Source: Isoptericola jiangsuensis
Lineage (GTDB): Bacteria > Actinomycetota > Actinomycetes > Actinomycetales > Cellulomonadaceae
DNA: 64,000 nt
Assembly (NCBI RefSeq): GCF_002563715.1
Contig: NZ_PDJJ01000001.1
Span: 620,001-684,000 of the forward strand
Reading direction: 5' to 3'
Each line of letters starts with the position of its first letter. Position 1 is the stretch's first letter. Made by a program: the position numbers and the translations under genes. Under the pieces are notes generated by a model that was given only the letters and a program-made list of their open reading frames with translations, did not search any database and was not told where the DNA came from. Below are positions 1-64,000 of the stretch, one piece after another.

Positions 1-2
1 CC

Positions 3-329
3 TGGGGCGCGCTGGTGTGCGCGCTGACGCCCGCCAGCTCGCTCGACGTCGCCCCCCGCCGTCGCCGCCTGCCGTCGGGCGAGTCGCGCCCCCACGCGTT
101 CGCCACCCCCGGGTCGTCCGTCGTCGCGTGCCTGATGCTCCTCGGCGCCGCCGTCGCCGGCACGCTGTCCGCCGCCGCGACCCTCCGCCTCGTGCGCGCC
201 GACACCGTCGGCGTCTCGCCGGACATCGGCGCCTACGCCACCGGCGCGCTCGCCGTCCTGGCGGTCACCGCTGCGGCGTTCGGCGTCCTCCTCCTGCTGC
301 GCCAGGCCACCGCCCGCCCGCGCGACTGA
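3..329 (+). CDS. C-terminal end of a membrane protein (partial)
   Basis: The reading frame is open from the window edge (first full codon at 3) and ends at 329, so this is the tail of a gene that starts upstream. A GTG at 15 could be a start, but the frame continues before it and I see no ribosome site. The visible part has a basic, Pro/Arg-rich linker followed by two hydrophobic segments, roughly residues 35-60 and 72-97 of the visible part, and a short basic tail. This fits an integral membrane protein. The family cannot be named from this fragment. It converges with the anti-sigma-like gene, only 12 bp away. Confidence 0.5.
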   Translation, partial: WGALVCALTPASSLDVAPRRRRLPSGESRPHAFATPGSSVVACLMLLGAAVAGTLSAAATLRLVRADTVGVSPDIGAYATGALAVLAVTAAAFGVLLLLRQATARPRD

Positions 330-341
330 CCGCGCGGGCCG

Positions 342-1076
342 TCACTTGGCGAGGCTCTCGACCGTTCCCGTGCGGACGGTCCCGTCGTCGAGCGTCCAGG
401 TGACGGTCTGCGCGCTCTTGTCCTCGGCCGCCAGGTACAGGGCCACCCAGTAGCCGTCGGCCACGACGGCCTCGACGGTCCGGCCGGTGGACGTCACCAC
501 CTCGACCGACTCGACCCCCGCCCCGACCTGCCCGATCTCGGCCACCTCCATGGTGTCGTCGTCGAGCGTCGACAGCATCGTGCCGATGACGTCGACCCGG
601 CCGTCGGCCGGCGGGACCCAGGGATCCTCCGCCGGCGCGAGGGACGAGTGTCCGCCGGCGGTGCAGAAGACCAGCCACTCGCCCGAGCGCAGGAGCGCGA
701 GCACCTCGCCGTCCACCCGGCCGGCGGCGAGCGTGGTCGCTCCGGGCAGGTCGGTCGTGCAGCCGTCGATCACCGCGCGGGTACCCGCGTCGAGCACGCG
801 CGGCACGACCAGCGTCGGCACGACGACGCCGCCCACGAGGACGGCCGCCACGGCCGCCGCCGCGACGAGGGCCGCTCGTCGCCGGCGCACCGAAGGGGCC
901 AGGGGGACCACCACGTCCGGGGAGAAGGTCTCTGTCGGTCCGTCCTCCGGCGCGGGCATGCCGGCGCGACCTTCGATGACGGCGTCGACGCGGCCGCGGG
1001 CTGCGTCGAGGCCCCGGGGATCGGGCGACGACGCCGGTGCGAGCCGGGCGAGTCGGGTCTCGAGCTCGGCGTTCAT
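342..1076 (-). CDS. membrane-anchored partner of the ECF sigma factor (anti-sigma-like)
   Basis: A 244-aa protein with an acidic, Arg-rich cytoplasmic head of about 65 residues, an RRRR stop-transfer motif, one hydrophobic segment (about residues 67-90) and an extracytoplasmic domain of about 150 residues. Its ATG overlaps the stop of the upstream sigma-factor gene by 4 bp (ATGA, 1073-1076), so the two are almost certainly translationally coupled. One-TM proteins encoded directly behind an ECF sigma gene are commonly anti-sigma factors or cell-surface sensors. I do not see the HxxxCxxC zinc anti-sigma motif, so the anti-sigma role is inferred from position and topology only. Confidence 0.6.
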   Translation of the reverse strand: MNAELETRLARLAPASSPDPRGLDAARGRVDAVIEGRAGMPAPEDGPTETFSPDVVVPLAPSVRRRRAALVAAAAVAAVLVGGVVVPTLVVPRVLDAGTRAVIDGCTTDLPGATTLAAGRVDGEVLALLRSGEWLVFCTAGGHSSLAPAEDPWVPPADGRVDVIGTMLSTLDDDTMEVAEIGQVGAGVESVEVVTSTGRTVEAVVADGYWVALYLAAEDKSAQTVTWTLDDGTVRTGTVESLAK

Positions 1077-1705
1077 GCCTGCCTCCCGGTGGGATCGCTG
1101 CTCGTCAGGGTGGAGGTCGTCCGGCGGTCGGTCGTCGCCGGCCGCGGGGGCGACCCGGGCGCGGGGACGGGGTCGTCGTCGGCCGGGGAAGGGGACCAGG
1201 CGCGCTGCTCCGCGGCGGCGAGCCGCCGTCGTGCGCGGTGCAGGCGGACGTGGAACGCGGCGCGCGCGCATCCGGCGACCCGTGCGGCGTCCGCGGGGTC
1301 GAGGCCGTCCCACGCGACCAGCAGCATCGCCTCCCGTTCGGTCGCGGTGAGCTCGGCGAGCGAGCGGAGCATCGCGTCGCGGTCCGCGGCGACGACGTCG
1401 GGGGCCGGGCCGGTGGCCGTCTCGAGCCGAACGAGGACCTCCGTGAGACGCTCCCGGCGGCGTCGGGCACGCTCCGCGTTGCGGACCACGTTGCGCGCGA
1501 CGACGAGCAGCCACGGCAGGGCCGGGTCGGGGACCTCGGCGATCCGCCGCCAGGCCACGAGGAAGACCTCGGCGAGGACGTCCTGGGCGATGTCGGGGTC
1601 GGTGTGGCGCAGGGCGTAGGCCTGGACGCGCACGGCGTGCTCGCGCCAGAGGTCGTCGAGGCGTGCCGCGTCGCGGCCGTGGCCCTCCGGTGGGGAACCT
1701 GTCAC
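1073..1705 (-). CDS. ECF-family RNA polymerase sigma factor (SigE-type)
   Basis: A 210-aa sigma-70 family protein. Region 2 (about residues 15-80) includes the DIAQDVLAEVF stretch typical of sigma-2.2, followed by a WLLVVARNV segment. Region 4 (about residues 108-165) has the ATEREAMLLVAWDGL and GCARAAFHVRLHRARRRL stretches of the helix-turn-helix that reads the -35 element. The last 40 residues are a Pro/Ser/Thr-rich tail. It should redirect RNA polymerase to a stress or envelope regulon that cannot be identified here. The start is GTG at 1705. No clear Shine-Dalgarno precedes it, so the exact start is uncertain. It forms a two-gene operon with the membrane protein downstream (4-bp overlap). 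Confidence 0.85.
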   Translation of the reverse strand: MTGSPPEGHGRDAARLDDLWREHAVRVQAYALRHTDPDIAQDVLAEVFLVAWRRIAEVPDPALPWLLVVARNVVRNAERARRRRERLTEVLVRLETATGPAPDVVAADRDAMLRSLAELTATEREAMLLVAWDGLDPADAARVAGCARAAFHVRLHRARRRLAAAEQRAWSPSPADDDPVPAPGSPPRPATTDRRTTSTLTSSDPTGRQA

Positions 1706-1941
1706 ACCACGAAGTGTCCGGCACCGCCGTGAGGCTTACGGCCGTGCCGTGACTTCTCAGGCATCGACCGACCCATGCCTGAGCGAGCACGGCGCCGGTG
1801 GCAGCCGTGTCGGACTTCCTCCGGTATCGAACAGGCGATGCGTGAGGAGGTGCAGCGGCGCCGACGGGCGGTGTCGGCCCTCGCGTCGTCCCTGGGACGA
1901 ACCGTGCGCGGTCACAGTCTCGTAACGTCTTGGTGCACGGC

Positions 1942-1988
1942 TTGTCACGCCGGGGAAACTCGCGGCTATGCTGTGACCGTTCACAGCA
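1942..1988 (+). promoter_or_regulatory. Promoter and LacI-type operator of the galactan locus
   Basis: A sigma-70-like promoter TTGTCA (1942-1947), N19, TATGCT (1967-1972) lies 58 bp before the GH42 start. Overlapping the -10 and the predicted +1 is a 20-bp perfect inverted repeat TGCTGTGA-CCGT-TCACAGCA (1969-1988), whose 14-bp core TGTGACCGTTCACA is centred on CG as LacI-family operators are. Position and shape indicate repression by a LacI regulator. No such regulator adjoins it in this window. The rest of the 324-bp gap (1706-2029) shows nothing else I can support. Confidence 0.6.
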
Positions 1989-2029
1989 CCAAACGCGCCA
2001 CGGTGGCGCGACAGGAGGCACGCAGCACC

Positions 2030-4087
2030 ATGGGCGTCACGACCTGGCCGACCGGCTCCGCGCTCGGCTACGGGGGCGACTACAACCCCGAGCAGTGGCC
2101 CCGCGAGACGTGGGACACCGACGTCGCCCTCATGGCGGAGGCCGGCGTCAACTTCGTCAGCGTCGGGATCTTCTCCTGGGCGATGCTGGAGCCCCGCGAG
2201 GGCGAGCACGACTTCTCCTGGCTCGACGAGCTGCTCGACCTGCTGCACGCCCACGGCATCATGGTCGACCTCGCGACCCCCACCGCCGCTCCGCCCGCCT
2301 GGTTCTTCGCCACCTACCCCGAGGCGCGCGTCGTCACCCGCGACGGCGTCCCGATGGGCCCCGGCTCCCGCGGCGCCGCGTCCCCGTCGCACCCCGCCTA
2401 CCAGCGGGCCGCCCGCGACATCGCCTCGCGCGTCGCCGAGCGCTACGCCGACCACCCCGCCGTCGTCATGTGGCACGTCCACAACGAGTACGGCGCACCC
2501 GTCGGGGAGGACTTCTCCGCCGCCGCGCTGACCGCGTGGCGCACCTGGCTGCGGGCGCGGTACGGCACGCTCGACGGCCTCAACACCGCCTGGGGCACCC
2601 GGTTCTGGGGCCAGGTGTACGGCGAGTGGGAGCACGTCACCCTCCCCGGCCCGACGCCGTCGGTGCGCAACCAGGCGCAGGTCCTCGACTTCGCGCGGTT
2701 CACCGACCACCAGCTGCGCGCACTGTTCGTCGCCGAGCGCGACGCCATCCGCCGGTACTCCGACAAGCCGGTCACCACGAACTTCATGGCCAACGAGTGC
2801 CCCACCACCGACCTGTGGGCGTGGGCGCGCGAGGTCGACGTCGTCTCCAACGACCACTACCTCACCGCCGCGGACCCCCGCGGGTTCGTGGGCCTCGCCC
2901 TCGCCGCCGACCTCACCCGCTCGGTCGCGGCGGGCCGCCCCTGGATCCTCATGGAGCACTCCAGCTCGGGCGTGAACTGGCAGCCCCGCAACGTCGCCAA
3001 GCGGCCCGGGGAGATGGCGCGCAACTCGCTGTCGCACGTCGCGCGCGGCGCCGACGTCGTCGGGTTCTTCCAGTGGCGGGCCTCCCGCGTGGGCGCCGAG
3101 AAGTTCCACTCCGCGATGCTGCCGCACGCCGGCACCGACTCCCGCGTGTGGCGGGAGGTCGTCGGGCTCGGCGCCACCGTGGGCGGGCTCGCCGAGGTCC
3201 AGGGGTCGACCGTGACCGCGGACGTCGCCCTGCTGTGGGACACCGAGTCGCACTGGGCGCAGGCCCAGGAGTGGCGGCCCTCGGTCGACCTCGACCACAA
3301 GGAGCGCACCCGCGCGTACTACGAGCGGCTGTGGCGCGACGGCGTGACCGTCGACTTCGCGCACCCCGCCGCCGACCTGTCCCCGTACCGGCTGGTCGTC
3401 GCCCCGGCGTCCTACCTGCTCACCGCGGACGCCGCGGCGAACCTCACCCGGTACGTCGAGGCGGGCGGCACCCTGGTCGTGTCCTGCTTCTCCGGGGTCG
3501 TGGACGAGCACGACGCCGTGCACGCCGGCGGGTACGCCGCGCCGCTGCGCGACGTCCTCGGCGTCCGGGTCGAGGAGTTCCTGCCGCTGCGCGCCGCCGA
3601 GTCCACCAAGGTCGCCTGGGCCGGCAGCGGCGCCGGGTCCGCCGAGAGCGCCGGACGCACCCTCGCCGCGACCGCCTGGCACGAGCACGTCACCCCCGTG
3701 GGTGCCGAGACCGTCGCCACGCACCTCGACGGCCCGGCCGCCGGCATGCCCGCCGTGACCCGGCACGCGCACGGCGCCGGGCACGCCTGGTACGTCGCGA
3801 CCGTGCTCGACGTCGCCGAGCTCGGCACCGTCCTGGCGGACGTCTACGCCGACGCCGGCGTCACCCCGCCGGCCACGCCGCAGGACGTCGAGGTCGTGGT
3901 GCGCCGCGGCGCCGACGCGGCGTACACGTTCGCGATCAACCACACCGACGCCCCGGCCGTCGTGCCCGGCATCACCGGGACGGCGCTGGGCGACGGGACC
4001 ACCGTCGGCCCCGACCTCACCGTCCCCGCCGGTGACGTCGTCGTCGTGCGCAGCCCCGTGGCGCCCGGAGGTGATCCGGCGCCCTGA
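2030..4087 (+). CDS. ganA: GH42 beta-galactosidase, first gene of the galactan locus
   Basis: A 685-aa cytoplasmic GH42 beta-galactosidase that would release galactose from imported beta-1,4-galacto-oligosaccharides. The N-terminus carries the family hallmark GGDYNPEQWP. The TIM-barrel acid/base is Glu153 in HVHNEYG and the nucleophile Glu309 in LMEHSSS. The trimerisation and C-terminal beta domains follow. It lacks the Cys cluster found in many GH42 enzymes and in the second GH42 of this window (53508), so the two are distant paralogues. The ATG at 2030 is chosen because AGGAGG (2013-2018) sits 11 nt upstream; the longer open frame before it has no such site. The gene order that follows (binding protein, two permeases, GH53) matches the Bacillus gan operon content and supports the substrate. 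Confidence 0.9.
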   Translation: MGVTTWPTGSALGYGGDYNPEQWPRETWDTDVALMAEAGVNFVSVGIFSWAMLEPREGEHDFSWLDELLDLLHAHGIMVDLATPTAAPPAWFFATYPEARVVTRDGVPMGPGSRGAASPSHPAYQRAARDIASRVAERYADHPAVVMWHVHNEYGAPVGEDFSAAALTAWRTWLRARYGTLDGLNTAWGTRFWGQVYGEWEHVTLPGPTPSVRNQAQVLDFARFTDHQLRALFVAERDAIRRYSDKPVTTNFMANECPTTDLWAWAREVDVVSNDHYLTAADPRGFVGLALAADLTRSVAAGRPWILMEHSSSGVNWQPRNVAKRPGEMARNSLSHVARGADVVGFFQWRASRVGAEKFHSAMLPHAGTDSRVWREVVGLGATVGGLAEVQGSTVTADVALLWDTESHWAQAQEWRPSVDLDHKERTRAYYERLWRDGVTVDFAHPAADLSPYRLVVAPASYLLTADAAANLTRYVEAGGTLVVSCFSGVVDEHDAVHAGGYAAPLRDVLGVRVEEFLPLRAAESTKVAWAGSGAGSAESAGRTLAATAWHEHVTPVGAETVATHLDGPAAGMPAVTRHAHGAGHAWYVATVLDVAELGTVLADVYADAGVTPPATPQDVEVVVRRGADAAYTFAINHTDAPAVVPGITGTALGDGTTVGPDLTVPAGDVVVVRSPVAPGGDPAP

Positions 4088-4096
4088 CCCGCGCCC

Positions 4097-4117
4097 CCGA
4101 CGGGCCCCGCCCGTCGG
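4097..4117 (+). other. Intercistronic hairpin ganA-ganS
   Basis: CCGACGGG (4097-4104), a 5-nt loop, then CCCGTCGG (4110-4117): a perfect 8-bp stem just after the ganA stop and not followed by a U-tract. It could act as a processing or stability element, or as a partial terminator, letting the binding-protein message accumulate separately. Confidence 0.45.
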
Positions 4118-4209
4118 CCCCGACCCCCACCAGCCCTGAGCCCGCTCAGTTCGCAGTGTCGCGAGGAAGAGACCGGAAGGCATCGCGGCCACGTCCGGAA
4201 GGAACAACC

Positions 4210-5463
4210 ATGCGCAAGACCACCCTGTCGGTCGCCGCCGTCGCCACGATGGCGCTGCTCGCCGCGTGCAGCGGCGGCACCGAGCCCGAGCCCGCCGCGA
4301 GCACGGCGGCCGCCGAGTCGTCCGCCCCCGCGGCGTCCGGCAGCATCGTCGTGTGGGTCGACGAGAACCGTCAGCCCGCCGTCGAGGCCGCCGCCGAGTC
4401 CTTCACCGCCGAGACCGGCGTCGAGGTCGAGACGGTCGTGAAGAACTTCGAGGACATCCGTGCGGACTTCCTCGCCCAGGTCCCCACGGGCGAGGGCCCG
4501 GACATCACGATCGGCGCCCACGACTGGCTGGGGGCGCTCATCGTCAACGGCGTCGTCGACACGATCGACCTCGGCGGCCGGGAGTCGGAGTTCGAGGACG
4601 TCGCCATCGAGGCGATGACCTACGACGGCCAGCTCTACGGCCTGCCGTACGCGCTGGAGTCGGTGGCGCTGGTGCGCAACACCGCGCTCGCGCCGGACCC
4701 GGTGCCGGACACGTTCGACGAGATGATCGCCGCGGCGAAGAAGACGGACGCGAAGCTGCCGTTCGTCATCAACACGGCCGGCGCCGACGGTGACGCGTAC
4801 ACCTACTACGCGTTCCAGACGTCGTTCGGCGCCCCGGTGTTCGTGCAGAACGAGGACGGCTCGTACACGACCGAGGTCGGCATGGGCGGCGACGAGGGCT
4901 ACGCGTACGCCGACTGGCTGGCCGAGCACGGCCAGGGCGGCGACGGCACGCTGAGCACCGACTGGACGTACGACATCGCGAACCAGGAGTTCGCGGACGG
5001 CAACTCCCCGTACACGGTGGCGGGCCCGTGGGCCATCTCGGCCTTCACCGACGCCGGCATCGACGTCGCCGTCGACCCGGTCCCCTCGGCCGGCGGCGAG
5101 ACGGCCGCCCCGTTCGTGGGCGTCCAGGGCTTCTACCTGTCGGCGCAGAGCGAGAACAAGCTCGTCGCCACGCAGTTCCTCACGAACTACATCACCACCG
5201 ACGAGGCCATGCAGGCGCTCTACGACGCCGACCCGCGCATCCCCGCGTTCAGCAGCACGGCCGAGGCCGTGTCGACCGACCCGGTCGTCGCGGGCTTCCT
5301 CGCCGCGGCCCAGCAGGGCGCCCCGATGCCGTCCATCCCCGAGATGGGCGACGTGTGGGAGCACTGGAACGCCGCAGAGGCGTCGATCATCTCCGGTGCC
5401 GCGAAGCCGAAGGCCGCGTGGGACAAGATGCTGACCGACCTCGACGCGACGCTCAACGGCTGA
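4210..5463 (+). CDS. ganS: Galacto-oligosaccharide/maltodextrin-type ABC substrate-binding lipoprotein
   Basis: A 417-aa extracellular solute-binding protein of the MalE/CycB family. It has a lipoprotein signal peptide whose lipobox LAAC places the modified cysteine at residue 20, followed by a Thr/Glu/Pro/Ala-rich linker and the two-lobed binding domain. GEGPDITIGAHDWLG and YGLPYALESVAL are the typical lobe and hinge segments. It would capture short beta-1,4-galactans at the cell surface for the GanP/GanQ permease; the substrate is inferred from the flanking GH42 and GH53 genes. The ATG at 4210 follows an AAGGAA ribosome site (4199-4204). No ATPase is encoded in the locus, so a shared MsmK/MalK-type ATPase elsewhere must power it. 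Confidence 0.85.
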   Translation: MRKTTLSVAAVATMALLAACSGGTEPEPAASTAAAESSAPAASGSIVVWVDENRQPAVEAAAESFTAETGVEVETVVKNFEDIRADFLAQVPTGEGPDITIGAHDWLGALIVNGVVDTIDLGGRESEFEDVAIEAMTYDGQLYGLPYALESVALVRNTALAPDPVPDTFDEMIAAAKKTDAKLPFVINTAGADGDAYTYYAFQTSFGAPVFVQNEDGSYTTEVGMGGDEGYAYADWLAEHGQGGDGTLSTDWTYDIANQEFADGNSPYTVAGPWAISAFTDAGIDVAVDPVPSAGGETAAPFVGVQGFYLSAQSENKLVATQFLTNYITTDEAMQALYDADPRIPAFSSTAEAVSTDPVVAGFLAAAQQGAPMPSIPEMGDVWEHWNAAEASIISGAAKPKAAWDKMLTDLDATLNG

Positions 5464-5476
5464 GCGCACCCTGACC

Positions 5477-5517
5477 CGGGCGGGGGGCGGCTTGCGCGCC
5501 GCGGCGCCCCCCGCCCG
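5477..5517 (+). other. Strong intercistronic hairpin ganS-ganP
   Basis: CGGGCGGGGGGCG (5477-5489) pairs perfectly with CGCCCCCCGCCCG (5505-5517) across a 15-nt loop. There is no U-tract. A stable stem between a binding-protein gene and its permease genes is a known way to keep the binding-protein mRNA abundant, by 3' protection or partial termination; that role is inferred here. Confidence 0.55.
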
Positions 5518-5548
5518 TTCCACCACCGCACCTCCGAGAAGAGGACCG

Positions 5549-7152
5549 ATGTCGACCGACACCACCCCGCCTCCCGTGCGGGAGTCGCACGCCCGCGCCT
5601 GGGAGGGGACCGGCTGGGGCTTCGCCGTGAAGCTCGTGCTCATGGCGGTGGTCAACGCCCTGGGCATCTACGTCGCGTGGTCGGCGTGGGACGTCGAGCA
5701 GTGGGGCGTGCTGGTCGGCTCGCTCGCGCTGGTCGTCGTCGCGGACGTCGTCTACTTCTCGCGGCGCCCGCTGGCCGGGAAGTACATCTACCCCGGTCTG
5801 GTGTTCCTCCTGGTGTTCCAGGTGTTCACGATGGCGTACACCGTGTACGTCGCCACGACGAACTACGGCACCGGGCACAACAGCACGCAGGAGCAGGCGG
5901 TCGACGCGCTCCTCATCCAGAACGAGCGCCCCGTGGAGGGTGCGCCCACCTACCCGCTGACGATCGTGCGGTCCGGCGACGAGGTCGGGTTCGCCGTCGT
6001 GGACGACGCCGGGCAGGCGCTGGTCGGGACGGCCGAGGAGCCGATGGCGCCCGCCGACGGCGCCACCACGGAGGCCGACCGCGTCACCGCGGTCCCCGAC
6101 CACGACGTCGTCGACCTGGCGACGCTGCTCGCCGACCCGGCGCTCCAGGAGGAGGTCCTGGCCCTGCGCGTGCCGGTCTCCGAGGACGCGGACGACGGCT
6201 CCTACCGGACCCGCGAGGGCACCCGCGCGACGGTGTACGCGTCGTCGCTGGAGTGGGACGAGTCGGCGCGGACGATGACGGACACCACCACGGGCACCGT
6301 GTACTCCGCCGACGACGGCTCGGGCCGGTTCGTCGCGCAGGACGGCAGCGCCCTGACGGTCGGCTGGCGCGTGGGCGTCGGGCTCGACAACTTCACCAAG
6401 GCGTTCACCAACCCGAACTACGCGGGCCCGTTCTGGAAGATCACCGCCTGGACGTTCGCGTTCGCGTTCCTCACGGTGGCGTCCAGCTTCCTGCTGGGCC
6501 TGGCCATCGCCCTGCTGTTCGACGACAAGCGGCTGCGCGGCCGGCGCGTCATGCGGACCCTGTTCATCCTCCCGTACGCGTTCCCCGCGTTCCTGTCCGC
6601 GCTGCTGTGGCGCGGCATGCTCAACTCCAACCCGGAGTACGGCATCGTCAACAGCCTGTTCTTCCTCGGCGCGCGCATCGAGTGGCTGACGGACCCGTGG
6701 CTGGCGAAGCTCGCCATCCTCGGCGTGAACCTGTGGCTGACGTTCCCCTACTTCTTCCTCGTGTGCACCGGCGCGATGCAGTCCCTGCCGGGTGAGCTGG
6801 AGGAGGCGGCGCGGATCGACGGCGCGAGCCGCTGGCGGCACTTCCGCGCGATCCAGCTCCCGCTGCTGCTCATCTCGACGACGCCGCTGCTCATCGCGAG
6901 CTTCGCGTTCAACTTCAACAACTTCGTCATCGTGTACATGCTCACCGGCGGCGGGCCACGGTTCACGGACACCTCCGCGCCGCTGGGGCACACCGACATC
7001 CTCATCACGATGATCTACCAGATCTCCGGGGTGCAGGGCGGCAGCGCCGACTACGGCCTGGCCAGCGCCCTGTCGATCATCGTGTTCCTGGTCGTGGGAG
7101 CCGTCTCGGCCTTCGCGTTCCGTCGCACCCGCAAGCTGGAGGAGGTCCTGTG

Positions 7153-7153
<1 letters not shown>
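5549..7153 (+). CDS. ganP: MalF-type ABC permease for galacto-oligosaccharides
   Basis: A 534-aa membrane permease with the long MalF architecture. Three N-terminal transmembrane helices (about residues 20-110) are followed by a large extracytoplasmic loop of about 160 residues (about 115-275), then the transport core. The ATPase-docking EAA loop reads EEAARIDGASRWRHFRAIQLPL (about residues 418-438). The big insertion distinguishes this subunit from the short GanQ partner and may touch the binding protein, as the P2 loop of E. coli MalF does. The ATG at 5549 is preceded by GAAGAGGA. Its stop overlaps the start of the next gene (TGATG), giving tight coupling. Confidence 0.88.
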
Positions 7154-10372
<3,219 letters not shown>

Positions 10373-10380
10373 CCCTCCGA

Positions 10381-10450
10381 CGGCGACGAGCGTGCTGGCT
10401 CGGTACCTCAAACCTCCCGTTGAGGTACCGAGCCAGCACGCTCGTCGCCG
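10381..10450. repeat. Perfect 31-bp inverted repeat between ganB and topA
   Basis: The left arm (10381-10411) and right arm (10420-10450) are perfect reverse complements over 31 bp, separated by an 8-nt loop (10412-10419). The arms run from CGGCGACGAG at the outer end to GGTACCTCAA at the loop. The repeat begins 8 bp after the ganB stop. Its mixed sequence and length are unlike the short GC stems elsewhere in the window. It may be a very strong terminator or a palindromic repeat element. The rest of the gap to topA (10451-10604) holds a 16-bp palindrome (10503-10518) and a possible -10 TAGAGT (10524-10529). Confidence 0.8.
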
Positions 10451-10604
10451 ACGGGGGGCGGATCGCGGTCGGACGGTGAAGATGTGCGGTGGACCACGGG
10501 ACGCGCGGGGCCCCGCGCCTCGGTAGAGTGCCGCCGTCGTGGTCGGTGTCGTACCGTGACATGACCGTCGCACCGGCGGCCACCCCCATCGAAAGCAGGA
10601 ACGG

Positions 10605-13376
10605 ATGCCCCAGGCTCGCAAGCTCGTGATCGTCGAGTCGCCCACCAAGGCTCGCAAGATCCAGGGCTACCTCGGTGACGACTACGTCGTCGAGGCCAGC
10701 GTGGGCCACATCCGCGACCTCCCCCAGCCGTCCGACCTGCCCGCGGACATGAAGAAGGGGTCGTTCGGCAAGTTCGCCGTCGACGTCGACAACGGGTTCG
10801 AGCCGTACTACGAGGTCTACGCGGACAAGAAGGCCAAGGTCCGCGAGCTCAAGAGCCTGCTCAAGGACGCCGACGAGCTCTTCCTCGCCACCGACGAGGA
10901 CCGCGAGGGCGAGGCCATCGCGTGGCACCTCATCGAGGCGCTCAAGCCCAAGGTGCCGGTGCGCCGCATGGTGTTCCACGAGATCACCCGCGAGGCCATC
11001 GGCCGGGCGCTGCAGAACACCCGCGAGCTCGACACGGACCTGGTCGACGCCCAGGAGACCCGCCGCATCCTCGACCGCCTCTACGGCTACGAGGTGTCCC
11101 CGGTGCTGTGGCGCAAGGTCCGCCAGGGCCTGTCCGCCGGGCGCGTGCAGTCCGTCGCGACCCGCCTCGTGGTGGAGCGCGAGCGGGAGCGCATGGCGTT
11201 CGTCGCCGCGGACTACTGGGACGTCACCGGGTCGTTCGCGCCGACCGGCGGCGACGACGCGGGCCAGCTCTTCCCCGCGCGCCTCACCAGTCTGGGCGGG
11301 GAGCGCGTCGCGTCGGGCCGTGACTTCGACGACCTCGGCCGCCTCAAGGTCCGCACCGGCGTGGTGCACCTCGACGAGGCGGCGGCCACGGCCGTCGTCG
11401 CGGGCCTGGACGACGCGGACTTCACGGTCCGCTCGCTGGAGACCAAGCCGTACTCGCGCAAGCCGGCCGCGCCGTTCACGACGTCGACGCTCCAGCAGGA
11501 GGCGTCGCGCAAGCTGCGCATGGCGTCGCGGCAGACGATGCGCACCGCGCAGGCGCTGTACGAGAACGGCTACATCACGTACATGCGTACCGACTCCCCG
11601 GCGCTGTCCGCCGAGGCGACGGACGCGGCCCGCCGCCAGGCGGCGGAGCTGTACGGCCCCGAGTACGTGCCGGGCGCGCCGCGGCTGTACGCCTCCAAGG
11701 CGAAGGGCGCCCAGGAGGCGCACGAGGCCATCCGTCCCGCGGGCGACTCGTTCCGTACGCCCGCGCAGGTCGCCCGCGAGCTGAGCGGCGACCAGTTCAA
11801 GCTGTACGAGCTCATCTGGAAGCGCACCGTCGCCTCGCAGATGGCGGACGCCAAGGGCTCGACGGCGTCCGTCCGCCTCGCCGCGCCGCTGGGTGCGGGC
11901 GCGGGGGAGCGCGCCGGCACCGACGCCGTGTTCTCGGCGTCGGGCACCGTCATCACGTTCCGCGGGTTCCTCGCGGCCTACGAGGAGTCGCGCGACGTCG
12001 AGACGCCCGACGGCGAGGGCGCCGCGTCCTCGGGCCCGAAGGAGTCCCGCCTGCCGCGCATGGCGGAGGGCGACGTGCTCGCCGGCACCGACCTCACGGC
12101 CGACGGGCACAGCACCAGCCCGCCCGCCCGGTACACCGAGGCCTCGCTGGTCAAGGCGCTGGAGGAGCTCGGCATCGGGCGACCGTCGACGTACGCGGCG
12201 ACGATCTCCACCATCCAGGACCGCGGCTACGTGCGCACCAAGGGTCAGGCGATGGTGCCCACCTGGCTGGCGTTCGCCGTGACCAAGCTCCTGGAGGAGC
12301 ACTTCACCTGGCTGGTCGACTACGACTTCACCGCCGAGATGGAGGCCGACCTCGACGAGATCGCGGCCGGCGACCGCGAGCGGGTCGCGTGGTTGACGCG
12401 GTTCTACTTCGGCGACGGGTCGGGCGAGACGTCCGGCTGGGGTCTGCGCGACCTCGTCACGGACCTGGGCGAGATCGACCCGGTGTCGGTGAACTCCGTC
12501 GAGATCGGCGAGGGTCTGCGGGTCCGCGTCGGCCGCTACGGCCCGTACCTGGAGGACCTCGCCGCCGAGCCCGACGCCGAGGGCAAGGCGCCGCGCGCGT
12601 CCGTGCCGGAGGACGTCGCGCCCGACGAGCTGACCGTCGCCAGGGCGCGCGAGCTGTTCGCCGCGGGCGCCGACGACGGTCGCGTGCTCGGCACCGACCC
12701 GGTGTCCGGCAACGAGATCGTCGCGCGGAACGGCCGCTACGGCCCGTACGTCACCGAGGTCCTCGACCTGCCCCCGATCGACACCAGCCTGTCGGCCGCC
12801 GCGCAGAAGAAGGCCAAGGCCGCGCAGCCGAAGCCGCGCACCGGCTCCCTGTTCAAGACGATGACGCTGGAGTCCGTCACCCTGGACGACGCGCTCAAGC
12901 TGCTGTCCCTGCCGCGCGTGGTCGGCACCGACCCGGAGTCCGGGGACGAGATCACCGCGCAGAACGGTCGCTACGGCCCGTACCTGAAGAAGGGCACGGA
13001 CTCCCGCACGATCGCGAGCGAGGAGCAGCTGCTCACGATCACGCTCGACGAGGCGCTGAAGATCTACGCCGAGCCGAAGCGTCGCGGGGCGCGCGCCGCC
13101 ACGCCGCCGCTGCGGGAGCTGGGCGACGACCCGACGTCGGGCAAGCCGATCGTCGTCAAGGACGGTCGGTTCGGGCCGTACGTCACCGACGGCGAGACGA
13201 ACCGCACGCTGCCGCGGGACCTCACGCCGGAGTCGATCACCGCGGAGCGCGCGATCGAGCTGCTCGCCGAGAAGCGCGCGCAGGGCCCGAAGAAGCGGAC
13301 CACGCGGTCGACCACCGCGAAGAAGGCGCCCGCGAAGAAGGCGCCGGCCAAGAAGCCTGCCGCGAAGAAGTCCTGA
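10605..13376 (+). CDS. topA: DNA topoisomerase I (type IA)
   Basis: A 923-aa topoisomerase that relaxes negative supercoils through a 5'-phosphotyrosyl intermediate. The N-terminal TOPRIM domain has KLVIVESPTKARKIQGYLG and the acidic metal triad in TDEDREGE. The catalytic tyrosine is Tyr326 in YITYMRTDS. The C-terminal half lacks four-Cys zinc fingers. Instead it carries repeated actinobacterial topoisomerase C-terminal modules, recognised by the recurring NGRYGPY / DGRFGPYV motifs (around residues 640, 710, 785 and 860), and ends in a Lys/Ala/Pro-rich tail from about residue 895. This is the mycobacterial TopA layout. The ATG at 10605 follows AGCAGGAACGG. Confidence 0.96.
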   Translation: MPQARKLVIVESPTKARKIQGYLGDDYVVEASVGHIRDLPQPSDLPADMKKGSFGKFAVDVDNGFEPYYEVYADKKAKVRELKSLLKDADELFLATDEDREGEAIAWHLIEALKPKVPVRRMVFHEITREAIGRALQNTRELDTDLVDAQETRRILDRLYGYEVSPVLWRKVRQGLSAGRVQSVATRLVVERERERMAFVAADYWDVTGSFAPTGGDDAGQLFPARLTSLGGERVASGRDFDDLGRLKVRTGVVHLDEAAATAVVAGLDDADFTVRSLETKPYSRKPAAPFTTSTLQQEASRKLRMASRQTMRTAQALYENGYITYMRTDSPALSAEATDAARRQAAELYGPEYVPGAPRLYASKAKGAQEAHEAIRPAGDSFRTPAQVARELSGDQFKLYELIWKRTVASQMADAKGSTASVRLAAPLGAGAGERAGTDAVFSASGTVITFRGFLAAYEESRDVETPDGEGAASSGPKESRLPRMAEGDVLAGTDLTADGHSTSPPARYTEASLVKALEELGIGRPSTYAATISTIQDRGYVRTKGQAMVPTWLAFAVTKLLEEHFTWLVDYDFTAEMEADLDEIAAGDRERVAWLTRFYFGDGSGETSGWGLRDLVTDLGEIDPVSVNSVEIGEGLRVRVGRYGPYLEDLAAEPDAEGKAPRASVPEDVAPDELTVARARELFAAGADDGRVLGTDPVSGNEIVARNGRYGPYVTEVLDLPPIDTSLSAAAQKKAKAAQPKPRTGSLFKTMTLESVTLDDALKLLSLPRVVGTDPESGDEITAQNGRYGPYLKKGTDSRTIASEEQLLTITLDEALKIYAEPKRRGARAATPPLRELGDDPTSGKPIVVKDGRFGPYVTDGETNRTLPRDLTPESITAERAIELLAEKRAQGPKKRTTRSTTAKKAPAKKAPAKKPAAKKS

Positions 13377-13417
13377 CCGGGCGTCCGGGCCGGCGCGGGA
13401 GCGCCGGTCCGGTGAGG

Positions 13418-13645
13418 TCAGGGCTGCGGGTCGGCGGGGCGCTCGACGACGTAGGTGTGGCCGTCGGGCCGGGTCACGACCTGGAGCGTGCTGCGCAGCG
13501 CGGCCTCGCGGGCGAGGTCCTCGGGGCGCGGCGGCCTCGGGGGTGTGCGCCGGATGGACGCGGGGCCGAAGAACGGCAGGAACGTCTCGGTGAGGCGCAT
13601 GCCCCAGGTGCGGTCGTCGTCCGGGCGACGGCGGAACAGGCCCAT
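13418..13645 (-). CDS. Small hypothetical protein
   Basis: A 75-aa basic, Pro/Arg-rich protein opening MGLFRRRPDDDRTWG, with no membrane segment or known motif. The ATG at 13645 follows a GAGGAGCTGTC ribosome site. It is transcribed away from the OhrR-like regulator across an 80-bp gap that holds nested palindromes, so that regulator could control it. Function unknown. Confidence 0.55.
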   Translation of the reverse strand: MGLFRRRPDDDRTWGMRLTETFLPFFGPASIRRTPPRPPRPEDLAREAALRSTLQVVTRPDGHTYVVERPADPQP

Positions 13646-13676
13646 CGTGACAGCTCCTCGTTCTCCAACGGTTTGC

Positions 13677-13719
13677 TTGGTGCACCAATGATTGGTGGCC
13701 CAACCATATCCTCTACGCT
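13677..13719 (+). promoter_or_regulatory. Nested palindromic operator and leaderless promoter of the OhrR-like gene
   Basis: TTGGTGCACCAA (13677-13688) and CACCAATGATTGGTG (13683-13697) are overlapping perfect palindromes. The second covers the proposed -35 TTGGTG (13692-13697), which is 16 nt from -10 TACGCT (13714-13719). The -10 is only 6 nt before the ATG at 13726, so the transcript should be leaderless. A MarR-type dimer binding here would block its own promoter and could also affect the divergent small gene. Confidence 0.6.
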
Positions 13720-13725
13720 GTCGGC

Positions 13726-14187
13726 ATGACCACCGACCTGGGACCGGACCCGCTCGCGCTCGAGGCGCAGGTCTGCTTCGCGCTGTCCGCCGCCGCGCGG
13801 TCCGTCGTGGCGCTCTACCGGCCCGTGCTCGAACCCCTCGGCCTCACCCACCCCCAGTACCTCGTGCTGCTCGGCCTGTGGGACGACGCCCGCGCCGGGC
13901 GCACCACCACCGTCACCGGGCTGGCCGCCCGCCTCCACCTCGACCCCGGCACGCTGTCGCCGCTGCTCAAGCGCCTCGAGCAGCAGGGCCGGGTCGACCG
14001 CCGCCGCTCCGCCGCCGACGCCCGCGTCGTCGAGGTGCACCTCACCGCCGACGGTGCGGCGCTGCGGACCGAGGCGCTGGAGGTCCCCGCCCGCGTGGTG
14101 GCGGCCTCCGGTCTCGACTTCGCCGAGCTCGTGCGCGTGCGCGAGGCCGCCGACGCCGTCATCGCCGCCACGCAGGGTGCCCGGTAG
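13726..14187 (+). CDS. MarR-family regulator resembling OhrR (organic-peroxide sensor)
   Basis: A 153-aa winged-helix MarR regulator. The N-terminus QVCFALSAAARSVVALYR, followed by LGLTHPQYLVLLGLWDD, is the OhrR signature and places the single reactive cysteine at residue 17. The recognition helix lies in DPGTLSPLLKRLEQQGRVDR and the wing in RRSAADARVVEVHLTADG. OhrR proteins repress an organic hydroperoxide reductase until Cys oxidation. No ohr gene is nearby; the neighbours are a small hypothetical gene (divergent) and a Gfo/Idh oxidoreductase downstream. Autoregulation is likely given the palindromes at its promoter. The target is unknown. Confidence 0.8.
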   Translation: MTTDLGPDPLALEAQVCFALSAAARSVVALYRPVLEPLGLTHPQYLVLLGLWDDARAGRTTTVTGLAARLHLDPGTLSPLLKRLEQQGRVDRRRSAADARVVEVHLTADGAALRTEALEVPARVVAASGLDFAELVRVREAADAVIAATQGAR

Positions 14188-14197
14188 CGTGGCGGCC

Positions 14198-15268
14198 ATG
14201 ACCGACACCGCCGCCCTCGACCCGGCCACCTACGCACCGCGCCTCACCGCCGCCGACCTCGCCGGCGACGTCCCCGACCTCCTGGCGGCCCCGCCCGTGC
14301 GGTGGGGCGTGCTGGGCGCGGGCAACATCGCCGCGTCGTTCTCCGACGGCGTCCGCGACCGCACGGCCGCACAGGTCACCGCCGTGGGCTCCCGCTCGGT
14401 GGAGAAGGCCCAGGAGTTCGCCGACGCCCACGCGCCCGGCGCGCACGTGCACGGCAGCTACGAGGCGCTCGTCGCGGACGACGACGTCGACGTCGTGTAC
14501 GTCGCGACGCCGCACTCGCACCACCTGGAGCACGCGCTCCTCGCGATCGCGGCGGGCAAGCACGTGCTCGTGGAGAAGCCGATCACCCGGTCGGTGGCCG
14601 AGGCCCGGGTGCTGCTCGACGCCGCGCGCGACGCCGGGGTGTTCTGCATGGAGGCCGTCTGGACCCGGTTCCTGCCGCACGTCGCGGCGCTGCGTGCCGC
14701 GATCGCGCGCGGTGAGATCGGCGAGGTCCGCACCGTCATCGCCGACTTCGACGTGCTCTTCCCGTACGACCCCACCCACCGGCTGTTCGCGCCCGAGCTC
14801 GCCGGCGGCGCCCTGCTCGACCTCGGCATCTACCCGATCACGCTGGCGCACGACCTGCTGGGCGCGCCGGAGTCGTTCGTCGCCCGCGGCACGCTGGCCC
14901 CGACCGGGGTGGACGACCACGTCGGCATGATCCTCGGGTACCCCGGTGGTGCGCAGGCCCTGCTGCACACGTCGTCGACGGCGCGGGGGGACGCGGGCGC
15001 CCGGATCATCGGCACGCGCGGCCGCATCGAGATCCCGCGCGGGTTCTTCACGCCCACGTCGTTCGAGGTGCTGCACGACGACGGCACGTCGTGGACGTAC
15101 ACCTCGCCGGCGGGCGAGGGCAAGGCGTACGAGGCGGCCGAGGTCGCGCGGTGCGTCGCGGCGGGGCTCACGCAGAGCCCGCGCATGCCGTGGTCGGACA
15201 CCCTGGAGGTACTGGGGATCCTCGACGAGGCCCGTGCCCAGCTCGGCGTGGTGTACCCGGGCGAGTGA
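14198..15268 (+). CDS. Gfo/Idh/MocA-family NAD(P)-dependent oxidoreductase
   Basis: A 356-aa dehydrogenase with a Rossmann N-terminus (WGVLGAGNIAASF, about residues 29-41), the EKPITRSVAEA motif whose Lys is catalytic in this family, and a C-terminal substrate domain with GGALLDLGIYPI. It resembles the dimeric dihydrodiol/xylose dehydrogenase subgroup, so it probably oxidises a sugar or polyol; the substrate is not determinable. The ATG at 14198 is 7 nt after a -10-like TAGCGT (14185-14190) that overlaps the stop of the previous gene, which suggests its own leaderless transcript. Its stop overlaps the next gene by 4 bp. Confidence 0.82.
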   Translation: MTDTAALDPATYAPRLTAADLAGDVPDLLAAPPVRWGVLGAGNIAASFSDGVRDRTAAQVTAVGSRSVEKAQEFADAHAPGAHVHGSYEALVADDDVDVVYVATPHSHHLEHALLAIAAGKHVLVEKPITRSVAEARVLLDAARDAGVFCMEAVWTRFLPHVAALRAAIARGEIGEVRTVIADFDVLFPYDPTHRLFAPELAGGALLDLGIYPITLAHDLLGAPESFVARGTLAPTGVDDHVGMILGYPGGAQALLHTSSTARGDAGARIIGTRGRIEIPRGFFTPTSFEVLHDDGTSWTYTSPAGEGKAYEAAEVARCVAAGLTQSPRMPWSDTLEVLGILDEARAQLGVVYPGE

Positions 15269-16347
15269 CGACTCCCGGGACCCGCCCGACGCCCGTGCGG
15301 CGGTTCGCCGAGCTGTGGGCACGTCACCCGCGCTGGGCGCTCGCCCTCAAGGCGGCCGTGTCCGCGGCGATCGCCTGGGCCGTGGCCTACGCCCTGCCGG
15401 GCCCGTGGTCCGACTACGCCTACTACGGGCCGCTGGGCGCCGTGGTGGCGTCCGGCAGCACGGTGGTCCGGTCCGCGGGCGCCGCGGTGGGGGCGGTGGG
15501 CGCGATCCTCGTCGGGGCCCTGCTGGGCCGGCTCGTCGACTTCGCGCTCCCGCCGGGCGTGCTCGCCGTCGCGGCCGCCGTGGGGGTGGGCACCCTGCTC
15601 GCGGGGTGGAAGCGCTGGGGCGGCCTGGGGGACTGGGTGGTCAACGCCGCCCTGTTCACGCTCGTCCTGGGCAGCAACGACGTCCTCGGCTACACCGGGG
15701 CGTTCCCTGCGCTGGTGGCGATGGGCGCCCTCGTGGCCACGGGGGTCAACCTGATCGCGCCGCCGCTCCTGGTGGGGCCGTCGCGCGCCGAGCTCGACCG
15801 GCTGCGCGACATCCTGGCCGACCAGCTCGACGAGCTGGCCGACGGCCTGCGCGCCGACCAGCTCCCCGACGAGGACCAGTGGCAGGAGCGCTGGCACGAG
15901 ATCCGCCCCGTGCTGCGCCGGGCCACGGCCGCCGTCGACCAGAGCCGCGAGTCGTCCCGCGTGAACACGCGGGCGCGTCGGCACGCCGCCGCGCTGGAAC
16001 GGGTGCTGCTGCGCGCGTCGTCGTTGCAGATCGCCGCCGAGATGGTCGACGACATGGCCCGGCACGTCATGACGTGGGAACGGGCCGGCCGCGACGACGT
16101 GGCGTTCGGCCCGGCCGTCCGGCCCGCGGTGGCCGACGCCTTCGAGCGCACCGCGGCGGGCCTGCGCGCGGAGCCCGACGGGGCGGAGGTGGCGGCGGAC
16201 GACGTGCGGGACGCCGCGCAGACGGTCCGGGCGGCGGTGCGCGCGGCGCGCAGCGACGACGGCGACGACTACTTCGCAGCAGGCACGGTCGTGCTCGCCC
16301 TCGAGCGCACCGCCCGGGCGATCAGCGCGTCAGCCGCCGCCCGGTGA
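15265..16347 (+). CDS. FUSC-type inner-membrane protein
   Basis: A 360-aa protein with an N-terminal block of about six hydrophobic helices (residues 25-170), containing WSDYAYYGPLGAVVASGSTV as FUSC/ArAE aromatic-acid exporter relatives do, and a C-terminal soluble helical half rich in charged residues. It may export small aromatic or toxic compounds. The GTG at 15265 shares GTGA with the stop of the upstream oxidoreductase, so the two are coupled. Its 3' end overlaps the convergent flavin-type gene by 26 bp. Confidence 0.65.
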   Translation: MTTPGTRPTPVRRFAELWARHPRWALALKAAVSAAIAWAVAYALPGPWSDYAYYGPLGAVVASGSTVVRSAGAAVGAVGAILVGALLGRLVDFALPPGVLAVAAAVGVGTLLAGWKRWGGLGDWVVNAALFTLVLGSNDVLGYTGAFPALVAMGALVATGVNLIAPPLLVGPSRAELDRLRDILADQLDELADGLRADQLPDEDQWQERWHEIRPVLRRATAAVDQSRESSRVNTRARRHAAALERVLLRASSLQIAAEMVDDMARHVMTWERAGRDDVAFGPAVRPAVADAFERTAAGLRAEPDGAEVAADDVRDAAQTVRAAVRAARSDDGDDYFAAGTVVLALERTARAISASAAAR

Positions 16348-16720
16348 CGTGCGTCGGCGTGATCCGCACCCACACGTTCTTGCCGTCCTGGACGAACGGG
16401 ACCACACCGGAGGACTCGGCGTCGGCGACGTCGGCGTCGGACTCGATGATCTCCGCGACGCCCTTGACGACGACGCTCGTGGCGGTGGCGTCGTCCCACG
16501 CGTCGGTCTCGAACGCGACCCGGTTGTTGACGACCATCTCGACCAGCTTCGTGCCGGGCTTCGTCAGGAAGTAGAGCGTGCGGGCGGCGGTGCCGAACGA
16601 CACGGGGAAGATCTCCGGGTCACCGCCGACGGCGGTCGCGAGCCGGCCGACGGAGCCGGCGTCGAGCACCTCCCAGCACTCGTCCTCGGTGAGCGTCGTG
16701 GTGGTCGCCTGCTCGGACAT
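16322..16720 (-). CDS. Pyridoxamine 5'-phosphate oxidase-like (split-barrel flavin) protein
   Basis: A 132-aa protein of the PNPOx-like/Rv1155-type split beta-barrel superfamily. It opens with the LTEDECWEVLDAGSVGRLAT motif that leads into the barrel and continues with IFPVSFG and LYFLTKPGTKL. Members bind FMN or F420 and often reduce or sequester small oxidants; the true substrate is unknown. The ATG at 16720 has a GGAGG site 9 nt upstream. Confidence 0.8.
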   Translation of the reverse strand: MSEQATTTTLTEDECWEVLDAGSVGRLATAVGGDPEIFPVSFGTAARTLYFLTKPGTKLVEMVVNNRVAFETDAWDDATATSVVVKGVAEIIESDADVADAESSGVVPFVQDGKNVWVRITPTHVTGRRLTR

Positions 16721-16916
16721 GACGTCGGCCTCCCTCGATGGTGGTCCTCCTATCGTCGTCCTCCCGGGGGTCGGGCGCCGCCCCGGCGGGCGAGATGTCT
16801 CGAACATCACATCTCGGGGCACCGCACGACGCGGCACGACGTGGGGTCGACGGGCGCCGCCGTCGGGCACGGGCGTCCGGGGGTCGCCTGTGGGACGGCG
16901 CGGCTAGGGTGTCCGC

Positions 16917-17690
16917 GTGAGCAACGGTCCCGGGTTCTTCGTCTCGTTCGAGGGCGGCGACGGCGTCGGCAAGACGACGCACGTCCGCCTGCTCGGCGGG
17001 TGGCTCGCCGAGGTGACGGGCCGCGAGGTCGTCACGACCAGGGAGCCCGGCGGCACCGCCCTCGGCGTCGAGCTGCGCCGGCTGGTGCAGCACGGCGAGG
17101 ACATGGACGCCCGCACGGAGGCCCTGCTGTACGCCGCGGACCGCGCGCACCACGTCGCCTCGCTGGTGCGGCCCGCGCTGGAGCGTGGCGCGATCGTCGT
17201 CACGGACCGCTACCTGGACTCGTCGGTGGCGTACCAGGCGGGGGGCCGCGAGCTGTCGGAGGCCGAGGTCGAGGGCATGTCCCTGTGGGCGACCGGTGGC
17301 CTGCTGCCCGCCGTGACGGTGCTGCTCGACGTCGACCCGCTGGTGGCGGCCCGGCGTCTCACCGGCGAGCCCGACCGGCTGGAGCGTGCCGGGGACGACT
17401 TCCACCGGCGGGCGCGCGACACGTTCCTGCGCCGCGCCGCGGAGGACCCGGTGCGGTGGCTCGTCGTGGACGCGAGCGGGTCGATCGACGACATCCAGGC
17501 GCAGGTGCGGGTGGACCTCGCCGCGCGCCTCGACCTCACGCCCGTCGTCGACGAGGCCGTGGCGGTGCGGGACCTCGGCACGATCCGTCCGGACCGCGCC
17601 GACGACGAGCCGGTGGACGGCGGTCCGGAGGCCGTCGGCGCGGACGGCGAGGCCGACGGCGTGCCGGGCCCGGTCGGGGACGCCCCGTGA
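16917..17690 (+). CDS. tmk: Thymidylate kinase
   Basis: A 257-aa dTMP kinase that makes dTDP for DNA synthesis. The P-loop is FEGGDGVGKTT (about residues 11-21), TTREPGGT follows near residue 42, and the DRYLDSSVAYQ motif, which contains the DR(Y/H) nucleoside-contact site, is near residue 97. The last 45 residues form an acidic Gly/Asp-rich tail that most homologues lack. The GTG start at 16917 is 6 nt after TAGGGT (16905-16910), so the mRNA is predicted leaderless. It overlaps holB by GTGA, a gene pair conserved in actinobacteria. Confidence 0.93.
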   Translation: MSNGPGFFVSFEGGDGVGKTTHVRLLGGWLAEVTGREVVTTREPGGTALGVELRRLVQHGEDMDARTEALLYAADRAHHVASLVRPALERGAIVVTDRYLDSSVAYQAGGRELSEAEVEGMSLWATGGLLPAVTVLLDVDPLVAARRLTGEPDRLERAGDDFHRRARDTFLRRAAEDPVRWLVVDASGSIDDIQAQVRVDLAARLDLTPVVDEAVAVRDLGTIRPDRADDEPVDGGPEAVGADGEADGVPGPVGDAP

Positions 17691-18838
17691 GCGTCTGGGA
17701 CGACGTCGTCGGGCAGCCGGAGGCCGTCGCCACGCTGCGCCGGGCCGCCACCGAGCCCGCGGCCATGACCCACGCCTGGCTCCTGACGGGTCCGCCCGGC
17801 TCGGGCCGCTCGGTCGCGGCGCGGGCGTTCGCCGCCGCGCTCCAGTGCACCGGGACGGACGGCGTCACGGGCGGGTGCGGGCGCTGTCACGCCTGCACGA
17901 CGACGCTGGCGGGCACGCACCCCGACCTCACCGTCGTCGCGACGGAGAAGGTCGTCATCCAGGTCTCCGAGGTGCGCGACCTCATCGTGGCCGCGGCCCG
18001 CACGCCGGCCGCGGGACGGTTCCGCGTCATCCTCGTGGAGGACGCCGACCGCATGGCGGAGCGCACCACCAACGTGCTGCTCAAGGCCGTCGAGGAGCCC
18101 GCCGCGCACACCGTGTGGGTGCTGTGCGCGCCGAGCGCCCAGGACGTCCTGCCGACGATCCGGTCCCGGTGCCGCAGCGTGACGCTGCGCGTTCCGCCCG
18201 CCCAGGACGTCGCGGACCTGCTGGTGCGACGTGACGGCGTCGACCCCGACCTGGCGCTCCGGGCCGCCCGGGCCGCGCAGTCGCACGTGGGCCTGGCCCG
18301 CCGGCTCGCCCGTGACCCGGAGGCGCGGCGGCGCCGGGGCGAGGTCCTGGAGATCGCGCGCCGCATCCGCGGCGTCCCCGACGCGGTCCTGGCCGCCGCG
18401 GACCTCGTGGACGTCGCCAAGGCGGAGGCCACGGCCGACACCGCCGAACGGGACGCCGTCGAGAAGGCCGAGCTGCTGCGCGCCCTCGGCGTCGCGGAGG
18501 GGGAGACCCTGCCGCCGCGCCTGCGCTCCCAGCTCAAGCAGCTCGAGGACGACCAGAAGCGGCGCGCCACCCGGCGCCAGCGCGACGTCCTCGACCGCGC
18601 GATGGTCGACCTGCTGTCCCTGTACCGCGACGTGCTGGTCGTCCAGCTCGGCGCCGAGGTCGACCTGGTCAACGACGAGCACGCCGCCACCGTGCAGGCC
18701 GTGGCCCGCGACTCGACGCCCGAGCAGACGGTCCGCCGCATGGACGCCATCGGCGAGGCGCGGGAACGGCTGGAGGGCAACGTCGCCCCGCTGCTCGCGC
18801 TGGAGGCGATGGCGGTGGCCCTGCGACCGCAGGGCTGA
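17687..18838 (+). CDS. holB: DNA polymerase III delta' subunit
   Basis: A 383-aa AAA+ clamp-loader subunit. It has the P-loop-like GPPGSGRS (about residues 35-42), the four-cysteine zinc module CTGTDGVTGGCGRCHAC (about residues 54-70), a Walker B-type segment VILVEDADRM, and sensor-1 region TIRSRCR. The GRS ending in place of GKT fits delta' proteins, which do not hydrolyse ATP. The GTG start at 17687 overlaps the tmk stop by 4 bp. Confidence 0.92.
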   Translation: MSVWDDVVGQPEAVATLRRAATEPAAMTHAWLLTGPPGSGRSVAARAFAAALQCTGTDGVTGGCGRCHACTTTLAGTHPDLTVVATEKVVIQVSEVRDLIVAAARTPAAGRFRVILVEDADRMAERTTNVLLKAVEEPAAHTVWVLCAPSAQDVLPTIRSRCRSVTLRVPPAQDVADLLVRRDGVDPDLALRAARAAQSHVGLARRLARDPEARRRRGEVLEIARRIRGVPDAVLAAADLVDVAKAEATADTAERDAVEKAELLRALGVAEGETLPPRLRSQLKQLEDDQKRRATRRQRDVLDRAMVDLLSLYRDVLVVQLGAEVDLVNDEHAATVQAVARDSTPEQTVRRMDAIGEARERLEGNVAPLLALEAMAVALRPQG

Positions 18839-18914
18839 CGCGGGGCGTCCGCGCAGGCCGGGGAGGTTCCGTGAAAGCCGGTCGTCGTGCGAGCGCGCCC
18901 GGTAGGTTGTCCGG

Positions 18915-20489
18915 GTGATCTTCCCCTCCTCCCGTCCGAGCCTGCCCCTGCGACGCGCCCGACGCGGTGCGGCCGCCGCCCTCGTGGTGACGGCCCTGGT
19001 CACGCTGGCCGCGTGCGACGCCGACGTCCCCGGCAAGGACGTGACGCCGGTCGACGAGGCGACCTCGCAGGCGCCCACCGGCGCGTCGGGTGCCCCGGCC
19101 GGGTTCGAGGACCTCTATGCGCAGGACCTGGAGTGGACGTCCTGCTCGTCGGGGTTCGAGTGCGCGACCGCCACGGCGCCCGTGTCCTGGGACGACCCGG
19201 AGGCCGGCACGATCGAGCTGGACCTCAAGCGGACCCGCGCCACCGGCGAGAAGCAGGGGTCGCTGCTCATCAACCCCGGCGGGCCGGGCGGCTCCGGCAC
19301 GACGTTCGTGGAGTCCGCCGCGACGACGTTCGGCGACCGGCTGCTGGAGGCGTTCGACGTCGTCGGGTTCGACCCCCGCGGCGTGCGCGCCTCCACCGAG
19401 GTCGTCTGCTACGACGACGAGGGCAAGGACGAGTACCTCTCGGCGGCGTTCGACGTCGAGACGGACGAGGGCCTGGAGGAGATGCGCCAGGCCGCGGCCG
19501 ACTGGGCGCAGGCCTGCGCCGAGAACACCGGCGACCTGCTCGGCTCCGTCGACACCCAGAGCGCCGCGAAGGACATGGACATGCTGCGCGCCGTGCTCGG
19601 CGACGACCAGCTCAACTACCTGGGCTTCTCGTACGGCACCGACCTGGGCGCCACCTACGCCGGGCTGTTCCCGGACCGCGCCGGCCGCCTCGTGCTCGAC
19701 GGCGCGATGGACCCCACGCTGGAGGCCGCCGACGTGTCCAAGGGGCAGGCCGTCGGGTTCGAGAACGCCCTGCGCGCCTACGTGGAGGACTGCCAGGCCG
19801 GCCAGGAGTGCCCGCTCACCGGCAGCGTCGACGACGGCATGCAGCAGGTCCGCGGCGTCCTCGACCGAGCCCTGGACCGGCCGTACCCGACGAGCGGGGA
19901 CCGCGTCGTCACCCAGACCCTCGCGTTCTACGGCATCGCCGTCACCCTCTACTCGGAGCAGAGCTGGCCGGTGCTCACGCAGGCACTCGACGAGGCGATC
20001 AGCGCGGCCACCGGCGACACCCTGCTGTACCTCGCCGACTTCTACAACGACCGCAACGCCGACGGCAGCTTCAGCACCAACTCCACCGAGGCGTTCAGCG
20101 CGATCAACTGCCTGGACTCGCGCTCCAGCGACGACGTCGAGACCATGCGCGCCGAGGCCGCCGCGATCGAGGAGGCCGCTCCCACGGTGGGCACGTTCTT
20201 CTCGTACGGCGGGCTCACCTGCGCCGACTGGCCGTACCCCGTCGCGGAGCGCGACTACGACGTCACCGCGCCCGGCGCGCCCCCGATCGTCGTCATCGGC
20301 ACCACCAACGACCCCGCCACGCCGTACGTGTGGGCGCAGGGCATGGCGGACACCCTCGCCTCGGGCGTCCTCGTCACCTACGATGGCGAGGGACACACCG
20401 CCTACGGCCGGTCCAACGACTGCATCGCGGACGCCGTGGAGGACTATCTCGTCGACGGCACCGCCCCCGAGGAGGGCCTCACCTGCTGA
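18915..20489 (+). CDS. Secreted alpha/beta-hydrolase lipoprotein, TAP/Slp tripeptidyl-aminopeptidase family
   Basis: A 524-aa protein with a lipobox TLAAC (Cys34) and an alpha/beta-hydrolase fold. The oxyanion segment LLINPGGPGGSG is followed by nucleophile Ser239 in GFSYGT. The acid is in GTTNDPATPY and the catalytic His in GEGHTAYG, within the TAP-like C-terminal domain. It probably trims N-terminal tripeptides outside the membrane, as Streptomyces Slp/TAP proteins do. The GTG start at 18915 follows TAGGTT (18903-18908) by 6 nt, predicting leaderless transcription. Its position after tmk-holB and before a tRNA-Thr is a housekeeping context. Confidence 0.87.
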   Translation: MIFPSSRPSLPLRRARRGAAAALVVTALVTLAACDADVPGKDVTPVDEATSQAPTGASGAPAGFEDLYAQDLEWTSCSSGFECATATAPVSWDDPEAGTIELDLKRTRATGEKQGSLLINPGGPGGSGTTFVESAATTFGDRLLEAFDVVGFDPRGVRASTEVVCYDDEGKDEYLSAAFDVETDEGLEEMRQAAADWAQACAENTGDLLGSVDTQSAAKDMDMLRAVLGDDQLNYLGFSYGTDLGATYAGLFPDRAGRLVLDGAMDPTLEAADVSKGQAVGFENALRAYVEDCQAGQECPLTGSVDDGMQQVRGVLDRALDRPYPTSGDRVVTQTLAFYGIAVTLYSEQSWPVLTQALDEAISAATGDTLLYLADFYNDRNADGSFSTNSTEAFSAINCLDSRSSDDVETMRAEAAAIEEAAPTVGTFFSYGGLTCADWPYPVAERDYDVTAPGAPPIVVIGTTNDPATPYVWAQGMADTLASGVLVTYDGEGHTAYGRSNDCIADAVEDYLVDGTAPEEGLTC

Positions 20490-20580
20490 CCTCCTCGTCG
20501 ACGGCGTCCGCGGCGGCCGTGCCGCCTTCCGCGGGTGCCGCGACGTGACGGACGCGACGCCCGTCCGGGCCTCGCAGATT

Positions 20581-20610
20581 TTGGAATCACCGGTGCCCGT
20601 CGGGTAGTGT
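20581..20610 (+). promoter_or_regulatory. Promoter of tRNA-Thr
   Basis: TTGGAA (20581-20586), N18, TAGTGT (20605-20610) precede the tRNA by 31 nt and fit a housekeeping sigma-70 promoter. Confidence 0.6.
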
Positions 20611-20641
20611 GGGGCCGCCCGCTGATCCAGGTCACGGGCGC

Positions 20642-20714
20642 GCCGCCTTAGCTCAGTCGGTAGAGCGATTCACTCGTAATGAATAGGTCGCGAGTTCGAT
20701 TCTCGCAGGCGGCT
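20642..20714 (+). tRNA. tRNA-Thr (anticodon CGU)
   Basis: A 73-nt cloverleaf. Acceptor GCCGCCT pairs with AGGCGGC, the D-arm is GCTC..GAGC, and anticodon stem ATTCA/TGAAT surrounds the loop CTCGTAA with anticodon CGT (reads ACG). The T-arm is GCGAG-TTCGATT-CTCGC and the discriminator U is at 20714. The 3' CCA is not encoded. No integrase or attachment-site duplication was seen next to it. Confidence 0.95.
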
Positions 20715-20722
20715 CCGTCACG

Positions 20723-20752
20723 AAGGCCCCCGACCACCAGGTCGGGGGCCTT
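20723..20752. terminator. Terminator after tRNA-Thr
   Basis: AAGGCCCCCGACC (20723-20735), loop ACCA, GGTCGGGGGCCTT (20740-20752): a perfect 13-bp stem without a long U-tract, between the tRNA and a convergent gene, so it can serve both directions. Confidence 0.8.
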
Positions 20753-20791
20753 TCGCGTGCCCGGGTGCGGTCGACCCCGAGGCGGCTCCGC

Positions 20792-21865
20792 TCAGGCGAC
20801 GGGGGCGTCGGCCGTGGGGGAGCGGGCCGCGAGGTGGCGGGCGAGGAGCTCGACCGCGACGGCGGCGACCAGCCCGACGGCCGCGCCGACGAGGTACTCG
20901 ACGAGCCGGGCGCGGAGCGCGAGGGCGCCGTCGTCGCCGAGGGCGGCGGCGGCGAGCAGCACGGGCAGCGGTGTGGTGAGGGTCTTGGAGAGCGTCCCGG
21001 AGGCGAGCAGCAGCAGCGCCCCGGCGAGCGTGACGGCGACGGCGGTGCCGAGGACGACGGCATCGGGCCACCCGGTGGCGGTGAGCGCGACCGCCAGGAC
21101 GATCCCGACCGTCGTGGCGAGCACGGTCTGCACGGTGGAGCGGCGGGTGCGGGCGGCGGTGGGGCCGAGGACGCCGACCATGGCGAACACGGCCCAGTAC
21201 GGGCGGTAGCCGTCGGTGGCGGCGTCGGCCACGAGCAGGAGGGCGGCGGCGAGACCCCCGAGCAGGAGCGGCAGCGCCCAGTCGGTCCACCGGGGGTGCC
21301 GGACCATGCGCACGAGCCGGCCGGTGTCGACGTGGAGGGCGTCGGCGGGCAGGTCGAGCCGGGGTGCGCTCAGGAGCCGGGGCACCAGGGCGGTGAGCAG
21401 GGCCGCCCAGGCCGCGCCGACGACGGTGCCGCCGGCGACCGCGGGGACGTCGGTGGCGGGGGTGCCGAGCAGGGCGGCGAGGAGCCCGGCGGCCGCGACG
21501 GGAAACCAGGCGAGCTGGGCGGGCATGCCGGCGCGCAGCATGGCGCCGTGGACGGTGAACAGGACGAACGCCCACAGGACGTCCCCGCCGGGCGTCGCGG
21601 CCAGCAGGGTCCCGCCGATCACGGCGACGGGCGTCGCGACGGCGGCGAGCAGGGGCCAGCGTCCCGTGCTGAGGTCGGGGCCGAGGTCGGCGAACGTCAC
21701 GAGGAGGGCGGTGAGGGCGGCGGTCGCGCCGAGCGTGGACACCGCGCCGGTCAGGGTCGTCTCCAGCAGGGGCGGCACGACGACCGCGAGGACGAGGCGG
21801 GCGGTGAGGTCCCACCGCAGCGCGGCCGTGAGGGAGGGGCGCGAGCGTCCGGTGTCAGTGCCCAC
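20792..21865 (-). CDS. FUSC-family multi-spanning membrane protein
   Basis: A 357-aa protein with about ten hydrophobic segments arranged as two similar halves. The second half contains DGYRPYWAVFAMVGVLGPTAARTRRSTVQTV, typical of the FUSC/aromatic-acid exporter-like family. The probable role is efflux of small organic compounds; the substrate is unknown. The GTG at 21865 is 6 nt downstream of TACAGT on the minus strand (21872-21877), predicting a leaderless transcript. It is unrelated in detail to the FUSC-type protein at 15265, which has a long soluble tail. Confidence 0.65.
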   Translation of the reverse strand: MGTDTGRSRPSLTAALRWDLTARLVLAVVVPPLLETTLTGAVSTLGATAALTALLVTFADLGPDLSTGRWPLLAAVATPVAVIGGTLLAATPGGDVLWAFVLFTVHGAMLRAGMPAQLAWFPVAAAGLLAALLGTPATDVPAVAGGTVVGAAWAALLTALVPRLLSAPRLDLPADALHVDTGRLVRMVRHPRWTDWALPLLLGGLAAALLLVADAATDGYRPYWAVFAMVGVLGPTAARTRRSTVQTVLATTVGIVLAVALTATGWPDAVVLGTAVAVTLAGALLLLASGTLSKTLTTPLPVLLAAAALGDDGALALRARLVEYLVGAAVGLVAAVAVELLARHLAARSPTADAPVA

Positions 21866-21995
21866 GCGGTCACTGTACGGCGGGTCGTCGGGCCCGGCCG
21901 GGCGCGTTCCGGCGGCTCGGCGTGGTCCGGGTCCGTCGTGACCGCGGACGGGTGCGGGGCGGTGTCGCGGCCCGCGCCCGTGCCACGATGACCCG

Positions 21996-22616
21996 GTGAC
22001 CGGGACCGACGACCTCGCCCGGCGGCTGCGGCGGACGGTGGCCGTCGTCGCCGCGCTGAACTTCGCGTACTTCTTCGTCGAGGTGGGGGTCGCGCTGGCC
22101 GCGGGGTCGGTGTCGCTGCTGGCGGACAGCGTGGACTTCCTCGAGGACACGGCCGTGAACGTGCTGATCTTCGTGGCGCTGGGCTGGCCGTTGCGGCGGC
22201 GCGCGGTGATGGGCAAGGCGATGAGCGTGATCATCCTGGTGCCGGCGCTGTTCGCCGGGTGGGAGGTGGCGGGCCGGTTCGCGGACCCGACGGCGCCCGC
22301 CGTGGTGCCCGTGGTGGTGGCGTCGGTCGGTGCGGTGCTGGTCAACGGCACGGCCGCGTGGCTGCTGGCCCGGGTGCGGCACGGTGGCGGGTCCCTGAGC
22401 CGCGCGGCGTTCCTGTCCGCCCGCAACGACGTGCTCGTCAACGTCGCCGTCATCGTGATGGCCCTCGTCACGGCATGGACGGGCTCGGGCTGGCCGGACC
22501 TCGTCCTGGGCTGCGGGATCGTCCTGCTCGCGCTGCACGCGGCGTGGGAGGTGTGGGAGGTCAGCGAGGACGAACGGCTGGCGGCCCGGGCGCTGGCGGG
22601 CGAGCCGATCGACTGA
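21996..22616 (+). CDS. Cation diffusion facilitator-type transporter
   Basis: A 206-aa, about six-helix membrane protein. LLADSVDFLEDTAVN in helix II is the CDF metal-site segment, and RNDVLVNVAVI is the second site in helix V. It lacks the usual C-terminal cytoplasmic metal-binding domain, so it is a short CDF. It probably exports a divalent metal. The GTG at 21996 lies 6 nt after CACGAT (21984-21989), a weaker -10 match. Confidence 0.75.
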   Translation: MTGTDDLARRLRRTVAVVAALNFAYFFVEVGVALAAGSVSLLADSVDFLEDTAVNVLIFVALGWPLRRRAVMGKAMSVIILVPALFAGWEVAGRFADPTAPAVVPVVVASVGAVLVNGTAAWLLARVRHGGGSLSRAAFLSARNDVLVNVAVIVMALVTAWTGSGWPDLVLGCGIVLLALHAAWEVWEVSEDERLAARALAGEPID

Positions 22617-22635
22617 CTCGTCAGGACGGTCGCGG

Positions 22636-24012
22636 TCAGAGGGCCCGGCTCGGGTGGGCGAGGATGTCGGGCACGAGGCGGGCGGCGACGGACGCGGCGA
22701 GGCGGACGGTGCCGACCCCGGCGGCGAACACGACGACGAACGTGCCGATCGCGACGGGCTGCGTGAAGACGAGGAACCCGACCAGGGGCGACACGAGGAC
22801 GGCGGCGGTGAGCGCGGACCCGCCCGCCACCGACCAGACGGTCGACATGACGGACCGGCGGGCGGCCTCGGCCATGACGGACGGCGGGACGCCGAGCCGG
22901 TCCATCGCGACGTGCACGGCGGCGCGGTCCAGGGTGGCGGCGGCCTGGTTGACGGCGACGGAGCAGGCGACCATGACGAACGAGACGGTCATGGTGACCA
23001 GCAGCCCGGTGGAGACGTCCGCCATGAGCCACCGCTCCTGCGGGTTCGAGGCCTCGGTGGCGTTCGACAGGGCGAGCCCGACGCCACCGAACACCCCGAC
23101 GAAGCTCGTCATGGCCAGTCCGCTGACCTGACGCCACGCGGTTCGCGGGTCGTCGAGGACGCGGCGGGCGGCGAGCAGCCGGGGGACGTCGTCCGCGCGG
23201 CGCAGGCTCCGCCGGGCCCGGGCGGCGACCCACCAGGGGCCGGCGAGGTTCAGGGCGAGCAGCATGCCACCGAACGCGGCGGCGAGCACCCCGACCACGA
23301 GGACGATCCCGCCGACCTCCCCGGCGAGGCCGAGCAGCTGGGAGGACCCGACGCCCGCGAGCAGGACGGCGGCGGCGACGACGGCACGCACCCACCCGGC
23401 GGTGGCGGGCCGCTGCCGGGTGCGCACCCCCAGCGGGGTGACGACGACGGCGCGCAGGCCCGCGGCGGCGCTGACGGCGGCGAGCACGACGACCACCAGG
23501 ACGACGAGCGGCAGCCACGTCCAGGGCAGCCAGACGTCGCCGCCGAGGGGAGCGCCCCGGAACCGGAGCAGCCCGAGCAGTGGAGCGGTCGCGGCGTACA
23601 GGACGAGCCCGGCGACCGCACCGACGAACGCACCGGCGGCGGCCTCCAGCACGGTCAGGGCGGTGACGGTCCCCCGCGTGGCGCCGAGCAGCCGCAGGGA
23701 GGACAGCCGGTCGTCGCGGCGGCGGGCCGCCAGCCGCGCCGCGGACGCGCCGACGGTGAGCAGGGGCACGACGAGCAGCACCAGCGCGATGACGGCGAGC
23801 GTCGCGTAGGTGGCGGCGAGGTCGTCGTCGCCACGGAAGAAGCTCTGCGCGCCGCCGGCGACGAGCGCGAGCAGCGCGGTGACGACGCCGTAGGCAGCGA
23901 CGGGCAGCCGGACGCCGACCCCGGTGTCGCGGCGGCGCAGGAACAGCGGGGCCAGGCGGACGGCGGTGGCGAGGGACCCGGGCGGACGGGCGCCGGGCAC
24001 GTCGGGGCTCAT
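22636..24012 (-). CDS. FtsX-like ABC transporter permease
   Basis: A 458-aa membrane protein with about eight hydrophobic segments in two FtsX-like blocks separated by soluble regions. The conserved RLSSLRLLGATRGTV stretch, the coupling segment of MacB/FtsX-type permeases, is near residue 100 and a related MDRLGVPPSVMAEAARRSV is in the second half. The ATG overlaps the stop of the ATPase gene by ATGA (24009-24012), so the two form one transporter, probably mechanical export or lipid/peptide extrusion rather than import. No binding protein is present. Confidence 0.8.
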   Translation of the reverse strand: MSPDVPGARPPGSLATAVRLAPLFLRRRDTGVGVRLPVAAYGVVTALLALVAGGAQSFFRGDDDLAATYATLAVIALVLLVVPLLTVGASAARLAARRRDDRLSSLRLLGATRGTVTALTVLEAAAGAFVGAVAGLVLYAATAPLLGLLRFRGAPLGGDVWLPWTWLPLVVLVVVVLAAVSAAAGLRAVVVTPLGVRTRQRPATAGWVRAVVAAAVLLAGVGSSQLLGLAGEVGGIVLVVGVLAAAFGGMLLALNLAGPWWVAARARRSLRRADDVPRLLAARRVLDDPRTAWRQVSGLAMTSFVGVFGGVGLALSNATEASNPQERWLMADVSTGLLVTMTVSFVMVACSVAVNQAAATLDRAAVHVAMDRLGVPPSVMAEAARRSVMSTVWSVAGGSALTAAVLVSPLVGFLVFTQPVAIGTFVVVFAAGVGTVRLAASVAARLVPDILAHPSRAL

Positions 24013-24707
24013 CGGGTGACGTCCGCGGTGTCGGCGACGACGCGGCCGTCGCGCAGGTGGACGGTGCGGGCACAGCGTGCGGCGACCTCGGGGTCGTGCG
24101 TGACCACGACCAGGGTGCGGCCCGTGGCGACGGACGCGAGCAGGACGTCGAGGACGTCGGCGGAGGTCGCGGAGTCCAGGGCACCGGTCGGCTCGTCCGC
24201 GAAGACCAGGCGGGCACCGGTGACGTGCGCGCGGGCGATGGCGACGCGCTGCGCCTGCCCGCCGGACAGCTCGCCGAGACGGCGCCGCTCCAGCCCGGCC
24301 AGACCGAGGTGCGCCAGCTGCTGCGCGGCCTCCGCCTCGGCCTGCGCCCGCGACACCCCCACGAGCATGCGGGCCACCGCGACGTTCTCCAGCGCGGTGA
24401 GCTCGTCGAGCAGCAGACCCTGCTGGAACACGAACCCGAGCTCCTCCCGGCGCAGGCGGGAACGACCGGCGTCGTCGAGGGCACCCAGGGCCACCGCACC
24501 CTGGCGCGTCGCCACGGTGACCTCCCCCGCGGTCGGGGAGAGGATCCCGGCGAGGCAGTGCAGCAGCGTCGTCTTGCCCGACCCGGACGCACCGGTCACG
24601 GCGACCGACTCCCCGACGGCGACGTCGAGGTCGACCCCGTCGAGGGCGGGGGCCGAGGAGCCGGGATAGGTGAGGGAGAGCCCGCGGGCGGACAGCAGCG
24701 TGGTCAT
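24009..24707 (-). CDS. ABC transporter ATP-binding protein (LolD/MacB type)
   Basis: A 232-aa ATPase with Walker A GASGSGKTT (about residues 41-49), the LSGGQAQRVAIARA signature, Walker B LVFADEPTGALDS and the switch His in VVTHDPEV. It powers the FtsX-like permease encoded immediately downstream. An upstream GTG would add 8 residues, but ATG at 24707 matches family length. Confidence 0.9.
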   Translation of the reverse strand: MTTLLSARGLSLTYPGSSAPALDGVDLDVAVGESVAVTGASGSGKTTLLHCLAGILSPTAGEVTVATRQGAVALGALDDAGRSRLRREELGFVFQQGLLLDELTALENVAVARMLVGVSRAQAEAEAAQQLAHLGLAGLERRRLGELSGGQAQRVAIARAHVTGARLVFADEPTGALDSATSADVLDVLLASVATGRTLVVVTHDPEVAARCARTVHLRDGRVVADTADVTR

Positions 24708-24812
24708 GGCACCCACCGTCCCACCGGGCACCGGCCGGGCGCGTCGCCCCGCGGTCCGATCCTGGCGGGTGCCGTGTCAGACCACGGGATGACGGCCGGT
24801 TAGTCTCGTGGC

Positions 24813-25499
24813 ATGGCTTGGAGCTTCGGGCGCAGACGTCCCACCACGTACCTCCTCGGTGAGGCCGTCGACCCGTACCCGGCGCAGGTGCCGGAGGCGC
24901 GGCGCGGCCGCGTCCTGCGCATCACGGAGATCGGCGAGCCCGTGCTGCACGCCCCCGCGCGCACCGTCGAGGAGTTCTCCACGCCCGAGCTGGCGCGGCT
25001 CGTCGACGACCTGTTCGCGACGATGGAGGTGGCGCAGGGCGTCGGCCTCGCCGCGCCGCAGGTCGGCGTCGACCTGCGGGTGTTCGTCTACGACCTCACC
25101 GACGACCGCGGCGACCGGCACGTCGGCCACGTCGTCAACCCGGTCCTGGAGATCGACGAGACGTCCGACCTCGTCACCGAGGACGAGGGCTGCCTGTCGG
25201 TGCCGGGCGCCTACGAGCCGCTGGCCCGCCGCGAGACGGCGCGCGTGAAGGGTGTGGACCAGCACGGCGCGCCCGTGCAGCTCGAGGCCACCGGCTACCT
25301 GGCGCGCGCCTACGTCCACGAGTGCCAGCACCTCGACGGCACCCTGTACTGGGACCACCTGGACGCCGACGCGCAGCAGCGGGCGCTCGCGGAGCGGGAC
25401 GAGGAGCGGGCCGAGGTCCTGGCCGAGCGTCGCGAGCTGGCGATCGAGCTCGGCAAGACGCCGCCGGAGTACCCGGCGGAGCCGGCCGGGGGTCGCTGA
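24813..25499 (+). CDS. def: Peptide deformylase
   Basis: A 228-aa metalloenzyme that removes the N-formyl group from new proteins. All three motifs are present: GVGLAAPQ (motif 1), EGCLSVPG with metal ligand Cys127 (motif 2) and HECQHLDG with His169, Glu170 and His173 (motif 3). A charged C-terminal helix of about 45 residues extends past the catalytic core, as in other actinobacterial enzymes. The ATG at 24813 is 6 nt after TAGTCT (24801-24806), predicting a leaderless mRNA. Confidence 0.96.
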   Translation: MAWSFGRRRPTTYLLGEAVDPYPAQVPEARRGRVLRITEIGEPVLHAPARTVEEFSTPELARLVDDLFATMEVAQGVGLAAPQVGVDLRVFVYDLTDDRGDRHVGHVVNPVLEIDETSDLVTEDEGCLSVPGAYEPLARRETARVKGVDQHGAPVQLEATGYLARAYVHECQHLDGTLYWDHLDADAQQRALAERDEERAEVLAERRELAIELGKTPPEYPAEPAGGR

Positions 25500-25508
25500 C
25501 CCCTCCGG

Positions 25509-26276
25509 TCACTCGGTGCGGCGGCGCGACCGCCACGCGACGATCCCGCCGGCCGCGACACCCGTCGCGGCCAGCGCGAGCCCGGCGCCGGCCCACAGGT
25601 CACCGTCGAGCAGCAGGCTGTGCGGGCTGTCGTCGCGGTTCGCGAGCGCGGCGGGCCGGACGGCGCCGGCCGCCGCGGACGGCGAGGTGCTGGGTGTCGG
25701 GCTCGGCGTCGCCGAGCGGCTCGGCGAGGGCGACGGGGACGGCGAGGGGGACGGGCTCGGGCTCGGCGACGGGGACGGCGTGGGCGTGGGCGTGGGCTCG
25801 GCCTCCGGGGTGGGGGTCGGCGACTCCTCGCGCTCCCGGTCGTCCTCGTCCCGGTCGGGCGTCCGGCTGGCCGACGGCGTCGGGGACGGCTCGGCCTTCG
25901 GGGGCGGGCCGGCCGACGCGGCGGGCTCCGTGCAGGCACCGCCGTCGTCGTTCCACTCCCCGACGCCGGGTACCCGGACGTAGACGACGCAGTAGCCGTC
26001 GGGCATCGCGGCGGGGGCGCCGGCGAACGGGACGAACCCCGACCGGCCGTTCGGCAGAGGCTCGGTCAGCCACTCGTACCGCCAGCCCTCCAGGCTGCGG
26101 ACGGAGTACCCCACCAGGTCGTCGCCACCGGCGCCGCGGTCACGGCCGTGGTAGGACACGCCGGAGGTCGAGACCTCGAGGTCGCCGTCGGCTGCCGACG
26201 CGGCGACGGCCGACGGCACGGCGAGCCCGCACGCGAGGGCGACGGTGAGCAGGGTACGGGCGGCAGCGGCGCGCAC
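25509..26276 (-). CDS. Secreted wall/membrane-anchored protein with Pro-Ser repeat
   Basis: A 255-aa protein with a signal peptide (residues 1-30, ending AVAASAADG) and an ectodomain of about 90 residues with one Cys pair (YCVVYV and GGACTEP). A low-complexity stalk of about 65 residues follows, dominated by P-T and P-S dipeptides including an uninterrupted run of P-S pairs. A transmembrane helix (about residues 228-246) and an RSRRR tail complete a surface-display layout. The stalk DNA is repetitive and probably length-variable. The GTG start at 26276 has only a weak ribosome site. Function unknown. Confidence 0.6.
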   Translation of the reverse strand: MRAAAARTLLTVALACGLAVPSAVAASAADGDLEVSTSGVSYHGRDRGAGGDDLVGYSVRSLEGWRYEWLTEPLPNGRSGFVPFAGAPAAMPDGYCVVYVRVPGVGEWNDDGGACTEPAASAGPPPKAEPSPTPSASRTPDRDEDDREREESPTPTPEAEPTPTPTPSPSPSPSPSPSPSPSPSPSRSATPSPTPSTSPSAAAGAVRPAALANRDDSPHSLLLDGDLWAGAGLALAATGVAAGGIVAWRSRRRTE

Positions 26277-26398
26277 GAGGACCTTCCGACGCTGGGAGCC
26301 GGGCGGCCCGGCGAGTTCGCCGCCATCGTAGCGGGGTCGGCGTGGCGTCCGTCACGGGCGTCGTGGCCACCACCGGGGACGTCGGCGCGGGCGGGGCG

Positions 26399-26971
26399 TC
26401 AGAGAGTGTCGAGCCAGCGCACGACGGCGGCGGCGACGGCGTCCAGGTCCTTGACGTCGTGCGTGCCGGGCAGGGTGACGCGGGTGACGGGCCCCGGGAT
26501 CGCCGCGGTGTGCTCGGCGAGCTCGTCGGGGGTGCCGAACGGGTCGCGGTCACCGCCGACGAACAGCACGGGCAGGTCGAGGTCGCCGAGGTGCTCGGTG
26601 CGCAGCCGGTCCGGCCGGCCCGGGGGGTGCAGGGGGTAGCTGAGCAGCACGAGCCCGGCGGCGGGCAGGCCCTCGGCGACGGCCATCGAGCACATGCGCC
26701 CGCCGTAGGAGCGGCCCCCGAGCAGCAGCCGTCCGGTGCCGACGCCCAGCCCGGCGGCGAACCGCTCGGCCTCGGCCCGCACGTGCGCCACGGCGACGGG
26801 GGCGCGGTCGGGCATGCGGCGCCCCGCGGTCCGGTACGGGAAGTCGACGCGCTCCACGGCGACGGCGGGGTCGAGGGCGCTCACGGCGTCGTCCACGGCG
26901 CGCAGGGCCCGGTGGTCGCGGTCGGCCCCGGCGCCCGGGGCGAGGAGAAGTCCGGCGGGGCGGGTGCTCAT
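26399..26971 (-). CDS. Small alpha/beta-hydrolase (dienelactone hydrolase/KANL3-like)
   Basis: A 190-aa cytoplasmic alpha/beta-hydrolase of the compact KANL3/Tex30-like type. LLLAPGAGADRDH is at the N-terminus, nucleophile Ser is in GGRSYGGRM (about residue 88), Asp in GGDRDPFG and His in LPGTHDV. The substrate is unknown. The ATG at 26971 follows GACACT on the minus strand by 6 nt, a weak leaderless-type -10. Confidence 0.75.
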   Translation of the reverse strand: MSTRPAGLLLAPGAGADRDHRALRAVDDAVSALDPAVAVERVDFPYRTAGRRMPDRAPVAVAHVRAEAERFAAGLGVGTGRLLLGGRSYGGRMCSMAVAEGLPAAGLVLLSYPLHPPGRPDRLRTEHLGDLDLPVLFVGGDRDPFGTPDELAEHTAAIPGPVTRVTLPGTHDVKDLDAVAAAVVRWLDTL

Positions 26972-27021
26972 CGCCCCAGTGTCGCCGATCCGGTGTCGCC
27001 GGGCCGCGCTACCGTGCCCGG

Positions 27022-27618
27022 ATGGAGTCGCAGCAGGGCGGGACGGTCGTCGGGGCGGACTGGTCCGACGAGGACCTCGACGGCGTGGTGCTCGAGGGCG
27101 TCGAGCTGGTCGACGTCGACCTGTCCGAGGCGCGGGTGCGGGGCGCGACCTTCACGGGGTGCACGTTCCGCGGGGTGCTGCTCAACGCGTCGTCGTGGGA
27201 GGACTCCGCGTTCACGTCGTGCCGGTTCTCCCGGGTCGACCTGTTCGACGCGGAGCTGGCGCGCTGCAAGCTGGTCGGGTCGACGTTCGACGACTGCCGG
27301 TTCGCCCTGCTGCGGGCGGTGCAGGGCGACTGGTCGTTCACGGAGCTCCGGCGGGCGGTGCTGGACGGGGTGCACCTGGAGGGGCTGCGGCTGCGGGAGG
27401 CCGACCTGTCCCAGGCGCGGGCGCGCGGCGCGACGCTGCTGGGCCTGGACCTGTCGGGGGCCGTGCTGGACGGTGTGGACCTGGGCGGCGCGGTGCTGCG
27501 GGGCAGCGACCTGTCGGCCCTGGACCCGCGGTCGGCGCGGCTGGAGGGCGCGGTGGTGGACGCCGTGCAGGCGGTGGTGCTGGCGGAGTCCCTGGGCGTG
27601 GTCGTGACCGGGGACTGA
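27022..27618 (+). CDS. Pentapeptide-repeat protein
   Basis: A 198-aa protein built almost entirely of A(D/N)LXX-type pentapeptides (examples LDGVV, LEGVE, LRGAT, LDGVD, LGGAV), which fold as a right-handed quadrilateral beta-helix. Such proteins include gyrase-protecting DNA mimics (MfpA/Qnr), but many have no known role, and no gyrase context is seen here. The ATG at 27022 is 6 nt after TACCGT (27010-27015): leaderless. It is a single-gene unit. Confidence 0.82.
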   Translation: MESQQGGTVVGADWSDEDLDGVVLEGVELVDVDLSEARVRGATFTGCTFRGVLLNASSWEDSAFTSCRFSRVDLFDAELARCKLVGSTFDDCRFALLRAVQGDWSFTELRRAVLDGVHLEGLRLREADLSQARARGATLLGLDLSGAVLDGVDLGGAVLRGSDLSALDPRSARLEGAVVDAVQAVVLAESLGVVVTGD

Positions 27619-27685
27619 CCGTCCCGCGCGTCGTCACCGTCCGGTTTCGTCGGTTTCGCGCGCGTCATATCACAGTCGTCGGAGG

Positions 27686-27738
27686 TTCCCGGGGCGGGGG
27701 CGGTGCGTTAACGTAGCCGTAATACATCGTTGTACAAC
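27686..27738 (+). promoter_or_regulatory. Promoter with palindromic operator of the GH43 gene
   Basis: TTCCCG (27686-27691), N17, TAACGT (27709-27714) is a plausible promoter. Just past the predicted +1 lies GTTGTACAAC (27729-27738), a perfect 10-bp palindrome resembling TTGTAC-rich GntR/AraR-type sites. The same stretch contains an imperfect CG-centred repeat TACATCGTTGTA (27724-27735). The regulator is not encoded nearby. Confidence 0.4.
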
Positions 27739-27753
27739 CCTGAAGGAACTGCC

Positions 27754-28824
27754 ATGAAGGACCAGGTCGACGTCAACCCGATCGTGCTCCAGCGCGCGGA
27801 CCCGCACGTGCTGCGTCATGACGGGCAGTACTACTTCACGGGCTCCTACCCGGCCTACGACCGGGTCGTCCTGCGCCGGGCAGCCCGGCTCGAGGACCTT
27901 CAGGCCGCGCCCGAGGTGACGATCTGGACCCGGCACGCCACGGGTCCGCAGTCGCACCTCATCTGGGCGCCCGAGATCCACCGCGTCGGCGACGCCTGGT
28001 ACGTCTACTTCGCCGCCGCCCCGAACGACCACGGCACCGCCGACCTGCCCGGCACGCCCGAGACCTTCAACCACCGCGTGTTCGTGCTCGAGTGCACCGA
28101 CGCCGACCCGATGACGGGGGAGTGGGTCGAGCGCGGCCAGGTCGACACCGGCTGGGAGTCGTTCGCGCTGGACGCCACGACGTTCGTGCTCGACGGCACC
28201 CAGTACCTCGTGTGGGCCCAGCAGGACTTCGAGGTCCGCGGCCACTCGAACCTCTACATCGCCCCGATGGCCGACCCGTGGACGCTGGCCGGCCCCGCCG
28301 TCGAGCTGACGCGCCCAGAGTTCGACTGGGAGGTCAAGGGCTTCTGGGTCAACGAGGGCCCGTCCGTCCTGGTGCGCGACGGCCGGGTGCTCCTCACCTA
28401 CTCGGGTGCGGCGACCGGCGTCGACTACGCGATGGGCGTCCTGGCCGCGGACGCCTCCGCCGACCTCCTCGACCCGGCGTCGTGGACCAAGAGCCCGGAC
28501 CCCGTGTTCGTCTCCGACCCGTCGGTGCACCAGTACGGGCCGGGCCACAACTCGTTCACCGAGTCGCCCGAGGGCGAGACCGTGCTGGTGTACCACGCCC
28601 GCACGTACACCGAGATCGTCGGGGACCCGCTGTGGGACCCGAACCGTCACGCCTGCGCGCAGGTGCTGCCCTTCGACGCCGACGGCAACCCCGTGTGGGG
28701 CACGCCGGCGCCGCTCGGTCGCCCGGTGCCGACCTCGACCGACGTGCTGACGCCGGACGGGACGGCCGTGCTGTCCGTGGCCGAGCAGGCCGCCGAACCG
28801 GAGGTCCTCGCCGCGCAGCGGTGA
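27754..28824 (+). CDS. GH43 alpha-L-arabinofuranosidase (exo-1,5-arabinanase type)
   Basis: A 356-aa GH43 enzyme without a signal peptide, so it acts in the cytoplasm on imported arabino-oligosaccharides. The five-bladed propeller catalytic residues are visible: base Asp16 in RADPHVL, pKa modulator Asp140 in FALDATT and acid Glu201 in VNEGPS. Overall it resembles subfamily 26, which contains exo-alpha-1,5-L-arabinofuranosidases; that subfamily call is by motif feel only. The ATG at 27754 has GAAGGA upstream and replaces an in-frame TTG/ATG option 24 bp earlier that lies in the operator region. The next gene is a sugar:proton symporter, consistent with an uptake-hydrolysis pair. Confidence 0.82.
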   Translation: MKDQVDVNPIVLQRADPHVLRHDGQYYFTGSYPAYDRVVLRRAARLEDLQAAPEVTIWTRHATGPQSHLIWAPEIHRVGDAWYVYFAAAPNDHGTADLPGTPETFNHRVFVLECTDADPMTGEWVERGQVDTGWESFALDATTFVLDGTQYLVWAQQDFEVRGHSNLYIAPMADPWTLAGPAVELTRPEFDWEVKGFWVNEGPSVLVRDGRVLLTYSGAATGVDYAMGVLAADASADLLDPASWTKSPDPVFVSDPSVHQYGPGHNSFTESPEGETVLVYHARTYTEIVGDPLWDPNRHACAQVLPFDADGNPVWGTPAPLGRPVPTSTDVLTPDGTAVLSVAEQAAEPEVLAAQR

Positions 28825-28961
28825 CCTTCCTCACGGTGGGCGTCGCCGCTGGTCACGGTGACGGCGGCGCCCCGCGGCCAGGCCGCACCCAATTTCTATC
28901 GTTTACCGTGTAGGTGTGCCGGGCCGACCGACGTCCCGGTGCAGTCACCCGAGGAGCGTCG

Positions 28962-30290
28962 ATGACCGACCACCACCACACCGCCGTCGAGGTCGAGGGC
29001 CGTCCCACCACCGGAGCGCGCGCGTCCCTGCGCAACCCCGTGTTCTGGAACGTCGGAGGCCTGTTCTTCTTCTACTTCGCCATCTGGCAGCTGGCGATGA
29101 CGTTCCTCAGCCCGTGGCTGGCCGAGGAGGCCGGCATGAGCAGCGGCAACATCGGGCTCGTGTTCTCCGTCATCGCGCTCGTGGCGTTCTGCCTCCAGCC
29201 CTTCTACGGGTACATCCAGGACCGGCTCGGGTTCCGCAAGAACCTCCTCGCCTTCGTCGTGGTCTGCGCCGCCTTCGTCGGCCCGTTCTTCGCGTTCGTG
29301 TTCCTGCCGATCGTGTCGTTCAACGAGGTCGTCGGCGCCGTCGTCGCGGGCATCTACCTCTCGCTCGTGCTCAACGCGGGCGTCGGCGTCGTCGAGGCGT
29401 TCAACGAGCGCACGTCCCGCGCCAACGGCTTCGAGTACGGCCACGTGCGCCTCTTCGGCTCGCTCGCCGGTGCCACCGCCTCGCTCGTGGGCGGCTTCGT
29501 CTGGGCGTCCGACCCGAACAACATCTGGTGGGCCGGCACGTTCTCCGCGATCCTGCTCGGCGTCCTGCTGTTCGTCGTCCGCACCCCCAAGCCGGGCGAC
29601 CCCGGCTACACCGCCATCAGCGCCGACTCCTCCGACACGGCCCCCCGGGCCGACTCCGGCGCCGTCAAGGCCCTGCTGCGCAACCGCTCGTTCGTCGGCT
29701 TCATGATCCTCATGTTCGGCACCGCCGCGCTCTACGACGTGTTCGACCAGCAGTTCGCGATCTACTTCGCGCAGCACGCCACCGGCGTCGCCGACCCGCA
29801 GGTGCTGTTCTCCCGCGTCGTGTTCGTCCAGATCCTGCTCGAGGCCGCCGTCATGGTCGCCATGCCGTTCCTCATCAACAGGATCGGCGCCAAGTGGGGC
29901 CTGATCCTCTTCGCGATGGTGCTGATCGTGCGCGTCATCGGCTCGGCCTTCGTCGTGCACACCTGGGCGCTCATCCTGTGGCGCCTGCTCGCCGCCATCG
30001 AGATGCCGCTCATGCTCATCTCCGTGATGAAGTACATCACCCGCATGTTCGACGTGCGGATCTCCGCCACGGCCTACATGGTCGGGTTCAACATGGCCAA
30101 GGCCGCCGGCGTCTTCATCTTCTCGTGGGTGTTCGGCCTGTCCTACGACGCCATCGGCTTCTCCGCGTCGTACGTCGTGATGGCGGTCGTCGTCGTCGCC
30201 GTCACCGCCGCCGCCATGTTCCTCATGCGCAGCGACCGCGGCCGGCCGGACCCGGGCGCCGTGTCCGCCGAGCGGGCGGTCACCGCCTGA
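28962..30290 (+). CDS. LacY/RafB-type oligosaccharide:H+ symporter (MFS)
   Basis: A 442-aa, 12-helix major facilitator of the oligosaccharide:proton symporter family. It shows NVGGLFFFYFAIWQLAM in helix 1, the loop 2-3 motif YIQDRLGFRKN, and FEYGHVRLFGSLAGA, which parallels the functional helix 4-5 region (ERxSR, YG.VR) of LacY, RafB and CscB. It probably imports arabino- or other plant oligosaccharides for the GH43 enzyme upstream (inference from context). The ATG at 28962 follows GAGGAG (28951-28956). The 137-bp gap before it includes a TANNNT element TACCGT (28904-28909), so separate transcription is possible. Confidence 0.85.
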   Translation: MTDHHHTAVEVEGRPTTGARASLRNPVFWNVGGLFFFYFAIWQLAMTFLSPWLAEEAGMSSGNIGLVFSVIALVAFCLQPFYGYIQDRLGFRKNLLAFVVVCAAFVGPFFAFVFLPIVSFNEVVGAVVAGIYLSLVLNAGVGVVEAFNERTSRANGFEYGHVRLFGSLAGATASLVGGFVWASDPNNIWWAGTFSAILLGVLLFVVRTPKPGDPGYTAISADSSDTAPRADSGAVKALLRNRSFVGFMILMFGTAALYDVFDQQFAIYFAQHATGVADPQVLFSRVVFVQILLEAAVMVAMPFLINRIGAKWGLILFAMVLIVRVIGSAFVVHTWALILWRLLAAIEMPLMLISVMKYITRMFDVRISATAYMVGFNMAKAAGVFIFSWVFGLSYDAIGFSASYVVMAVVVVAVTAAAMFLMRSDRGRPDPGAVSAERAVTA

Positions 30291-31140
30291 GCACGGTGAC
30301 GGGGCAGGGCGCGAAGTCCAGCACCTGACGGCTGGTCGAACCCAGCACCAGCCTGTCGAACCCACCCAGCCCACGGGTGCCGACCACCAGCCGGTCGGCA
30401 CCCGTGGCTGCTTCCACGAGCATCTTCGCGGCCTGGCCGTGCAGCACCTGGGGGCGCACCCGCTCGGCGGGCAGCGACACGCCCGCGTCCCGGACCGCCG
30501 CGTCCAGGCAGTCCCGGGCGAACCTCTCGTAGTCGTCGATCGGGGGCGCCCAGCCCCACGACCCCGGCAGCGGGGCGAGGGTCGTGATCTGCCACGCGAA
30601 CACGGGCTCCAGCACCGCGCCGATCCGCTCCGCCACCTCCGCGCCGTGCCGCAGCGCCGCCACCGACGGCACCGACGTGTCCACGCCGACGACCACCCGC
30701 GGCTCGGCCCCGTCCACGAGCTCGGGCGTCGGGCCGTCGTCCAGGCGTCGCACCACCGTGACCGGCACGTCGGCGTTCTCCGCCACCGTGGTCGACACGC
30801 TGCCCAGCACCCGGCGCCCGACCCGGCCGCGGCGACGCCGACCCAGCACCAGCATGACGGCCCCGTGCGCCGCGGTCAGCAGGGCCTCCGGCGCCGGACC
30901 CGGCAGGCACACCACGTCCACGTCCACGTCGACGCCGTGCCGGGCGGCCGCCCGGTCGACGATCTCCCGGGTCCCGGCGAGCCGCTCCGCCCGCACCGGC
31001 TCCAGGTCCGCGGCGTCGCGCTCCGGCGCCGCCTGGACCACCGTCAGCCCGACCCCGCGGGACGCGGCCTCCGTCAGCGCCCAGTCCAGCGCCTCGTCCG
31101 CCTCCGCCGAACCGTTGACCCCGACCACGATGCCGTCCAT
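30280..31140 (-). CDS. Tandem universal stress protein (two Usp domains)
   Basis: A 286-aa protein with two UspA domains (about residues 1-140 and 148-286). Each ends in a nucleotide-binding G-X2-G-X9-G(S/T) motif: LGRRRRGRVGRRVLGSVS in the first and GTRGLGGFDRLVLGSTS in the second. This is the tandem ATP-binding type expanded in actinobacteria for hypoxia and stationary-phase stress. The ATG at 31140 is 6 nt downstream of minus-strand TATCCT (31147-31152): leaderless. Its stop overlaps the symporter stop region by 11 bp (convergent). Confidence 0.9.
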   Translation of the reverse strand: MDGIVVGVNGSAEADEALDWALTEAASRGVGLTVVQAAPERDAADLEPVRAERLAGTREIVDRAAARHGVDVDVDVVCLPGPAPEALLTAAHGAVMLVLGRRRRGRVGRRVLGSVSTTVAENADVPVTVVRRLDDGPTPELVDGAEPRVVVGVDTSVPSVAALRHGAEVAERIGAVLEPVFAWQITTLAPLPGSWGWAPPIDDYERFARDCLDAAVRDAGVSLPAERVRPQVLHGQAAKMLVEAATGADRLVVGTRGLGGFDRLVLGSTSRQVLDFAPCPVTVLRR

Positions 31141-31222
31141 GTCCGCAGGATAGGTCCGCCCGCCGGGCCCGGCAGGTCGGACGGACGGGCCCGCACCGGC
31201 GCCGTCGCCTAGGGTGTCGCGC

Positions 31223-33412
31223 ATGTCCCGCACCACCCCCGTGACCGCCGCGCGCCCCGACGCCGGCGCCCCGCGCGCCGCGGTCGGCGGCGGCGGGAAC
31301 CGCGCCGACATCCAGGGACTGCGCGCCCTCGCGGTCGCGGCCGTGGTCGTGTTCCACCTGTGGCCGGGCGTCCTGACCGGCGGGTACGTCGGCGTCGACG
31401 TGTTCTTCGTGCTGTCCGGGTTCCTCATCACCAGCCACCTCGTGCGCCGGCCCGTCGGCTCGCCCCGGGCGCTGGCCGACTTCTGGGCGCGGCGCGTGCG
31501 GCGCCTCATCCCCGCCGCGACCCTCGTGCTCGCCCTGACCCTCGTCGCGGCCGTCGTCTGGCTGCCGTCCACCGTGCTCGCCGGGACGGCGCGCGAGGTC
31601 GCCGCCTCCGCCCTCTACGTCGAGAACTGGCACCTCGCCCGGTCCGAGGCCGACTACCTCGCGGCCGACCAGGCGCACTCGCCCGTCCAGCACTACTGGT
31701 CGCTGTCCATCGAGGAGCAGTTCTACCTGCTGTGGCCCGTGCTCCTGGGCGCCGCCACCTGGACCGCCCTGCGCGTGCGGCGGTCCCGGGCCCGGCGGGC
31801 GGCCGGCCCGGCGAGCGCCTCCGGGGACGTGCCGGACCAGGACGCGCGGCGGACCGCCGCCCGCACCGCGGCCCTGGTCACGGGCGTGGTCGTGGTCGCG
31901 TCCCTCGCCCGCTCCGTCCAGCTCACGGCCGCCGAGCCCGCCGCCGCCTACTTCGTGTCCACCACCCGGTTCTGGGAGCTCGGCCTCGGTGGTCTCCTCG
32001 CCGCGCTGCTGGCGCTGCGCACCACCGCCGGCCGGCCCGAGGTCCCGGACGGTCCGGCCGCGCGGGTCCTGCGGCCCGTCGCCGCGTGGGCCGGGCTCGC
32101 GATGATCGTCGTCGCCTGCCTCACGTTCGACGCCGACACCCCGTTCCCCGGCACCGCAGCCCTGCTGCCGACCGTCGGCACCGCGCTCGTCGTCGCCGCG
32201 GCCGCCGACCCGCTGCGCGGCGGACCCGGGCGCCTGCTCGGACGCCGGCCCGTGCAGTGGCTGGGCGACGCCTCCTACTCCGTCTACCTGTGGCACTGGC
32301 CCCTCGTCGTCATCGTGCCCGTCGCCCTCGACACCGACGGCCCGCTCGTCATGGTCGGCGTGCTGGCCGCCACCCTCGGGCTCGCCGCGCTGTCCCGCAC
32401 CTGGGTCGAGGAACGCCTGCGGCACCACCCCCTCCTGGTGCGCCGTCGTGCCGCCACGTTCGTGCTGCTCGCCGTGTGCGTCGGCGTCGTCGCCGGCGCC
32501 GGGACGGTCGTCGCGCAGCGCACGGAGACCGCCCAGCGGGAGGCCGCCGCCGCGTTCGCCGTCGCCGTCGAGGAGGCCGGTGACTGCCTCGGCGCCACGG
32601 TCGAGCGCGACCCGTCCTGCCCGCGGCCCGCCTTCGTCACCCCGCCGCTCGTCGCCGCCGAGGACCGGCCCGTCGTCTACGCCGACGGCTGCTGGAACAA
32701 CACCCCGTTCACCACCCGGAACACCTGCACCTACGGGCCCGCCGACGCGACCACGCGGATCGCGCTCGTCGGGAACTCCCACGCCGGGCACTGGGTGCCC
32801 GCCCTCACCGACGCCCTCGACACCGAGGGGTGGCGGCTCACCACCTACCTCCAGTCGGTCTGCTACACCGTCGACGACCTGCTCGACATCGAGGGCACCG
32901 GCGTCGCGGAGAGCTGCCGCGACACCAACCGGTGGGCCGTCGACCAGGTCGTCACGGGCGGCTACGACCTCGTCGTGCTGTCCGACCGGACGAACCAGCC
33001 GCTGGCCGACATGCCCGAGGACGAGCAGGAGGCCGCCGCGCAGGCCGCCTACGCCGAGACGCTCGCGGCCTTCACGGACGCCGGGATCCCCGTGCTCGTG
33101 CTGCGCGACACCCCGGCGATGCCCGCGGACGTGCCCGACTGCGTGGCGCTCCACCCCGACGACCTCGACCGGTGCGGCGCCCCGCCCGCCGTCGCGCTCG
33201 AGCCCGACCCGCTGGCCGCCGCGGCCGCCGCGGACACCACCGGGCTGGTGTCCGTCACGAGCGTCGAGGACCTCATGTGCGACCCGGACCTCTGCCACGC
33301 CGTCGTCGGCGGTCTCGTGGCCTACTTCGACCACGGTCATCTCACCGCGACGTTCGCCCGCACCCTCGCGCCCGAGGTGACCGGCGCCGTCCGCGACCGC
33401 CTCGCCGGCTGA
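31223..33412 (+). CDS. OafA/YrhL-type membrane acyltransferase with C-terminal SGNH domain
   Basis: A 729-aa protein. The N-terminal acyltransferase-3 domain (about residues 20-400, ten or more helices) starts ADIQGLRALAVAAVVVFH with the active-site His and contains YVGVDVFFVLSGFLI and HYWSLSIEEQFYLLWP. The C-terminal SGNH hydrolase-like domain has Ser519 in GNSHAGHW and a late HGHLT segment. It should O-acetylate a cell-surface glycan or peptidoglycan by passing acyl groups across the membrane to the SGNH domain. The ATG at 31223 is 7 nt after TAGGGT (31210-31215); a GTG at 31214 would lie inside that -10 and is rejected. Confidence 0.87.
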   Translation: MSRTTPVTAARPDAGAPRAAVGGGGNRADIQGLRALAVAAVVVFHLWPGVLTGGYVGVDVFFVLSGFLITSHLVRRPVGSPRALADFWARRVRRLIPAATLVLALTLVAAVVWLPSTVLAGTAREVAASALYVENWHLARSEADYLAADQAHSPVQHYWSLSIEEQFYLLWPVLLGAATWTALRVRRSRARRAAGPASASGDVPDQDARRTAARTAALVTGVVVVASLARSVQLTAAEPAAAYFVSTTRFWELGLGGLLAALLALRTTAGRPEVPDGPAARVLRPVAAWAGLAMIVVACLTFDADTPFPGTAALLPTVGTALVVAAAADPLRGGPGRLLGRRPVQWLGDASYSVYLWHWPLVVIVPVALDTDGPLVMVGVLAATLGLAALSRTWVEERLRHHPLLVRRRAATFVLLAVCVGVVAGAGTVVAQRTETAQREAAAAFAVAVEEAGDCLGATVERDPSCPRPAFVTPPLVAAEDRPVVYADGCWNNTPFTTRNTCTYGPADATTRIALVGNSHAGHWVPALTDALDTEGWRLTTYLQSVCYTVDDLLDIEGTGVAESCRDTNRWAVDQVVTGGYDLVVLSDRTNQPLADMPEDEQEAAAQAAYAETLAAFTDAGIPVLVLRDTPAMPADVPDCVALHPDDLDRCGAPPAVALEPDPLAAAAAADTTGLVSVTSVEDLMCDPDLCHAVVGGLVAYFDHGHLTATFARTLAPEVTGAVRDRLAG

Positions 33413-33492
33413 CGCGAGCCAGCGCAGCGTCCTGCGGGTCAGCGCACAGCAGCGCGAGTCAGCGCAGGCTCCCGCGAGTCAGCGCGGCGGTG
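33413..33492. repeat. 20-bp tandem repeat array A (4 units)
   Basis: Four consecutive 20-bp units start at 33413, 33433, 33453 and 33473, matching consensus CGCGA[C/G]TCAGCGCAGRTTCC with decay at the first two and the last. The array begins at the base after the acyltransferase stop and runs into the end of the convergent gene at 33479, whose TGA stop (33479-33481) lies inside unit 4. It is the same family as arrays B (37047) and C (45961). Confidence 0.85.
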
Positions 33493-34174
33493 GCGGGTGC
33501 AGCAGCGAGCGGATCGGACGCGTGACGATGTCGACGCGGTCGACCAGGTCGCCCGGCCCCGTGACGACGATCGCCCGCCCGCGCGCCGTCACGTGCACCG
33601 CCACGACGTCGCGCACCTCCACCCGCGTCGCGGGGCGCGGCTGACCGTCCACGCGCAGCTCGCCGGTCTCCAGCGGCACCGCGTCGACCTCCGCGACGAT
33701 CGCCCGCATGGCGGAGCGGTAGTCGGCGAACCCGTCCGCGAAGTCCGGCACCGCGGGGTCGCCGTCGGCCTCCACGGGGGCGGCGATGTCGGCGTGCAGG
33801 GGTGCGGCCAGCGCCCCGCTGCACGCGGCCCGCACGACGTCCTCGACGAGGTCGTCGGTCACCTCCGAGCGCAGCGTCTCGACCTCGAACGCCTCGCCCG
33901 CGAACGTGCGGTACGACCGCACGAACCGGTCCGACGTCGGGTCGACGCGGTGCTCGTCGCCCGTGAGGGCCTCGTCCTCCAGGTCCAGGCCCCAGGTGAG
34001 CGGGTCGTCGACCTCGCCCACGACGCCCGAGAACTGCGCCATCCGTTCGTCCACGACGTCGTGCGGACCCACGGACGGCAGCCCGTGCCGTTCGGCGTCC
34101 GTCGGTGTCGACGCGGCGGCGTCCCCCTCGCGTCCGGTGTCGTCGTGCCCTGCGTCCCGTCCGACGTCGTCCAT
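33479..34174 (-). CDS. Hypothetical protein divergent from clpC
   Basis: A 231-aa soluble, strongly acidic protein. Its first 45 residues are disordered (Asp/Gly/Ala-rich). The later part carries blocks such as FVRSYRTFAGEAFEVETLRSE and a C-terminal segment ending RPIRSLLHPPPP. No membrane segment or catalytic motif is recognised. The ATG at 34174 follows GGGAGGTCC. It shares a 207-bp divergent promoter region with clpC, and its stop codon falls within tandem-repeat array A. Confidence 0.6.
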   Translation of the reverse strand: MDDVGRDAGHDDTGREGDAAASTPTDAERHGLPSVGPHDVVDERMAQFSGVVGEVDDPLTWGLDLEDEALTGDEHRVDPTSDRFVRSYRTFAGEAFEVETLRSEVTDDLVEDVVRAACSGALAAPLHADIAAPVEADGDPAVPDFADGFADYRSAMRAIVAEVDAVPLETGELRVDGQPRPATRVEVRDVVAVHVTARGRAIVVTGPGDLVDRVDIVTRPIRSLLHPPPPR

Positions 34175-34254
34175 GGCGGACCTCCCGGTGAGCGTGACCT
34201 CTTGCACAGACCTTGCCCTTCCATCGTCTCGCTCGGCAACGGGGCACGCCGTCA

Positions 34255-34312
34255 CGCCCCTGGCGAACAAGGGCATTCCGAGGGGGTCGGGCGGGTTCGC
34301 ACCGCATAGAGT
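34255..34312 (+). promoter_or_regulatory. ClgR-box match and -10 element of clpC
   Basis: On the minus strand 34268-34255 reads GTTCGC-CAGGG-GCG, an exact match to the GTTCGC-N5-GCG site described for the actinobacterial activator ClgR. A -10-like TAGAGT lies at 34307-34312, about 45 bp downstream of the box centre and 70 bp before the clpC ATG, a distance suited to activation. No good -35 is visible, as expected for an activator-dependent promoter. Confidence 0.55.
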
Positions 34313-34381
34313 CGTAGCGGTCAGGCTGTCGCCGTCATCTCCGACGGGGTGCAGGAAAAGCCGCTCGTGAGGGAGCAGCAC

Positions 34382-36949
34382 ATGTTCGAGAGATTTACGG
34401 ACCGAGCCCGTCGGGTGGTCGTCCTCGCTCAGGAAGAGGCGAGGATGCTCAACCACAACTACATCGGCACGGAGCACATCCTGCTCGGCCTCATCCACGA
34501 GGGTGAGGGCGTGGCCGCGAAGGCGCTGGAGTCGCTGGGCATCTCGCTCGACGGCGTGCGCGCGCAGGTCACCGAGATCATCGGCGAGGGCCAGCAGGCC
34601 CCCAGCGGGCACATCCCGTTCACGCCGCGTGCCAAGAAGGTGCTGGAGCTGTCGCTGCGCGAGGCGCTGCAGCTCGGCCACAACTACATCGGCACCGAGC
34701 ACATCCTGCTCGGCCTCATCCGCGAGGGCGAGGGTGTCGCGGCGCAGGTGCTCACCAAGATGGGCGCCGACCTCAACAAGGTGCGCCAGCAGGTCATCCA
34801 GCTGCTGTCCGGCTACCAGGGCAAGGAGCCGGTCGCGGCCGGCGGCCCGGCCGAGGGCCAGCCGTCCGGCTCGGCCGTGCTCGACCAGTTCGGGCGCAAC
34901 CTCACCCAGGCCGCCCGCGAGGGCAAGCTGGACCCGGTGATCGGGCGCACGCAGGAGATCGAGCGCGTCATGCAGGTCCTGTCGCGCCGCACCAAGAACA
35001 ACCCGGTGCTGATCGGCGAGCCCGGCGTCGGCAAGACGGCGGTCGTCGAGGGTCTCGCCCAGGACATCGTCCGCGGCGACGTCCCCGAGACGCTGAAGGA
35101 CAAGCAGCTGTACACGCTCGACCTCGGCGCGCTGGTGGCCGGGTCGCGCTACCGCGGTGACTTCGAGGAGCGCCTGAAGAAGGTCCTCAAGGAGATCCGC
35201 ACCCGCGGCGACATCATCCTGTTCATCGACGAGATCCACACCCTCGTCGGGGCGGGTGCCGCTGAAGGAGCGATCGACGCCGCCAGCATCCTCAAGCCGA
35301 TGCTGGCCCGCGGCGAGCTCCAGACCATCGGTGCGACCACGCTCGACGAGTACCGCAAGCACGTCGAGAAGGACCCGGCCCTGGAGCGTCGCTTCCAGCC
35401 GATCCAGGTCAACGAGCCGTCCCTCGAGCACGCCATCGAGATCCTCAAGGGCCTGCGCGACCGCTACGAGGCGCACCACCGCGTGTCCATCACGGACTCC
35501 GCGCTGGTCTCCGCCGCGCAGCTCGCCGACCGGTACATCAACGACCGGTACCTCCCGGACAAGGCGATCGACCTCATCGACGAGGCGGGCGCGCGCCTGC
35601 GCATCCGTCGCATGACCGCCCCGCCGGAGCTCAAGGAGCTCGACGAGGAGATCGCCGAGGCACGCCGCGAGAAGGAGTCGGCGATCGACGAGCAGGACTT
35701 CGAGAAGGCCGCCGGCCTGCGTGACACCGAGAAGCGGCTCACGCAGCAGCGCGCCGACAAGGAGAAGGCCTGGAAGTCGGGCGACCTCGACACGGTCGCG
35801 GAGGTGGACGACGAGCTCATCGCCGAGGTGCTGGCGATGTCGACAGGCATCCCGGTCATCAAGCTCACCGAGGAGGAGTCGAGCAAGCTCCTGCACATGG
35901 AGGACGAGCTGCACAAGCGCGTCGTCGGGCAGGACATCGCGATCAAGGCGCTCTCCCAGGCGATCCGTCGCACCCGTGCCGGCCTCAAGGACCCGAAGCG
36001 TCCCGGCGGCTCGTTCATCTTCGCCGGCCCCACCGGCGTCGGGAAGACCGAGCTCGCCAAGGCGCTCGCCGAGTTCCTGTTCGGTGACGAGGACGCGCTC
36101 ATCCAGCTCGACATGTCCGAGTTCTCGGAGAAGCACACGGTCTCGCGGCTGTTCGGCTCGCCCCCCGGCTACGTCGGGTACGACGAGGGTGGCCAGCTCA
36201 CCGAGAAGGTGCGTCGTCGTCCGTTCTCCGTCGTCCTGTTCGACGAGGTGGAGAAGGCGCACGCCGACATCTTCAACTCGCTGCTGCAGGTGCTCGAGGA
36301 CGGCCGTCTCACCGACTCCCAGGGTCGCGTGGTCGACTTCAAGAACACCGTCATCATCATGACGACGAACCTCGGCACGCGGGACATCGCCAAGGGCGTC
36401 CAGACCGGCTTCAACGCCGGCGGCGACCTGGTGACGTCCTACGAGCGGATGAAGGCGAAGGTCAACGAGGAGCTCAAGCAGCACTTCCGGCCCGAGTTCC
36501 TCAACCGTGTCGACGACACCGTCGTGTTCCCGCAGCTCTCCCAGGACGAGATCATCCAGATCGTCGACCTGGAGATCGCGAAGCTGGACAAGCGTCTGCG
36601 CGACAAGGACATGGGCATCGAGCTCACCCAGGCCGCGAAGAACCTGCTCGCCGAGAAGGGCTACGACCCGGTCCTCGGTGCGCGTCCGCTGAAGCGGGCC
36701 ATCCAGCGGGAGATCGAGGACACCCTGTCCGAGAAGATCCTGTTCGGCGACCTGCGTCCGGGCCAGCTCGTGCTGGTCGACGGCGAGGGCGAGGGCATCC
36801 TCGGGGAGTTCACGTTCCGCGGGGTCGACAAGGCCGAGCACGAGCGCGGCCCGGTCTCGGTCGGCGCCGCCTCGGCGCTCGACGCCCCGACGGGCGTGTC
36901 CGTGAAGGACCTCCCGCCGACCGGTCAGATGCAGGCCGGCGCGGAGTGA
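34382..36949 (+). CDS. clpC: ATP-dependent Clp protease ATP-binding subunit ClpC
   Basis: An 855-aa Hsp100 unfoldase that feeds ClpP. Two Clp-N repeats (about residues 1-145) each contain [17 protein letters not shown]+ module 1 has Walker A GEPGVGKT at 212-219. A UVR/coiled-coil middle domain (about 410-480, ending in short heptads) follows, then AAA+ module 2 with Walker A GPTGVGKT at 549-556 and [15 protein letters not shown]. The IGF-type ClpP-binding loop region is in module 2. The ATG at 34382 follows GAGGGAG; the open frame extends 11 codons upstream but has no ribosome site. Probably ClgR-activated, as in related genera. Confidence 0.97.
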
Positions 36950-36990
36950 CCCCGACCGTCGGCTGACGGTCCGGACCACCTCCGGAGCTC

Positions 36991-37029
36991 GAAGGCCCCG
37001 GACCCTCCTCACAAGGGTCCGGGGCCTTC
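36991..37029. terminator. Terminator after clpC
   Basis: GAAGGCCCCGGACCCT (36991-37006), a 7-nt loop, AGGGTCCGGGGCCTTC (37014-37029): a perfect 16-bp stem 41 bp after the clpC stop, immediately before tandem-repeat array B. There is no U-tract. Confidence 0.82.
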
Positions 37030-37046
37030 GCCGTGCCCGCCGCCTC

Positions 37047-37166
37047 CGCGAGTCGGCGCAGGTTCCCGCGACTCAGCGCAGGTTCCCGCGACTCAGCGCT
37101 CGACGGCGCGAGTCAGCGCAGATGCCCGCGACTCAGCGCAGGTTCCCGCGACTCGGCGCGGGACCG
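37047..37166. repeat. 20-bp tandem repeat array B (6 units)
   Basis: Six units of exactly 20 bp start at 37047, 37067, 37087, 37107, 37127 and 37147. Units 2 and 5 are identical; the others differ at 1-6 positions, mostly in the 3' half. The conserved core is CGCGA[C/G]TC[A/G]GCGC. The array fills the space between the clpC terminator and the stop of the convergent rhodanese gene (37177). Confidence 0.92.
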
Positions 37167-37176
37167 TCGCCGACGG

Positions 37177-37626
37177 TCAGCGGACGTTCGTCAGCGGGTC
37201 CACGACGGGGTGCCGGAGGGTCCCGTCGCCCGTCTCGACGGTGAACCCCTCCCGCACCCAGTACTCGTAGCCGCCCAGCATCTCCTTGACGCGGTAGCCG
37301 AGGGTGGCGAAGGCGAGCGCTCCGCGGGTGGCGCCGTTGCAGCCCGGACCCCAGCAGTAGGTGACGACGGGCAGGTCGGGGTCGATCAGCCCGGCGGCCC
37401 GCAGCCGCACCTTGCCGCCGGGCAGGTGCACGGCGCCGGGGAGGTGACCGGCGTCCCAGGCCTCCGCCGAGCGCACGTCGACGAGGGTGAACGCCTCGCC
37501 GGCCGCGACGGCGGCGTGGACGTCGGAGACGTCGGTCTCGACGGCGAGGCGCGCCGCGAAGTGCGCCGCGACGGTCGCGGGGTCGAGGTCGGGGGCGAAG
37601 CCGAGGTGAGAGGTCGTGATCTCCAT
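37177..37626 (-). CDS. Single-domain rhodanese-like protein
   Basis: A 149-aa rhodanese. It has FTLVDVRSAEAWDAGHLPGAVHLP (the CH2A-type motif) and an active-site loop CNGATR whose cysteine is residue 96, with a second cysteine at 91. It may carry persulfide sulfur or act in cyanide/thiosulfate detoxification. It is transcribed divergently from the GlxA-type regulator across a 70-bp gap that includes a GATCG-T-CGATC palindrome (37632-37642), so joint control is possible. Confidence 0.85.
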   Translation of the reverse strand: MEITTSHLGFAPDLDPATVAAHFAARLAVETDVSDVHAAVAAGEAFTLVDVRSAEAWDAGHLPGAVHLPGGKVRLRAAGLIDPDLPVVTYCWGPGCNGATRGALAFATLGYRVKEMLGGYEYWVREGFTVETGDGTLRHPVVDPLTNVR

Positions 37627-37696
37627 GCGTCGATCGTCGATCAGCCCGCCGGGCAGGAGAAGTGGCGTGGACGCCGACGACCGCTAAGATCCCGCC

Positions 37697-38716
37697 ATGC
37701 GCCAGCCCGACCCCGCCCCGCGCCCGCTGCCGGCACCGGGCCGCCCGCACCGGGTCGCCGTGCTGGTCACGCCGGGCATGGCGCCGTTCGAGACCGGCGC
37801 CGTCGTCGAGGTGTTCGGCCTGCCCCGACCGGAGGTGTCGGGCCCCTGGTACGCGCTCGACGTGTGCACGCCGGACCCGGACCGTCCGGTGGCGATGGTC
37901 GGCGGACTCTCGGTGACGGTGGCGCACGGCCTGGACGTCCTCACGCGGGCGGACACCGTCATCGTGCCCGCCACGGTGGACGTCCGTACCGGGCCCGAGC
38001 CGCGCGTCGTCGACGCGGTCCGCCGGGCCGCCGAGCGTGGCGCCCGCGTGGTGTCCATCTGCTCGGGGGCGTTCACCCTGGCGGCCGCGGGCCTGCTCGA
38101 CGGTCGCCGGGCGACGACCCACTGGCGGTACGCGGACGAGTTCCGCCGCCGGTTCCCCGCCGTCGAGCTGGACCCGGACGTGCTGTGGGTCGACCACGGG
38201 GACGTCCTGACCAGCGCGGGCAGCGCCGCGGGGATCGACCTGTGCCTGCACCTGGTGCGCTCCGACCACGGGTCGGTCGTGGCGAACACGGTCGCGCGGA
38301 GGCTCGTGGTGCCGCCGCACCGGGACGGCGGCCAGGCGCAGTTCGTCGACGCGCCCGTGCCGGACGCGGCCGGGACCGACGGCGTGTCCCTGGCGATGGC
38401 GGCGGTCCTGCGGGACGTCGCGGCCCCGGTGACGGTCGCGGCGATGGCCCGCACGGCCCTGATGTCGGAGCGCACGTTCCTGCGCCGGTTCACCGAGCGC
38501 ACGGGCACGTCGCCGGTGCGCTGGGTGGTGGGGCAGCGGGTGCAGGCGAGCCTGCCGCTGCTCGAGGGCACGGACCTGCCGGTCGAGGAGGTCGGTGCGG
38601 CCGTCGGCTTCGCCAGCCCGGCGACGTTCCGCCACCACTTCGGGCAGGTCCTGCGCACCTCGCCGTCCGCGTACCGGCGCACGTTCCGGCGCGACGAGAC
38701 CGCCGGGGCGGCCTGA
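37697..38716 (+). CDS. GlxA-type AraC regulator (DJ-1/PfpI sensor plus AraC HTH)
   Basis: A 339-aa transcription factor. The N-terminal DJ-1/PfpI-like domain (about residues 15-190) has the nucleophile-elbow cysteine in VVSICSGAFTLAAAGLLDGRRATTHW. The C-terminal AraC double HTH (about 230-330) includes MSERTFLRRFTERTGTSPVRW and VGFASPATFRHHF. GlxA-family members control varied catabolic genes. The likely target here is the divergent rhodanese gene. The ATG at 37697 is 6 nt after TAAGAT (37685-37690): leaderless. Confidence 0.87.
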   Translation: MRQPDPAPRPLPAPGRPHRVAVLVTPGMAPFETGAVVEVFGLPRPEVSGPWYALDVCTPDPDRPVAMVGGLSVTVAHGLDVLTRADTVIVPATVDVRTGPEPRVVDAVRRAAERGARVVSICSGAFTLAAAGLLDGRRATTHWRYADEFRRRFPAVELDPDVLWVDHGDVLTSAGSAAGIDLCLHLVRSDHGSVVANTVARRLVVPPHRDGGQAQFVDAPVPDAAGTDGVSLAMAAVLRDVAAPVTVAAMARTALMSERTFLRRFTERTGTSPVRWVVGQRVQASLPLLEGTDLPVEEVGAAVGFASPATFRHHFGQVLRTSPSAYRRTFRRDETAGAA

Positions 38717-38725
38717 GCCGGCGGC

Positions 38726-39400
38726 TCAGCGCCCCAGGAGCTCGAGCACGGTCGCGGCGAGGTCCGCCACGTCCTCGACGACGGCGAGGGCGCCGGCGCG
38801 CTCCAGCTCGCCGTCGACGGCGTACCCCCACGAGACGCCGAGGCAGCCTACGGCGTGCACGGCCGCGCCGTGGACGTCGTGCTCGCGGTCCCCGACCATG
38901 AGCACCGGCCCCGCGCCCGGCGTACCGGGGCGGGGCAGGTCGAGCGTGGCCAGCGCCCGCTCGATGACGTCCGCCTTCGTCGACGTCGACTCGTCCAGCG
39001 GTGCCCCGAAGACGGCGTCGACGAGGTCGCCCAGCCCGAACTTCGCGCAGACGGGCTGGGCGTACACCTCGGGCTTGGACGTCGCGACGGCGAGGGTGCA
39101 CCCGGCCTCGCGCAGCGCGGCCAGCGCCTCCGGGATCCCGGCGAACACGGTCGCGTCGTACATCCCGCCGTCGGCGTACACCGACCGGTAGGCCGTGACG
39201 GCCTCGCCGACACGCTCCGGCGGGACGCCGTGCGCCGGGAAGGAGTCGGTGATGGGCGGGCCGACGAACGTGCGCAGCGTCGCGGCGTCGGGCACGTCGA
39301 GCCCGAGGGTCCGGTAGGCGTGCGCGGCGGAGGACGTGATGCCGGGTGCCGAGTCCATGAGGGTGCCGTCGAGGTCGAGGAGCACGAGAGGTGAGGTCAC
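38726..39400 (-). CDS. HAD-superfamily phosphatase (phosphoglycolate phosphatase-like)
   Basis: A 224-aa HAD hydrolase. Motif I is LLDLDGTLMDS, motif II lies in LAVATSKP, the motif III Lys in TKADVIERAL and motif IV in MVGDREHDVHGA. A helical cap (about residues 15-80) makes it the C1 Gph/PpaX type, probably dephosphorylating a small phospho-metabolite. The GTG start at 39400 is 6 nt downstream of minus-strand TAGGGT (39407-39412), so it is predicted leaderless although an epimerase gene lies just upstream on the same strand. Confidence 0.85.
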   Translation of the reverse strand: MTSPLVLLDLDGTLMDSAPGITSSAAHAYRTLGLDVPDAATLRTFVGPPITDSFPAHGVPPERVGEAVTAYRSVYADGGMYDATVFAGIPEALAALREAGCTLAVATSKPEVYAQPVCAKFGLGDLVDAVFGAPLDESTSTKADVIERALATLDLPRPGTPGAGPVLMVGDREHDVHGAAVHAVGCLGVSWGYAVDGELERAGALAVVEDVADLAATVLELLGR

Positions 39401-39416
39401 GGTGCCACCCTACGGA

Positions 39417-40439
39417 TCACGGCGCGGCGGGCAGCGAGCGGGCGTGCTCGACGAGCCGGTCGAACGCCGCGTCGAGGGCGGTGTCGACCTGCTGCGCCTC
39501 CGGGTGCGCGTCGAACCAGGCGATCTGCTCCTGCGCGCCGACGTCGTAGGTGACGGTCGGGCGGAACTCCGGCACGAGCGCCGTCAGGTGGGAGCAGTCG
39601 AACACCATGGAGTGCGCCTTGTCGCCGAGCAGGCCGTCGCCGACGTCGGGCAGCACGCGGGCGATCGTCTCGGACGCGACGTGCACGATCTCCGGGTCGG
39701 GGACGCCCGCCGCCTCGCCCAGCCACGTGTAGACCTGGTCCCAGGTGGGCGCGTGGGTGCCCATGACCTGGAACGCGTCACCGATGGCGAGGGGGTGACC
39801 CAGCAGCCCGACGAACCCGACCGCGAAGTCCTCGGTGTGCGTGAGCGTCCACAGGCTGGTGCCGTCCCCGTGCACGACGACGGGCCGCCCCGCCCGCATC
39901 CGGGCGACGTCGGTCCAGCCTCCCGTGGTGGGCAGCAGCGTGCGGTCGTAGGTGTGGCTCGGGCGCACGACCGTCGCGGGGAACGCGTCCTCGCGGTGGG
40001 CGCGCACCAGGACGTCCTCGCCCGCGATCTTGTCGCGCGAGTACTGCCAGAACGGGTTGCGCAGGGGCGTGGCCTCCGTCACGGGCAGCCGGGCCGGGGG
40101 CGTCTGGTAGGCGGAGGCCGACGAGACGAAAACGTACTGGCCGGTGCGGCCCGTGAACCGGTCGACGTCGCGCGCGACGTGCTCCGGCGAGAACGCCCGG
40201 AACTGCGCGACGACGTCGAAGTCGCGCCCCGCCAGGGCGGCGTCCACGGCGTCGTGGTCGCTCGCGTCCGCGGTGAGCTGCTCGACGTCGCCGGGCAGCG
40301 GGCGCGTGGTCGACCGGCCGCGGTTGAGCACCGTGACGCGGTGGCCCTGCGCGACGGCGCGGGTGACGGACGCGGCGCTGATCACGCCGGAGCCGCCGAC
40401 GAAGAGGATGTCGAGGGGGTTGCGGGTCATGGACGCCAT
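39417..40439 (-). CDS. NAD-dependent epimerase/dehydratase (extended SDR-like)
   Basis: A 340-aa Rossmann protein. The nucleotide motif near the N-terminus reads ILFVGGSGVISAA (residues 11-23), close to GxxGxxG with Ile-Ser in place of the last Gly region. The catalytic region has SSASAYQ and YSRDKIAGED (Tyr-x-x-x-Lys). It resembles the atypical SDR group of plant CSP41/isoflavone-reductase-like epimerases; sugar-nucleotide or other substrate unknown. Two starts are possible, ATG 40439 and ATG 40430; neither has a clear ribosome site. Confidence 0.75.
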   Translation of the reverse strand: MASMTRNPLDILFVGGSGVISAASVTRAVAQGHRVTVLNRGRSTTRPLPGDVEQLTADASDHDAVDAALAGRDFDVVAQFRAFSPEHVARDVDRFTGRTGQYVFVSSASAYQTPPARLPVTEATPLRNPFWQYSRDKIAGEDVLVRAHREDAFPATVVRPSHTYDRTLLPTTGGWTDVARMRAGRPVVVHGDGTSLWTLTHTEDFAVGFVGLLGHPLAIGDAFQVMGTHAPTWDQVYTWLGEAAGVPDPEIVHVASETIARVLPDVGDGLLGDKAHSMVFDCSHLTALVPEFRPTVTYDVGAQEQIAWFDAHPEAQQVDTALDAAFDRLVEHARSLPAAP

Positions 40440-40473
40440 GCTGCCCGACGGCGGCGCGCGGCGCCGGACGGCG

Positions 40474-41241
40474 TCAGCGGGTGGCGACCGGCGCCGGGAC
40501 GGTGAGGCCCGCGGGGAGGTGGTCGGGCAGGGTGCGGGTCAGGGCGGCGAGCCGCTCGGCGCGCGCCCGCCCCGTCATCCGCTCCACCGGGGCCGTGATC
40601 GAGACCGCCGCGACGGGTCGGCCGGCGCGCAGCACCGCGACGGCGGCGCAGGCGATGCCCCGCTCGTTCTCCTCCGTCTCGCTCGCGACACCCGTGCCGC
40701 GAGCCTCGCGGACGGCCTCGCGCAGCCGGTCAGGTGTCGTCGAGGGGGTGAGGTAGGGCGCCAGCACGGCGTCGTCGTCGGTGTCCCGCAGGGGGCCGGC
40801 GGCGAGCAGCGCGCGGCCGAGGGCGGTCGTGGCGGCGGGGCGTCGGCGGCCGACGGCGGACCAGACCCGCACGGCGCGCTGCGGCTCGACCTTGTCGAGG
40901 TAGACGACCTCCTGCCCGGCGAGCACGCCGAGGTGCACCAGCTCGTCGACGTCCTCGCACAGGGCGTCCAGGGCGGGGCGCAGCAGGTCGGGCAGGTTCT
41001 CCTCGGCGAGGAACGTGCTGCTCAGCGCGAGGATCGCCGGGCCGAGCCGGTAGGCGCCGTCGTCGCACTGCTCGGCGTAGCCGCGGTGCCGGAGTGCGGC
41101 GAGCGTGCGGTGCAGCGTGGACTTGTTGGCGCCGACCTCGGCGGACAGCTCGGCGAGGGGGATCCCGGCGGCGCCGGCGCGACCGAGGGCGTCGAGGGTG
41201 AGGAGCGCTTTGTCGACGCTGCCGAGCGGGCTGGGTCCCAT
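40474..41241 (-). CDS. IclR-family regulator of the KDG/KDPG genes
   Basis: A 255-aa IclR regulator. The N-terminal winged helix (about residues 8-65) has GIPLAELSAEVGANKSTLHRTLAAL, and the C-terminal GAF-like effector domain (about 75-250) contains ENERGIACAAVAV. It is divergent from the KDPG aldolase and KDG kinase genes and separated by a nested inverted repeat, so it probably controls them and itself in response to a sugar acid such as KDG. The ATG at 41241 follows GGAAGG; the longer open frame has no such signal. Confidence 0.85.
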   Translation of the reverse strand: MGPSPLGSVDKALLTLDALGRAGAAGIPLAELSAEVGANKSTLHRTLAALRHRGYAEQCDDGAYRLGPAILALSSTFLAEENLPDLLRPALDALCEDVDELVHLGVLAGQEVVYLDKVEPQRAVRVWSAVGRRRPAATTALGRALLAAGPLRDTDDDAVLAPYLTPSTTPDRLREAVREARGTGVASETEENERGIACAAVAVLRAGRPVAAVSITAPVERMTGRARAERLAALTRTLPDHLPAGLTVPAPVATR

Positions 41242-41262
41242 GGGTACCTTCCGGTAAGGTGA

Positions 41263-41298
41263 TTTCGCAGTGAACAACAGACGTTCACCATAGCGAAA
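41263..41298. promoter_or_regulatory. Nested inverted repeat, candidate IclR operator
   Basis: The inner repeat GTGAAC (41270-41275) N7 GTTCAC (41283-41288) is enclosed by the outer repeat TTTCGC (41263-41268) ... GCGAAA (41293-41298). The element occupies the centre of the 67-bp divergent spacer. TAAGGT (41255-41260) is a possible -10 for the aldolase gene, which would put the operator just downstream of +1. Confidence 0.6.
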
Positions 41299-41308
41299 CG
41301 GAGACGAT

Positions 41309-41959
41309 ATGTCAGCCCCCGACGCCGCCGTCCTGGAGACCCTCGGCCGGCACCGCATCGTGCCCGTCGTCGTCGTCGACGGTGCCAAGCAGGGCCTCGC
41401 CCTCGCCGACGCGCTGATCGCCGGCGGCCTCCCCGTCGCCGAGATCACGCTGCGCACGGCCGGCGGGCTCGACGCCATCCGCGCCGTCGCCGCCGAACGC
41501 CCCGACGTCGTCGTCGGCGCCGGCACCGTCACCACCGCCGACCAGGTCGACGCCGTCGCCGCCGCCGGCGCCCGCTACATCGTGTCGCCCGGCCTCTCGG
41601 CGAAGGTCGTCCAGCGCGCCCAGGAGCACGGCGTCCCCGTCCTGCCCGGCGTCGCCACCCCCACCGAGATCATGGCCGCGCTCGACCTCGGCCTCCACAC
41701 CGTCAAGCTCTTCCCCGCCTCCGTCGTCGGCGGCCCCGCCGCCCTCAAGGCGTTCGCCGCACCCTTCCCCGGCCTGCGGTTCGTCCCCACCGGCGGCGTC
41801 AGCGCCGCCAACCTCGCCGACTACCTCGGCCTTCGGCCCGTCCTCGCCGTCGGCGGCTCCTGGATGGTCGACAAGTCCCTCGTCGACGCCGGCGACTGGA
41901 CCGAGATCACCCGCCGCAGCGCCGAAGCCGTCGCCCTCGTCAAGAACCAGGAGTCCTGA
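41309..41959 (+). CDS. eda: 2-keto-3-deoxy-6-phosphogluconate/4-hydroxy-2-oxoglutarate aldolase
   Basis: A 216-aa KHG/KDPG aldolase that splits KDPG into pyruvate and glyceraldehyde-3-phosphate. The Schiff-base lysine is Lys133 in HTVKLFPA and the general acid/base Glu45 in AEITLRT, at the same numbers as in the E. coli enzyme. VGAGTV and PTGGV phosphate/pyruvate-site motifs are present. The ATG at 41309 follows GGAGA. The KDG kinase gene starts 4 bp after the stop, so together they perform KDG to KDPG to C3 units, the last steps of galacturonate/pectin or Entner-Doudoroff-type catabolism. Confidence 0.93.
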   Translation: MSAPDAAVLETLGRHRIVPVVVVDGAKQGLALADALIAGGLPVAEITLRTAGGLDAIRAVAAERPDVVVGAGTVTTADQVDAVAAAGARYIVSPGLSAKVVQRAQEHGVPVLPGVATPTEIMAALDLGLHTVKLFPASVVGGPAALKAFAAPFPGLRFVPTGGVSAANLADYLGLRPVLAVGGSWMVDKSLVDAGDWTEITRRSAEAVALVKNQES

Positions 41960-41962
41960 ACC

Positions 41963-43069
41963 GTGGCCAACCCCTCCGTCACCACCCGCCCCGCCGCCGA
42001 CTGCCGCTACGACGTCGTCGCCCTCGGCGAGGTCATGCTCCGCCTCGACCCCGGCGACCGGCGCGTCCGCACCACCCGCAGCTTCGACGTCTGGGAGGGC
42101 GGCGGCGAGTACAACGTCGCCCGCGGTCTCCGCCGCGCCTTCGGGCTGCGCGGCGCCGTCGTCACCGCCCTCGCCGACAACGAGGTCGGCCGCCTCGTCG
42201 AGGACTTCATCCTCACCGGCGGCCTCGACACCTCCTGGATCCAGTGGCACCCGTACGACGGCATCGGCCGCACCGTGCGCAACGGCCTCAACTTCACCGA
42301 GCGCGGGTTCGGCGTCCGCGGCGCCGTCGGCGTCAGCGACCGCGGCAACACCGCGATCTCCCAGATGAAGCCCGACGACGTCGACTGGGACGCCCTGTTC
42401 GGCTCCGGCGTGCGCTGGCTCCACACCGGCGGCATCTTCGCCGCCCTGTCCGAGTCCGCCGCCGACGTCGCCGAGGCCGCGATGTCCGCCGCCCGCCGCC
42501 ACGGCACGATCGTGTCCTACGACCTCAACTTCCGCCCCTCCCTGTGGAAGGGCATCGGGGGCATCGAGCGCGCCCGCGAGGTCAACCAGCGCCTCGCCCA
42601 CCACGTCGACGTCATGATCGGCAACGAGGAGGACTTCACCGCCTCCCTCGGCTTCGAGGTCGAGGGCGTCGACGAGTCCCTCACCGACCTCGACACCGGC
42701 GCCTTCCGCGCCATGATCAGGACCGCGTCCGAGGCGTACCCGAACTTCCAGGTCATCGCCACCACCCTGCGCGGCGTCAAGACCGCCACCGTCAACGACT
42801 GGGGCGCCATCGCCTGGTCCCGCGCCGAAGGGTTCGTCGAGGCCACCCACCGCCCCGACCTGGAGATCTACGACCGCGTCGGCGGCGGCGACTCGTTCGC
42901 CTCCGGCCTCGCGTACGGCCTCATGGAGCTCGGGTCGCTGCAGGAGGCCGTCGAGTACGGGGCCGCGCACGGCGCCCTCGCCATGACCACCCCCGGCGAC
43001 ACGACGACGGCGAACCTCGCCGAGGTCGCCAAGCTCGCCGGCGGGGGCAGCGCGCGCGTCCAGCGCTGA
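41963..43069 (+). CDS. kdgK: 2-keto-3-deoxygluconate kinase (PfkB family)
   Basis: A 368-aa PfkB-family sugar kinase. The substrate-binding N-terminus reads VALGEVMLRLDPGDRRVRTTRSFDVWEGGGEYN in the family pattern (GE.M, GG..N), and the C-terminal signature YDRVGGGDSFASGLAYG has catalytic base Asp310. At about 50 residues longer than many PfkB kinases it fits the extended KdgK-like branch. The KDG substrate is inferred from the adjacent aldolase. The GTG start at 41963 follows AGGAG (41949-41953). Confidence 0.85.
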   Translation: MANPSVTTRPAADCRYDVVALGEVMLRLDPGDRRVRTTRSFDVWEGGGEYNVARGLRRAFGLRGAVVTALADNEVGRLVEDFILTGGLDTSWIQWHPYDGIGRTVRNGLNFTERGFGVRGAVGVSDRGNTAISQMKPDDVDWDALFGSGVRWLHTGGIFAALSESAADVAEAAMSAARRHGTIVSYDLNFRPSLWKGIGGIERAREVNQRLAHHVDVMIGNEEDFTASLGFEVEGVDESLTDLDTGAFRAMIRTASEAYPNFQVIATTLRGVKTATVNDWGAIAWSRAEGFVEATHRPDLEIYDRVGGGDSFASGLAYGLMELGSLQEAVEYGAAHGALAMTTPGDTTTANLAEVAKLAGGGSARVQR

Positions 43070-43092
43070 GCCGCCGCGGCTCGCCGCGCGCA

Positions 43093-43127
43093 GGTCGGGT
43101 GCCGGGACCGACACCCGGCACCCGACC
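43093..43127. terminator. Terminator of the eda-kdgK operon
   Basis: GGTCGGGTGCCGGG (43093-43106), loop ACCGACA, CCCGGCACCCGACC (43114-43127): a perfect 14-bp stem 23 bp after the kdgK stop. Confidence 0.8.
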
Positions 43128-43147
43128 ACGAGCGCGCCTCCCGCACC

Positions 43148-43175
43148 CTGACCGGACGCGCCCTGCCGGTATCTT
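43148..43175 (+). promoter_or_regulatory. Promoter of the aegerolysin-like/metzincin gene
   Basis: CTGACC (43148-43153), N16, TATCTT (43170-43175) lie about 70 bp before the ATG at 43242. Confidence 0.4.
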
Positions 43176-43241
43176 CCGCGCGGGCCGACGCTCCCTCTCA
43201 GGCAGCAGGCCCCTCCGGCCCGCTCGTCCGAGGAGCGACCC

Positions 43242-45914
43242 ATGGCTGCGCGCAGTGTGACCCTCAAGATCCAGAACGACCTCGACGTCGCCCTGGTGAG
43301 CGACCACGACAGCATCCAGCACGGCATCTGGGGCACCGCGCCGCCGCCGCGCATCGAGCCCGGCACCACCGGCCAAGGGGTGGCGGAGTCGAGCGGCGTC
43401 GCGACAGGCACGGAAGGCACCGTCTGGTACCGCCTCGACGTCCCGGGATCGACGGGCCTCGTGCGGTTCCACTGGGACAACCCCTTCGCGGGCAGCAACA
43501 ACTACGACCAGGACGGCCCCGCCGTCGTGAGCGTGGTCCGGCTCGGTGACGGCCGGGGCAACGACTCCACCGCGCACTGGGTCGTGGCCGACGCCTCGAC
43601 GACCGGTGACGGCATCCCCGACGCCTGGAAGACCGCCGGGGCCACGATCGACCCCGGCGGCGGCGTCGGCCCGCAGTACGTCGACCTGCCCGCGATGGGC
43701 GCCACCGTCGGCAAGCCCGACCTGTTCGTCCACCTCGACTGGATGGAGGACGGCACCCACACGCACCGGCCCACCGACGCGGCGATCAAGCTCGTCGTCG
43801 ACGCCTTCGCGGCGGCGCCGTACATCGCCCGCAACGGCGCGGTCGGCATCAACCTGCACGTCGACGCCGGCCCGAGCAGCATCATGAACTTCGGGACCGG
43901 GGCGACCTGGGGCGGACTCAGCCGAGCGGCGTCCGTCGGCGAGGTCACCCAGCTCGGCACCGGGACCGTCGACGCCGCCAACAGGCTCGTCACCTACGAC
44001 TGGACCGAGTTCGACAAGCTCAAGAACCGCACCGGCGGCGTCGTGCAGTCCGGCCGCGCGCCGATCTTCCGGTACGCCGTCGCGGCGCACCAGCTGGCCT
44101 CCTCCGGCAACAGCGGCGTCGGCCGGCTACGCGGGTCCGACTTCGTCGTCAGCCTCGGCACGTTCGTGGGCGTCACCGACCGGCAGACGGCCGGCACCTT
44201 CATGCACGAGCTCGGCCACAACCTCGGGCTCGACCACGGCGGCACGGACGCCGTGAACAACAAGCCGAACTACCCGAGCGTCATGAACTACCTCTGGCAG
44301 TTCTCCGGGGTCAGCCGCGGTGGCGCGTTCGTGGTCGACTACTCGCGGGTGGCGCTCGCCCTGCTCAAGGAGGCTGCGCTCAACGAGACCGTCGGGCTCG
44401 GACCCGGCGCGGTCGGCTACGCGACAGCCAGGTGGGTCCCGGGCGCGGGCGGGGCACCGGGCGCGTTCGTCAACGTCGCCAACGCCGCCGGGCCCGTCGA
44501 CTGGGACGCCGACGGCGCCGCGAACAAGACCGCGGTGCCCTTCGACGTCAACGGCGACGGCACGCGGACCGACCTGCAGCCGTGCAACGACTGGCTCAAC
44601 GTCAAGCTGCGGGGTGGCGCGATCGGCGCCGGCGGCTTCGCCCCGCCGCCGATGGTCACCTCCGTCCCGAGGGAGCTGACGCCCGCGGACCAGGCGCGCA
44701 TCAGGCCGCCGGACAGCACCCCGCCGGTGACCTCGGCGAGCGTCTGGCCGACGCCCAACGCCGCCGGCTGGAACCGGACCGCCGTCACCGTCACGCTCAC
44801 CGCGACCGACGACATCTCGGGCGTCGCCCGCACCGTCTACGACGTCGACGGCGTCGGGCCGACGACGTACACCTCGCCCGTGCCGATCGGCACCGAAGGC
44901 GTGCACGAGTTCGGATACTCCTCGGTCGACCACTCGCAGAACACCGAGGCGCGGCACGAGATCGCGGTCAGGCTGGACCTCACCGCGCCCGAGGTGGTGA
45001 TCAGCTACGACCCGGTCGTCGACGACCTCGTCGTCGAGGGTCGTGACGGCCTCTCCGGTGTGGTCGCGAGCCCGGTCCCGCCGACGAGCCGGTCCGACGT
45101 CGAGTGGACGCCCTTCGGCTCCGACGTCGCCGAGCTGCGGGTCTACGAGGTGCGGGACCGCGCGGACAACGTCACGACGCTCCACCTCAAGGTCCGGTGC
45201 TCGCCCTTCGCGTTCGAGGCCAGCGTGCTCGCGATCCGGTACGACGACGCCCGGTCCCGCGACCACGCACTCGACGAACGGCCACCGTCCGAGACGGAGG
45301 AGCCACGCACGGTGGGCCGCGCGAGCTCGCGCGCACCACGGAACACGATGGTGTTCGAGCGGCTCGTCGGGCGGAATGCGTCGGCACCGCTGCTCGGGGT
45401 GCGCCAGCTCGTCGCCATCGGCGCGGGCGATGCGCGCCGGACGGTGAAGGCTCGCTGGGACGCGCTCGACGACCTGACGATCCTCGTCCGCGAGTCGGGC
45501 ACGGGGACGTGCGGTCCGTGCGGACCGGACCGTGAGCGGGAGGAGCGGGAGCAGCGGGAGCGGGAGGAGCGTGAGCGGGAGGAGCGGGAGGAGCGGGAGG
45601 AGCGGGAGGAGCGGGAGCAGCGGGAGCAGCGGGAGCGGGAGGAGCGGGAGCAGCGGGAGCGGGAGGACCGTGAGCGGGAAGAGCGGGAGCGTGAGCGGGA
45701 AGAACGGGAGCGTGAGCGGGAGCGTGGTCGGACCGGGTGCTGTGGGGACGACGACGCCGGCGACGACGGGGCGCACGAGGGTGGGCGCGACGACCGCGGC
45801 AGCGACGACGCCGATGCACCGTGCGGTCCGACCGTGGTCTCCGAGACCGACCTGCGGGGACTGCTCGTGCTGCACGTGATGTCCGAGGACGGGCGTCTGC
45901 ACGTGCTCGAGTGA
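43242..45914 (+). CDS. Aegerolysin-like/metzincin metalloprotease fusion with charged helix
   Basis: An 890-aa multidomain protein. Residues about 3-115 resemble aegerolysins (HGIWGTAPPPRIEPGTTG, GTEGTVWYRLD, VRFHWDNPFAGSNNY), small membrane-lipid-binding beta-sandwiches. Residues about 120-420 hold a zinc protease with HELGHNLGLDH (His322, Glu323, His326, His332) and a Met-turn-like SVMNY (Met348), i.e. a metzincin. A beta-sandwich domain (about 490-600, TPPVTSASVWPTPNAAGW) follows. Then about 65 residues made only of Glu, Arg, Gln and Asp (about 763-829) predict a single alpha-helix or coiled coil. Last come a CC/acidic stretch and a short C-terminal strand region. No Sec signal peptide or membrane segment is visible, so export would need another route. 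The ATG at 43242 follows GAGGAG. The helix-coding DNA (45531-45726) is slippage-prone. Confidence 0.7.
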   Translation: MAARSVTLKIQNDLDVALVSDHDSIQHGIWGTAPPPRIEPGTTGQGVAESSGVATGTEGTVWYRLDVPGSTGLVRFHWDNPFAGSNNYDQDGPAVVSVVRLGDGRGNDSTAHWVVADASTTGDGIPDAWKTAGATIDPGGGVGPQYVDLPAMGATVGKPDLFVHLDWMEDGTHTHRPTDAAIKLVVDAFAAAPYIARNGAVGINLHVDAGPSSIMNFGTGATWGGLSRAASVGEVTQLGTGTVDAANRLVTYDWTEFDKLKNRTGGVVQSGRAPIFRYAVAAHQLASSGNSGVGRLRGSDFVVSLGTFVGVTDRQTAGTFMHELGHNLGLDHGGTDAVNNKPNYPSVMNYLWQFSGVSRGGAFVVDYSRVALALLKEAALNETVGLGPGAVGYATARWVPGAGGAPGAFVNVANAAGPVDWDADGAANKTAVPFDVNGDGTRTDLQPCNDWLNVKLRGGAIGAGGFAPPPMVTSVPRELTPADQARIRPPDSTPPVTSASVWPTPNAAGWNRTAVTVTLTATDDISGVARTVYDVDGVGPTTYTSPVPIGTEGVHEFGYSSVDHSQNTEARHEIAVRLDLTAPEVVISYDPVVDDLVVEGRDGLSGVVASPVPPTSRSDVEWTPFGSDVAELRVYEVRDRADNVTTLHLKVRCSPFAFEASVLAIRYDDARSRDHALDERPPSETEEPRTVGRASSRAPRNTMVFERLVGRNASAPLLGVRQLVAIGAGDARRTVKARWDALDDLTILVRESGTGTCGPCGPDREREEREQREREEREREEREEREEREEREQREQREREEREQREREDREREEREREREERERERERGRTGCCGDDDAGDDGAHEGGRDDRGSDDADAPCGPTVVSETDLRGLLVLHVMSEDGRLHVLE

Positions 45915-45960
45915 CCCGTCCCCCCTGCGGTTCTCGGCGCGGAGGGCGCGCGCAGGGCCG

Positions 45961-46080
45961 GGCTGACTCGTGCTGGGCTGCGCTGACTCGGCGGGATCTG
46001 CGCTGAGTCGCGGGAATCTGCGCTGACTCGGCGGGATCTGCGCTGAGTGGCCGGAGTCTGCGCTGAGTCGCGGGGAGCCG
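45961..46080. repeat. 20-bp tandem repeat array C (6 units, inverted orientation)
   Basis: Six 20-bp units start at 45961, 45981, 46001, 46021, 46041 and 46061. Units 2 and 4 are identical. Read on the minus strand they match the array A/B consensus, with cores CGCGACTCAGCGCAG and CCGAGTCAGCGCAG. The array sits between the metzincin gene (ends 45914) and the convergent lacI-type gene (stop at 46085). Confidence 0.9.
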
Positions 46081-46084
46081 CGCG

Positions 46085-47122
46085 TCAGGGGGGCGGGGGA
46101 GCGGTGGTCTCGCGGACGATGAGGTCCGTGCCGAGGTTGAGCTTGGTGGACAGGGGGGTCTGCTGGTCGGCGAGCTCGAACAGCATGCGGGCGGCCGCGG
46201 AGCCCATCTCCTCGAGGGGCTGACGGACGGTCGTGAGGGCGGGGGCGGTCCACTGGGCGAGGGGGACGTCGTCGTAGCCGACGACGGAGAGGTCCTCGGG
46301 GACGCGGAGGCCGAGGTCGCGGGCGGCGCGCAGGACGCCGAGTGCCTGCATGTCGGAGCCGGCGAACACGGCGGTGGGACGGTCGGGGCGGTCGAGGAGG
46401 TCGCGGCCGGCGCGGTATCCGGACTCGACCTCGAAGTCGCCGGTGCGGCGCAGGTGCGGGTCGAACGTGACGCCGGAGCCGTCGAAGGCGCTGCGGAACC
46501 CGTCGAGGCGGGCGCGGCTGCACAGCATGTCGGCGGGGCCGCTGATGACGGCGATGCGGCGGTGGCCGAGCTGGAGGAGGTGGCGGGCGGCGACGAGGCC
46601 GCCGTTCCAGTTGTCGGACCCGACGACGGGGACGTCGACGGGGGGTTCGCCGTCGGTGTCGATGACGACGAACGGGATGCCGCGGCTGACGAGCTGGCGG
46701 CGTTGGGGTGCGCTGAGGCCGGAGGCGACGAGGAGGACGCCGACGGGCGGTCGCAGCAGGGTGGCGTCGAGCCAGGTCTGGGGCGGGCGGTGGAGGCCGC
46801 CGAGCTCGGACAGGATGACGCTGCTGCGGGCGGCGGCGGCGGCCTTCTCGACGCCGCGGATGATGCCGAGGGACCAGATGGACCCGAAGTGGTGGAAGAC
46901 GAGGTCGATGAGGCCGGTGCCCGCGGCGGGGGGTGCGGCGCGGCGACGCCGGTAGCCGGCGCGTTCGAGGGCGTCCTCGACGCGGGTGCGGGTGGAGTCG
47001 GCGACGTCGGTGCGGCCGTTGAGGACCTTGGACACGGTGGGGGCGGACACGCCGACCTCGCGCGCGATCTGCGCGATCGTGGGCGCGGTGGTGCTCGGTG
47101 GTGGTGTCCCCGTGGTGGTCAT
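46085..47122 (-). CDS. LacI-family regulator of the LplB-type transporter/GH39/GH42 locus
   Basis: A 345-aa LacI repressor. The N-terminal HTH TIAQIAREVGVSAPTVSKVLNGR (about residues 15-37) carries the standard hinge helix after it, and the periplasmic-binding-like effector domain ends with LSVVGYDDVPLAQWTAPALTTVRQPL. It is divergent from the transporter operon with CG-centred operator-like sites at both promoters, so it most likely represses that operon and itself until an oligosaccharide binds. The ATG at 47122 follows GGAAAGGA. Confidence 0.9.
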   Translation of the reverse strand: MTTTGTPPPSTTAPTIAQIAREVGVSAPTVSKVLNGRTDVADSTRTRVEDALERAGYRRRRAAPPAAGTGLIDLVFHHFGSIWSLGIIRGVEKAAAAARSSVILSELGGLHRPPQTWLDATLLRPPVGVLLVASGLSAPQRRQLVSRGIPFVVIDTDGEPPVDVPVVGSDNWNGGLVAARHLLQLGHRRIAVISGPADMLCSRARLDGFRSAFDGSGVTFDPHLRRTGDFEVESGYRAGRDLLDRPDRPTAVFAGSDMQALGVLRAARDLGLRVPEDLSVVGYDDVPLAQWTAPALTTVRQPLEEMGSAAARMLFELADQQTPLSTKLNLGTDLIVRETTAPPPP

Positions 47123-47191
47123 GGGTGTCCTTTCCGGGCCTGCGGTGGCGGCCTGCGGCGCGGGCCGGCGTCGGCGCGGGGCGCGGGTCGC

Positions 47192-47234
47192 AAGTTTCGA
47201 GTTCGACTCTAGTCCCCTGCGATGTGCATGAGAA
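47192..47234 (-). promoter_or_regulatory. Promoter and candidate autoregulatory site of the lacI-type gene
   Basis: On the minus strand TTCTCA (47229-47234), N17, TAGAGT (47206-47211). Just downstream, plus-strand AAGTTTCGA (47192-47200) is followed by GTTCGA. The same AAGTTTCGA 9-mer occurs at 47404-47412 by the transporter promoter, which suggests one regulator reads both. Confidence 0.45.
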
Positions 47235-47344
47235 CTCGTGCAAACGTTGTCAGTCCGGGTGAGGGCGCTGATCAGCGGGTGAATCCGGCGTCGATGTCCT
47301 GTCAACGCCGAGATCCTGTGATCGGACCGTGATGGTTGCTTCAC

Positions 47345-47412
47345 TTGACCGACCTGTGACGGCGGTCCTACTCTGCCGCTATCGATAACGTTTTCATTGT
47401 CGAAAGTTTCGA
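47345..47412 (+). promoter_or_regulatory. Promoter and two operator-like sites of the LplB-type transporter operon
   Basis: TTGACC (47345-47350), N18, TACTCT (47369-47374) is a strong promoter. GATAACGTTTTC (47384-47395) is CG-centred with one mismatch, like many LacI operators, and lies just past the predicted +1. TCGAAA-G-TTTCGA (47400-47412) is a perfect 13-bp palindrome. The remainder of the 345-bp divergent gap (47123-47467) holds the lacI promoter and no gene. Confidence 0.6.
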
Positions 47413-47467
47413 ACAGTCGTGGCAGTGATGCCTCGACGTTCGCCACGATGACGTGACGGGAGCAGGT

Positions 47468-48484
47468 ATGGCACACGGTGCCGGGGCGCTGACGGCCCCG
47501 CCGGCGGACACGGGCGGTGAGCTCGCCCCGCCGGCCGAGAGCAGGCAGGGCGGCAAGGAGCCGCGACGGTCGCGCGGCCACCGCCTCACGTGGCGGCAGG
47601 CGCTGCGCAAGGACTGGCGGCTGTACACGTTCGTCGCACTGCCGCTGCTGTTCTTCGCCGTCTTCAAGTACGCGCCGATGATCGGCAACGTCATCGCGTT
47701 CCGCCGGTTCCGGCCGGGCGGCAACCCGCTGGGCGACGAGTGGGTCGGCTTCTACTACTTCGAGATGTTCATCAACAACCAGCAGTTCTGGACGGTGTTC
47801 TGGAACACCGTGATCCTGGGCCTGCTGACGTTGGCGATCTGCTTCCCGCTGCCGATCGTGCTGGCGCTCCTGCTCAACGAGCTGCGCTCGCGCCGGTTCA
47901 AGAAGATCGTGCAGACGATCTCCTACCTGCCGCACTTCATGTCGATCGTCATCGTCGCGGGCCTCGTGCTCCAGCTGACGTCCGTCAACGGCACGGTGAA
48001 CCAGCTCGTCACGCTGTTCGGCGGCGACCCGATCGCGTTCATGCAGCAGCCCGAGTGGTTCCGCACCATCTACGTCAGCTCCGAGGTCTGGCAGACCGTC
48101 GGCTGGGGCACGATCCTCTACCTCGCCGCCCTGACGACCATCGACGACCAGCTCTACGAGGCGTCCCGCATCGACGGCGCGAACCGCTGGCAGCAGACCT
48201 GGCACATCACCCTGCCGGGCATCCGCCCGACCATGATGGTGCTGCTCATCCTCAACATCGGCACCTTCATGGCGGTCGGGTTCGAGAAGGTCCTGCTCCT
48301 GCAGAACCCGCTCATCTACTCCACGGCGGACGTCATCTCGACCTACCTGTACCGGGTCGGCATCCAGTCCGCGCAGTTCTCCTACGGCACCGCGATCGGC
48401 CTGTTCGAGGCCGTCATCGGGCTGGTCCTCGTCCTCACCGCGAACTACGTGTCGCGCCGCACGGTTGGAGCGTCCCTGTGGTGA
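47468..48484 (+). CDS. LplB-type carbohydrate ABC permease
   Basis: A 338-aa permease of the LplB/YtcP-partner family with six helices after a 55-residue cytoplasmic, Pro/Gly-rich N-terminus. LYTFVALPLLFFAVFKYAPMIGN is helix 1 with the family YxPM motif, and the EAA loop is YEASRIDGANRWQQTWHITLPG (about residues 235-256). LplB-type systems usually import complex oligosaccharides such as those from xylan, rhamnogalacturonan or N-glycans. The ATG at 47468 is chosen over GTG 47453 because GGGAGCAGG precedes it. Confidence 0.87.
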   Translation: MAHGAGALTAPPADTGGELAPPAESRQGGKEPRRSRGHRLTWRQALRKDWRLYTFVALPLLFFAVFKYAPMIGNVIAFRRFRPGGNPLGDEWVGFYYFEMFINNQQFWTVFWNTVILGLLTLAICFPLPIVLALLLNELRSRRFKKIVQTISYLPHFMSIVIVAGLVLQLTSVNGTVNQLVTLFGGDPIAFMQQPEWFRTIYVSSEVWQTVGWGTILYLAALTTIDDQLYEASRIDGANRWQQTWHITLPGIRPTMMVLLILNIGTFMAVGFEKVLLLQNPLIYSTADVISTYLYRVGIQSAQFSYGTAIGLFEAVIGLVLVLTANYVSRRTVGASLW

Positions 48485-49404
48485 CCGAGACCCGCACCCC
48501 CGACCTGGCGGCGGTCCGCCAGAGCACGACGACCATCAAGGACACGCCGGGCTACCGGACCTTCCGCTGGTCCAACGTCGTCCTGCTGCTGATCGTCTGC
48601 GCGGTGACGCTCTACCCGTTCGTCAACCTGGTCGCCAAGGCGTTCTCCTCGGAGGGCTTCATCGCGGCCGGCGAGGTCAACCTGTGGCCGCGCGGCTTCA
48701 ACCTGGACACGTTCCAGGTGGTGCTCGGCGACTCGCTGTTCTGGCGCAACTACGGCAACACCCTGCTGTACACGGTGCTGGGCACGGCGATCTCGATGGC
48801 CCTGACGACGCCGTACGCGTACGCGCTGAGCCGGCAGCACCTCAAGGGGCGCAACTTCTTCATCGGCGTCGCCGTGTTCACGATGTTCTTCTCCGGCGGC
48901 CTGATCCCCAACTACATCCTCGTCGCGGACATCCTCGGGATGCGCAACACGATGTGGGCGATCGTCCTGCCGGGCGCGATCAGCGTCTTCAACCTGCTCG
49001 TCATGAAGTCGTTCTTCGAGAACTTCCCGGCCGAGCTCGAGGAGGCCGCCGCGATCGACGGCCTGACGACGTACGGGATCTTCTTCCGGATCGTGCTGCC
49101 GCTGTCCAAGGCGGTGCTGGCGACGATGACGCTGTTCTACGCCGTCGGCCTGTGGAACTCGTGGTTCAACGCGTTCCTGTACCTGGACCAGAAGGAGCTG
49201 TTCCCGGTCACGGTCTACCTGCGCAACCTCATCGCGGCCGCGACCAGCCCCGCGGCGGGCTCCACCGGCATGGAGGCCGTGCAGATCGGCGCGAACATCC
49301 AGGCGGTGACGATGCTGCTCACCGTCCTGCCGATCATCTGCCTCTACCCGTTCATCCAGAGGTACTTCGTCTCCGGGGTGATGCTCGGCTCGGTCAAGGG
49401 CTGA
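48481..49404 (+). CDS. YtcP-type carbohydrate ABC permease
   Basis: A 307-aa partner permease with six helices, the family motif MFFSGGLIPNYILV and EAA loop EEAAAIDGLTTYGIFFRIVLPLS (about residues 180-202). It ends YFVSGVMLGSVKG. The GTG at 48481 overlaps the previous stop by GTGA; an adjacent GTG at 48478 is the alternative. It forms the channel with the LplB-type subunit, and no ATPase gene is present, so a shared MsmK-like ATPase is expected. Confidence 0.87.
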   Translation: MTETRTPDLAAVRQSTTTIKDTPGYRTFRWSNVVLLLIVCAVTLYPFVNLVAKAFSSEGFIAAGEVNLWPRGFNLDTFQVVLGDSLFWRNYGNTLLYTVLGTAISMALTTPYAYALSRQHLKGRNFFIGVAVFTMFFSGGLIPNYILVADILGMRNTMWAIVLPGAISVFNLLVMKSFFENFPAELEEAAAIDGLTTYGIFFRIVLPLSKAVLATMTLFYAVGLWNSWFNAFLYLDQKELFPVTVYLRNLIAAATSPAAGSTGMEAVQIGANIQAVTMLLTVLPIICLYPFIQRYFVSGVMLGSVKG

Positions 49405-49489
49405 GCCGACCTTCCCCGACGGGGCACACCCCCGCCTCCCTTCCTGTCCCACCTGTCAGAGCGACGACGCTCGCCACACGAGGAGAATC

Positions 49490-51154
49490 ATGAAGAGCAC
49501 GAGAATGCGGACCGCGGTCGCGGCCGTGTCGATCAGCACCCTGGCCCTCGGCCTGGCCGCGTGCAGCAGCAGCGACGAGGGCGGGTCCGGCGACGGCGAG
49601 GCGACCGGCGACGGCGTCTCGATCGGCGCGGAGCAGTCGGTCGGCGCGATGGAGGACTTCGCCGCGGGCGAGACCTTCCAGGCGACCGAGCCGGTCGAGT
49701 TCTCCCTGCTGTACCGCGACCACCCGAACTACCCGGTGCAGGACGACTGGTCGGTCTTCCAGCAGCTCGAGGCGAACCAGAACGTCACGTTCACCCGCAC
49801 GGACGTGCCGCTGGCGGACTGGGACCAGAAGAAGGCGCTGCTCATCGGGTCGGGCGAGACGTCCGACATCATGTCGGTGACGTACCCGGGCCAGGAGGTG
49901 CAGTTCGTCTCCGGCGGTGCGCTGCTGCCCGTGTCGGACTACCTGGAGTACATGCCGAACTTCTCGCAGAAGCTCGCCGACTGGGACCTGTCCGAGGACG
50001 TGGACAACCTCCGCCAGGAGGACGGCAAGTTCTACATCCTGCCGGGTGTCCGCGAGGTCACCGACGTGCAGTACTCGGTCGTCGTGAACGACGACATGTG
50101 GACCAAGGCCGGCATCACCGAGGACCCGGCGACGTGGGAGGAGTTCGCGGCGGACCTGCAGACGGTCAAGGACGCGAACCCGGACGTCGACTACGCGTTC
50201 TCGGACCGCTGGACCGACTCGCAGCCGCTGGGCGCGATGCTGCAGTACATGGCGCCGAACTTCGGCGCGTCGGGCGGCTGGGGCTACTCGAACACCTGGT
50301 ACGACGCCGCGTCGGGCGAGTTCACGTTCAACGGCACGTCCGAGGGCTACCGCGAGCTCCTCGACACGGTCGCCGGCATGATCGAGTCCGGCGCGATGGA
50401 CCCGGAGATCACGCAGAACGACGACCAGGCGAAGCAGAAGTTCATCTCGGGCAAGTCGGCGGCGATCTCGGGCAACACGCAGGAGATCACGGCCTACCGC
50501 ACCGCCCTGGAGGACGCCGGCAAGGACGTCAAGATCCGCATGCTCACCCTGCCGGCCGGCCCTGCGGGCAGCAACCTGATGCCGAGCCGCCTGTCGTCGG
50601 GTCTGATGATCGCGGCCGACGCCGCGGAGAAGCCGTACTTCAAGGCGCTCCTGCAGTACGTCGACTGGCAGTACTACTCGGACGAGGGCATCGAGTTCGC
50701 CCAGTGGGGCGTCGAGGGCGAGACGTACGACACGGTCGACGGCGTGCGCACCCTCAAGGACGACATCGGCTGGAACGCCATCAACCCGGGCGCCCCGAAG
50801 ATGCTCAACACCGACTTCGGGTACAGCAACGGCGTGTTCCTCCTCGCGAACGGTTCGTCGCAGGAGCTCCTGGAGTCCGTGATGTCGGACGAGACGAAGG
50901 AGTGGACGCGTGCCGTCCTCGACGCCAAGACGGTGCTGCCGGTGACCCCGGCCGCCCGCCTGGACGAGATGGAGCTCGAGCAGGTGTCCCTGCTCGACAC
51001 CCAGCTCAAGGACGCCGTGATGGCCGCGACCGCGGCGTTCGTCACGGGCCAGCGCTCGCTGGACGAGTGGGACTCCTACGTGGCGGAGATCGACGGCCTG
51101 GGCTCGACCCAGCTCGTCGACACCTACAACACGGCGCTCGCTCGCCAGCAGTGA
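49490..51154 (+). CDS. LipO/YtcQ-type sugar-binding lipoprotein
   Basis: A 554-aa substrate-binding lipoprotein (lipobox GLAAC, Cys25). Its large size and segments such as HPNYPVQDDWSVFQQL, GSGETSDIM and GRLPYGLPG-like FYILPGVREV place it in the family that pairs with LplB/YtcP permeases. It should bind a complex oligosaccharide released from hemicellulose or pectin; the following GH39 and GH42 genes suggest xylosyl and galactosyl units. The ATG at 49490 follows AGGAGA. Confidence 0.87.
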   Translation: MKSTRMRTAVAAVSISTLALGLAACSSSDEGGSGDGEATGDGVSIGAEQSVGAMEDFAAGETFQATEPVEFSLLYRDHPNYPVQDDWSVFQQLEANQNVTFTRTDVPLADWDQKKALLIGSGETSDIMSVTYPGQEVQFVSGGALLPVSDYLEYMPNFSQKLADWDLSEDVDNLRQEDGKFYILPGVREVTDVQYSVVVNDDMWTKAGITEDPATWEEFAADLQTVKDANPDVDYAFSDRWTDSQPLGAMLQYMAPNFGASGGWGYSNTWYDAASGEFTFNGTSEGYRELLDTVAGMIESGAMDPEITQNDDQAKQKFISGKSAAISGNTQEITAYRTALEDAGKDVKIRMLTLPAGPAGSNLMPSRLSSGLMIAADAAEKPYFKALLQYVDWQYYSDEGIEFAQWGVEGETYDTVDGVRTLKDDIGWNAINPGAPKMLNTDFGYSNGVFLLANGSSQELLESVMSDETKEWTRAVLDAKTVLPVTPAARLDEMELEQVSLLDTQLKDAVMAATAAFVTGQRSLDEWDSYVAEIDGLGSTQLVDTYNTALARQQ

Positions 51155-51157
51155 CCT

Positions 51158-51202
51158 GACGGCGCCGTCGCCGGGCCTCGTCCCGGCGGCGGCGCCGCCG
51201 TC
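51158..51202 (+). other. Intercistronic hairpin after the binding-protein gene
   Basis: CGCCGGG (51169-51175), loop CCTCGT, CCCGGCG (51182-51188) form the core of a longer imperfect stem running from GACGGCG (51158) to CCGTC (51202). It occupies the same position (after a binding-protein gene) as the ganS hairpin. Confidence 0.45.
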
Positions 51203-51227
51203 CCTCCCCCGTCCCGAGGAGCCTCGC

Positions 51228-52754
51228 GTGTCCACGATCGTCGTCCCGTCCGTCCCGACCGGTGTCCTGGGGGACGCCTGGCGCCGCTGCGTGGGCACCG
51301 GCCGGCTGAACCTCGCCCTGCGGGCGGACTACCAGGAGTCCCTGGCGCTGGTGCAGTCCGAGATCGGGTTCGAGTACGTCCGGGGGCACGGCCTGCTGTC
51401 GGACGACCTCGGCATCCACCGCCCCTACGACGCGGGCGGACACCGGGGCACCCGCTACTCGTTCACGTACGCCGACCAGGTGCTCGACTCGTGGCTGGAA
51501 CGGGGGATCCGCCCGTTCCTCGAGCTCGGCTTCATGCCGTCCGGTCTGGCGTCGGGCGACCAGACGGTGTTCTGGTGGAAGGGCAACGTGACCCCGCCGC
51601 GCGACCACGGCGAGTGGGCCGCGCTGGTGCAGGCCGTGGTGCGGCACGCGATCGACCGGTACGGCCTGGACGAGGTCCGTCGCTGGCCGATCGAGGTCTG
51701 GAACGAGCCGAACCTCGTGAACTTCTGGCAGGACGCCTCCCAGGAGGCGTACTTCCGCCTGTACGAGGTGACGGCGGCCGCGGTGAAGGAGGTCGACGCG
51801 GAGCTCCAGGTGGGCGGCCCCGCGATCTCCCCGGGGGCCGACGAGTGGTGGGCGCCGTTCGCGGACTTCGTCACCGACCGCGACGTGCCGGTCGACTTCC
51901 TGTCGTTCCACGCGTACACCACCGGCCCCGCGCAGCACGTGCCGTTCGGCACCTACCAGACGCTGCGCGACCCGCAGTCGCTGCTCGACCAGTTCGCGAT
52001 GCCCGCGAAGCTGCTCGCCGGGTCGCGGCTGGAGGGCCTGCCGACGCACGTCACGGAGTTCTCCACGAGCTACCGCCCGGACAACCCGGTGCACGACACC
52101 CCGTACCAGGCGGCGTCCCTCGCCCCGGTGCTGGCCGGCGGCGGCGACCTCGTGGACTCGTTCTCCTACTGGACGTTCTGCGACGTCTTCGAGGAGGAGG
52201 GTGTGCCCGCGGCGGCGCTGCACGGCGGGTTCGGCCTGCTGGGCCACCGCCAGCTCCGCAAGCCCGCCTACCACCTGTACACCTTCATGGCGCGGATGGG
52301 GCAGGACGTGCTGCACCGCGGCGCCGACCACCTCGTCACCCGCGACGACGCCGGCCGCGTCACCGTGCTCGCCTGGCAGCCCGTGGGCGGCACCGACGCC
52401 CCCGAGGAGCCGGAGCGGCACGAGCTGCGCCTGTCTGTCCCGCTGGCGGGCGCCGACCGCGCGTCCGTGCACCGCTCCCGCGTCGCGCCCGACCAGGGCG
52501 ACGTCCTCGGCGCCTGGCGTCACCTCGGCCGCCCGGCCTCCCCGACCGCCCGCCAGCTCGACCTGCTGCACGAGGCGTCCGAGCCGGTCCGCTCCCTGAG
52601 CTCGCTCGACGTCGTGGACGGTCGCGTCACGCTCGACCTCACGCTCGCGCGCCACGAGGTCACGCTCGTCGAGATCGACCCCGTGCGCGACGAGACGCCG
52701 GCGTGGCTGGACGACGCGCGCATCGTCGGCCCCCGCGCGGCGCAGGGCGTCTGA
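51228..52754 (+). CDS. GH39 beta-xylosidase-type glycosidase
   Basis: A 508-aa intracellular GH39 enzyme. The acid/base is Glu160 in EVWNEPNLVNFW and the nucleophile Glu277 in HVTEFSTSY, the same residue numbers as in Thermoanaerobacterium XynB. The N-terminus (VGTGRLNLALRADYQESL) and HGLLSDD match the family. A C-terminal beta domain follows the barrel. It probably removes beta-xylosyl units from imported oligosaccharides, though some GH39 members act on other sugars. The GTG at 51228 follows GAGGAG (51216-51221). Its stop overlaps the DUF624 start (TGATG). Confidence 0.88.
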   Translation: MSTIVVPSVPTGVLGDAWRRCVGTGRLNLALRADYQESLALVQSEIGFEYVRGHGLLSDDLGIHRPYDAGGHRGTRYSFTYADQVLDSWLERGIRPFLELGFMPSGLASGDQTVFWWKGNVTPPRDHGEWAALVQAVVRHAIDRYGLDEVRRWPIEVWNEPNLVNFWQDASQEAYFRLYEVTAAAVKEVDAELQVGGPAISPGADEWWAPFADFVTDRDVPVDFLSFHAYTTGPAQHVPFGTYQTLRDPQSLLDQFAMPAKLLAGSRLEGLPTHVTEFSTSYRPDNPVHDTPYQAASLAPVLAGGGDLVDSFSYWTFCDVFEEEGVPAAALHGGFGLLGHRQLRKPAYHLYTFMARMGQDVLHRGADHLVTRDDAGRVTVLAWQPVGGTDAPEEPERHELRLSVPLAGADRASVHRSRVAPDQGDVLGAWRHLGRPASPTARQLDLLHEASEPVRSLSSLDVVDGRVTLDLTLARHEVTLVEIDPVRDETPAWLDDARIVGPRAAQGV

Positions 52755-53434
52755 TGGCGGCGCAGCAGGCCCGCGACCCGGGCGACGGCATCCTCAGCCG
52801 GATCGCGGCCCGGGTGTACTGGTACGGGACCGTCGGCGTGCTCGTCGCGCTCGGCTGCGTGCCGTCGCTCCTGCTGCTGCTCGCGCTCGACCGCTCGCCC
52901 GGGAACGTGCTCGTCCTGCCGCTGTGCCTCGCCCCGGCCGTGCCGTTCCTGTCCGCCGGGCTGTTCACGCTCCGGGCGCGGGCCCGGGTCGACGAGCCAG
53001 CCCCGGCGCGCACGTTCGCCCGCGGCCTGCGGCTCAACACCCGCGACGTGCTGCTCCTGGTGGTGCCCGCCCTGGTGCTGCTCGGCGTCGTCGCGACCTC
53101 CGTCGTGCACCGCGAGGCCGCCGGCATCGGTGTCGCGTACGTCGTCGTGCTGCTCGTCGTGGCGCTCGCCGTCGTCCTGTGGACGCTCCAGGCGCTCACC
53201 CTCGCCTCGGTGTTCCGGTTCCGGGTGCGTGACGTCGCCCGGCTCGCCCTCCACTACCTGACCCGCCGGCCCGGCGCGACCGTCGGCCTGCTCGCGCTCG
53301 TCGTCGTCGCCGGCGGCGTGGTCGCCGTCGCGGGGGAGGTGGGGCTGGTCGTCCTCGCCGTCGCCTGGCTCTGGTTCCTGCTGCGCGTGGACGCGCCCGT
53401 GCTCGCCGACGTCGAGGACCGGTACGTCGCCTGA
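52754..53434 (+). CDS. DUF624 (YesL-type) membrane protein
   Basis: A 226-aa protein with five to six hydrophobic segments, including YWYGTVGVLVALGCVPSLLLLL, and the conserved RGLRLNTRDVLLL segment (about residue 95) of DUF624. Such proteins accompany LplB-type sugar transporters (YesL in the Bacillus rhamnogalacturonan cluster) with unknown function. It is translationally coupled to the GH39 gene. A paralogue lies at 59673 with the matching RGYRLNLLDTAKL motif. Confidence 0.8.
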   Translation: MAAQQARDPGDGILSRIAARVYWYGTVGVLVALGCVPSLLLLLALDRSPGNVLVLPLCLAPAVPFLSAGLFTLRARARVDEPAPARTFARGLRLNTRDVLLLVVPALVLLGVVATSVVHREAAGIGVAYVVVLLVVALAVVLWTLQALTLASVFRFRVRDVARLALHYLTRRPGATVGLLALVVVAGGVVAVAGEVGLVVLAVAWLWFLLRVDAPVLADVEDRYVA

Positions 53435-53507
53435 CCCCCCGCGGAGGGCACGCGACGCTGCCCGCCCGACCCGCTCGACCTGATCGACCCCGACCCTGGA
53501 GGACCCC

Positions 53508-55544
53508 GTGCCCGAGACCCGCACGCCGCAGATCCGTTACGGCGGCGACTACAACCCCGAGCAGTGGCCGCGCGCGGTGTGGGAGGAGGACTACGCCGCG
53601 TTCGACCAGGCGTCCATCGACACCGTCACGCTCAACGTGTTCTCCTGGGCGACCCTCCAGCCCGACGCCGACACCTACGACTTCACGCAGCTCGACGAGA
53701 TCGTCGAGCGGGCCGTCGCGGGCGGACGCGACGTCGTGCTCGCCACCTCCACCGGTGCGCTCCCGCCGTGGCTCGCGCACGCCCACCCCGAGGTGTGCCG
53801 CACCGACTTCCAGGGCCGCCGCCACGTGTACGGCCAGCGCCACAACGCGTGCCCGAGCTCGCCCGTCTACCGGCGGCTCTCCGCCGAGCTCGCCGGCCGC
53901 ATCGCCGAGCGGTACGCCGGCACCCCCGGCCTGGTGGCGTGGCACGTCGGCAACGAGTACGGCGGGTTCGACGGCGGCTGCTGGTGCGACCTGTGCGGCG
54001 CCGGGTTCCAGGACTGGCTGCGCGAGCGGTACGGCACCCTCGACCGGCTCAACGAGGCGTGGAACGCGACGTTCTGGTCGCACACGTTCACCGCCTGGGA
54101 GCAGATCGTCCCGCCCAACATGCTGTCCGAGCACTGGCGCGGCCCCGACCACACCGCCTTCCAGGGCATCACCCTCGACTACCGCCGGTTCATGTCCGAG
54201 GCGATGCTCGCCAACTACCGCGACGAGAAGGCGCGCATCCGCGAGCACGACGCGCACACGCCCGTCACCACCAACTTCATGGGCATGTTCCGCCCCCTCG
54301 ACTACCACCGGTGGGCCGCCGACCTCGACCTCGCCTCCTGGGACAACTACCCGCCCGGGCAGCGCGAGCACGCCCGCACGGCGCTCGCCCACGACCTCAT
54401 GCGCGGCCTCAAGGACGGCGCCCCGTTCTGGGTCATGGAGCAGACGCCCACCATCACCGCGTCCCGCGACGTCAACCCTGTCAAGCGTCCCGGCGTCCTG
54501 CGGCTGTGGTCGTGGCAGGCCGTCGCGCACGGCGCCGACGCCGTCCTCTACTTCCAGATGCGTCAGTCGAAGGGCGCGTGCGAGAAGTACCACGGCGCCG
54601 TCCTCGACCACGCCGGCCGCACCGACACGCGTGCCTTCCGCGAGGTCGCCGCGCTCGGCGGCGAGCTGCGGGGCCTCGGGGACACCGTCCTCGGGGCCCG
54701 CACCCCCGCCCGCGTCGCGATGCTCTTCGACTGGGACTCCTGGTGGGCCGCCGAGATGACCGACGGCTTCAACCGGCACGCCCGCTACGTCGACACCGTC
54801 CTCGGCTACCACAAGGCCTTGTGGAACGCCGGCGCCCAGCTCGACGTCGTCCCCGTCACCGCCGACCTCACCGGCTACGACGTCGTCGTCGCGCCCATGC
54901 TGTACATGCTCAAGGGCGATGTCGCGGCACGCCTGGAGGAGGTCGCCGCCCGCGGCGGCACCGTCCTGTCGTCCTTCTGGGCGGGCCGCTCCGACGAGGA
55001 CGCCAACGCCTTCCTCGCCGACGCCCCCGGACCGCTGGGCGACCTGTTCGGCCTGCGCGTCGAGGAGACCGACTCCGCCGAGCCCGGGGACGTGAACCCC
55101 GTCCACCTCACCGGCCCCGACGGCGACGTCACCGCGGGCGGCACCCTCGTGTTCGAGGTCGTCGTGCCGCAGGGCGCCGAGGTCGTCGGCACGTACGGCG
55201 CCGAGTTCTACGCGGGCACCCCCGCCGTCACCCGCCACCCGTACGGCGACGGCGAGGCCTGGTACGTCGCCACGGCCCTCGACGCCGTGGGTCTGGAGCA
55301 CGTCGTGCGCCGCGTCCTGGCCCGGCACGACCTGGTGGGCCCCTACGCGGACGCCGCCGACGTCGAGCTCGCGGTCCGCGCGAAGGACGGGCAGCGGTTC
55401 GCGTTCGTCCTCAACCACGCCCTCGAGGCCCGGGAGGTCGCCGCGCACGCGTCCGGCACCGACCTGCTCACGGGGCGTCGGATCGAGGCGGGCCAGACCC
55501 TGCGGCTCGAGCCGACCGACGTCGTCGTGCTGCAGGAGGACTGA
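53508..55544 (+). CDS. GH42 beta-galactosidase (Cys-cluster type)
   Basis: A 678-aa GH42 enzyme. It has GGDYNPEQWPR at the N-terminus, acid/base Glu150 in HVGNEYGG and nucleophile Glu311 in WVMEQTP. Unlike the GH42 at 2030 it keeps a metal-binding cysteine set (EVCRTD, CWCDLCG), the zinc site of many GH42 structures. As last gene of the LacI/LplB locus it probably removes terminal beta-galactose (or alpha-L-arabinopyranose, a side activity of some GH42) from the imported oligosaccharide. The GTG at 53508 follows CTGGAGGA. It lacks a signal peptide. Confidence 0.9.
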   Translation: MPETRTPQIRYGGDYNPEQWPRAVWEEDYAAFDQASIDTVTLNVFSWATLQPDADTYDFTQLDEIVERAVAGGRDVVLATSTGALPPWLAHAHPEVCRTDFQGRRHVYGQRHNACPSSPVYRRLSAELAGRIAERYAGTPGLVAWHVGNEYGGFDGGCWCDLCGAGFQDWLRERYGTLDRLNEAWNATFWSHTFTAWEQIVPPNMLSEHWRGPDHTAFQGITLDYRRFMSEAMLANYRDEKARIREHDAHTPVTTNFMGMFRPLDYHRWAADLDLASWDNYPPGQREHARTALAHDLMRGLKDGAPFWVMEQTPTITASRDVNPVKRPGVLRLWSWQAVAHGADAVLYFQMRQSKGACEKYHGAVLDHAGRTDTRAFREVAALGGELRGLGDTVLGARTPARVAMLFDWDSWWAAEMTDGFNRHARYVDTVLGYHKALWNAGAQLDVVPVTADLTGYDVVVAPMLYMLKGDVAARLEEVAARGGTVLSSFWAGRSDEDANAFLADAPGPLGDLFGLRVEETDSAEPGDVNPVHLTGPDGDVTAGGTLVFEVVVPQGAEVVGTYGAEFYAGTPAVTRHPYGDGEAWYVATALDAVGLEHVVRRVLARHDLVGPYADAADVELAVRAKDGQRFAFVLNHALEAREVAAHASGTDLLTGRRIEAGQTLRLEPTDVVVLQED

Positions 55545-55551
55545 GCAGGGC

Positions 55552-55672
55552 GGTCGGGGTGGGGCGCGCGGTCGCGTTCACGGTCGCTGCGCGACCTCCA
55601 CTTCGGGTCTGACGACCCCGCGCCCCACCTCGACCACCCGGCCTCGCGGCACGACACCCTCGACCACCCGGC
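55552..55672. repeat. Long imperfect inverted repeat plus 15-bp direct repeat
   Basis: GGTCGGGGTGGGGCGCG (55552-55568) pairs with CGCGCCCCACCTCGACC (55619-55635) with one mismatch in 17. CCTCGACCACCCGGC occurs twice, at 55628-55642 and 55658-55672, 30 bp apart. The element fills the 140-bp convergent gap between GH42 and the SDR gene and may be a bidirectional terminator. It is not related to the 20-bp arrays. Confidence 0.6.
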
Positions 55673-55684
55673 GTCGTCGCGCGT

Positions 55685-56632
55685 TCAGCCGATGGCGGTG
55701 GCGAAGCCGTCGCGCCAGCTCGGGTAGCGCGGCTCCCAGCCGGTCTCCCGCTTGAGCCTCGCGTTCGACGACCCGCGCACCGTCGTCATGAGGGCGACGC
55801 CGAACTCGCCGATCAGCGGGCGGGCGAGCCAGGCCGGGACCCGCAGCGGCCGGCGCCCGCCGACCTGCTCGGCCAGGTACGGCAGCCACGCGGCGACGGG
55901 GGCGGGGTCGTCGTCGACGACGAAGTAGATGCCGGGCGCGGCGCGTTCGATCGCGGCGACGGTCGCGGCGGCGGCGTCGTCGACGTGGATCCACGACCAC
56001 ACGCCGGTCCCGCCGCCGACCACGGGGAACCGGCCGCGGCGCACCATCTGTCCCATGAGGCCGTCGCGGGACAGCGCGTTGCCGGGCCCGTAGAAGGTGC
56101 CGTAGCGCAGCACGACCCCCTCGATGCCGGGGGCGGTGGTGACGGCGTGCTCGACGTGCTCGATCGCGGCGAGGGTCTGCCGGGCCTCCTTGCCGGGATC
56201 GTCCGTGAGCGGGTCGGCCTCCGTCTTGACCGGGCCGCCGGTGCGCTGGTTGGCGAAGTGCCCGCCGAAGCTCTGCGCGACGACCCGGCGCGCCCCGGCC
56301 TCACGGGCGGCGGCCAGCAGGTGGTCGGTGCCCTGCGTGCGCAGCCGGTTGGTCGCCGCGAAGTCCTGGTCCCAGCGGCGCATGTCGCCCGACAGCGCGC
56401 TCAGGGCCGTGAGCTGGTGGACGACGACGTCCGGCCGGGCCTCGACGACGGCCCGGCGCACCGCGTCGGCGTCGAGGGGGTCCAGGACGACGCCGGTGGC
56501 GCCCGTCGCGTCGACGGCTGCGCGGCCGTCCGCCGAGCGGCTCGTGCCGTGCACGTCGTGGCCGGCCGCGACCAGCAGCCGCACGAGGCGGCTGCCCAGG
56601 GCTCCGGTGGCACCGGCGACGAAGATCCTCAT
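55685..56632 (-). CDS. NAD-dependent epimerase/SDR, predicted ECF41 target
   Basis: A 315-aa extended/atypical SDR. The Rossmann motif is MRIFVAGATGALGSRLVRLL (GxxGxxG, residues 7-13). The expected YxxxK site is not obvious, and the segment near 120-135 reads VVAQSFGGHFANQR. Its ATG at 56632 follows GGAGGGAG. It is transcribed divergently from an ECF41-type sigma factor and carries a close match to the ECF41 promoter, the genomic arrangement described for COE (carboxymuconolactone decarboxylase, oxidoreductase, epimerase) partners of that sigma group. Substrate unknown. Confidence 0.82.
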   Translation of the reverse strand: MRIFVAGATGALGSRLVRLLVAAGHDVHGTSRSADGRAAVDATGATGVVLDPLDADAVRRAVVEARPDVVVHQLTALSALSGDMRRWDQDFAATNRLRTQGTDHLLAAAREAGARRVVAQSFGGHFANQRTGGPVKTEADPLTDDPGKEARQTLAAIEHVEHAVTTAPGIEGVVLRYGTFYGPGNALSRDGLMGQMVRRGRFPVVGGGTGVWSWIHVDDAAAATVAAIERAAPGIYFVVDDDPAPVAAWLPYLAEQVGGRRPLRVPAWLARPLIGEFGVALMTTVRGSSNARLKRETGWEPRYPSWRDGFATAIG

Positions 56633-56669
56633 GGTCGTGCTCCCTCCGGGTGGGTGTGCTGACCCCTCC

Positions 56670-56696
56670 GACGAGGCAGGGCCACCGTCCGTGACA
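56670..56696 (-). promoter_or_regulatory. ECF41-type promoter of the SDR gene
   Basis: On the minus strand TGTCACG (56696-56690), N16, CGTC (56673-56670) fits the ECF41 consensus TGTCACA-N16-CGTC except for the last -35 base. It lies about 38 bp before the SDR ATG. Confidence 0.75.
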
Positions 56697-56756
56697 ACCT
56701 CGCCGCGACGACCGCGACTCGACCCCGGCGGCGGCACGCTCGGGCATGCTGGGAGC

Positions 56757-57746
56757 ATGACCGTCCCGCTCGCCGAGGCGCACGACACGCTGCGGCCGCT
56801 GATGTTCTCCGTCGCCTACCGCATGCTCGGCAGCGTCGCGGAGGCCGAGGACGTCGTGCAGGAGGCGTTCCTGCGCCTGCACCGCAGCGCGCCCGACGAC
56901 GTCGTCAACCTCGAGGCGTACGCCACGACGGTCACCACCCGCCTCGCGCTCGACACGCTGCGCTCGGCCCGTGTGCGCCGTGAGACGTACGTCGGGCCGT
57001 GGCTGCCCGAGCCGGTCGTGGACTCCCTGGACGCTGACCCCGCCCACCGCGTCGAGCTGGACGACACCGTCTCGACCGCGTTCCTGCTGCTCCTGGAGAC
57101 GCTGACGCCGGTGGAGCGTGCCGTGTTCGTGCTGCGCGAGGCGATGGGCTACGAGTACCGCGAGATCGCCGAGGTCGTCGACAAGAGCGAGGCGAACTGC
57201 CGGCAGATCCTCGCCCGCGCGCGCCGACGCGTCGACGACGGCAGCCCGCGCTTCGAGGCCACCCCCGCGGACCGCGACCGGCTCGCCACCCGGTTCCTCG
57301 CCGCGATCGAGGGCGGCGACCTCGCGGGCCTCGAACGGCTGCTCGCCGACGACGTGGTGCTCGTCGGGGACGGCGGCGGCCGCGCCCCGGCGATCCGCCG
57401 GCCGATGACGGGCGGGGTCGCCGTGGCGCGGTTCCTGCTCGGGCTCATGCGGCGCGGCGCCGCCCTGGGCGTGCTCGTGGACCTGGTGCCGGCCAACGGA
57501 CGTCCCGCCCTGCGGACACGTGCCGCCGACGGCGCGCTGCTCGGCGTGATGACGATCGAGACCGACGGGGAGCACGTCGTCGCGCTGCACAACCTCATCA
57601 ACCCCGACAAGCTCGGCCACCTCGGGCGCGTGGGGGACCTCGACGCGCTGCTGGGCGCCTCGGGTGGCGCCGCGGCACCGCAGGACGCCGCGGCCCCGGG
57701 GGACCCCGGGGCCGCCGACGGTCCGGGGGCGTCCCCGGCCGGGTGA
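56757..57746 (+). CDS. ECF41/SigJ-type sigma factor with C-terminal SnoaL-like domain
   Basis: A 329-aa sigma factor. Region 2 contains MFSVAYRMLGSVAEAEDVVQEAFLRLHR, and region 4 (about residues 110-160) has LTPVERAVFVLREAMGYEYREIAEVV and SEANCRQILARARRRV. A SnoaL-like fold extends from about residue 178 with FLAAIEGGDLAGLERLLADDV, and NLINPDKL, close to the NPDKL motif reported to matter for ECF41 autoregulation, appears near residue 282. No separate anti-sigma is needed in this group because the C-terminal domain regulates activity. The ATG at 56757 follows CATGCT (56745-56750) by 6 nt. The last 40 residues are Ala/Pro/Gly-rich. Confidence 0.88.
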   Translation: MTVPLAEAHDTLRPLMFSVAYRMLGSVAEAEDVVQEAFLRLHRSAPDDVVNLEAYATTVTTRLALDTLRSARVRRETYVGPWLPEPVVDSLDADPAHRVELDDTVSTAFLLLLETLTPVERAVFVLREAMGYEYREIAEVVDKSEANCRQILARARRRVDDGSPRFEATPADRDRLATRFLAAIEGGDLAGLERLLADDVVLVGDGGGRAPAIRRPMTGGVAVARFLLGLMRRGAALGVLVDLVPANGRPALRTRAADGALLGVMTIETDGEHVVALHNLINPDKLGHLGRVGDLDALLGASGGAAAPQDAAAPGDPGAADGPGASPAG

Positions 57747-57752
57747 CGCGAC

Positions 57753-57784
57753 CCCGGACGGGGGCGGGCCCGCCCCCGTCCGGG
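57753..57784. terminator. Bidirectional terminator between sigma-factor and GH5 genes
   Basis: A perfect 32-bp palindrome: CCCGGACGGGGGCGGG (57753-57768) followed directly by its reverse complement (57769-57784). It is centred in the 47-bp convergent gap, 6 bp after the sigma stop and 9 bp before the GH5 stop. Confidence 0.82.
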
Positions 57785-57793
57785 CGCTCCGGC

Positions 57794-59512
57794 TCAGCCG
57801 ACGGTGCCGGTGACCGTCGCGCCGTCCTTCGTGACCGTGTACGCCACCGTGTCGCCGCTCCAGAGGTGGAACGTGAGGTGGACGGGCTCGCCGTCGCGGA
57901 CCTCCGCGAAGAACGCCGGGCGCAGCACGATGCGGCCCGCGTCCTCGTCCGGCACGAACGCGGCGTCGAACTCCTTGAACGTCGTCCAGGGGTGCGGGCC
58001 GGCGCCCGACCCGTCGGCGTAGGCGGCCTCCATCGTGGCGAGCCGGTCGCCGCGGAACTGCGTGGGCACCGCGAAGTCGTCGGTGGTGCCGGTGGCGTCC
58101 GCGAGCAGCGGGGTGTCGGCGACGACCACCTCGACGTCCCACGGCACGCCGCGGGAGAACCGGGCCGTGAGCTCCGCCTGCAGGCCGTACGCGTCCCCGG
58201 TGAGGCGGTCCAGCAGGCGCTGGGTCAGGGTGAGGCGGTCGCCGTCGACCCGGTAGTCGACGCCCCGGCGCAGGGGACGCCGCTCGTCCCACAGGCCCAG
58301 GAACCGGGTGCCGTGCGGCTCCAGGGTGAGGGTCTGCGCCTCGACCGCGCCGGGCCGGACGAACACCTGGTCCGTCGACGCGGTGCCCGACCGGGTGCGC
58401 CACGACGACGCGATCTGCGCGAACAGCTCCGGGTCCCGCCACGTCAGGTCGGCGCGGTCGAGGTGCTGGCCGTTGTCCCACAGCATCGTGGTCACGCCCG
58501 CCGCGCGCGCCTCGGCGCCGAACAGCTCGAAGAACTTCAGCTTCTCGCCCTGCTCGATCGTGCCCGTGTGCCGGTCGAACCCGAGCAGCCCGTACTCGCC
58601 CAGGACGACCGGCACCCCGGCGTCGACGAACGTCTCCCGCACCCGCTCGAACGTCCCGGTCAGGTCGGCCCGCGCGACGTCGTCGAACCGGTAGCCGCCC
58701 GCCACGTTCACGCTGAACGGCCAGTAGCCGTAGTAGTGGACGGTGGCGGCGAGCTGCGGGTCGTCGAGGCCGTCGATGGTCGCCGCGAGCGCGTCGAGGC
58801 GCTCCTGGCCCGCGTTGGTGTGCAGCGTCGGCAGCACCAGGAGCCGGTCGTCGTTGTTCCCGCCGGAGGCGCGGACGACGTCGTGGAACGCCACGTTGAG
58901 GTCGTGCAGCAGGGCGTCACCCGTGGCGTCGTCCACGCCGGCGAACTGCGGCTCGTTGAGGGACTCGAACGACAGGCCGGCGGGGTGGTCGGCGAACCGG
59001 TCGGCGACCTGCTCCCAGGTGGCCACGAACTGCGCGGTGACGCCCGCGGGGTCGCTCGGCAGCGCATGGGTCCACATCCAGGAGTCGTGGTGCACGTTGA
59101 GCAGGACGGCGAGGTCCTCGTCCAGCGCCCAGTCGACGACCTGCTCCACACGGTCGAGGAACACGGGGTCGATCGTGTACCCGGGCGCCGGGCCCTCGTG
59201 CTGGCCCCACGTCACGGGGATGCGGGTCGAGCGGAAGCCCTCGTCGGCGACGGCGGCGATCTGCTCGCGGGTGACCACGGGATTGCCCCAGGCGGTCTCG
59301 TCGTCGCCGACGGCGTCGAACGAGTTGCCGAGGTTCCAGCCGGGCTGCATGGCCGCGACCTGCTGTGCGGCGGTGGTGCCGGGCCCGCGGTCGCCGGGCC
59401 CGTGCCCGTGACCCTGCCCCTGACCGGGGCCGGCGGCCGCCGTGCCGGCGGTGAGTGCGAGGAGCGTCGCCGTCGCCACGGCGACGGCCGGTGTTCTGCG
59501 GGGGTGCCTCAT
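57794..59512 (-). CDS. Secreted GH5 endo-beta-glucanase with X2-type module
   Basis: A 572-aa secreted enzyme. The signal peptide is residues 1-27 (TAGTAAAGPG), then a Gly/His/Gln-rich linker. The GH5 catalytic domain (about 50-385) has WNLGNSFDA, acid/base Glu187 in SLNEPQF and nucleophile Glu306 in VLGEYGLLG. The pattern suits subfamily 4 (endoglucanase, xyloglucanase or lichenase). The C-terminal 190 residues begin with an X2/Ig-like module (DQVFVRPGAVEAQTLTL, LTGDAYGLQAELTARFSRG), often found in cellulosome-type and actinobacterial GH5 enzymes. The ATG at 59512 has a weak ribosome site. Its promoter carries a CG-centred 18-bp palindrome. Confidence 0.87.
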   Translation of the reverse strand: MRHPRRTPAVAVATATLLALTAGTAAAGPGQGQGHGHGPGDRGPGTTAAQQVAAMQPGWNLGNSFDAVGDDETAWGNPVVTREQIAAVADEGFRSTRIPVTWGQHEGPAPGYTIDPVFLDRVEQVVDWALDEDLAVLLNVHHDSWMWTHALPSDPAGVTAQFVATWEQVADRFADHPAGLSFESLNEPQFAGVDDATGDALLHDLNVAFHDVVRASGGNNDDRLLVLPTLHTNAGQERLDALAATIDGLDDPQLAATVHYYGYWPFSVNVAGGYRFDDVARADLTGTFERVRETFVDAGVPVVLGEYGLLGFDRHTGTIEQGEKLKFFELFGAEARAAGVTTMLWDNGQHLDRADLTWRDPELFAQIASSWRTRSGTASTDQVFVRPGAVEAQTLTLEPHGTRFLGLWDERRPLRRGVDYRVDGDRLTLTQRLLDRLTGDAYGLQAELTARFSRGVPWDVEVVVADTPLLADATGTTDDFAVPTQFRGDRLATMEAAYADGSGAGPHPWTTFKEFDAAFVPDEDAGRIVLRPAFFAEVRDGEPVHLTFHLWSGDTVAYTVTKDGATVTGTVG

Positions 59513-59578
59513 GCGGTGTGCCCTTCGTCGCGCACGTCCGGCGCCGGGGTGGCGCCGCTGGAGGTGTCGAGGCCTCGT

Positions 59579-59631
59579 CGTCGAAGCGCTTCGACGGTCG
59601 CCATGCTCCCGAGCCGGGCGACCCCTGTCAA
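59579..59631 (-). promoter_or_regulatory. Promoter and LacI/CelR-like operator of the GH5 gene
   Basis: On the minus strand TTGACA (59631-59626), N17, GAGCAT (59608-59603). Beyond it lies CGTCGAAGCGCTTCGACG (59579-59596), a perfect 18-bp palindrome with central AGCGCT, like the centre of the CelR/CebR operators of actinobacterial cellulase genes (TGGGAGCGCTCCCA). It would cover +1, so the gene is probably repressed by a LacI protein until a cello-oligosaccharide is present. Confidence 0.65.
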
Positions 59632-59672
59632 GAGGACCGGGCGGGCCGCCGCCCGACCGGTAGCGTGACCAC

Positions 59673-60353
59673 GTGAGCACCCCCGCGACCCGCCCTGCAC
59701 CCGGCACCGCCCCCGCCGCCGTCCGGCTGCTCGTCGTCGGCGTCCTCCAGGCGCTCGCCGTCTCCCCGACCGTCGTCGCCCTCGGGCTGCTCGGGCTGTC
59801 CACCGGGCCGCGCGGCGCCACCGCCGCGCTCGCCGTGCTCAGCACCGTGCTCGTCGGCCCGGCGCTCGCGGCCGCCCTGTTCGCGCTCGGCGACCGGCCC
59901 GCCGAGCTCGGGCTCACCCCGGCCGCCGCGTTCGCCCGCGGCTACCGGCTCAACCTGCTCGACACCGCCAAGCTGTGGGTGCCCGCGCTGCTCGTGCTGG
60001 CCGTCCTCGCGTTCATGGTGGTCGACGTCGCCGGCGAGGCGCCGCCGTGGGTGCTCGGCACCGGCATCGGCATCGCCGGGCTCGTCCTGCTGTGGCTCGT
60101 CCAGGTCACCGTCATCACGGCGTTCTTCACGTTCCGCACCGCCGACGTGGTGCGCCTCGGCGTCTACTTCCTCGGCCGGCTGCCGCGCGTCACCCTGCTC
60201 GTCGTCGCGCTGCTCGTCCTGGCGGCGCTCGTCGTCTGGCTCACCGTGCCCGCCGTCCTGGCGCTGCTGGGCGTGCTGTGGACGGCGCTCCTGCTCCGCG
60301 TCGAGCGGCCGCTGCTCGCCGAGGTGCGGCAGCGGTTCGTCGACGCCGCCTGA
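59673..60353 (+). CDS. DUF624 (YesL-type) membrane protein, stand-alone
   Basis: A 226-aa paralogue of the DUF624 protein at 52754, identical in length, with five to six hydrophobic segments and RGYRLNLLDTAKLWVPALL in the conserved region. No ABC transporter adjoins it. It is divergent from the GH5 glucanase, which is the only clue to a carbohydrate link. The GTG at 59673 is 6 nt after TAGCGT (59661-59666), predicting leaderless mRNA. Confidence 0.75.
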   Translation: MSTPATRPAPGTAPAAVRLLVVGVLQALAVSPTVVALGLLGLSTGPRGATAALAVLSTVLVGPALAAALFALGDRPAELGLTPAAAFARGYRLNLLDTAKLWVPALLVLAVLAFMVVDVAGEAPPWVLGTGIGIAGLVLLWLVQVTVITAFFTFRTADVVRLGVYFLGRLPRVTLLVVALLVLAALVVWLTVPAVLALLGVLWTALLLRVERPLLAEVRQRFVDAA

Positions 60354-60384
60354 GCGCCGGTCCGGAAGCCCCGCTCGGCGGCCC

Positions 60385-62037
60385 TCAGCTGTTCACCCTG
60401 ATGATCTCCTCCTGGTACGGCGCGACGACCTGGCCGGAGATGCGGCAGTCGAGCACCAGGAACCGGCGGGACTCCTCCGGCTCCTGCGCCCACGAGACCA
60501 GCCGGTCGAGGTCGCCCGTCTCCCGCACCACCACGCCCTCGGCCCCGACGCCCTCGGCCAGCGCCGCGAAGTCGACCTCGGGGATGAGCATCGGGCCGCG
60601 GGCGAGACCCTTGAGCCCGTACAGGTTGACCTCCGCACCGTAGGCGGCGTCGTTCCACACGACCGCGACGCCGCGGCCGGCCGCGACCCGCACCGCCGAC
60701 TCCAGGTCGGCCAGCGCCATCAGCCCGCCCCCGTCGCCCGTGGTCAGGACCACCGTCGCACCCGGCTTCGCCAGGGCGGCGCCGACGACGGACGGCCAGC
60801 CCTGACCGATCGACTGGAACGCCGTGCCGACCATCATCATCCGGTCCGGCGCGGCGACCGGCCAGTACATGTTCGCCCAGCCGATGAAGTGGCCCCCGTC
60901 CGAGACCACGACCCGGTCCGCGGGCAGGGTCCGGCCGAGCACGGAGGCGACCGACCGGGGGTCGAGACGGCCGTCCGGCGCCGTGCCGTCCCCGTCGGCG
61001 TAGGCGCGCAGCGGCGCGACGTCGACGGACTCGCGCCACCCGCTCGACCCGGCGTCGGTCCGGGCGAGCTCGTCCAGCACGGCACGGGCCACCAGGTCGG
61101 CGTCGCCCCGGACGTAGCCGCCGACGTGCGGGTGCGTCGCGGTCGGGGCGACGTCGACCTGGAACACCCGGGTGCCCGGGGCGAACAGCTCGCCGAACCG
61201 CATCGTGAACTGGTTGAGCGAGGCGCCGAACACGACGGCCACGTCCGCCCGGCGCACGAGCCCCATGGCGCCCTCGGCGCCGAAGCCCCCGGTCACGCCC
61301 AGGTCGAACTCCTGCCGGGCGAACAGCCCGCGGGCGAGCGTCGTCGTCGCCGTCACCGCGCCCGTGCGGTCGGCGAGCTCCGCGAGCGAGCCCGCGGCAC
61401 CGGACAGCCACGCCCCGCGGCCCGCGAGGAGGAACGGCCGCTCGGCACCCGCCAGGGCCGCGGCGATCTCGCGGACGGCGCCCGCGCCGAAGTCGCCGCG
61501 CGGCGCGAGCCGTGCGGGCAGCCGCGGCGCGGGGACCTCGGGGAGCGGTCCGGCGTCGACCGTGGCGACGTCGTAGGGGACGGCCAGCACCGTGGGCACC
61601 CGGTACGTCAGGGCGTGCTCGACGGCGATGACGACGGTGGCGGCGGCGTCCGTGCGCCCCACCGTGTACGTGCGGGCACCGACCGCCGAGGCGAGGGCGA
61701 TCTGGTCGACGTCCCAGGGGCGGGGCCCCGAGGTCGGGCCGTCGCCGACGACGAGGACGAGCGGCACGCCCGCCTGGACCGACTCGGCCAGCGACGTGAC
61801 CGTGTTGGTGAAGCCCGCGCCGTAGGTGGCGGTCGCGGCGGCCAGCCCGCCCGACGCCCGGTGGTAGGCGTCGGCCGCCACGACGCCGCCGGCCTCGTGA
61901 CGGACGGCGGTGTAGGTCACCGACGTCGAGCGGTCGAGCGAGTCGAGCACGTAGGCGTTGCCGTTCCCCATCACCCCGAACACGTGGTCGACGTGCTGGG
62001 CGAGGGCGTGGGCGACGTGCGCCGAGACAGTGGGCAT
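60385..62037 (-). CDS. Thiamine-diphosphate-dependent enzyme (decarboxylase/acetolactate synthase-like)
   Basis: A 550-aa ThDP enzyme with Pyr, central and PP domains. The Pyr-domain activating glutamate is Glu48 in AVRHEAGG. The PP-domain ThDP/Mg motif starts GDGGGLMALADLESAV and ends WNDAAYG (GDG-N pattern, about residues 435-470). Such proteins decarboxylate or ligate 2-oxo acids. Here it is the last gene of a homoprotocatechuate operon, 72 bp after hpaI. A 2-oxo-acid decarboxylase acting upstream (for example on a 4-hydroxyphenylpyruvate-like acid) or an enzyme using the pyruvate/succinic-semialdehyde products are both possible; this is inference. The ATG at 62037 has GAAAGG upstream. Confidence 0.8.
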   Translation of the reverse strand: MPTVSAHVAHALAQHVDHVFGVMGNGNAYVLDSLDRSTSVTYTAVRHEAGGVVAADAYHRASGGLAAATATYGAGFTNTVTSLAESVQAGVPLVLVVGDGPTSGPRPWDVDQIALASAVGARTYTVGRTDAAATVVIAVEHALTYRVPTVLAVPYDVATVDAGPLPEVPAPRLPARLAPRGDFGAGAVREIAAALAGAERPFLLAGRGAWLSGAAGSLAELADRTGAVTATTTLARGLFARQEFDLGVTGGFGAEGAMGLVRRADVAVVFGASLNQFTMRFGELFAPGTRVFQVDVAPTATHPHVGGYVRGDADLVARAVLDELARTDAGSSGWRESVDVAPLRAYADGDGTAPDGRLDPRSVASVLGRTLPADRVVVSDGGHFIGWANMYWPVAAPDRMMMVGTAFQSIGQGWPSVVGAALAKPGATVVLTTGDGGGLMALADLESAVRVAAGRGVAVVWNDAAYGAEVNLYGLKGLARGPMLIPEVDFAALAEGVGAEGVVVRETGDLDRLVSWAQEPEESRRFLVLDCRISGQVVAPYQEEIIRVNS

Positions 62038-62109
62038 GACAGGTGGCCTTTCAGCCCTCGTCGTCGAGGGCGGGGAAGGGGCGGCGTCGTCGACGCCCCG
62101 GTGGTCGGG

Positions 62110-62892
62110 TCAGGAGGGTGACGACCCCGGCGGGTCGTCGGCGCCGAACCGCGTGGCGAGCGCCTCGGTGCCACGGGCGAGGACCGTCACGTCCGCGCCG
62201 ACGAGGACGAACGACGCGCCGGCCGCCAGGTAGGCGTCAGCGACGTCCGGGTCGAACGCGTTCACCCCCACCGGCCGGCCCGCCGCGAGGACGGCGTCGA
62301 ACGTGCTGCGGACGGCGGCGACGACCTCGGGCCGGGACTGCTCGCCGAGGTACCCCATCGAGGCCGCAAGGTCGCTGGGTCCCACGAAGACGCCGTCGAC
62401 GCCGTCGACCGCCGCGATCTCGCCGGCGGCCGCCACGGCCTCGGCGGTCTCGACCTGCACGTAGAGGGAGACGTGCTCGTCCCCGTCGCCGAGGTAGGAC
62501 GCGACCCGGTTCCAGCGCGCCGAGCGGCCCAGCGCCGAGCCGACGCCGCGGCGCCCCCGCGGGGGGTACCGCACGGCGGCGACCGCGGCGGCGGCCTCGG
62601 CGGCGCTGTTCACCATCGGCACGAGGACGTTCTGCGCGCCGAGCTCGAGGACCTGCTTGATGATCACGGGGTCGTTCGAGGGCACCCGGACCATCGCGTC
62701 GACGGGGTAGGCCGCGACCACCTGCAGCTGGGTCAGGACGGACTCCAGGCCCTGGGGGGCGTGCTCCATGTCGACCAGCAGCCAGTCGAGGCCGGAGCCC
62801 GCGCAGATCTCGGCGGCGACCGGCGACCCGGAGCACAGCCACATCCCCGCGAGGGGTCGTCCGGCGGCGGCGAGGCGCTCGCGGAACGTCAC
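62110..62892 (-). CDS. hpaI: 4-hydroxy-2-oxo-heptane-1,7-dioate aldolase (HpcH/HpaI family)
   Basis: A 260-aa class II aldolase that cleaves 4-hydroxy-2-oxoheptanedioate into pyruvate and succinic semialdehyde. It shows WLLVDMEHAPQG with the catalytic His, the metal-site Glu in YVQVETAEAV and Asp in VFVGPSDLAASMG, plus the substrate Arg segment RYPPRGRRGVG. The GTG at 62892 overlaps the hpaH stop by 4 bp (GTGA), which fixes this start over the longer open frame. It is the last step of the meta pathway before central metabolism. Confidence 0.9.
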   Translation of the reverse strand: MTFRERLAAAGRPLAGMWLCSGSPVAAEICAGSGLDWLLVDMEHAPQGLESVLTQLQVVAAYPVDAMVRVPSNDPVIIKQVLELGAQNVLVPMVNSAAEAAAAVAAVRYPPRGRRGVGSALGRSARWNRVASYLGDGDEHVSLYVQVETAEAVAAAGEIAAVDGVDGVFVGPSDLAASMGYLGEQSRPEVVAAVRSTFDAVLAAGRPVGVNAFDPDVADAYLAAGASFVLVGADVTVLARGTEALATRFGADDPPGSSPS

Positions 62893-63674
62893 ACGAAGCG
62901 GCACCGGACGTCTCCCATCGTTCCGTAGTCGGCTCGTACCTCGTCGCCGCGGGCGACCCACACCGGTCGGGTGAACGAGCCCGCGAGGACGGTCTCGCCG
63001 GCCTCGATCCGTTCCCCGTGCCGGTGCAGCCTGCCCGCGAGCCAGGCGACCCCACGGGCGGGGTGGCCGAGCACGCCCGCCGCGACCCCGGTCTCCTCGA
63101 CCTCGCCGTTGCGGCTCAGCACCCCGGGCACCCAGGCCAGGTCGACCTCGTCCGGCCGGCGGCGCGTCGTCCCGAGGACGATCGCGCCGTAGGCGGCGTT
63201 GTCGCTGATCGTGTCCACGATCGTGCGGCCCTCCATCTCGACGTGGGAGTCGAGCACCTCGAGCGCCGGCACCACGTGGTCCGTCGCGTCCAGGACGTCC
63301 TCGACGGTGCGCCCGGGGCCCTCCAGGGGCGTCCGCAGGACGAAGGCGAGCTCGACCTCGACCCGGACGTTCGAGAACCGGTCGATCTCGATCGCGGCGC
63401 CCGAGCCGTAGACGGTGTCGTCGAACATGACGCCGTAGTCCGGTTCGTCGATGCCGGTCGCCTCCTGCATCGCGCGCGACGTCAGGCCGATCTTGCGGCC
63501 GATCTGACGTCGTCCGGCCGCGACCATGCGGTCGCGCCAGACACCCTGGATCGCGTACGAGTCCTCGACGGTCGCCCCGGGGTACCGGGCCGTGATGCGC
63601 GGGACGACCGTCCGCGTGCGGCGTGCCTCGGCGAGCTCCTGGGCGAGGGCGGTGATCACGTCCTGTCCGAGCAT
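62889..63674 (-). CDS. hpaH: 2-oxo-hept-4-ene-1,7-dioate hydratase
   Basis: A 261-aa hydratase of the fumarylacetoacetase-like/MhpD family. It has [25 protein letters not shown] and VEVELAFVL, which hold the metal-binding Glu residues. The HpaH assignment is favoured over MhpD because the flanking genes encode HpaD and HpaI. It adds water to make the HpaI substrate. The ATG at 63674 follows GAGAGGAG. It is separated from hpaD by 34 bp and overlaps hpaI. Confidence 0.9.
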
Positions 63675-63708
63675 CCTTGCTCCTCTCGATCTCGTCGCGC
63701 CGACCGGC

Positions 63709-64000
63709 TCAGAGCTGGTGCCCGAGCTTGTACTCGCCCTGCTCGTCCTCGGGCAGGGCGCCGGGTCCGTCGTCCGGGCGGGTGTAGGAGAAGCCGTCCG
63801 CGCCGATGGTCACGGCCATCTCGGAGTCGTCGGACCGGGTGACGAGCGGCTGCGGGTTCCCGTCGAGGTCGAGCACGAGCGACGCGTCGGTGTACCAGCT
63901 CGGCACCACGGGGTTGCCCCACCAGTCGCGCCGCTGGTTGTCGTGGACGTCCCACGTGACGACGGGGTTGTCGGGGTCGCCGGTGTAGTAGTCCTGCGTG
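63709..64000 (-). CDS. hpaD: 3,4-dihydroxyphenylacetate 2,3-dioxygenase (C-terminal part)
   Basis: The frame is open from the window edge and ends at 63709, giving the last 96 residues or so. DYYTGDPDNP, TWDVHDNQRRDWWGNPVVPSW and the terminal KLGHQL closely resemble the C-terminus of the Brevibacterium-type iron extradiol homoprotocatechuate 2,3-dioxygenase, whose C-terminal segment closes over the active site. It opens the ring of homoprotocatechuate. The start, catalytic His residues and promoter lie outside the window. Confidence 0.88.
   Translation of the reverse strand, partial: TQDYYTGDPDNPVVTWDVHDNQRRDWWGNPVVPSWYTDASLVLDLDGNPQPLVTRSDDSEMAVTIGADGFSYTRPDDGPGALPEDEQGEYKLGHQL

What the first reader, a model, noticed from the sequence alone, without database searches (positions are those of the whole stretch)
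33413..46080. A family of 20-bp tandem arrays placed at convergent gene junctions
Three intergenic sites (33413-33492, 37047-37166, 45961-46080) hold 4, 6 and 6 head-to-tail units with an exact 20-bp period and a shared core CGCGA[C/G]TCAGCGCAG. All three lie between genes that point at each other, and two of the arrays (A, B) are oriented opposite to C in window coordinates. A 20-bp period is close to two helical turns, so every core would face the same side of DNA, as in a multi-site protein array. They are not CRISPR (no spacers) and not simple terminators: array B follows a complete terminator. Possible roles are nucleoid-protein or domain-boundary sites, or a class of mobile minisatellite. 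Novelty is inferred; I know no described family that matches.
Basis: partly seen in the sequence, partly recalled or inferred. Interest (0 to 1): 0.78.

Follow-up and report, generated by a model that had tools for sequence, protein, structure and literature searches.

The report
Species-specific 20-bp arrays at gene ends
Bacteria of the genus Isoptericola carry many short 20-base repeat arrays just behind genes, often kept at the same gene ends in related species while the repeated word itself changes, which looks like a set of landing sites read by an unknown factor.

Summary
The three arrays are real and not chance. They belong to a genome-wide family: 442 near-exact cores against 55 for the reversed control; 111 arrays mapped in fetched stretches. 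Arrays prefer converging genes: 49 of 149 convergent, 31 of 358 tandem and 7 of 142 divergent junctions examined hold one. The core differs between species or small groups ("dialects"); the step is 20 bp in GTCAG and GGTAG dialects, 21-22 bp in the GATAG dialect. Arrays are polar: the CGAGNYAG strand is preferentially the sense strand of the gene just ended. In the sister species 20 of 26 array clusters examined lie at junctions where our genome also has arrays; cores agree while linkers and copy number do not. Species of the other dialect tend to have arrays at the same gene ends (56/77 against 33/103), and on a clpC tree the GTCAG dialect appears in two places. Single arrays fold weakly or not at all; no RAYT family match was found. 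Best reading: clusters of a directional site for an unidentified, co-evolving factor at gene 3' ends. Function untested.

The parts
33413..33492 (+). Array A, 4 units of 20 bp (GTCAG dialect)
   Evidence: begins directly after the stop of the + gene ending at 33412; its last unit holds the stop codon (33479-33481) of the - gene
37047..37166 (+). Array B, 6 units of 20 bp, with a 60-bp higher-order period
   Evidence: behind clpC the sister species G396 has 2 imperfect units and Isoptericola sp. AK164 (G399) a different 20-bp unit
45953..46072 (-). Array C, 6 units of 20 bp, opposite orientation to A and B
   Evidence: G396 has a facing pair (7 + 5 units) at the same lacI junction
36993..37027 (+). 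Hairpin of the clpC terminator upstream of array B
   Evidence: -32.7 kcal/mol, z -4.30; a similar hairpin is seen by eye behind clpC in congeners
31223..33412 (+). Acyltransferase-3/SGNH protein gene, left flank of A
33479..34207 (-). Unassigned gene, right flank of A; its TGA stop lies inside unit 4 of A
34349..36949 (+). clpC-type AAA+ gene, left flank of B (chose a start at 34445)
   Evidence: Clp_N, AAA_2, UVR; 93-99% identical in 16 of 17 congeners, no close match in the incomplete G408
37177..37626 (-). Rhodanese-domain gene, right flank of B
43257..45914 (+). Long gene without Pfam match, left flank of C; its first 758 codons match only this genome among 18 of the genus
   Evidence: in G396 the flanks of the C-junction arrays match window ~43.07 kb and ~46.03 kb, so the gene is absent there
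46085..47122 (-). LacI-family regulator gene, right flank of C

Best explanation
The arrays are clusters of a directional recognition site (about 13 bp) for a trans-acting, sequence-specific factor, placed at the 3' ends of genes, above all between converging genes. Units stand 20 bp apart (21-22 bp in one dialect), about two helical turns, so that copies would sit side by side on one face of the DNA. They probably act as a factor-dependent boundary: a polar roadblock or terminator that stops transcription leaving a gene and keeps two converging transcription units apart. Core sequence and factor co-evolve, so species have their own dialects; copy number and linkers turn over fast by local tandem duplication. 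Shown: position, polarity, step, core/linker contrast, conservation of place, dialect change. Inferred: the factor, DNA rather than RNA as the thing read, and the termination/insulation role.
For: Core against linker in G000: 13 positions carry 1.1-2.0 bits, the 7 linker positions 0.2-0.7. Units were found with a 9-base word, so those nine are conserved partly by construction; positions 11-13, outside the word, are C 424, G 403, C 402 of 427, and G399 and G409 show their own conserved extensions outside their word. Step: with no linking rule, 296 of 356 neighbouring exact words at 8-45 bp in G000 are 20 bp apart. Position 6 is G 279, C 143, T 5, A 0. Place: 49/149 convergent, 31/358 tandem, 7/142 divergent junctions hold arrays in GTCAG species; 70/204, 51/541, 10/215 in GGTAG species (conv versus tandem p = 1e-10 and 7e-15); 16 of 26 arrays in stretches of four relatives are convergent against 91 of 495 junctions, p = 1e-6. 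Polarity at gene ends, sense:anti 74:46 (GTCAG) and 157:61 (GGTAG); 32:12 and 73:25 within 0-20 bp of the stop; 73:31 and 94:55 without arrays that reach into the gene. Facing pairs + then - 45 against 1 in the 118 loci. Same place in sister: 20 of 26 clusters. Seven orthologous pairs: core identity 0.74-0.95, linker 0.39 on average. Same gene ends across dialects: 56/77 against 33/103, p = 9e-8. Dialect recurrence on the clpC tree. Single GGTAG arrays fold like shuffles (mean z -0.3).
Against: No factor was identified and no expression or binding data exist. Array junctions carry independent hairpins about as often as length-matched array-free ones (stem >=8, observed/expected: GTCAG convergent 10/11.5, tandem 12/9.4; GGTAG convergent 8/8.8; only GGTAG tandem is lower, 4/8.5), so arrays do not plainly replace terminators. 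Polarity is weaker in our genome's dialect (single-orientation tandem junctions 14 sense, 9 antisense, p = 0.4; +- 16 against -+ 6, p = 0.05). Linkers of different arrays agree a little more within a species (0.39, 0.42) than between G000 and G396 (0.32), so some genome-wide pull acts on linkers too, as the conversion rival expects. Within the convergent class alone the cross-dialect match is not significant (42/57 against 14/26, p = 0.08). The step is 21-22 bp in GATAG species. Four of 18 genomes gave no hit to the three-unit pattern, and by eye 13 congeners have no 20-bp array behind clpC.
Confidence: 0.4

Rival explanations
1. Passive or selfish minisatellite: a tandem repeat that grows by slippage and recombination, is tolerated only where it does least harm (behind stop codons), and is homogenised across the genome by gene conversion, which gives the dialects. 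No factor reads it.
For: Copy number varies between sister species (2 against 6 units behind clpC); adjacent units share linkers (0.52 within against 0.39 between arrays); linkers agree slightly more within a species (0.39, 0.42) than between two (0.32); arrays reach into gene ends and supply their stop codons (14 at offset -8 and 1 at -28 in GTCAG antisense arrays; 47 at -8 and 14 at -28 in GGTAG sense arrays), as a harmless encroacher would; divergent junctions rarely hold arrays.
Against: Conversion should spread linkers far more than is seen, while cores are shared. Purely passive sites would not keep one polarity relative to the gene or the inward-facing pair order. The same gene ends tend to carry arrays in species of different dialect.
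Confidence: 0.3
2. RNA-level 3' element: transcribed arrays, above all facing pairs, form long hairpins that end transcription from both sides or protect mRNA 3' ends.
For: Facing pairs fold far better than shuffles (mean z -9.7 for 6 G000 pairs, -11.0 for 20 GGTAG pairs). Some congeners have long inverted repeats at convergent junctions. Sense polarity fits an element read in the transcript. GGTAG tandem array junctions have fewer other hairpins than expected (stem >=10: 0 against 4.7).
Against: Many array junctions have one orientation only: 27 of 49 convergent in GTCAG species, 23 of the 27 without a single opposite unit; 39 of 70 in GGTAG species, 22 of the 39 without. Single arrays do not fold (GGTAG z -0.3) or only weakly (G000 -1.6). 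A structure-only function needs no genome-wide core.
Confidence: 0.2
3. Stop-codon array: each of the GGTAG, GATAG and GTCAG cores holds a stop codon on one strand, and a step not divisible by three puts it in all three frames within three units, so the array is a translational fail-safe.
For: TAG on the sense strand in GGTAG and GATAG, TGA on the antisense strand in GTCAG (sequence); genes do use these stops.
Against: In GTCAG species arrays still lean to the sense side (74:46), whose core has no stop codon. Three conserved bases would be enough; about 13 are conserved. A 21-bp step, seen at times in GATAG species, keeps the frame.
Confidence: 0.05
4. REP-like mobile repeats driven by a RAYT transposase.
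For: Extragenic, near stop codons, inverted pairs, species-specific sequence, GTAG inside one dialect.
Against: Y1_Tnp (PF01797) matches at E <= 0.001 in 0 of 18 genomes of the genus, while 5 of 14 control genomes ring; the single unit is not a palindrome; most array clusters examined are at conserved positions between two species.
Confidence: 0.03

Closest known systems
REP/BIME and GTAG/CGTC-tagged palindromic repeats (passages of PMC3733652 seen)
   Same: Short extragenic repeats, many copies, mostly downstream of genes, often as inverted pairs, species-specific; some REP clusters are reiterated in tandem
   Different: REPs are palindromes, head-tail dimers are absent or rare in most genomes, and GTAG REPs are often found near RAYT genes; here long head-tail arrays at a fixed step, non-palindromic core, no PF01797 match in the genus. 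'Actinobacteria' and 'Isoptericola' have no occurrence in that paper's main text
DNA uptake sequence dialects of Neisseriaceae (search listing only, PMC3630211, PMC3868556; details recalled)
   Same: A short word conserved genome-wide, differing by species, read by a cognate receptor; inverted pairs near gene ends (recalled)
   Different: DUS are single or paired words, also inside genes (recalled); here tandem arrays at gene ends with a fixed step and polarity; no receptor known
Bacterial minisatellites / VNTR, MIRU-type (recalled)
   Same: Tandem units, variable copy number, intergenic
   Different: Here about a hundred arrays share one core per genome with free linkers, one step, and gene-end polarity
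Tandem terminator-protein sites such as the TTF-I Sal boxes behind mammalian rRNA genes (recalled)
   Same: Would work alike: directional protein sites repeated behind a gene that stop polymerase or forks
   Different: No protein known here; bacterial; a resemblance from memory, not tested
Tandem repeats counted in Isoptericola sp. AK164 (three passages of PMC10425560 seen)
   Same: That genome's paper counts 566 tandem repeats, 521 of them minisatellites; our G399 (same length, 3,576,703 bp) carries the arrays
   Different: In the passages seen they are counted only; not described as a family, placed or interpreted

Membership tests
REP / RAYT elements | Palindromic unit that folds alone | tested here: not met
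   Single arrays fold like shuffles in GGTAG (mean z -0.34, 45 sampled), weakly in G000 (-1.62, 45 sampled)
REP / RAYT elements | Cognate RAYT (Y1_Tnp) in the genome (for GTAG REPs) | tested here: not met
   0 of 18 genus genomes
REP / RAYT elements | Extragenic, downstream of genes | tested here: met
Bacterial minisatellite | Tandem head-to-tail units with copy-number variation | tested here: met
   (between species; strains not tested)
Bacterial minisatellite | Loci independent of one another in sequence | tested here: not met
   One core shared genome-wide
DNA uptake sequence system | Genome-wide word with species dialects | tested here: met
DNA uptake sequence system | Enhanced uptake of DNA that carries the word, by a cognate receptor | not testable with these tools
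   needs transformation assays; no ComP-like receptor was searched for
Intrinsic terminator | Hairpin followed by a U-run | tested here: not met
   Single arrays do not fold like a terminator and show no U-run by eye; at B a separate hairpin precedes the array
CRISPR array | Repeats separated by unique spacers of about 30 bp | tested here: not met
   Step is 20 bp with linkers of about 7 bp, partly shared by neighbours
Known RNA families (Rfam 15) | Match at gathering score | tested here: not met
   No match in 30000-49000

The most novel reading that the evidence does not exclude
A gene-end boundary code: Isoptericola species mark the 3' ends of many genes with helically phased arrays of their own directional word, read by a fast-evolving factor; factor and about a hundred arrays switch dialect together, in place, more than once within a genus. 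This would be a bacterial counterpart of repeated terminator-protein sites, with species-specific specificity, and a natural case of a DNA-binding specificity and its whole target set changing at once.
Probability: 0.3. Interest if true: 0.88.

Novelty: new variant of a known kind. Interest (0 to 1): 0.7.

Why it matters
Convergent gene pairs need their transcripts kept apart, and how high-GC actinobacteria do this where no U-tailed terminator is seen is poorly known (general knowledge, not from a call). A polar, factor-read array at gene ends would be a new answer. The dialects give a ready comparative test: the same gene ends tend to carry different words in related species, so a candidate factor must co-vary with the word. 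If no factor exists, the family is still an unusual case of in-place concerted evolution of about a hundred dispersed arrays and a possible typing marker.

Tried and rejected
RAYT/REP mobility: rejected for lack of a PF01797 match in 18 genomes and conserved positions. RNA structure of single arrays: rejected for GGTAG. Terminator substitution: array junctions are not clearly depleted of independent hairpins once length is matched (matched controls existed for 34 of 44, 31 of 31, 30 of 70 and 43 of 49 array junctions); the first version of this test had a poor control and is not used. Orientation by chromosome half (split at 2.02 Mb, not at dnaA): 24/23 and 30/33, no bias. An apparent strand split in G396 (plus hits low, minus hits high) I took for an artefact of how the listing is cut. 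My first belief that the step is 20 bp in all dialects was wrong: GATAG words in G401 and G403 stand 22 bp (9 of 12) or 21 bp (3 of 12) apart. Phage carriage: five viral-contig hits to the generic pattern are 10- or 20-bp repeats that look unrelated, two of them with a 10-bp CGAGGTAG unit; the own-dialect two-unit pattern has none. Rfam: no match. Public genome scan with the own-dialect pattern gave 0, although G396 carries exact matches; the tool says records near the window may be left out, so this zero is not evidence of rarity. Stop-codon fail-safe: not consistent with the orientation in the GTCAG dialect. Literature: eight searches ran and I saw no description of these arrays; of 16 papers that hold one of five core strings 10 were listed, with unrelated titles; the library lacks most subscription papers.
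Full report
OBSERVATION. The window is bases 620001-684000 of a single-contig genome of 4,041,252 bp, GC 73.7%. Arrays A, B and C are present at the given places with a 20-bp step. Neighbouring units match a two-unit pattern 6 times in the window and never in 200 third-order Markov simulations. A loose single-unit scan is at chance level (28 against 25.4), so the tandem register is what is significant. Gene calls by a codon model of my own put all three between converging genes; Pfam names some of the flanks. The minus gene right of A ends inside the last unit of A.

GENOME-WIDE FAMILY. The 14-bp core with at most one mismatch occurs 228 times forward and 214 reverse; the same pattern read backwards occurs 30 and 25 times. 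I fetched stretches around the sites listed, and 13 stretches of 20 kb chosen without regard to arrays, and mapped 111 arrays. The hit lists are cut, so arrays without an exact core beyond about 0.9 Mb are under-sampled. Of these arrays 62 were convergent, 41 tandem, 7 divergent and 1 undecided; a second scan gave 110: 63, 39, 7 and 1. In the 13 random stretches junctions are 37 convergent, 151 tandem, 34 divergent. By junction, 49 of 149 convergent, 31 of 358 tandem and 7 of 142 divergent junctions hold arrays in the GTCAG species (G000, G396, G405), and 70 of 204, 51 of 541 and 10 of 215 in the GGTAG set (118 loci, G399, G409, G397, G400). Those junctions come from stretches largely chosen because they hold arrays, so the ratios, not the absolute rates, are informative. 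In stretches of four relatives chosen mostly blind (some around clpC) 16 of 26 arrays are convergent against 91 of 495 junctions.

ANATOMY. A unit is a core of about 13 bp (CGCGASTCAGCGC) plus a linker of about 7 bp. In mapped arrays of our genome 421 of 468 unit steps are exactly 20 bp and 28 of the other 47 are 40 or 60; arrays were linked by a rule that allows multiples of 20 give or take 1, so I recounted with no rule: 296 of 356 steps of 8-45 bp between exact words are 20, 45 are 40. Core positions carry 1.1-2.0 bits, linker positions 0.2-0.7. Nine core positions belong to the search word and are conserved partly by construction; the next three are C 424, G 403, C 402 of 427. Neighbouring units share linkers more (0.52) than units of different arrays (0.39); cores agree alike in both comparisons (0.88 and 0.86), so arrays grow by local duplication. 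Position 6 is G or C in 422 of 427 units.

TAXONOMY AND DIALECTS. Contig lengths tie G394 to I. chiayiensis, G397 to K. flava, G399 to Isoptericola sp. AK164, G400 to I. halotolerans CG 23 and G404 to an uncultured Isoptericola. The generic pattern CGAGNYAG, three units at 20 bp, is found in 14 of 18 genomes of the genus (up to 168 hits in one), in 11 of the other 203 genomes of the family (ten with 1-9 hits; one, G607, with 116, but with 21 control hits), and, outside the family, in 2 of 361 genomes of the order sample, both with 10-bp repeats. Cores differ between species or small groups: CGASTCAGCGCA (G000, G396), CGAGTCAGGAC (G405), CGAGGTAGGCAAC (G399, also G394), CGAGGTAGCGC (G409), CGAGGTAGT.. 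(G397, G400), CGAGATAGAGA (G401, G403). The step is 20 bp in GTCAG and GGTAG species (G405 11 of 12 steps, G396 42 of 51, G399 14 of 18, G409 32 of 38), but 22 bp (9) or 21 bp (3) in the 12 steps seen in GATAG species. The 100-kb samples of G394, G248 and G404 held almost no neighbouring words.

POLARITY. In the 118 loci facing pairs (+ then -, within 400 bp) number 45 against 1 the other way; in G000 17 against 8. Counting gene ends with no other array between, sense against antisense is 157:61 in the GGTAG set and 74:46 in G000+G396; within 0-20 bp of the stop 73:25 and 32:12; leaving out arrays that reach into the gene 94:55 and 73:31. At tandem junctions GGTAG arrays are S 32, A 4, SA 14, AS 1; GTCAG S 14, A 9, SA 7, AS 1, the latter not significant for S against A. 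In our genome six of eight -+ neighbours overlap by exactly 2 bp, forming a near-palindrome of 24 bp; three such fused joints recur at the same junction in the sister species (L331, L337, L343), a fourth there (L338) has no G000 match.

STOP CODONS. Where an array reaches into a gene, the gene usually ends at the stop codon inside the unit: TAG of sense GGTAG arrays (47 at offset -8, 14 at -28, 2 at -37), TGA of antisense GTCAG arrays (14 at -8, 1 at -28). This would make encroachment harmless, but it does not explain the sense bias of GTCAG arrays, whose sense core has no stop.

CONSERVATION OF PLACE. In the sister species G396 I took 20 sites from the truncated hit list and found 26 array clusters; 20 have both flanks collinear with a fetched G000 stretch, and at each of the 20 G000 has an array (19 in this call's list, the twentieth, L337, in the looser list); 2 match by one flank (one of these by 93 bp only), 4 have no match. 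The comparison set is 18% of G000 and rich in arrays, so the 20 are shared, but 20 of 26 is not an unbiased rate. An earlier set of 14 G396 arrays gave 10 at G000 array junctions, 2 where G000's stretch held no array under the rule, 1 by one flank, 1 unmatched. In seven orthologous pairs cores agree at 0.74-0.95 and linkers at 0.39 on average; linkers of unrelated arrays agree at 0.32 across the two species and at 0.39 and 0.42 within each. Copy number differs. Across dialects, gene ends with arrays in the GGTAG set have a G000 array at the orthologous end in 56 of 77 cases, array-free ends in 33 of 103 (p = 9e-8; convergent only 42/57 against 14/26, p = 0.08; tandem 14/20 against 19/77, p = 3e-4). 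At clpC itself AK164 carries its own unit behind the terminator; 13 other congeners whose junction I read have no 20-bp array there by eye.

DIALECT SWITCH. On a clpC tree G405 (GTCAGGAC) is sister to G399 (GGTAGGCAAC) with support 1.00, apart from G000+G396. One gene, one tree; but it suggests the GGTAG/GTCAG change happened at least twice.

STRUCTURE. Single arrays do not fold in GGTAG (z -0.34 sense, -0.26 antisense, 45 sampled) and fold weakly in G000 (-1.62, -1.44, 45 sampled); facing pairs fold strongly, as inverted repeats must. Some congeners have long inverted repeats at convergent junctions. Array junctions are not clearly depleted of independent hairpins after length matching; only GGTAG tandem junctions are lower (4 against 8.5).

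MECHANISM. A word shared by about a hundred dispersed arrays, with freer linkers, a helical step, gene-relative polarity, and coordinated change by species is best explained by a trans-acting reader. The place suggests a boundary for transcription. This is inference; no reader was found.

CHROMOSOME. dnaA lies at about 57 kb. Of 138 exact cores listed on the two strands, 116 lie outside 1.0-3.0 Mb, in the half around the origin (my count). Unexplained.

LITERATURE. Passages of PMC10425560 and PMC3733652 were seen; all other papers are from search listings. No description of the family was seen.

Noticed in passing
G000, whole chromosome: Exact cores are about five times denser in the half around the origin: 116 of 138.
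   Followed up: partly
window 43257-45914: A gene of about 890 aa without Pfam match, found in no other genome of the genus searched, lies between pfkB and array C where G396 has only a facing pair of arrays: a gene gained (or lost) at an array site.
   Followed up: partly
L287 (G401), L298 (G406), L265 (G395), L304 (G404), L275 (G248): Convergent junctions of congeners hold long, nearly perfect inverted repeats differing from junction to junction (by eye).
   Followed up: partly
L287 (G401) and G403 stretches: The GATAG dialect has a 21-22-bp step, not 20.
   Followed up: partly
L042, around 33681-33730 of G000: A stretch where the core recurs every 10 bp instead of 20.
   Followed up: no
window 45534-45696: A coding minisatellite (GAGCGGGAG-type, periods 9, 15 and 24) inside the 3' part of the long gene next to array C.
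   Followed up: no
L261 (G394): Two parS-like TTTCACGTGAAAC sites in one convergent intergenic region (the name parS is recalled).
   Followed up: no
G607 (family member outside the genus): 65 + 51 hits to the generic three-unit pattern but also 6 + 15 in the reversed control, alone among 11 genomes of its genus; not examined.
   Followed up: no
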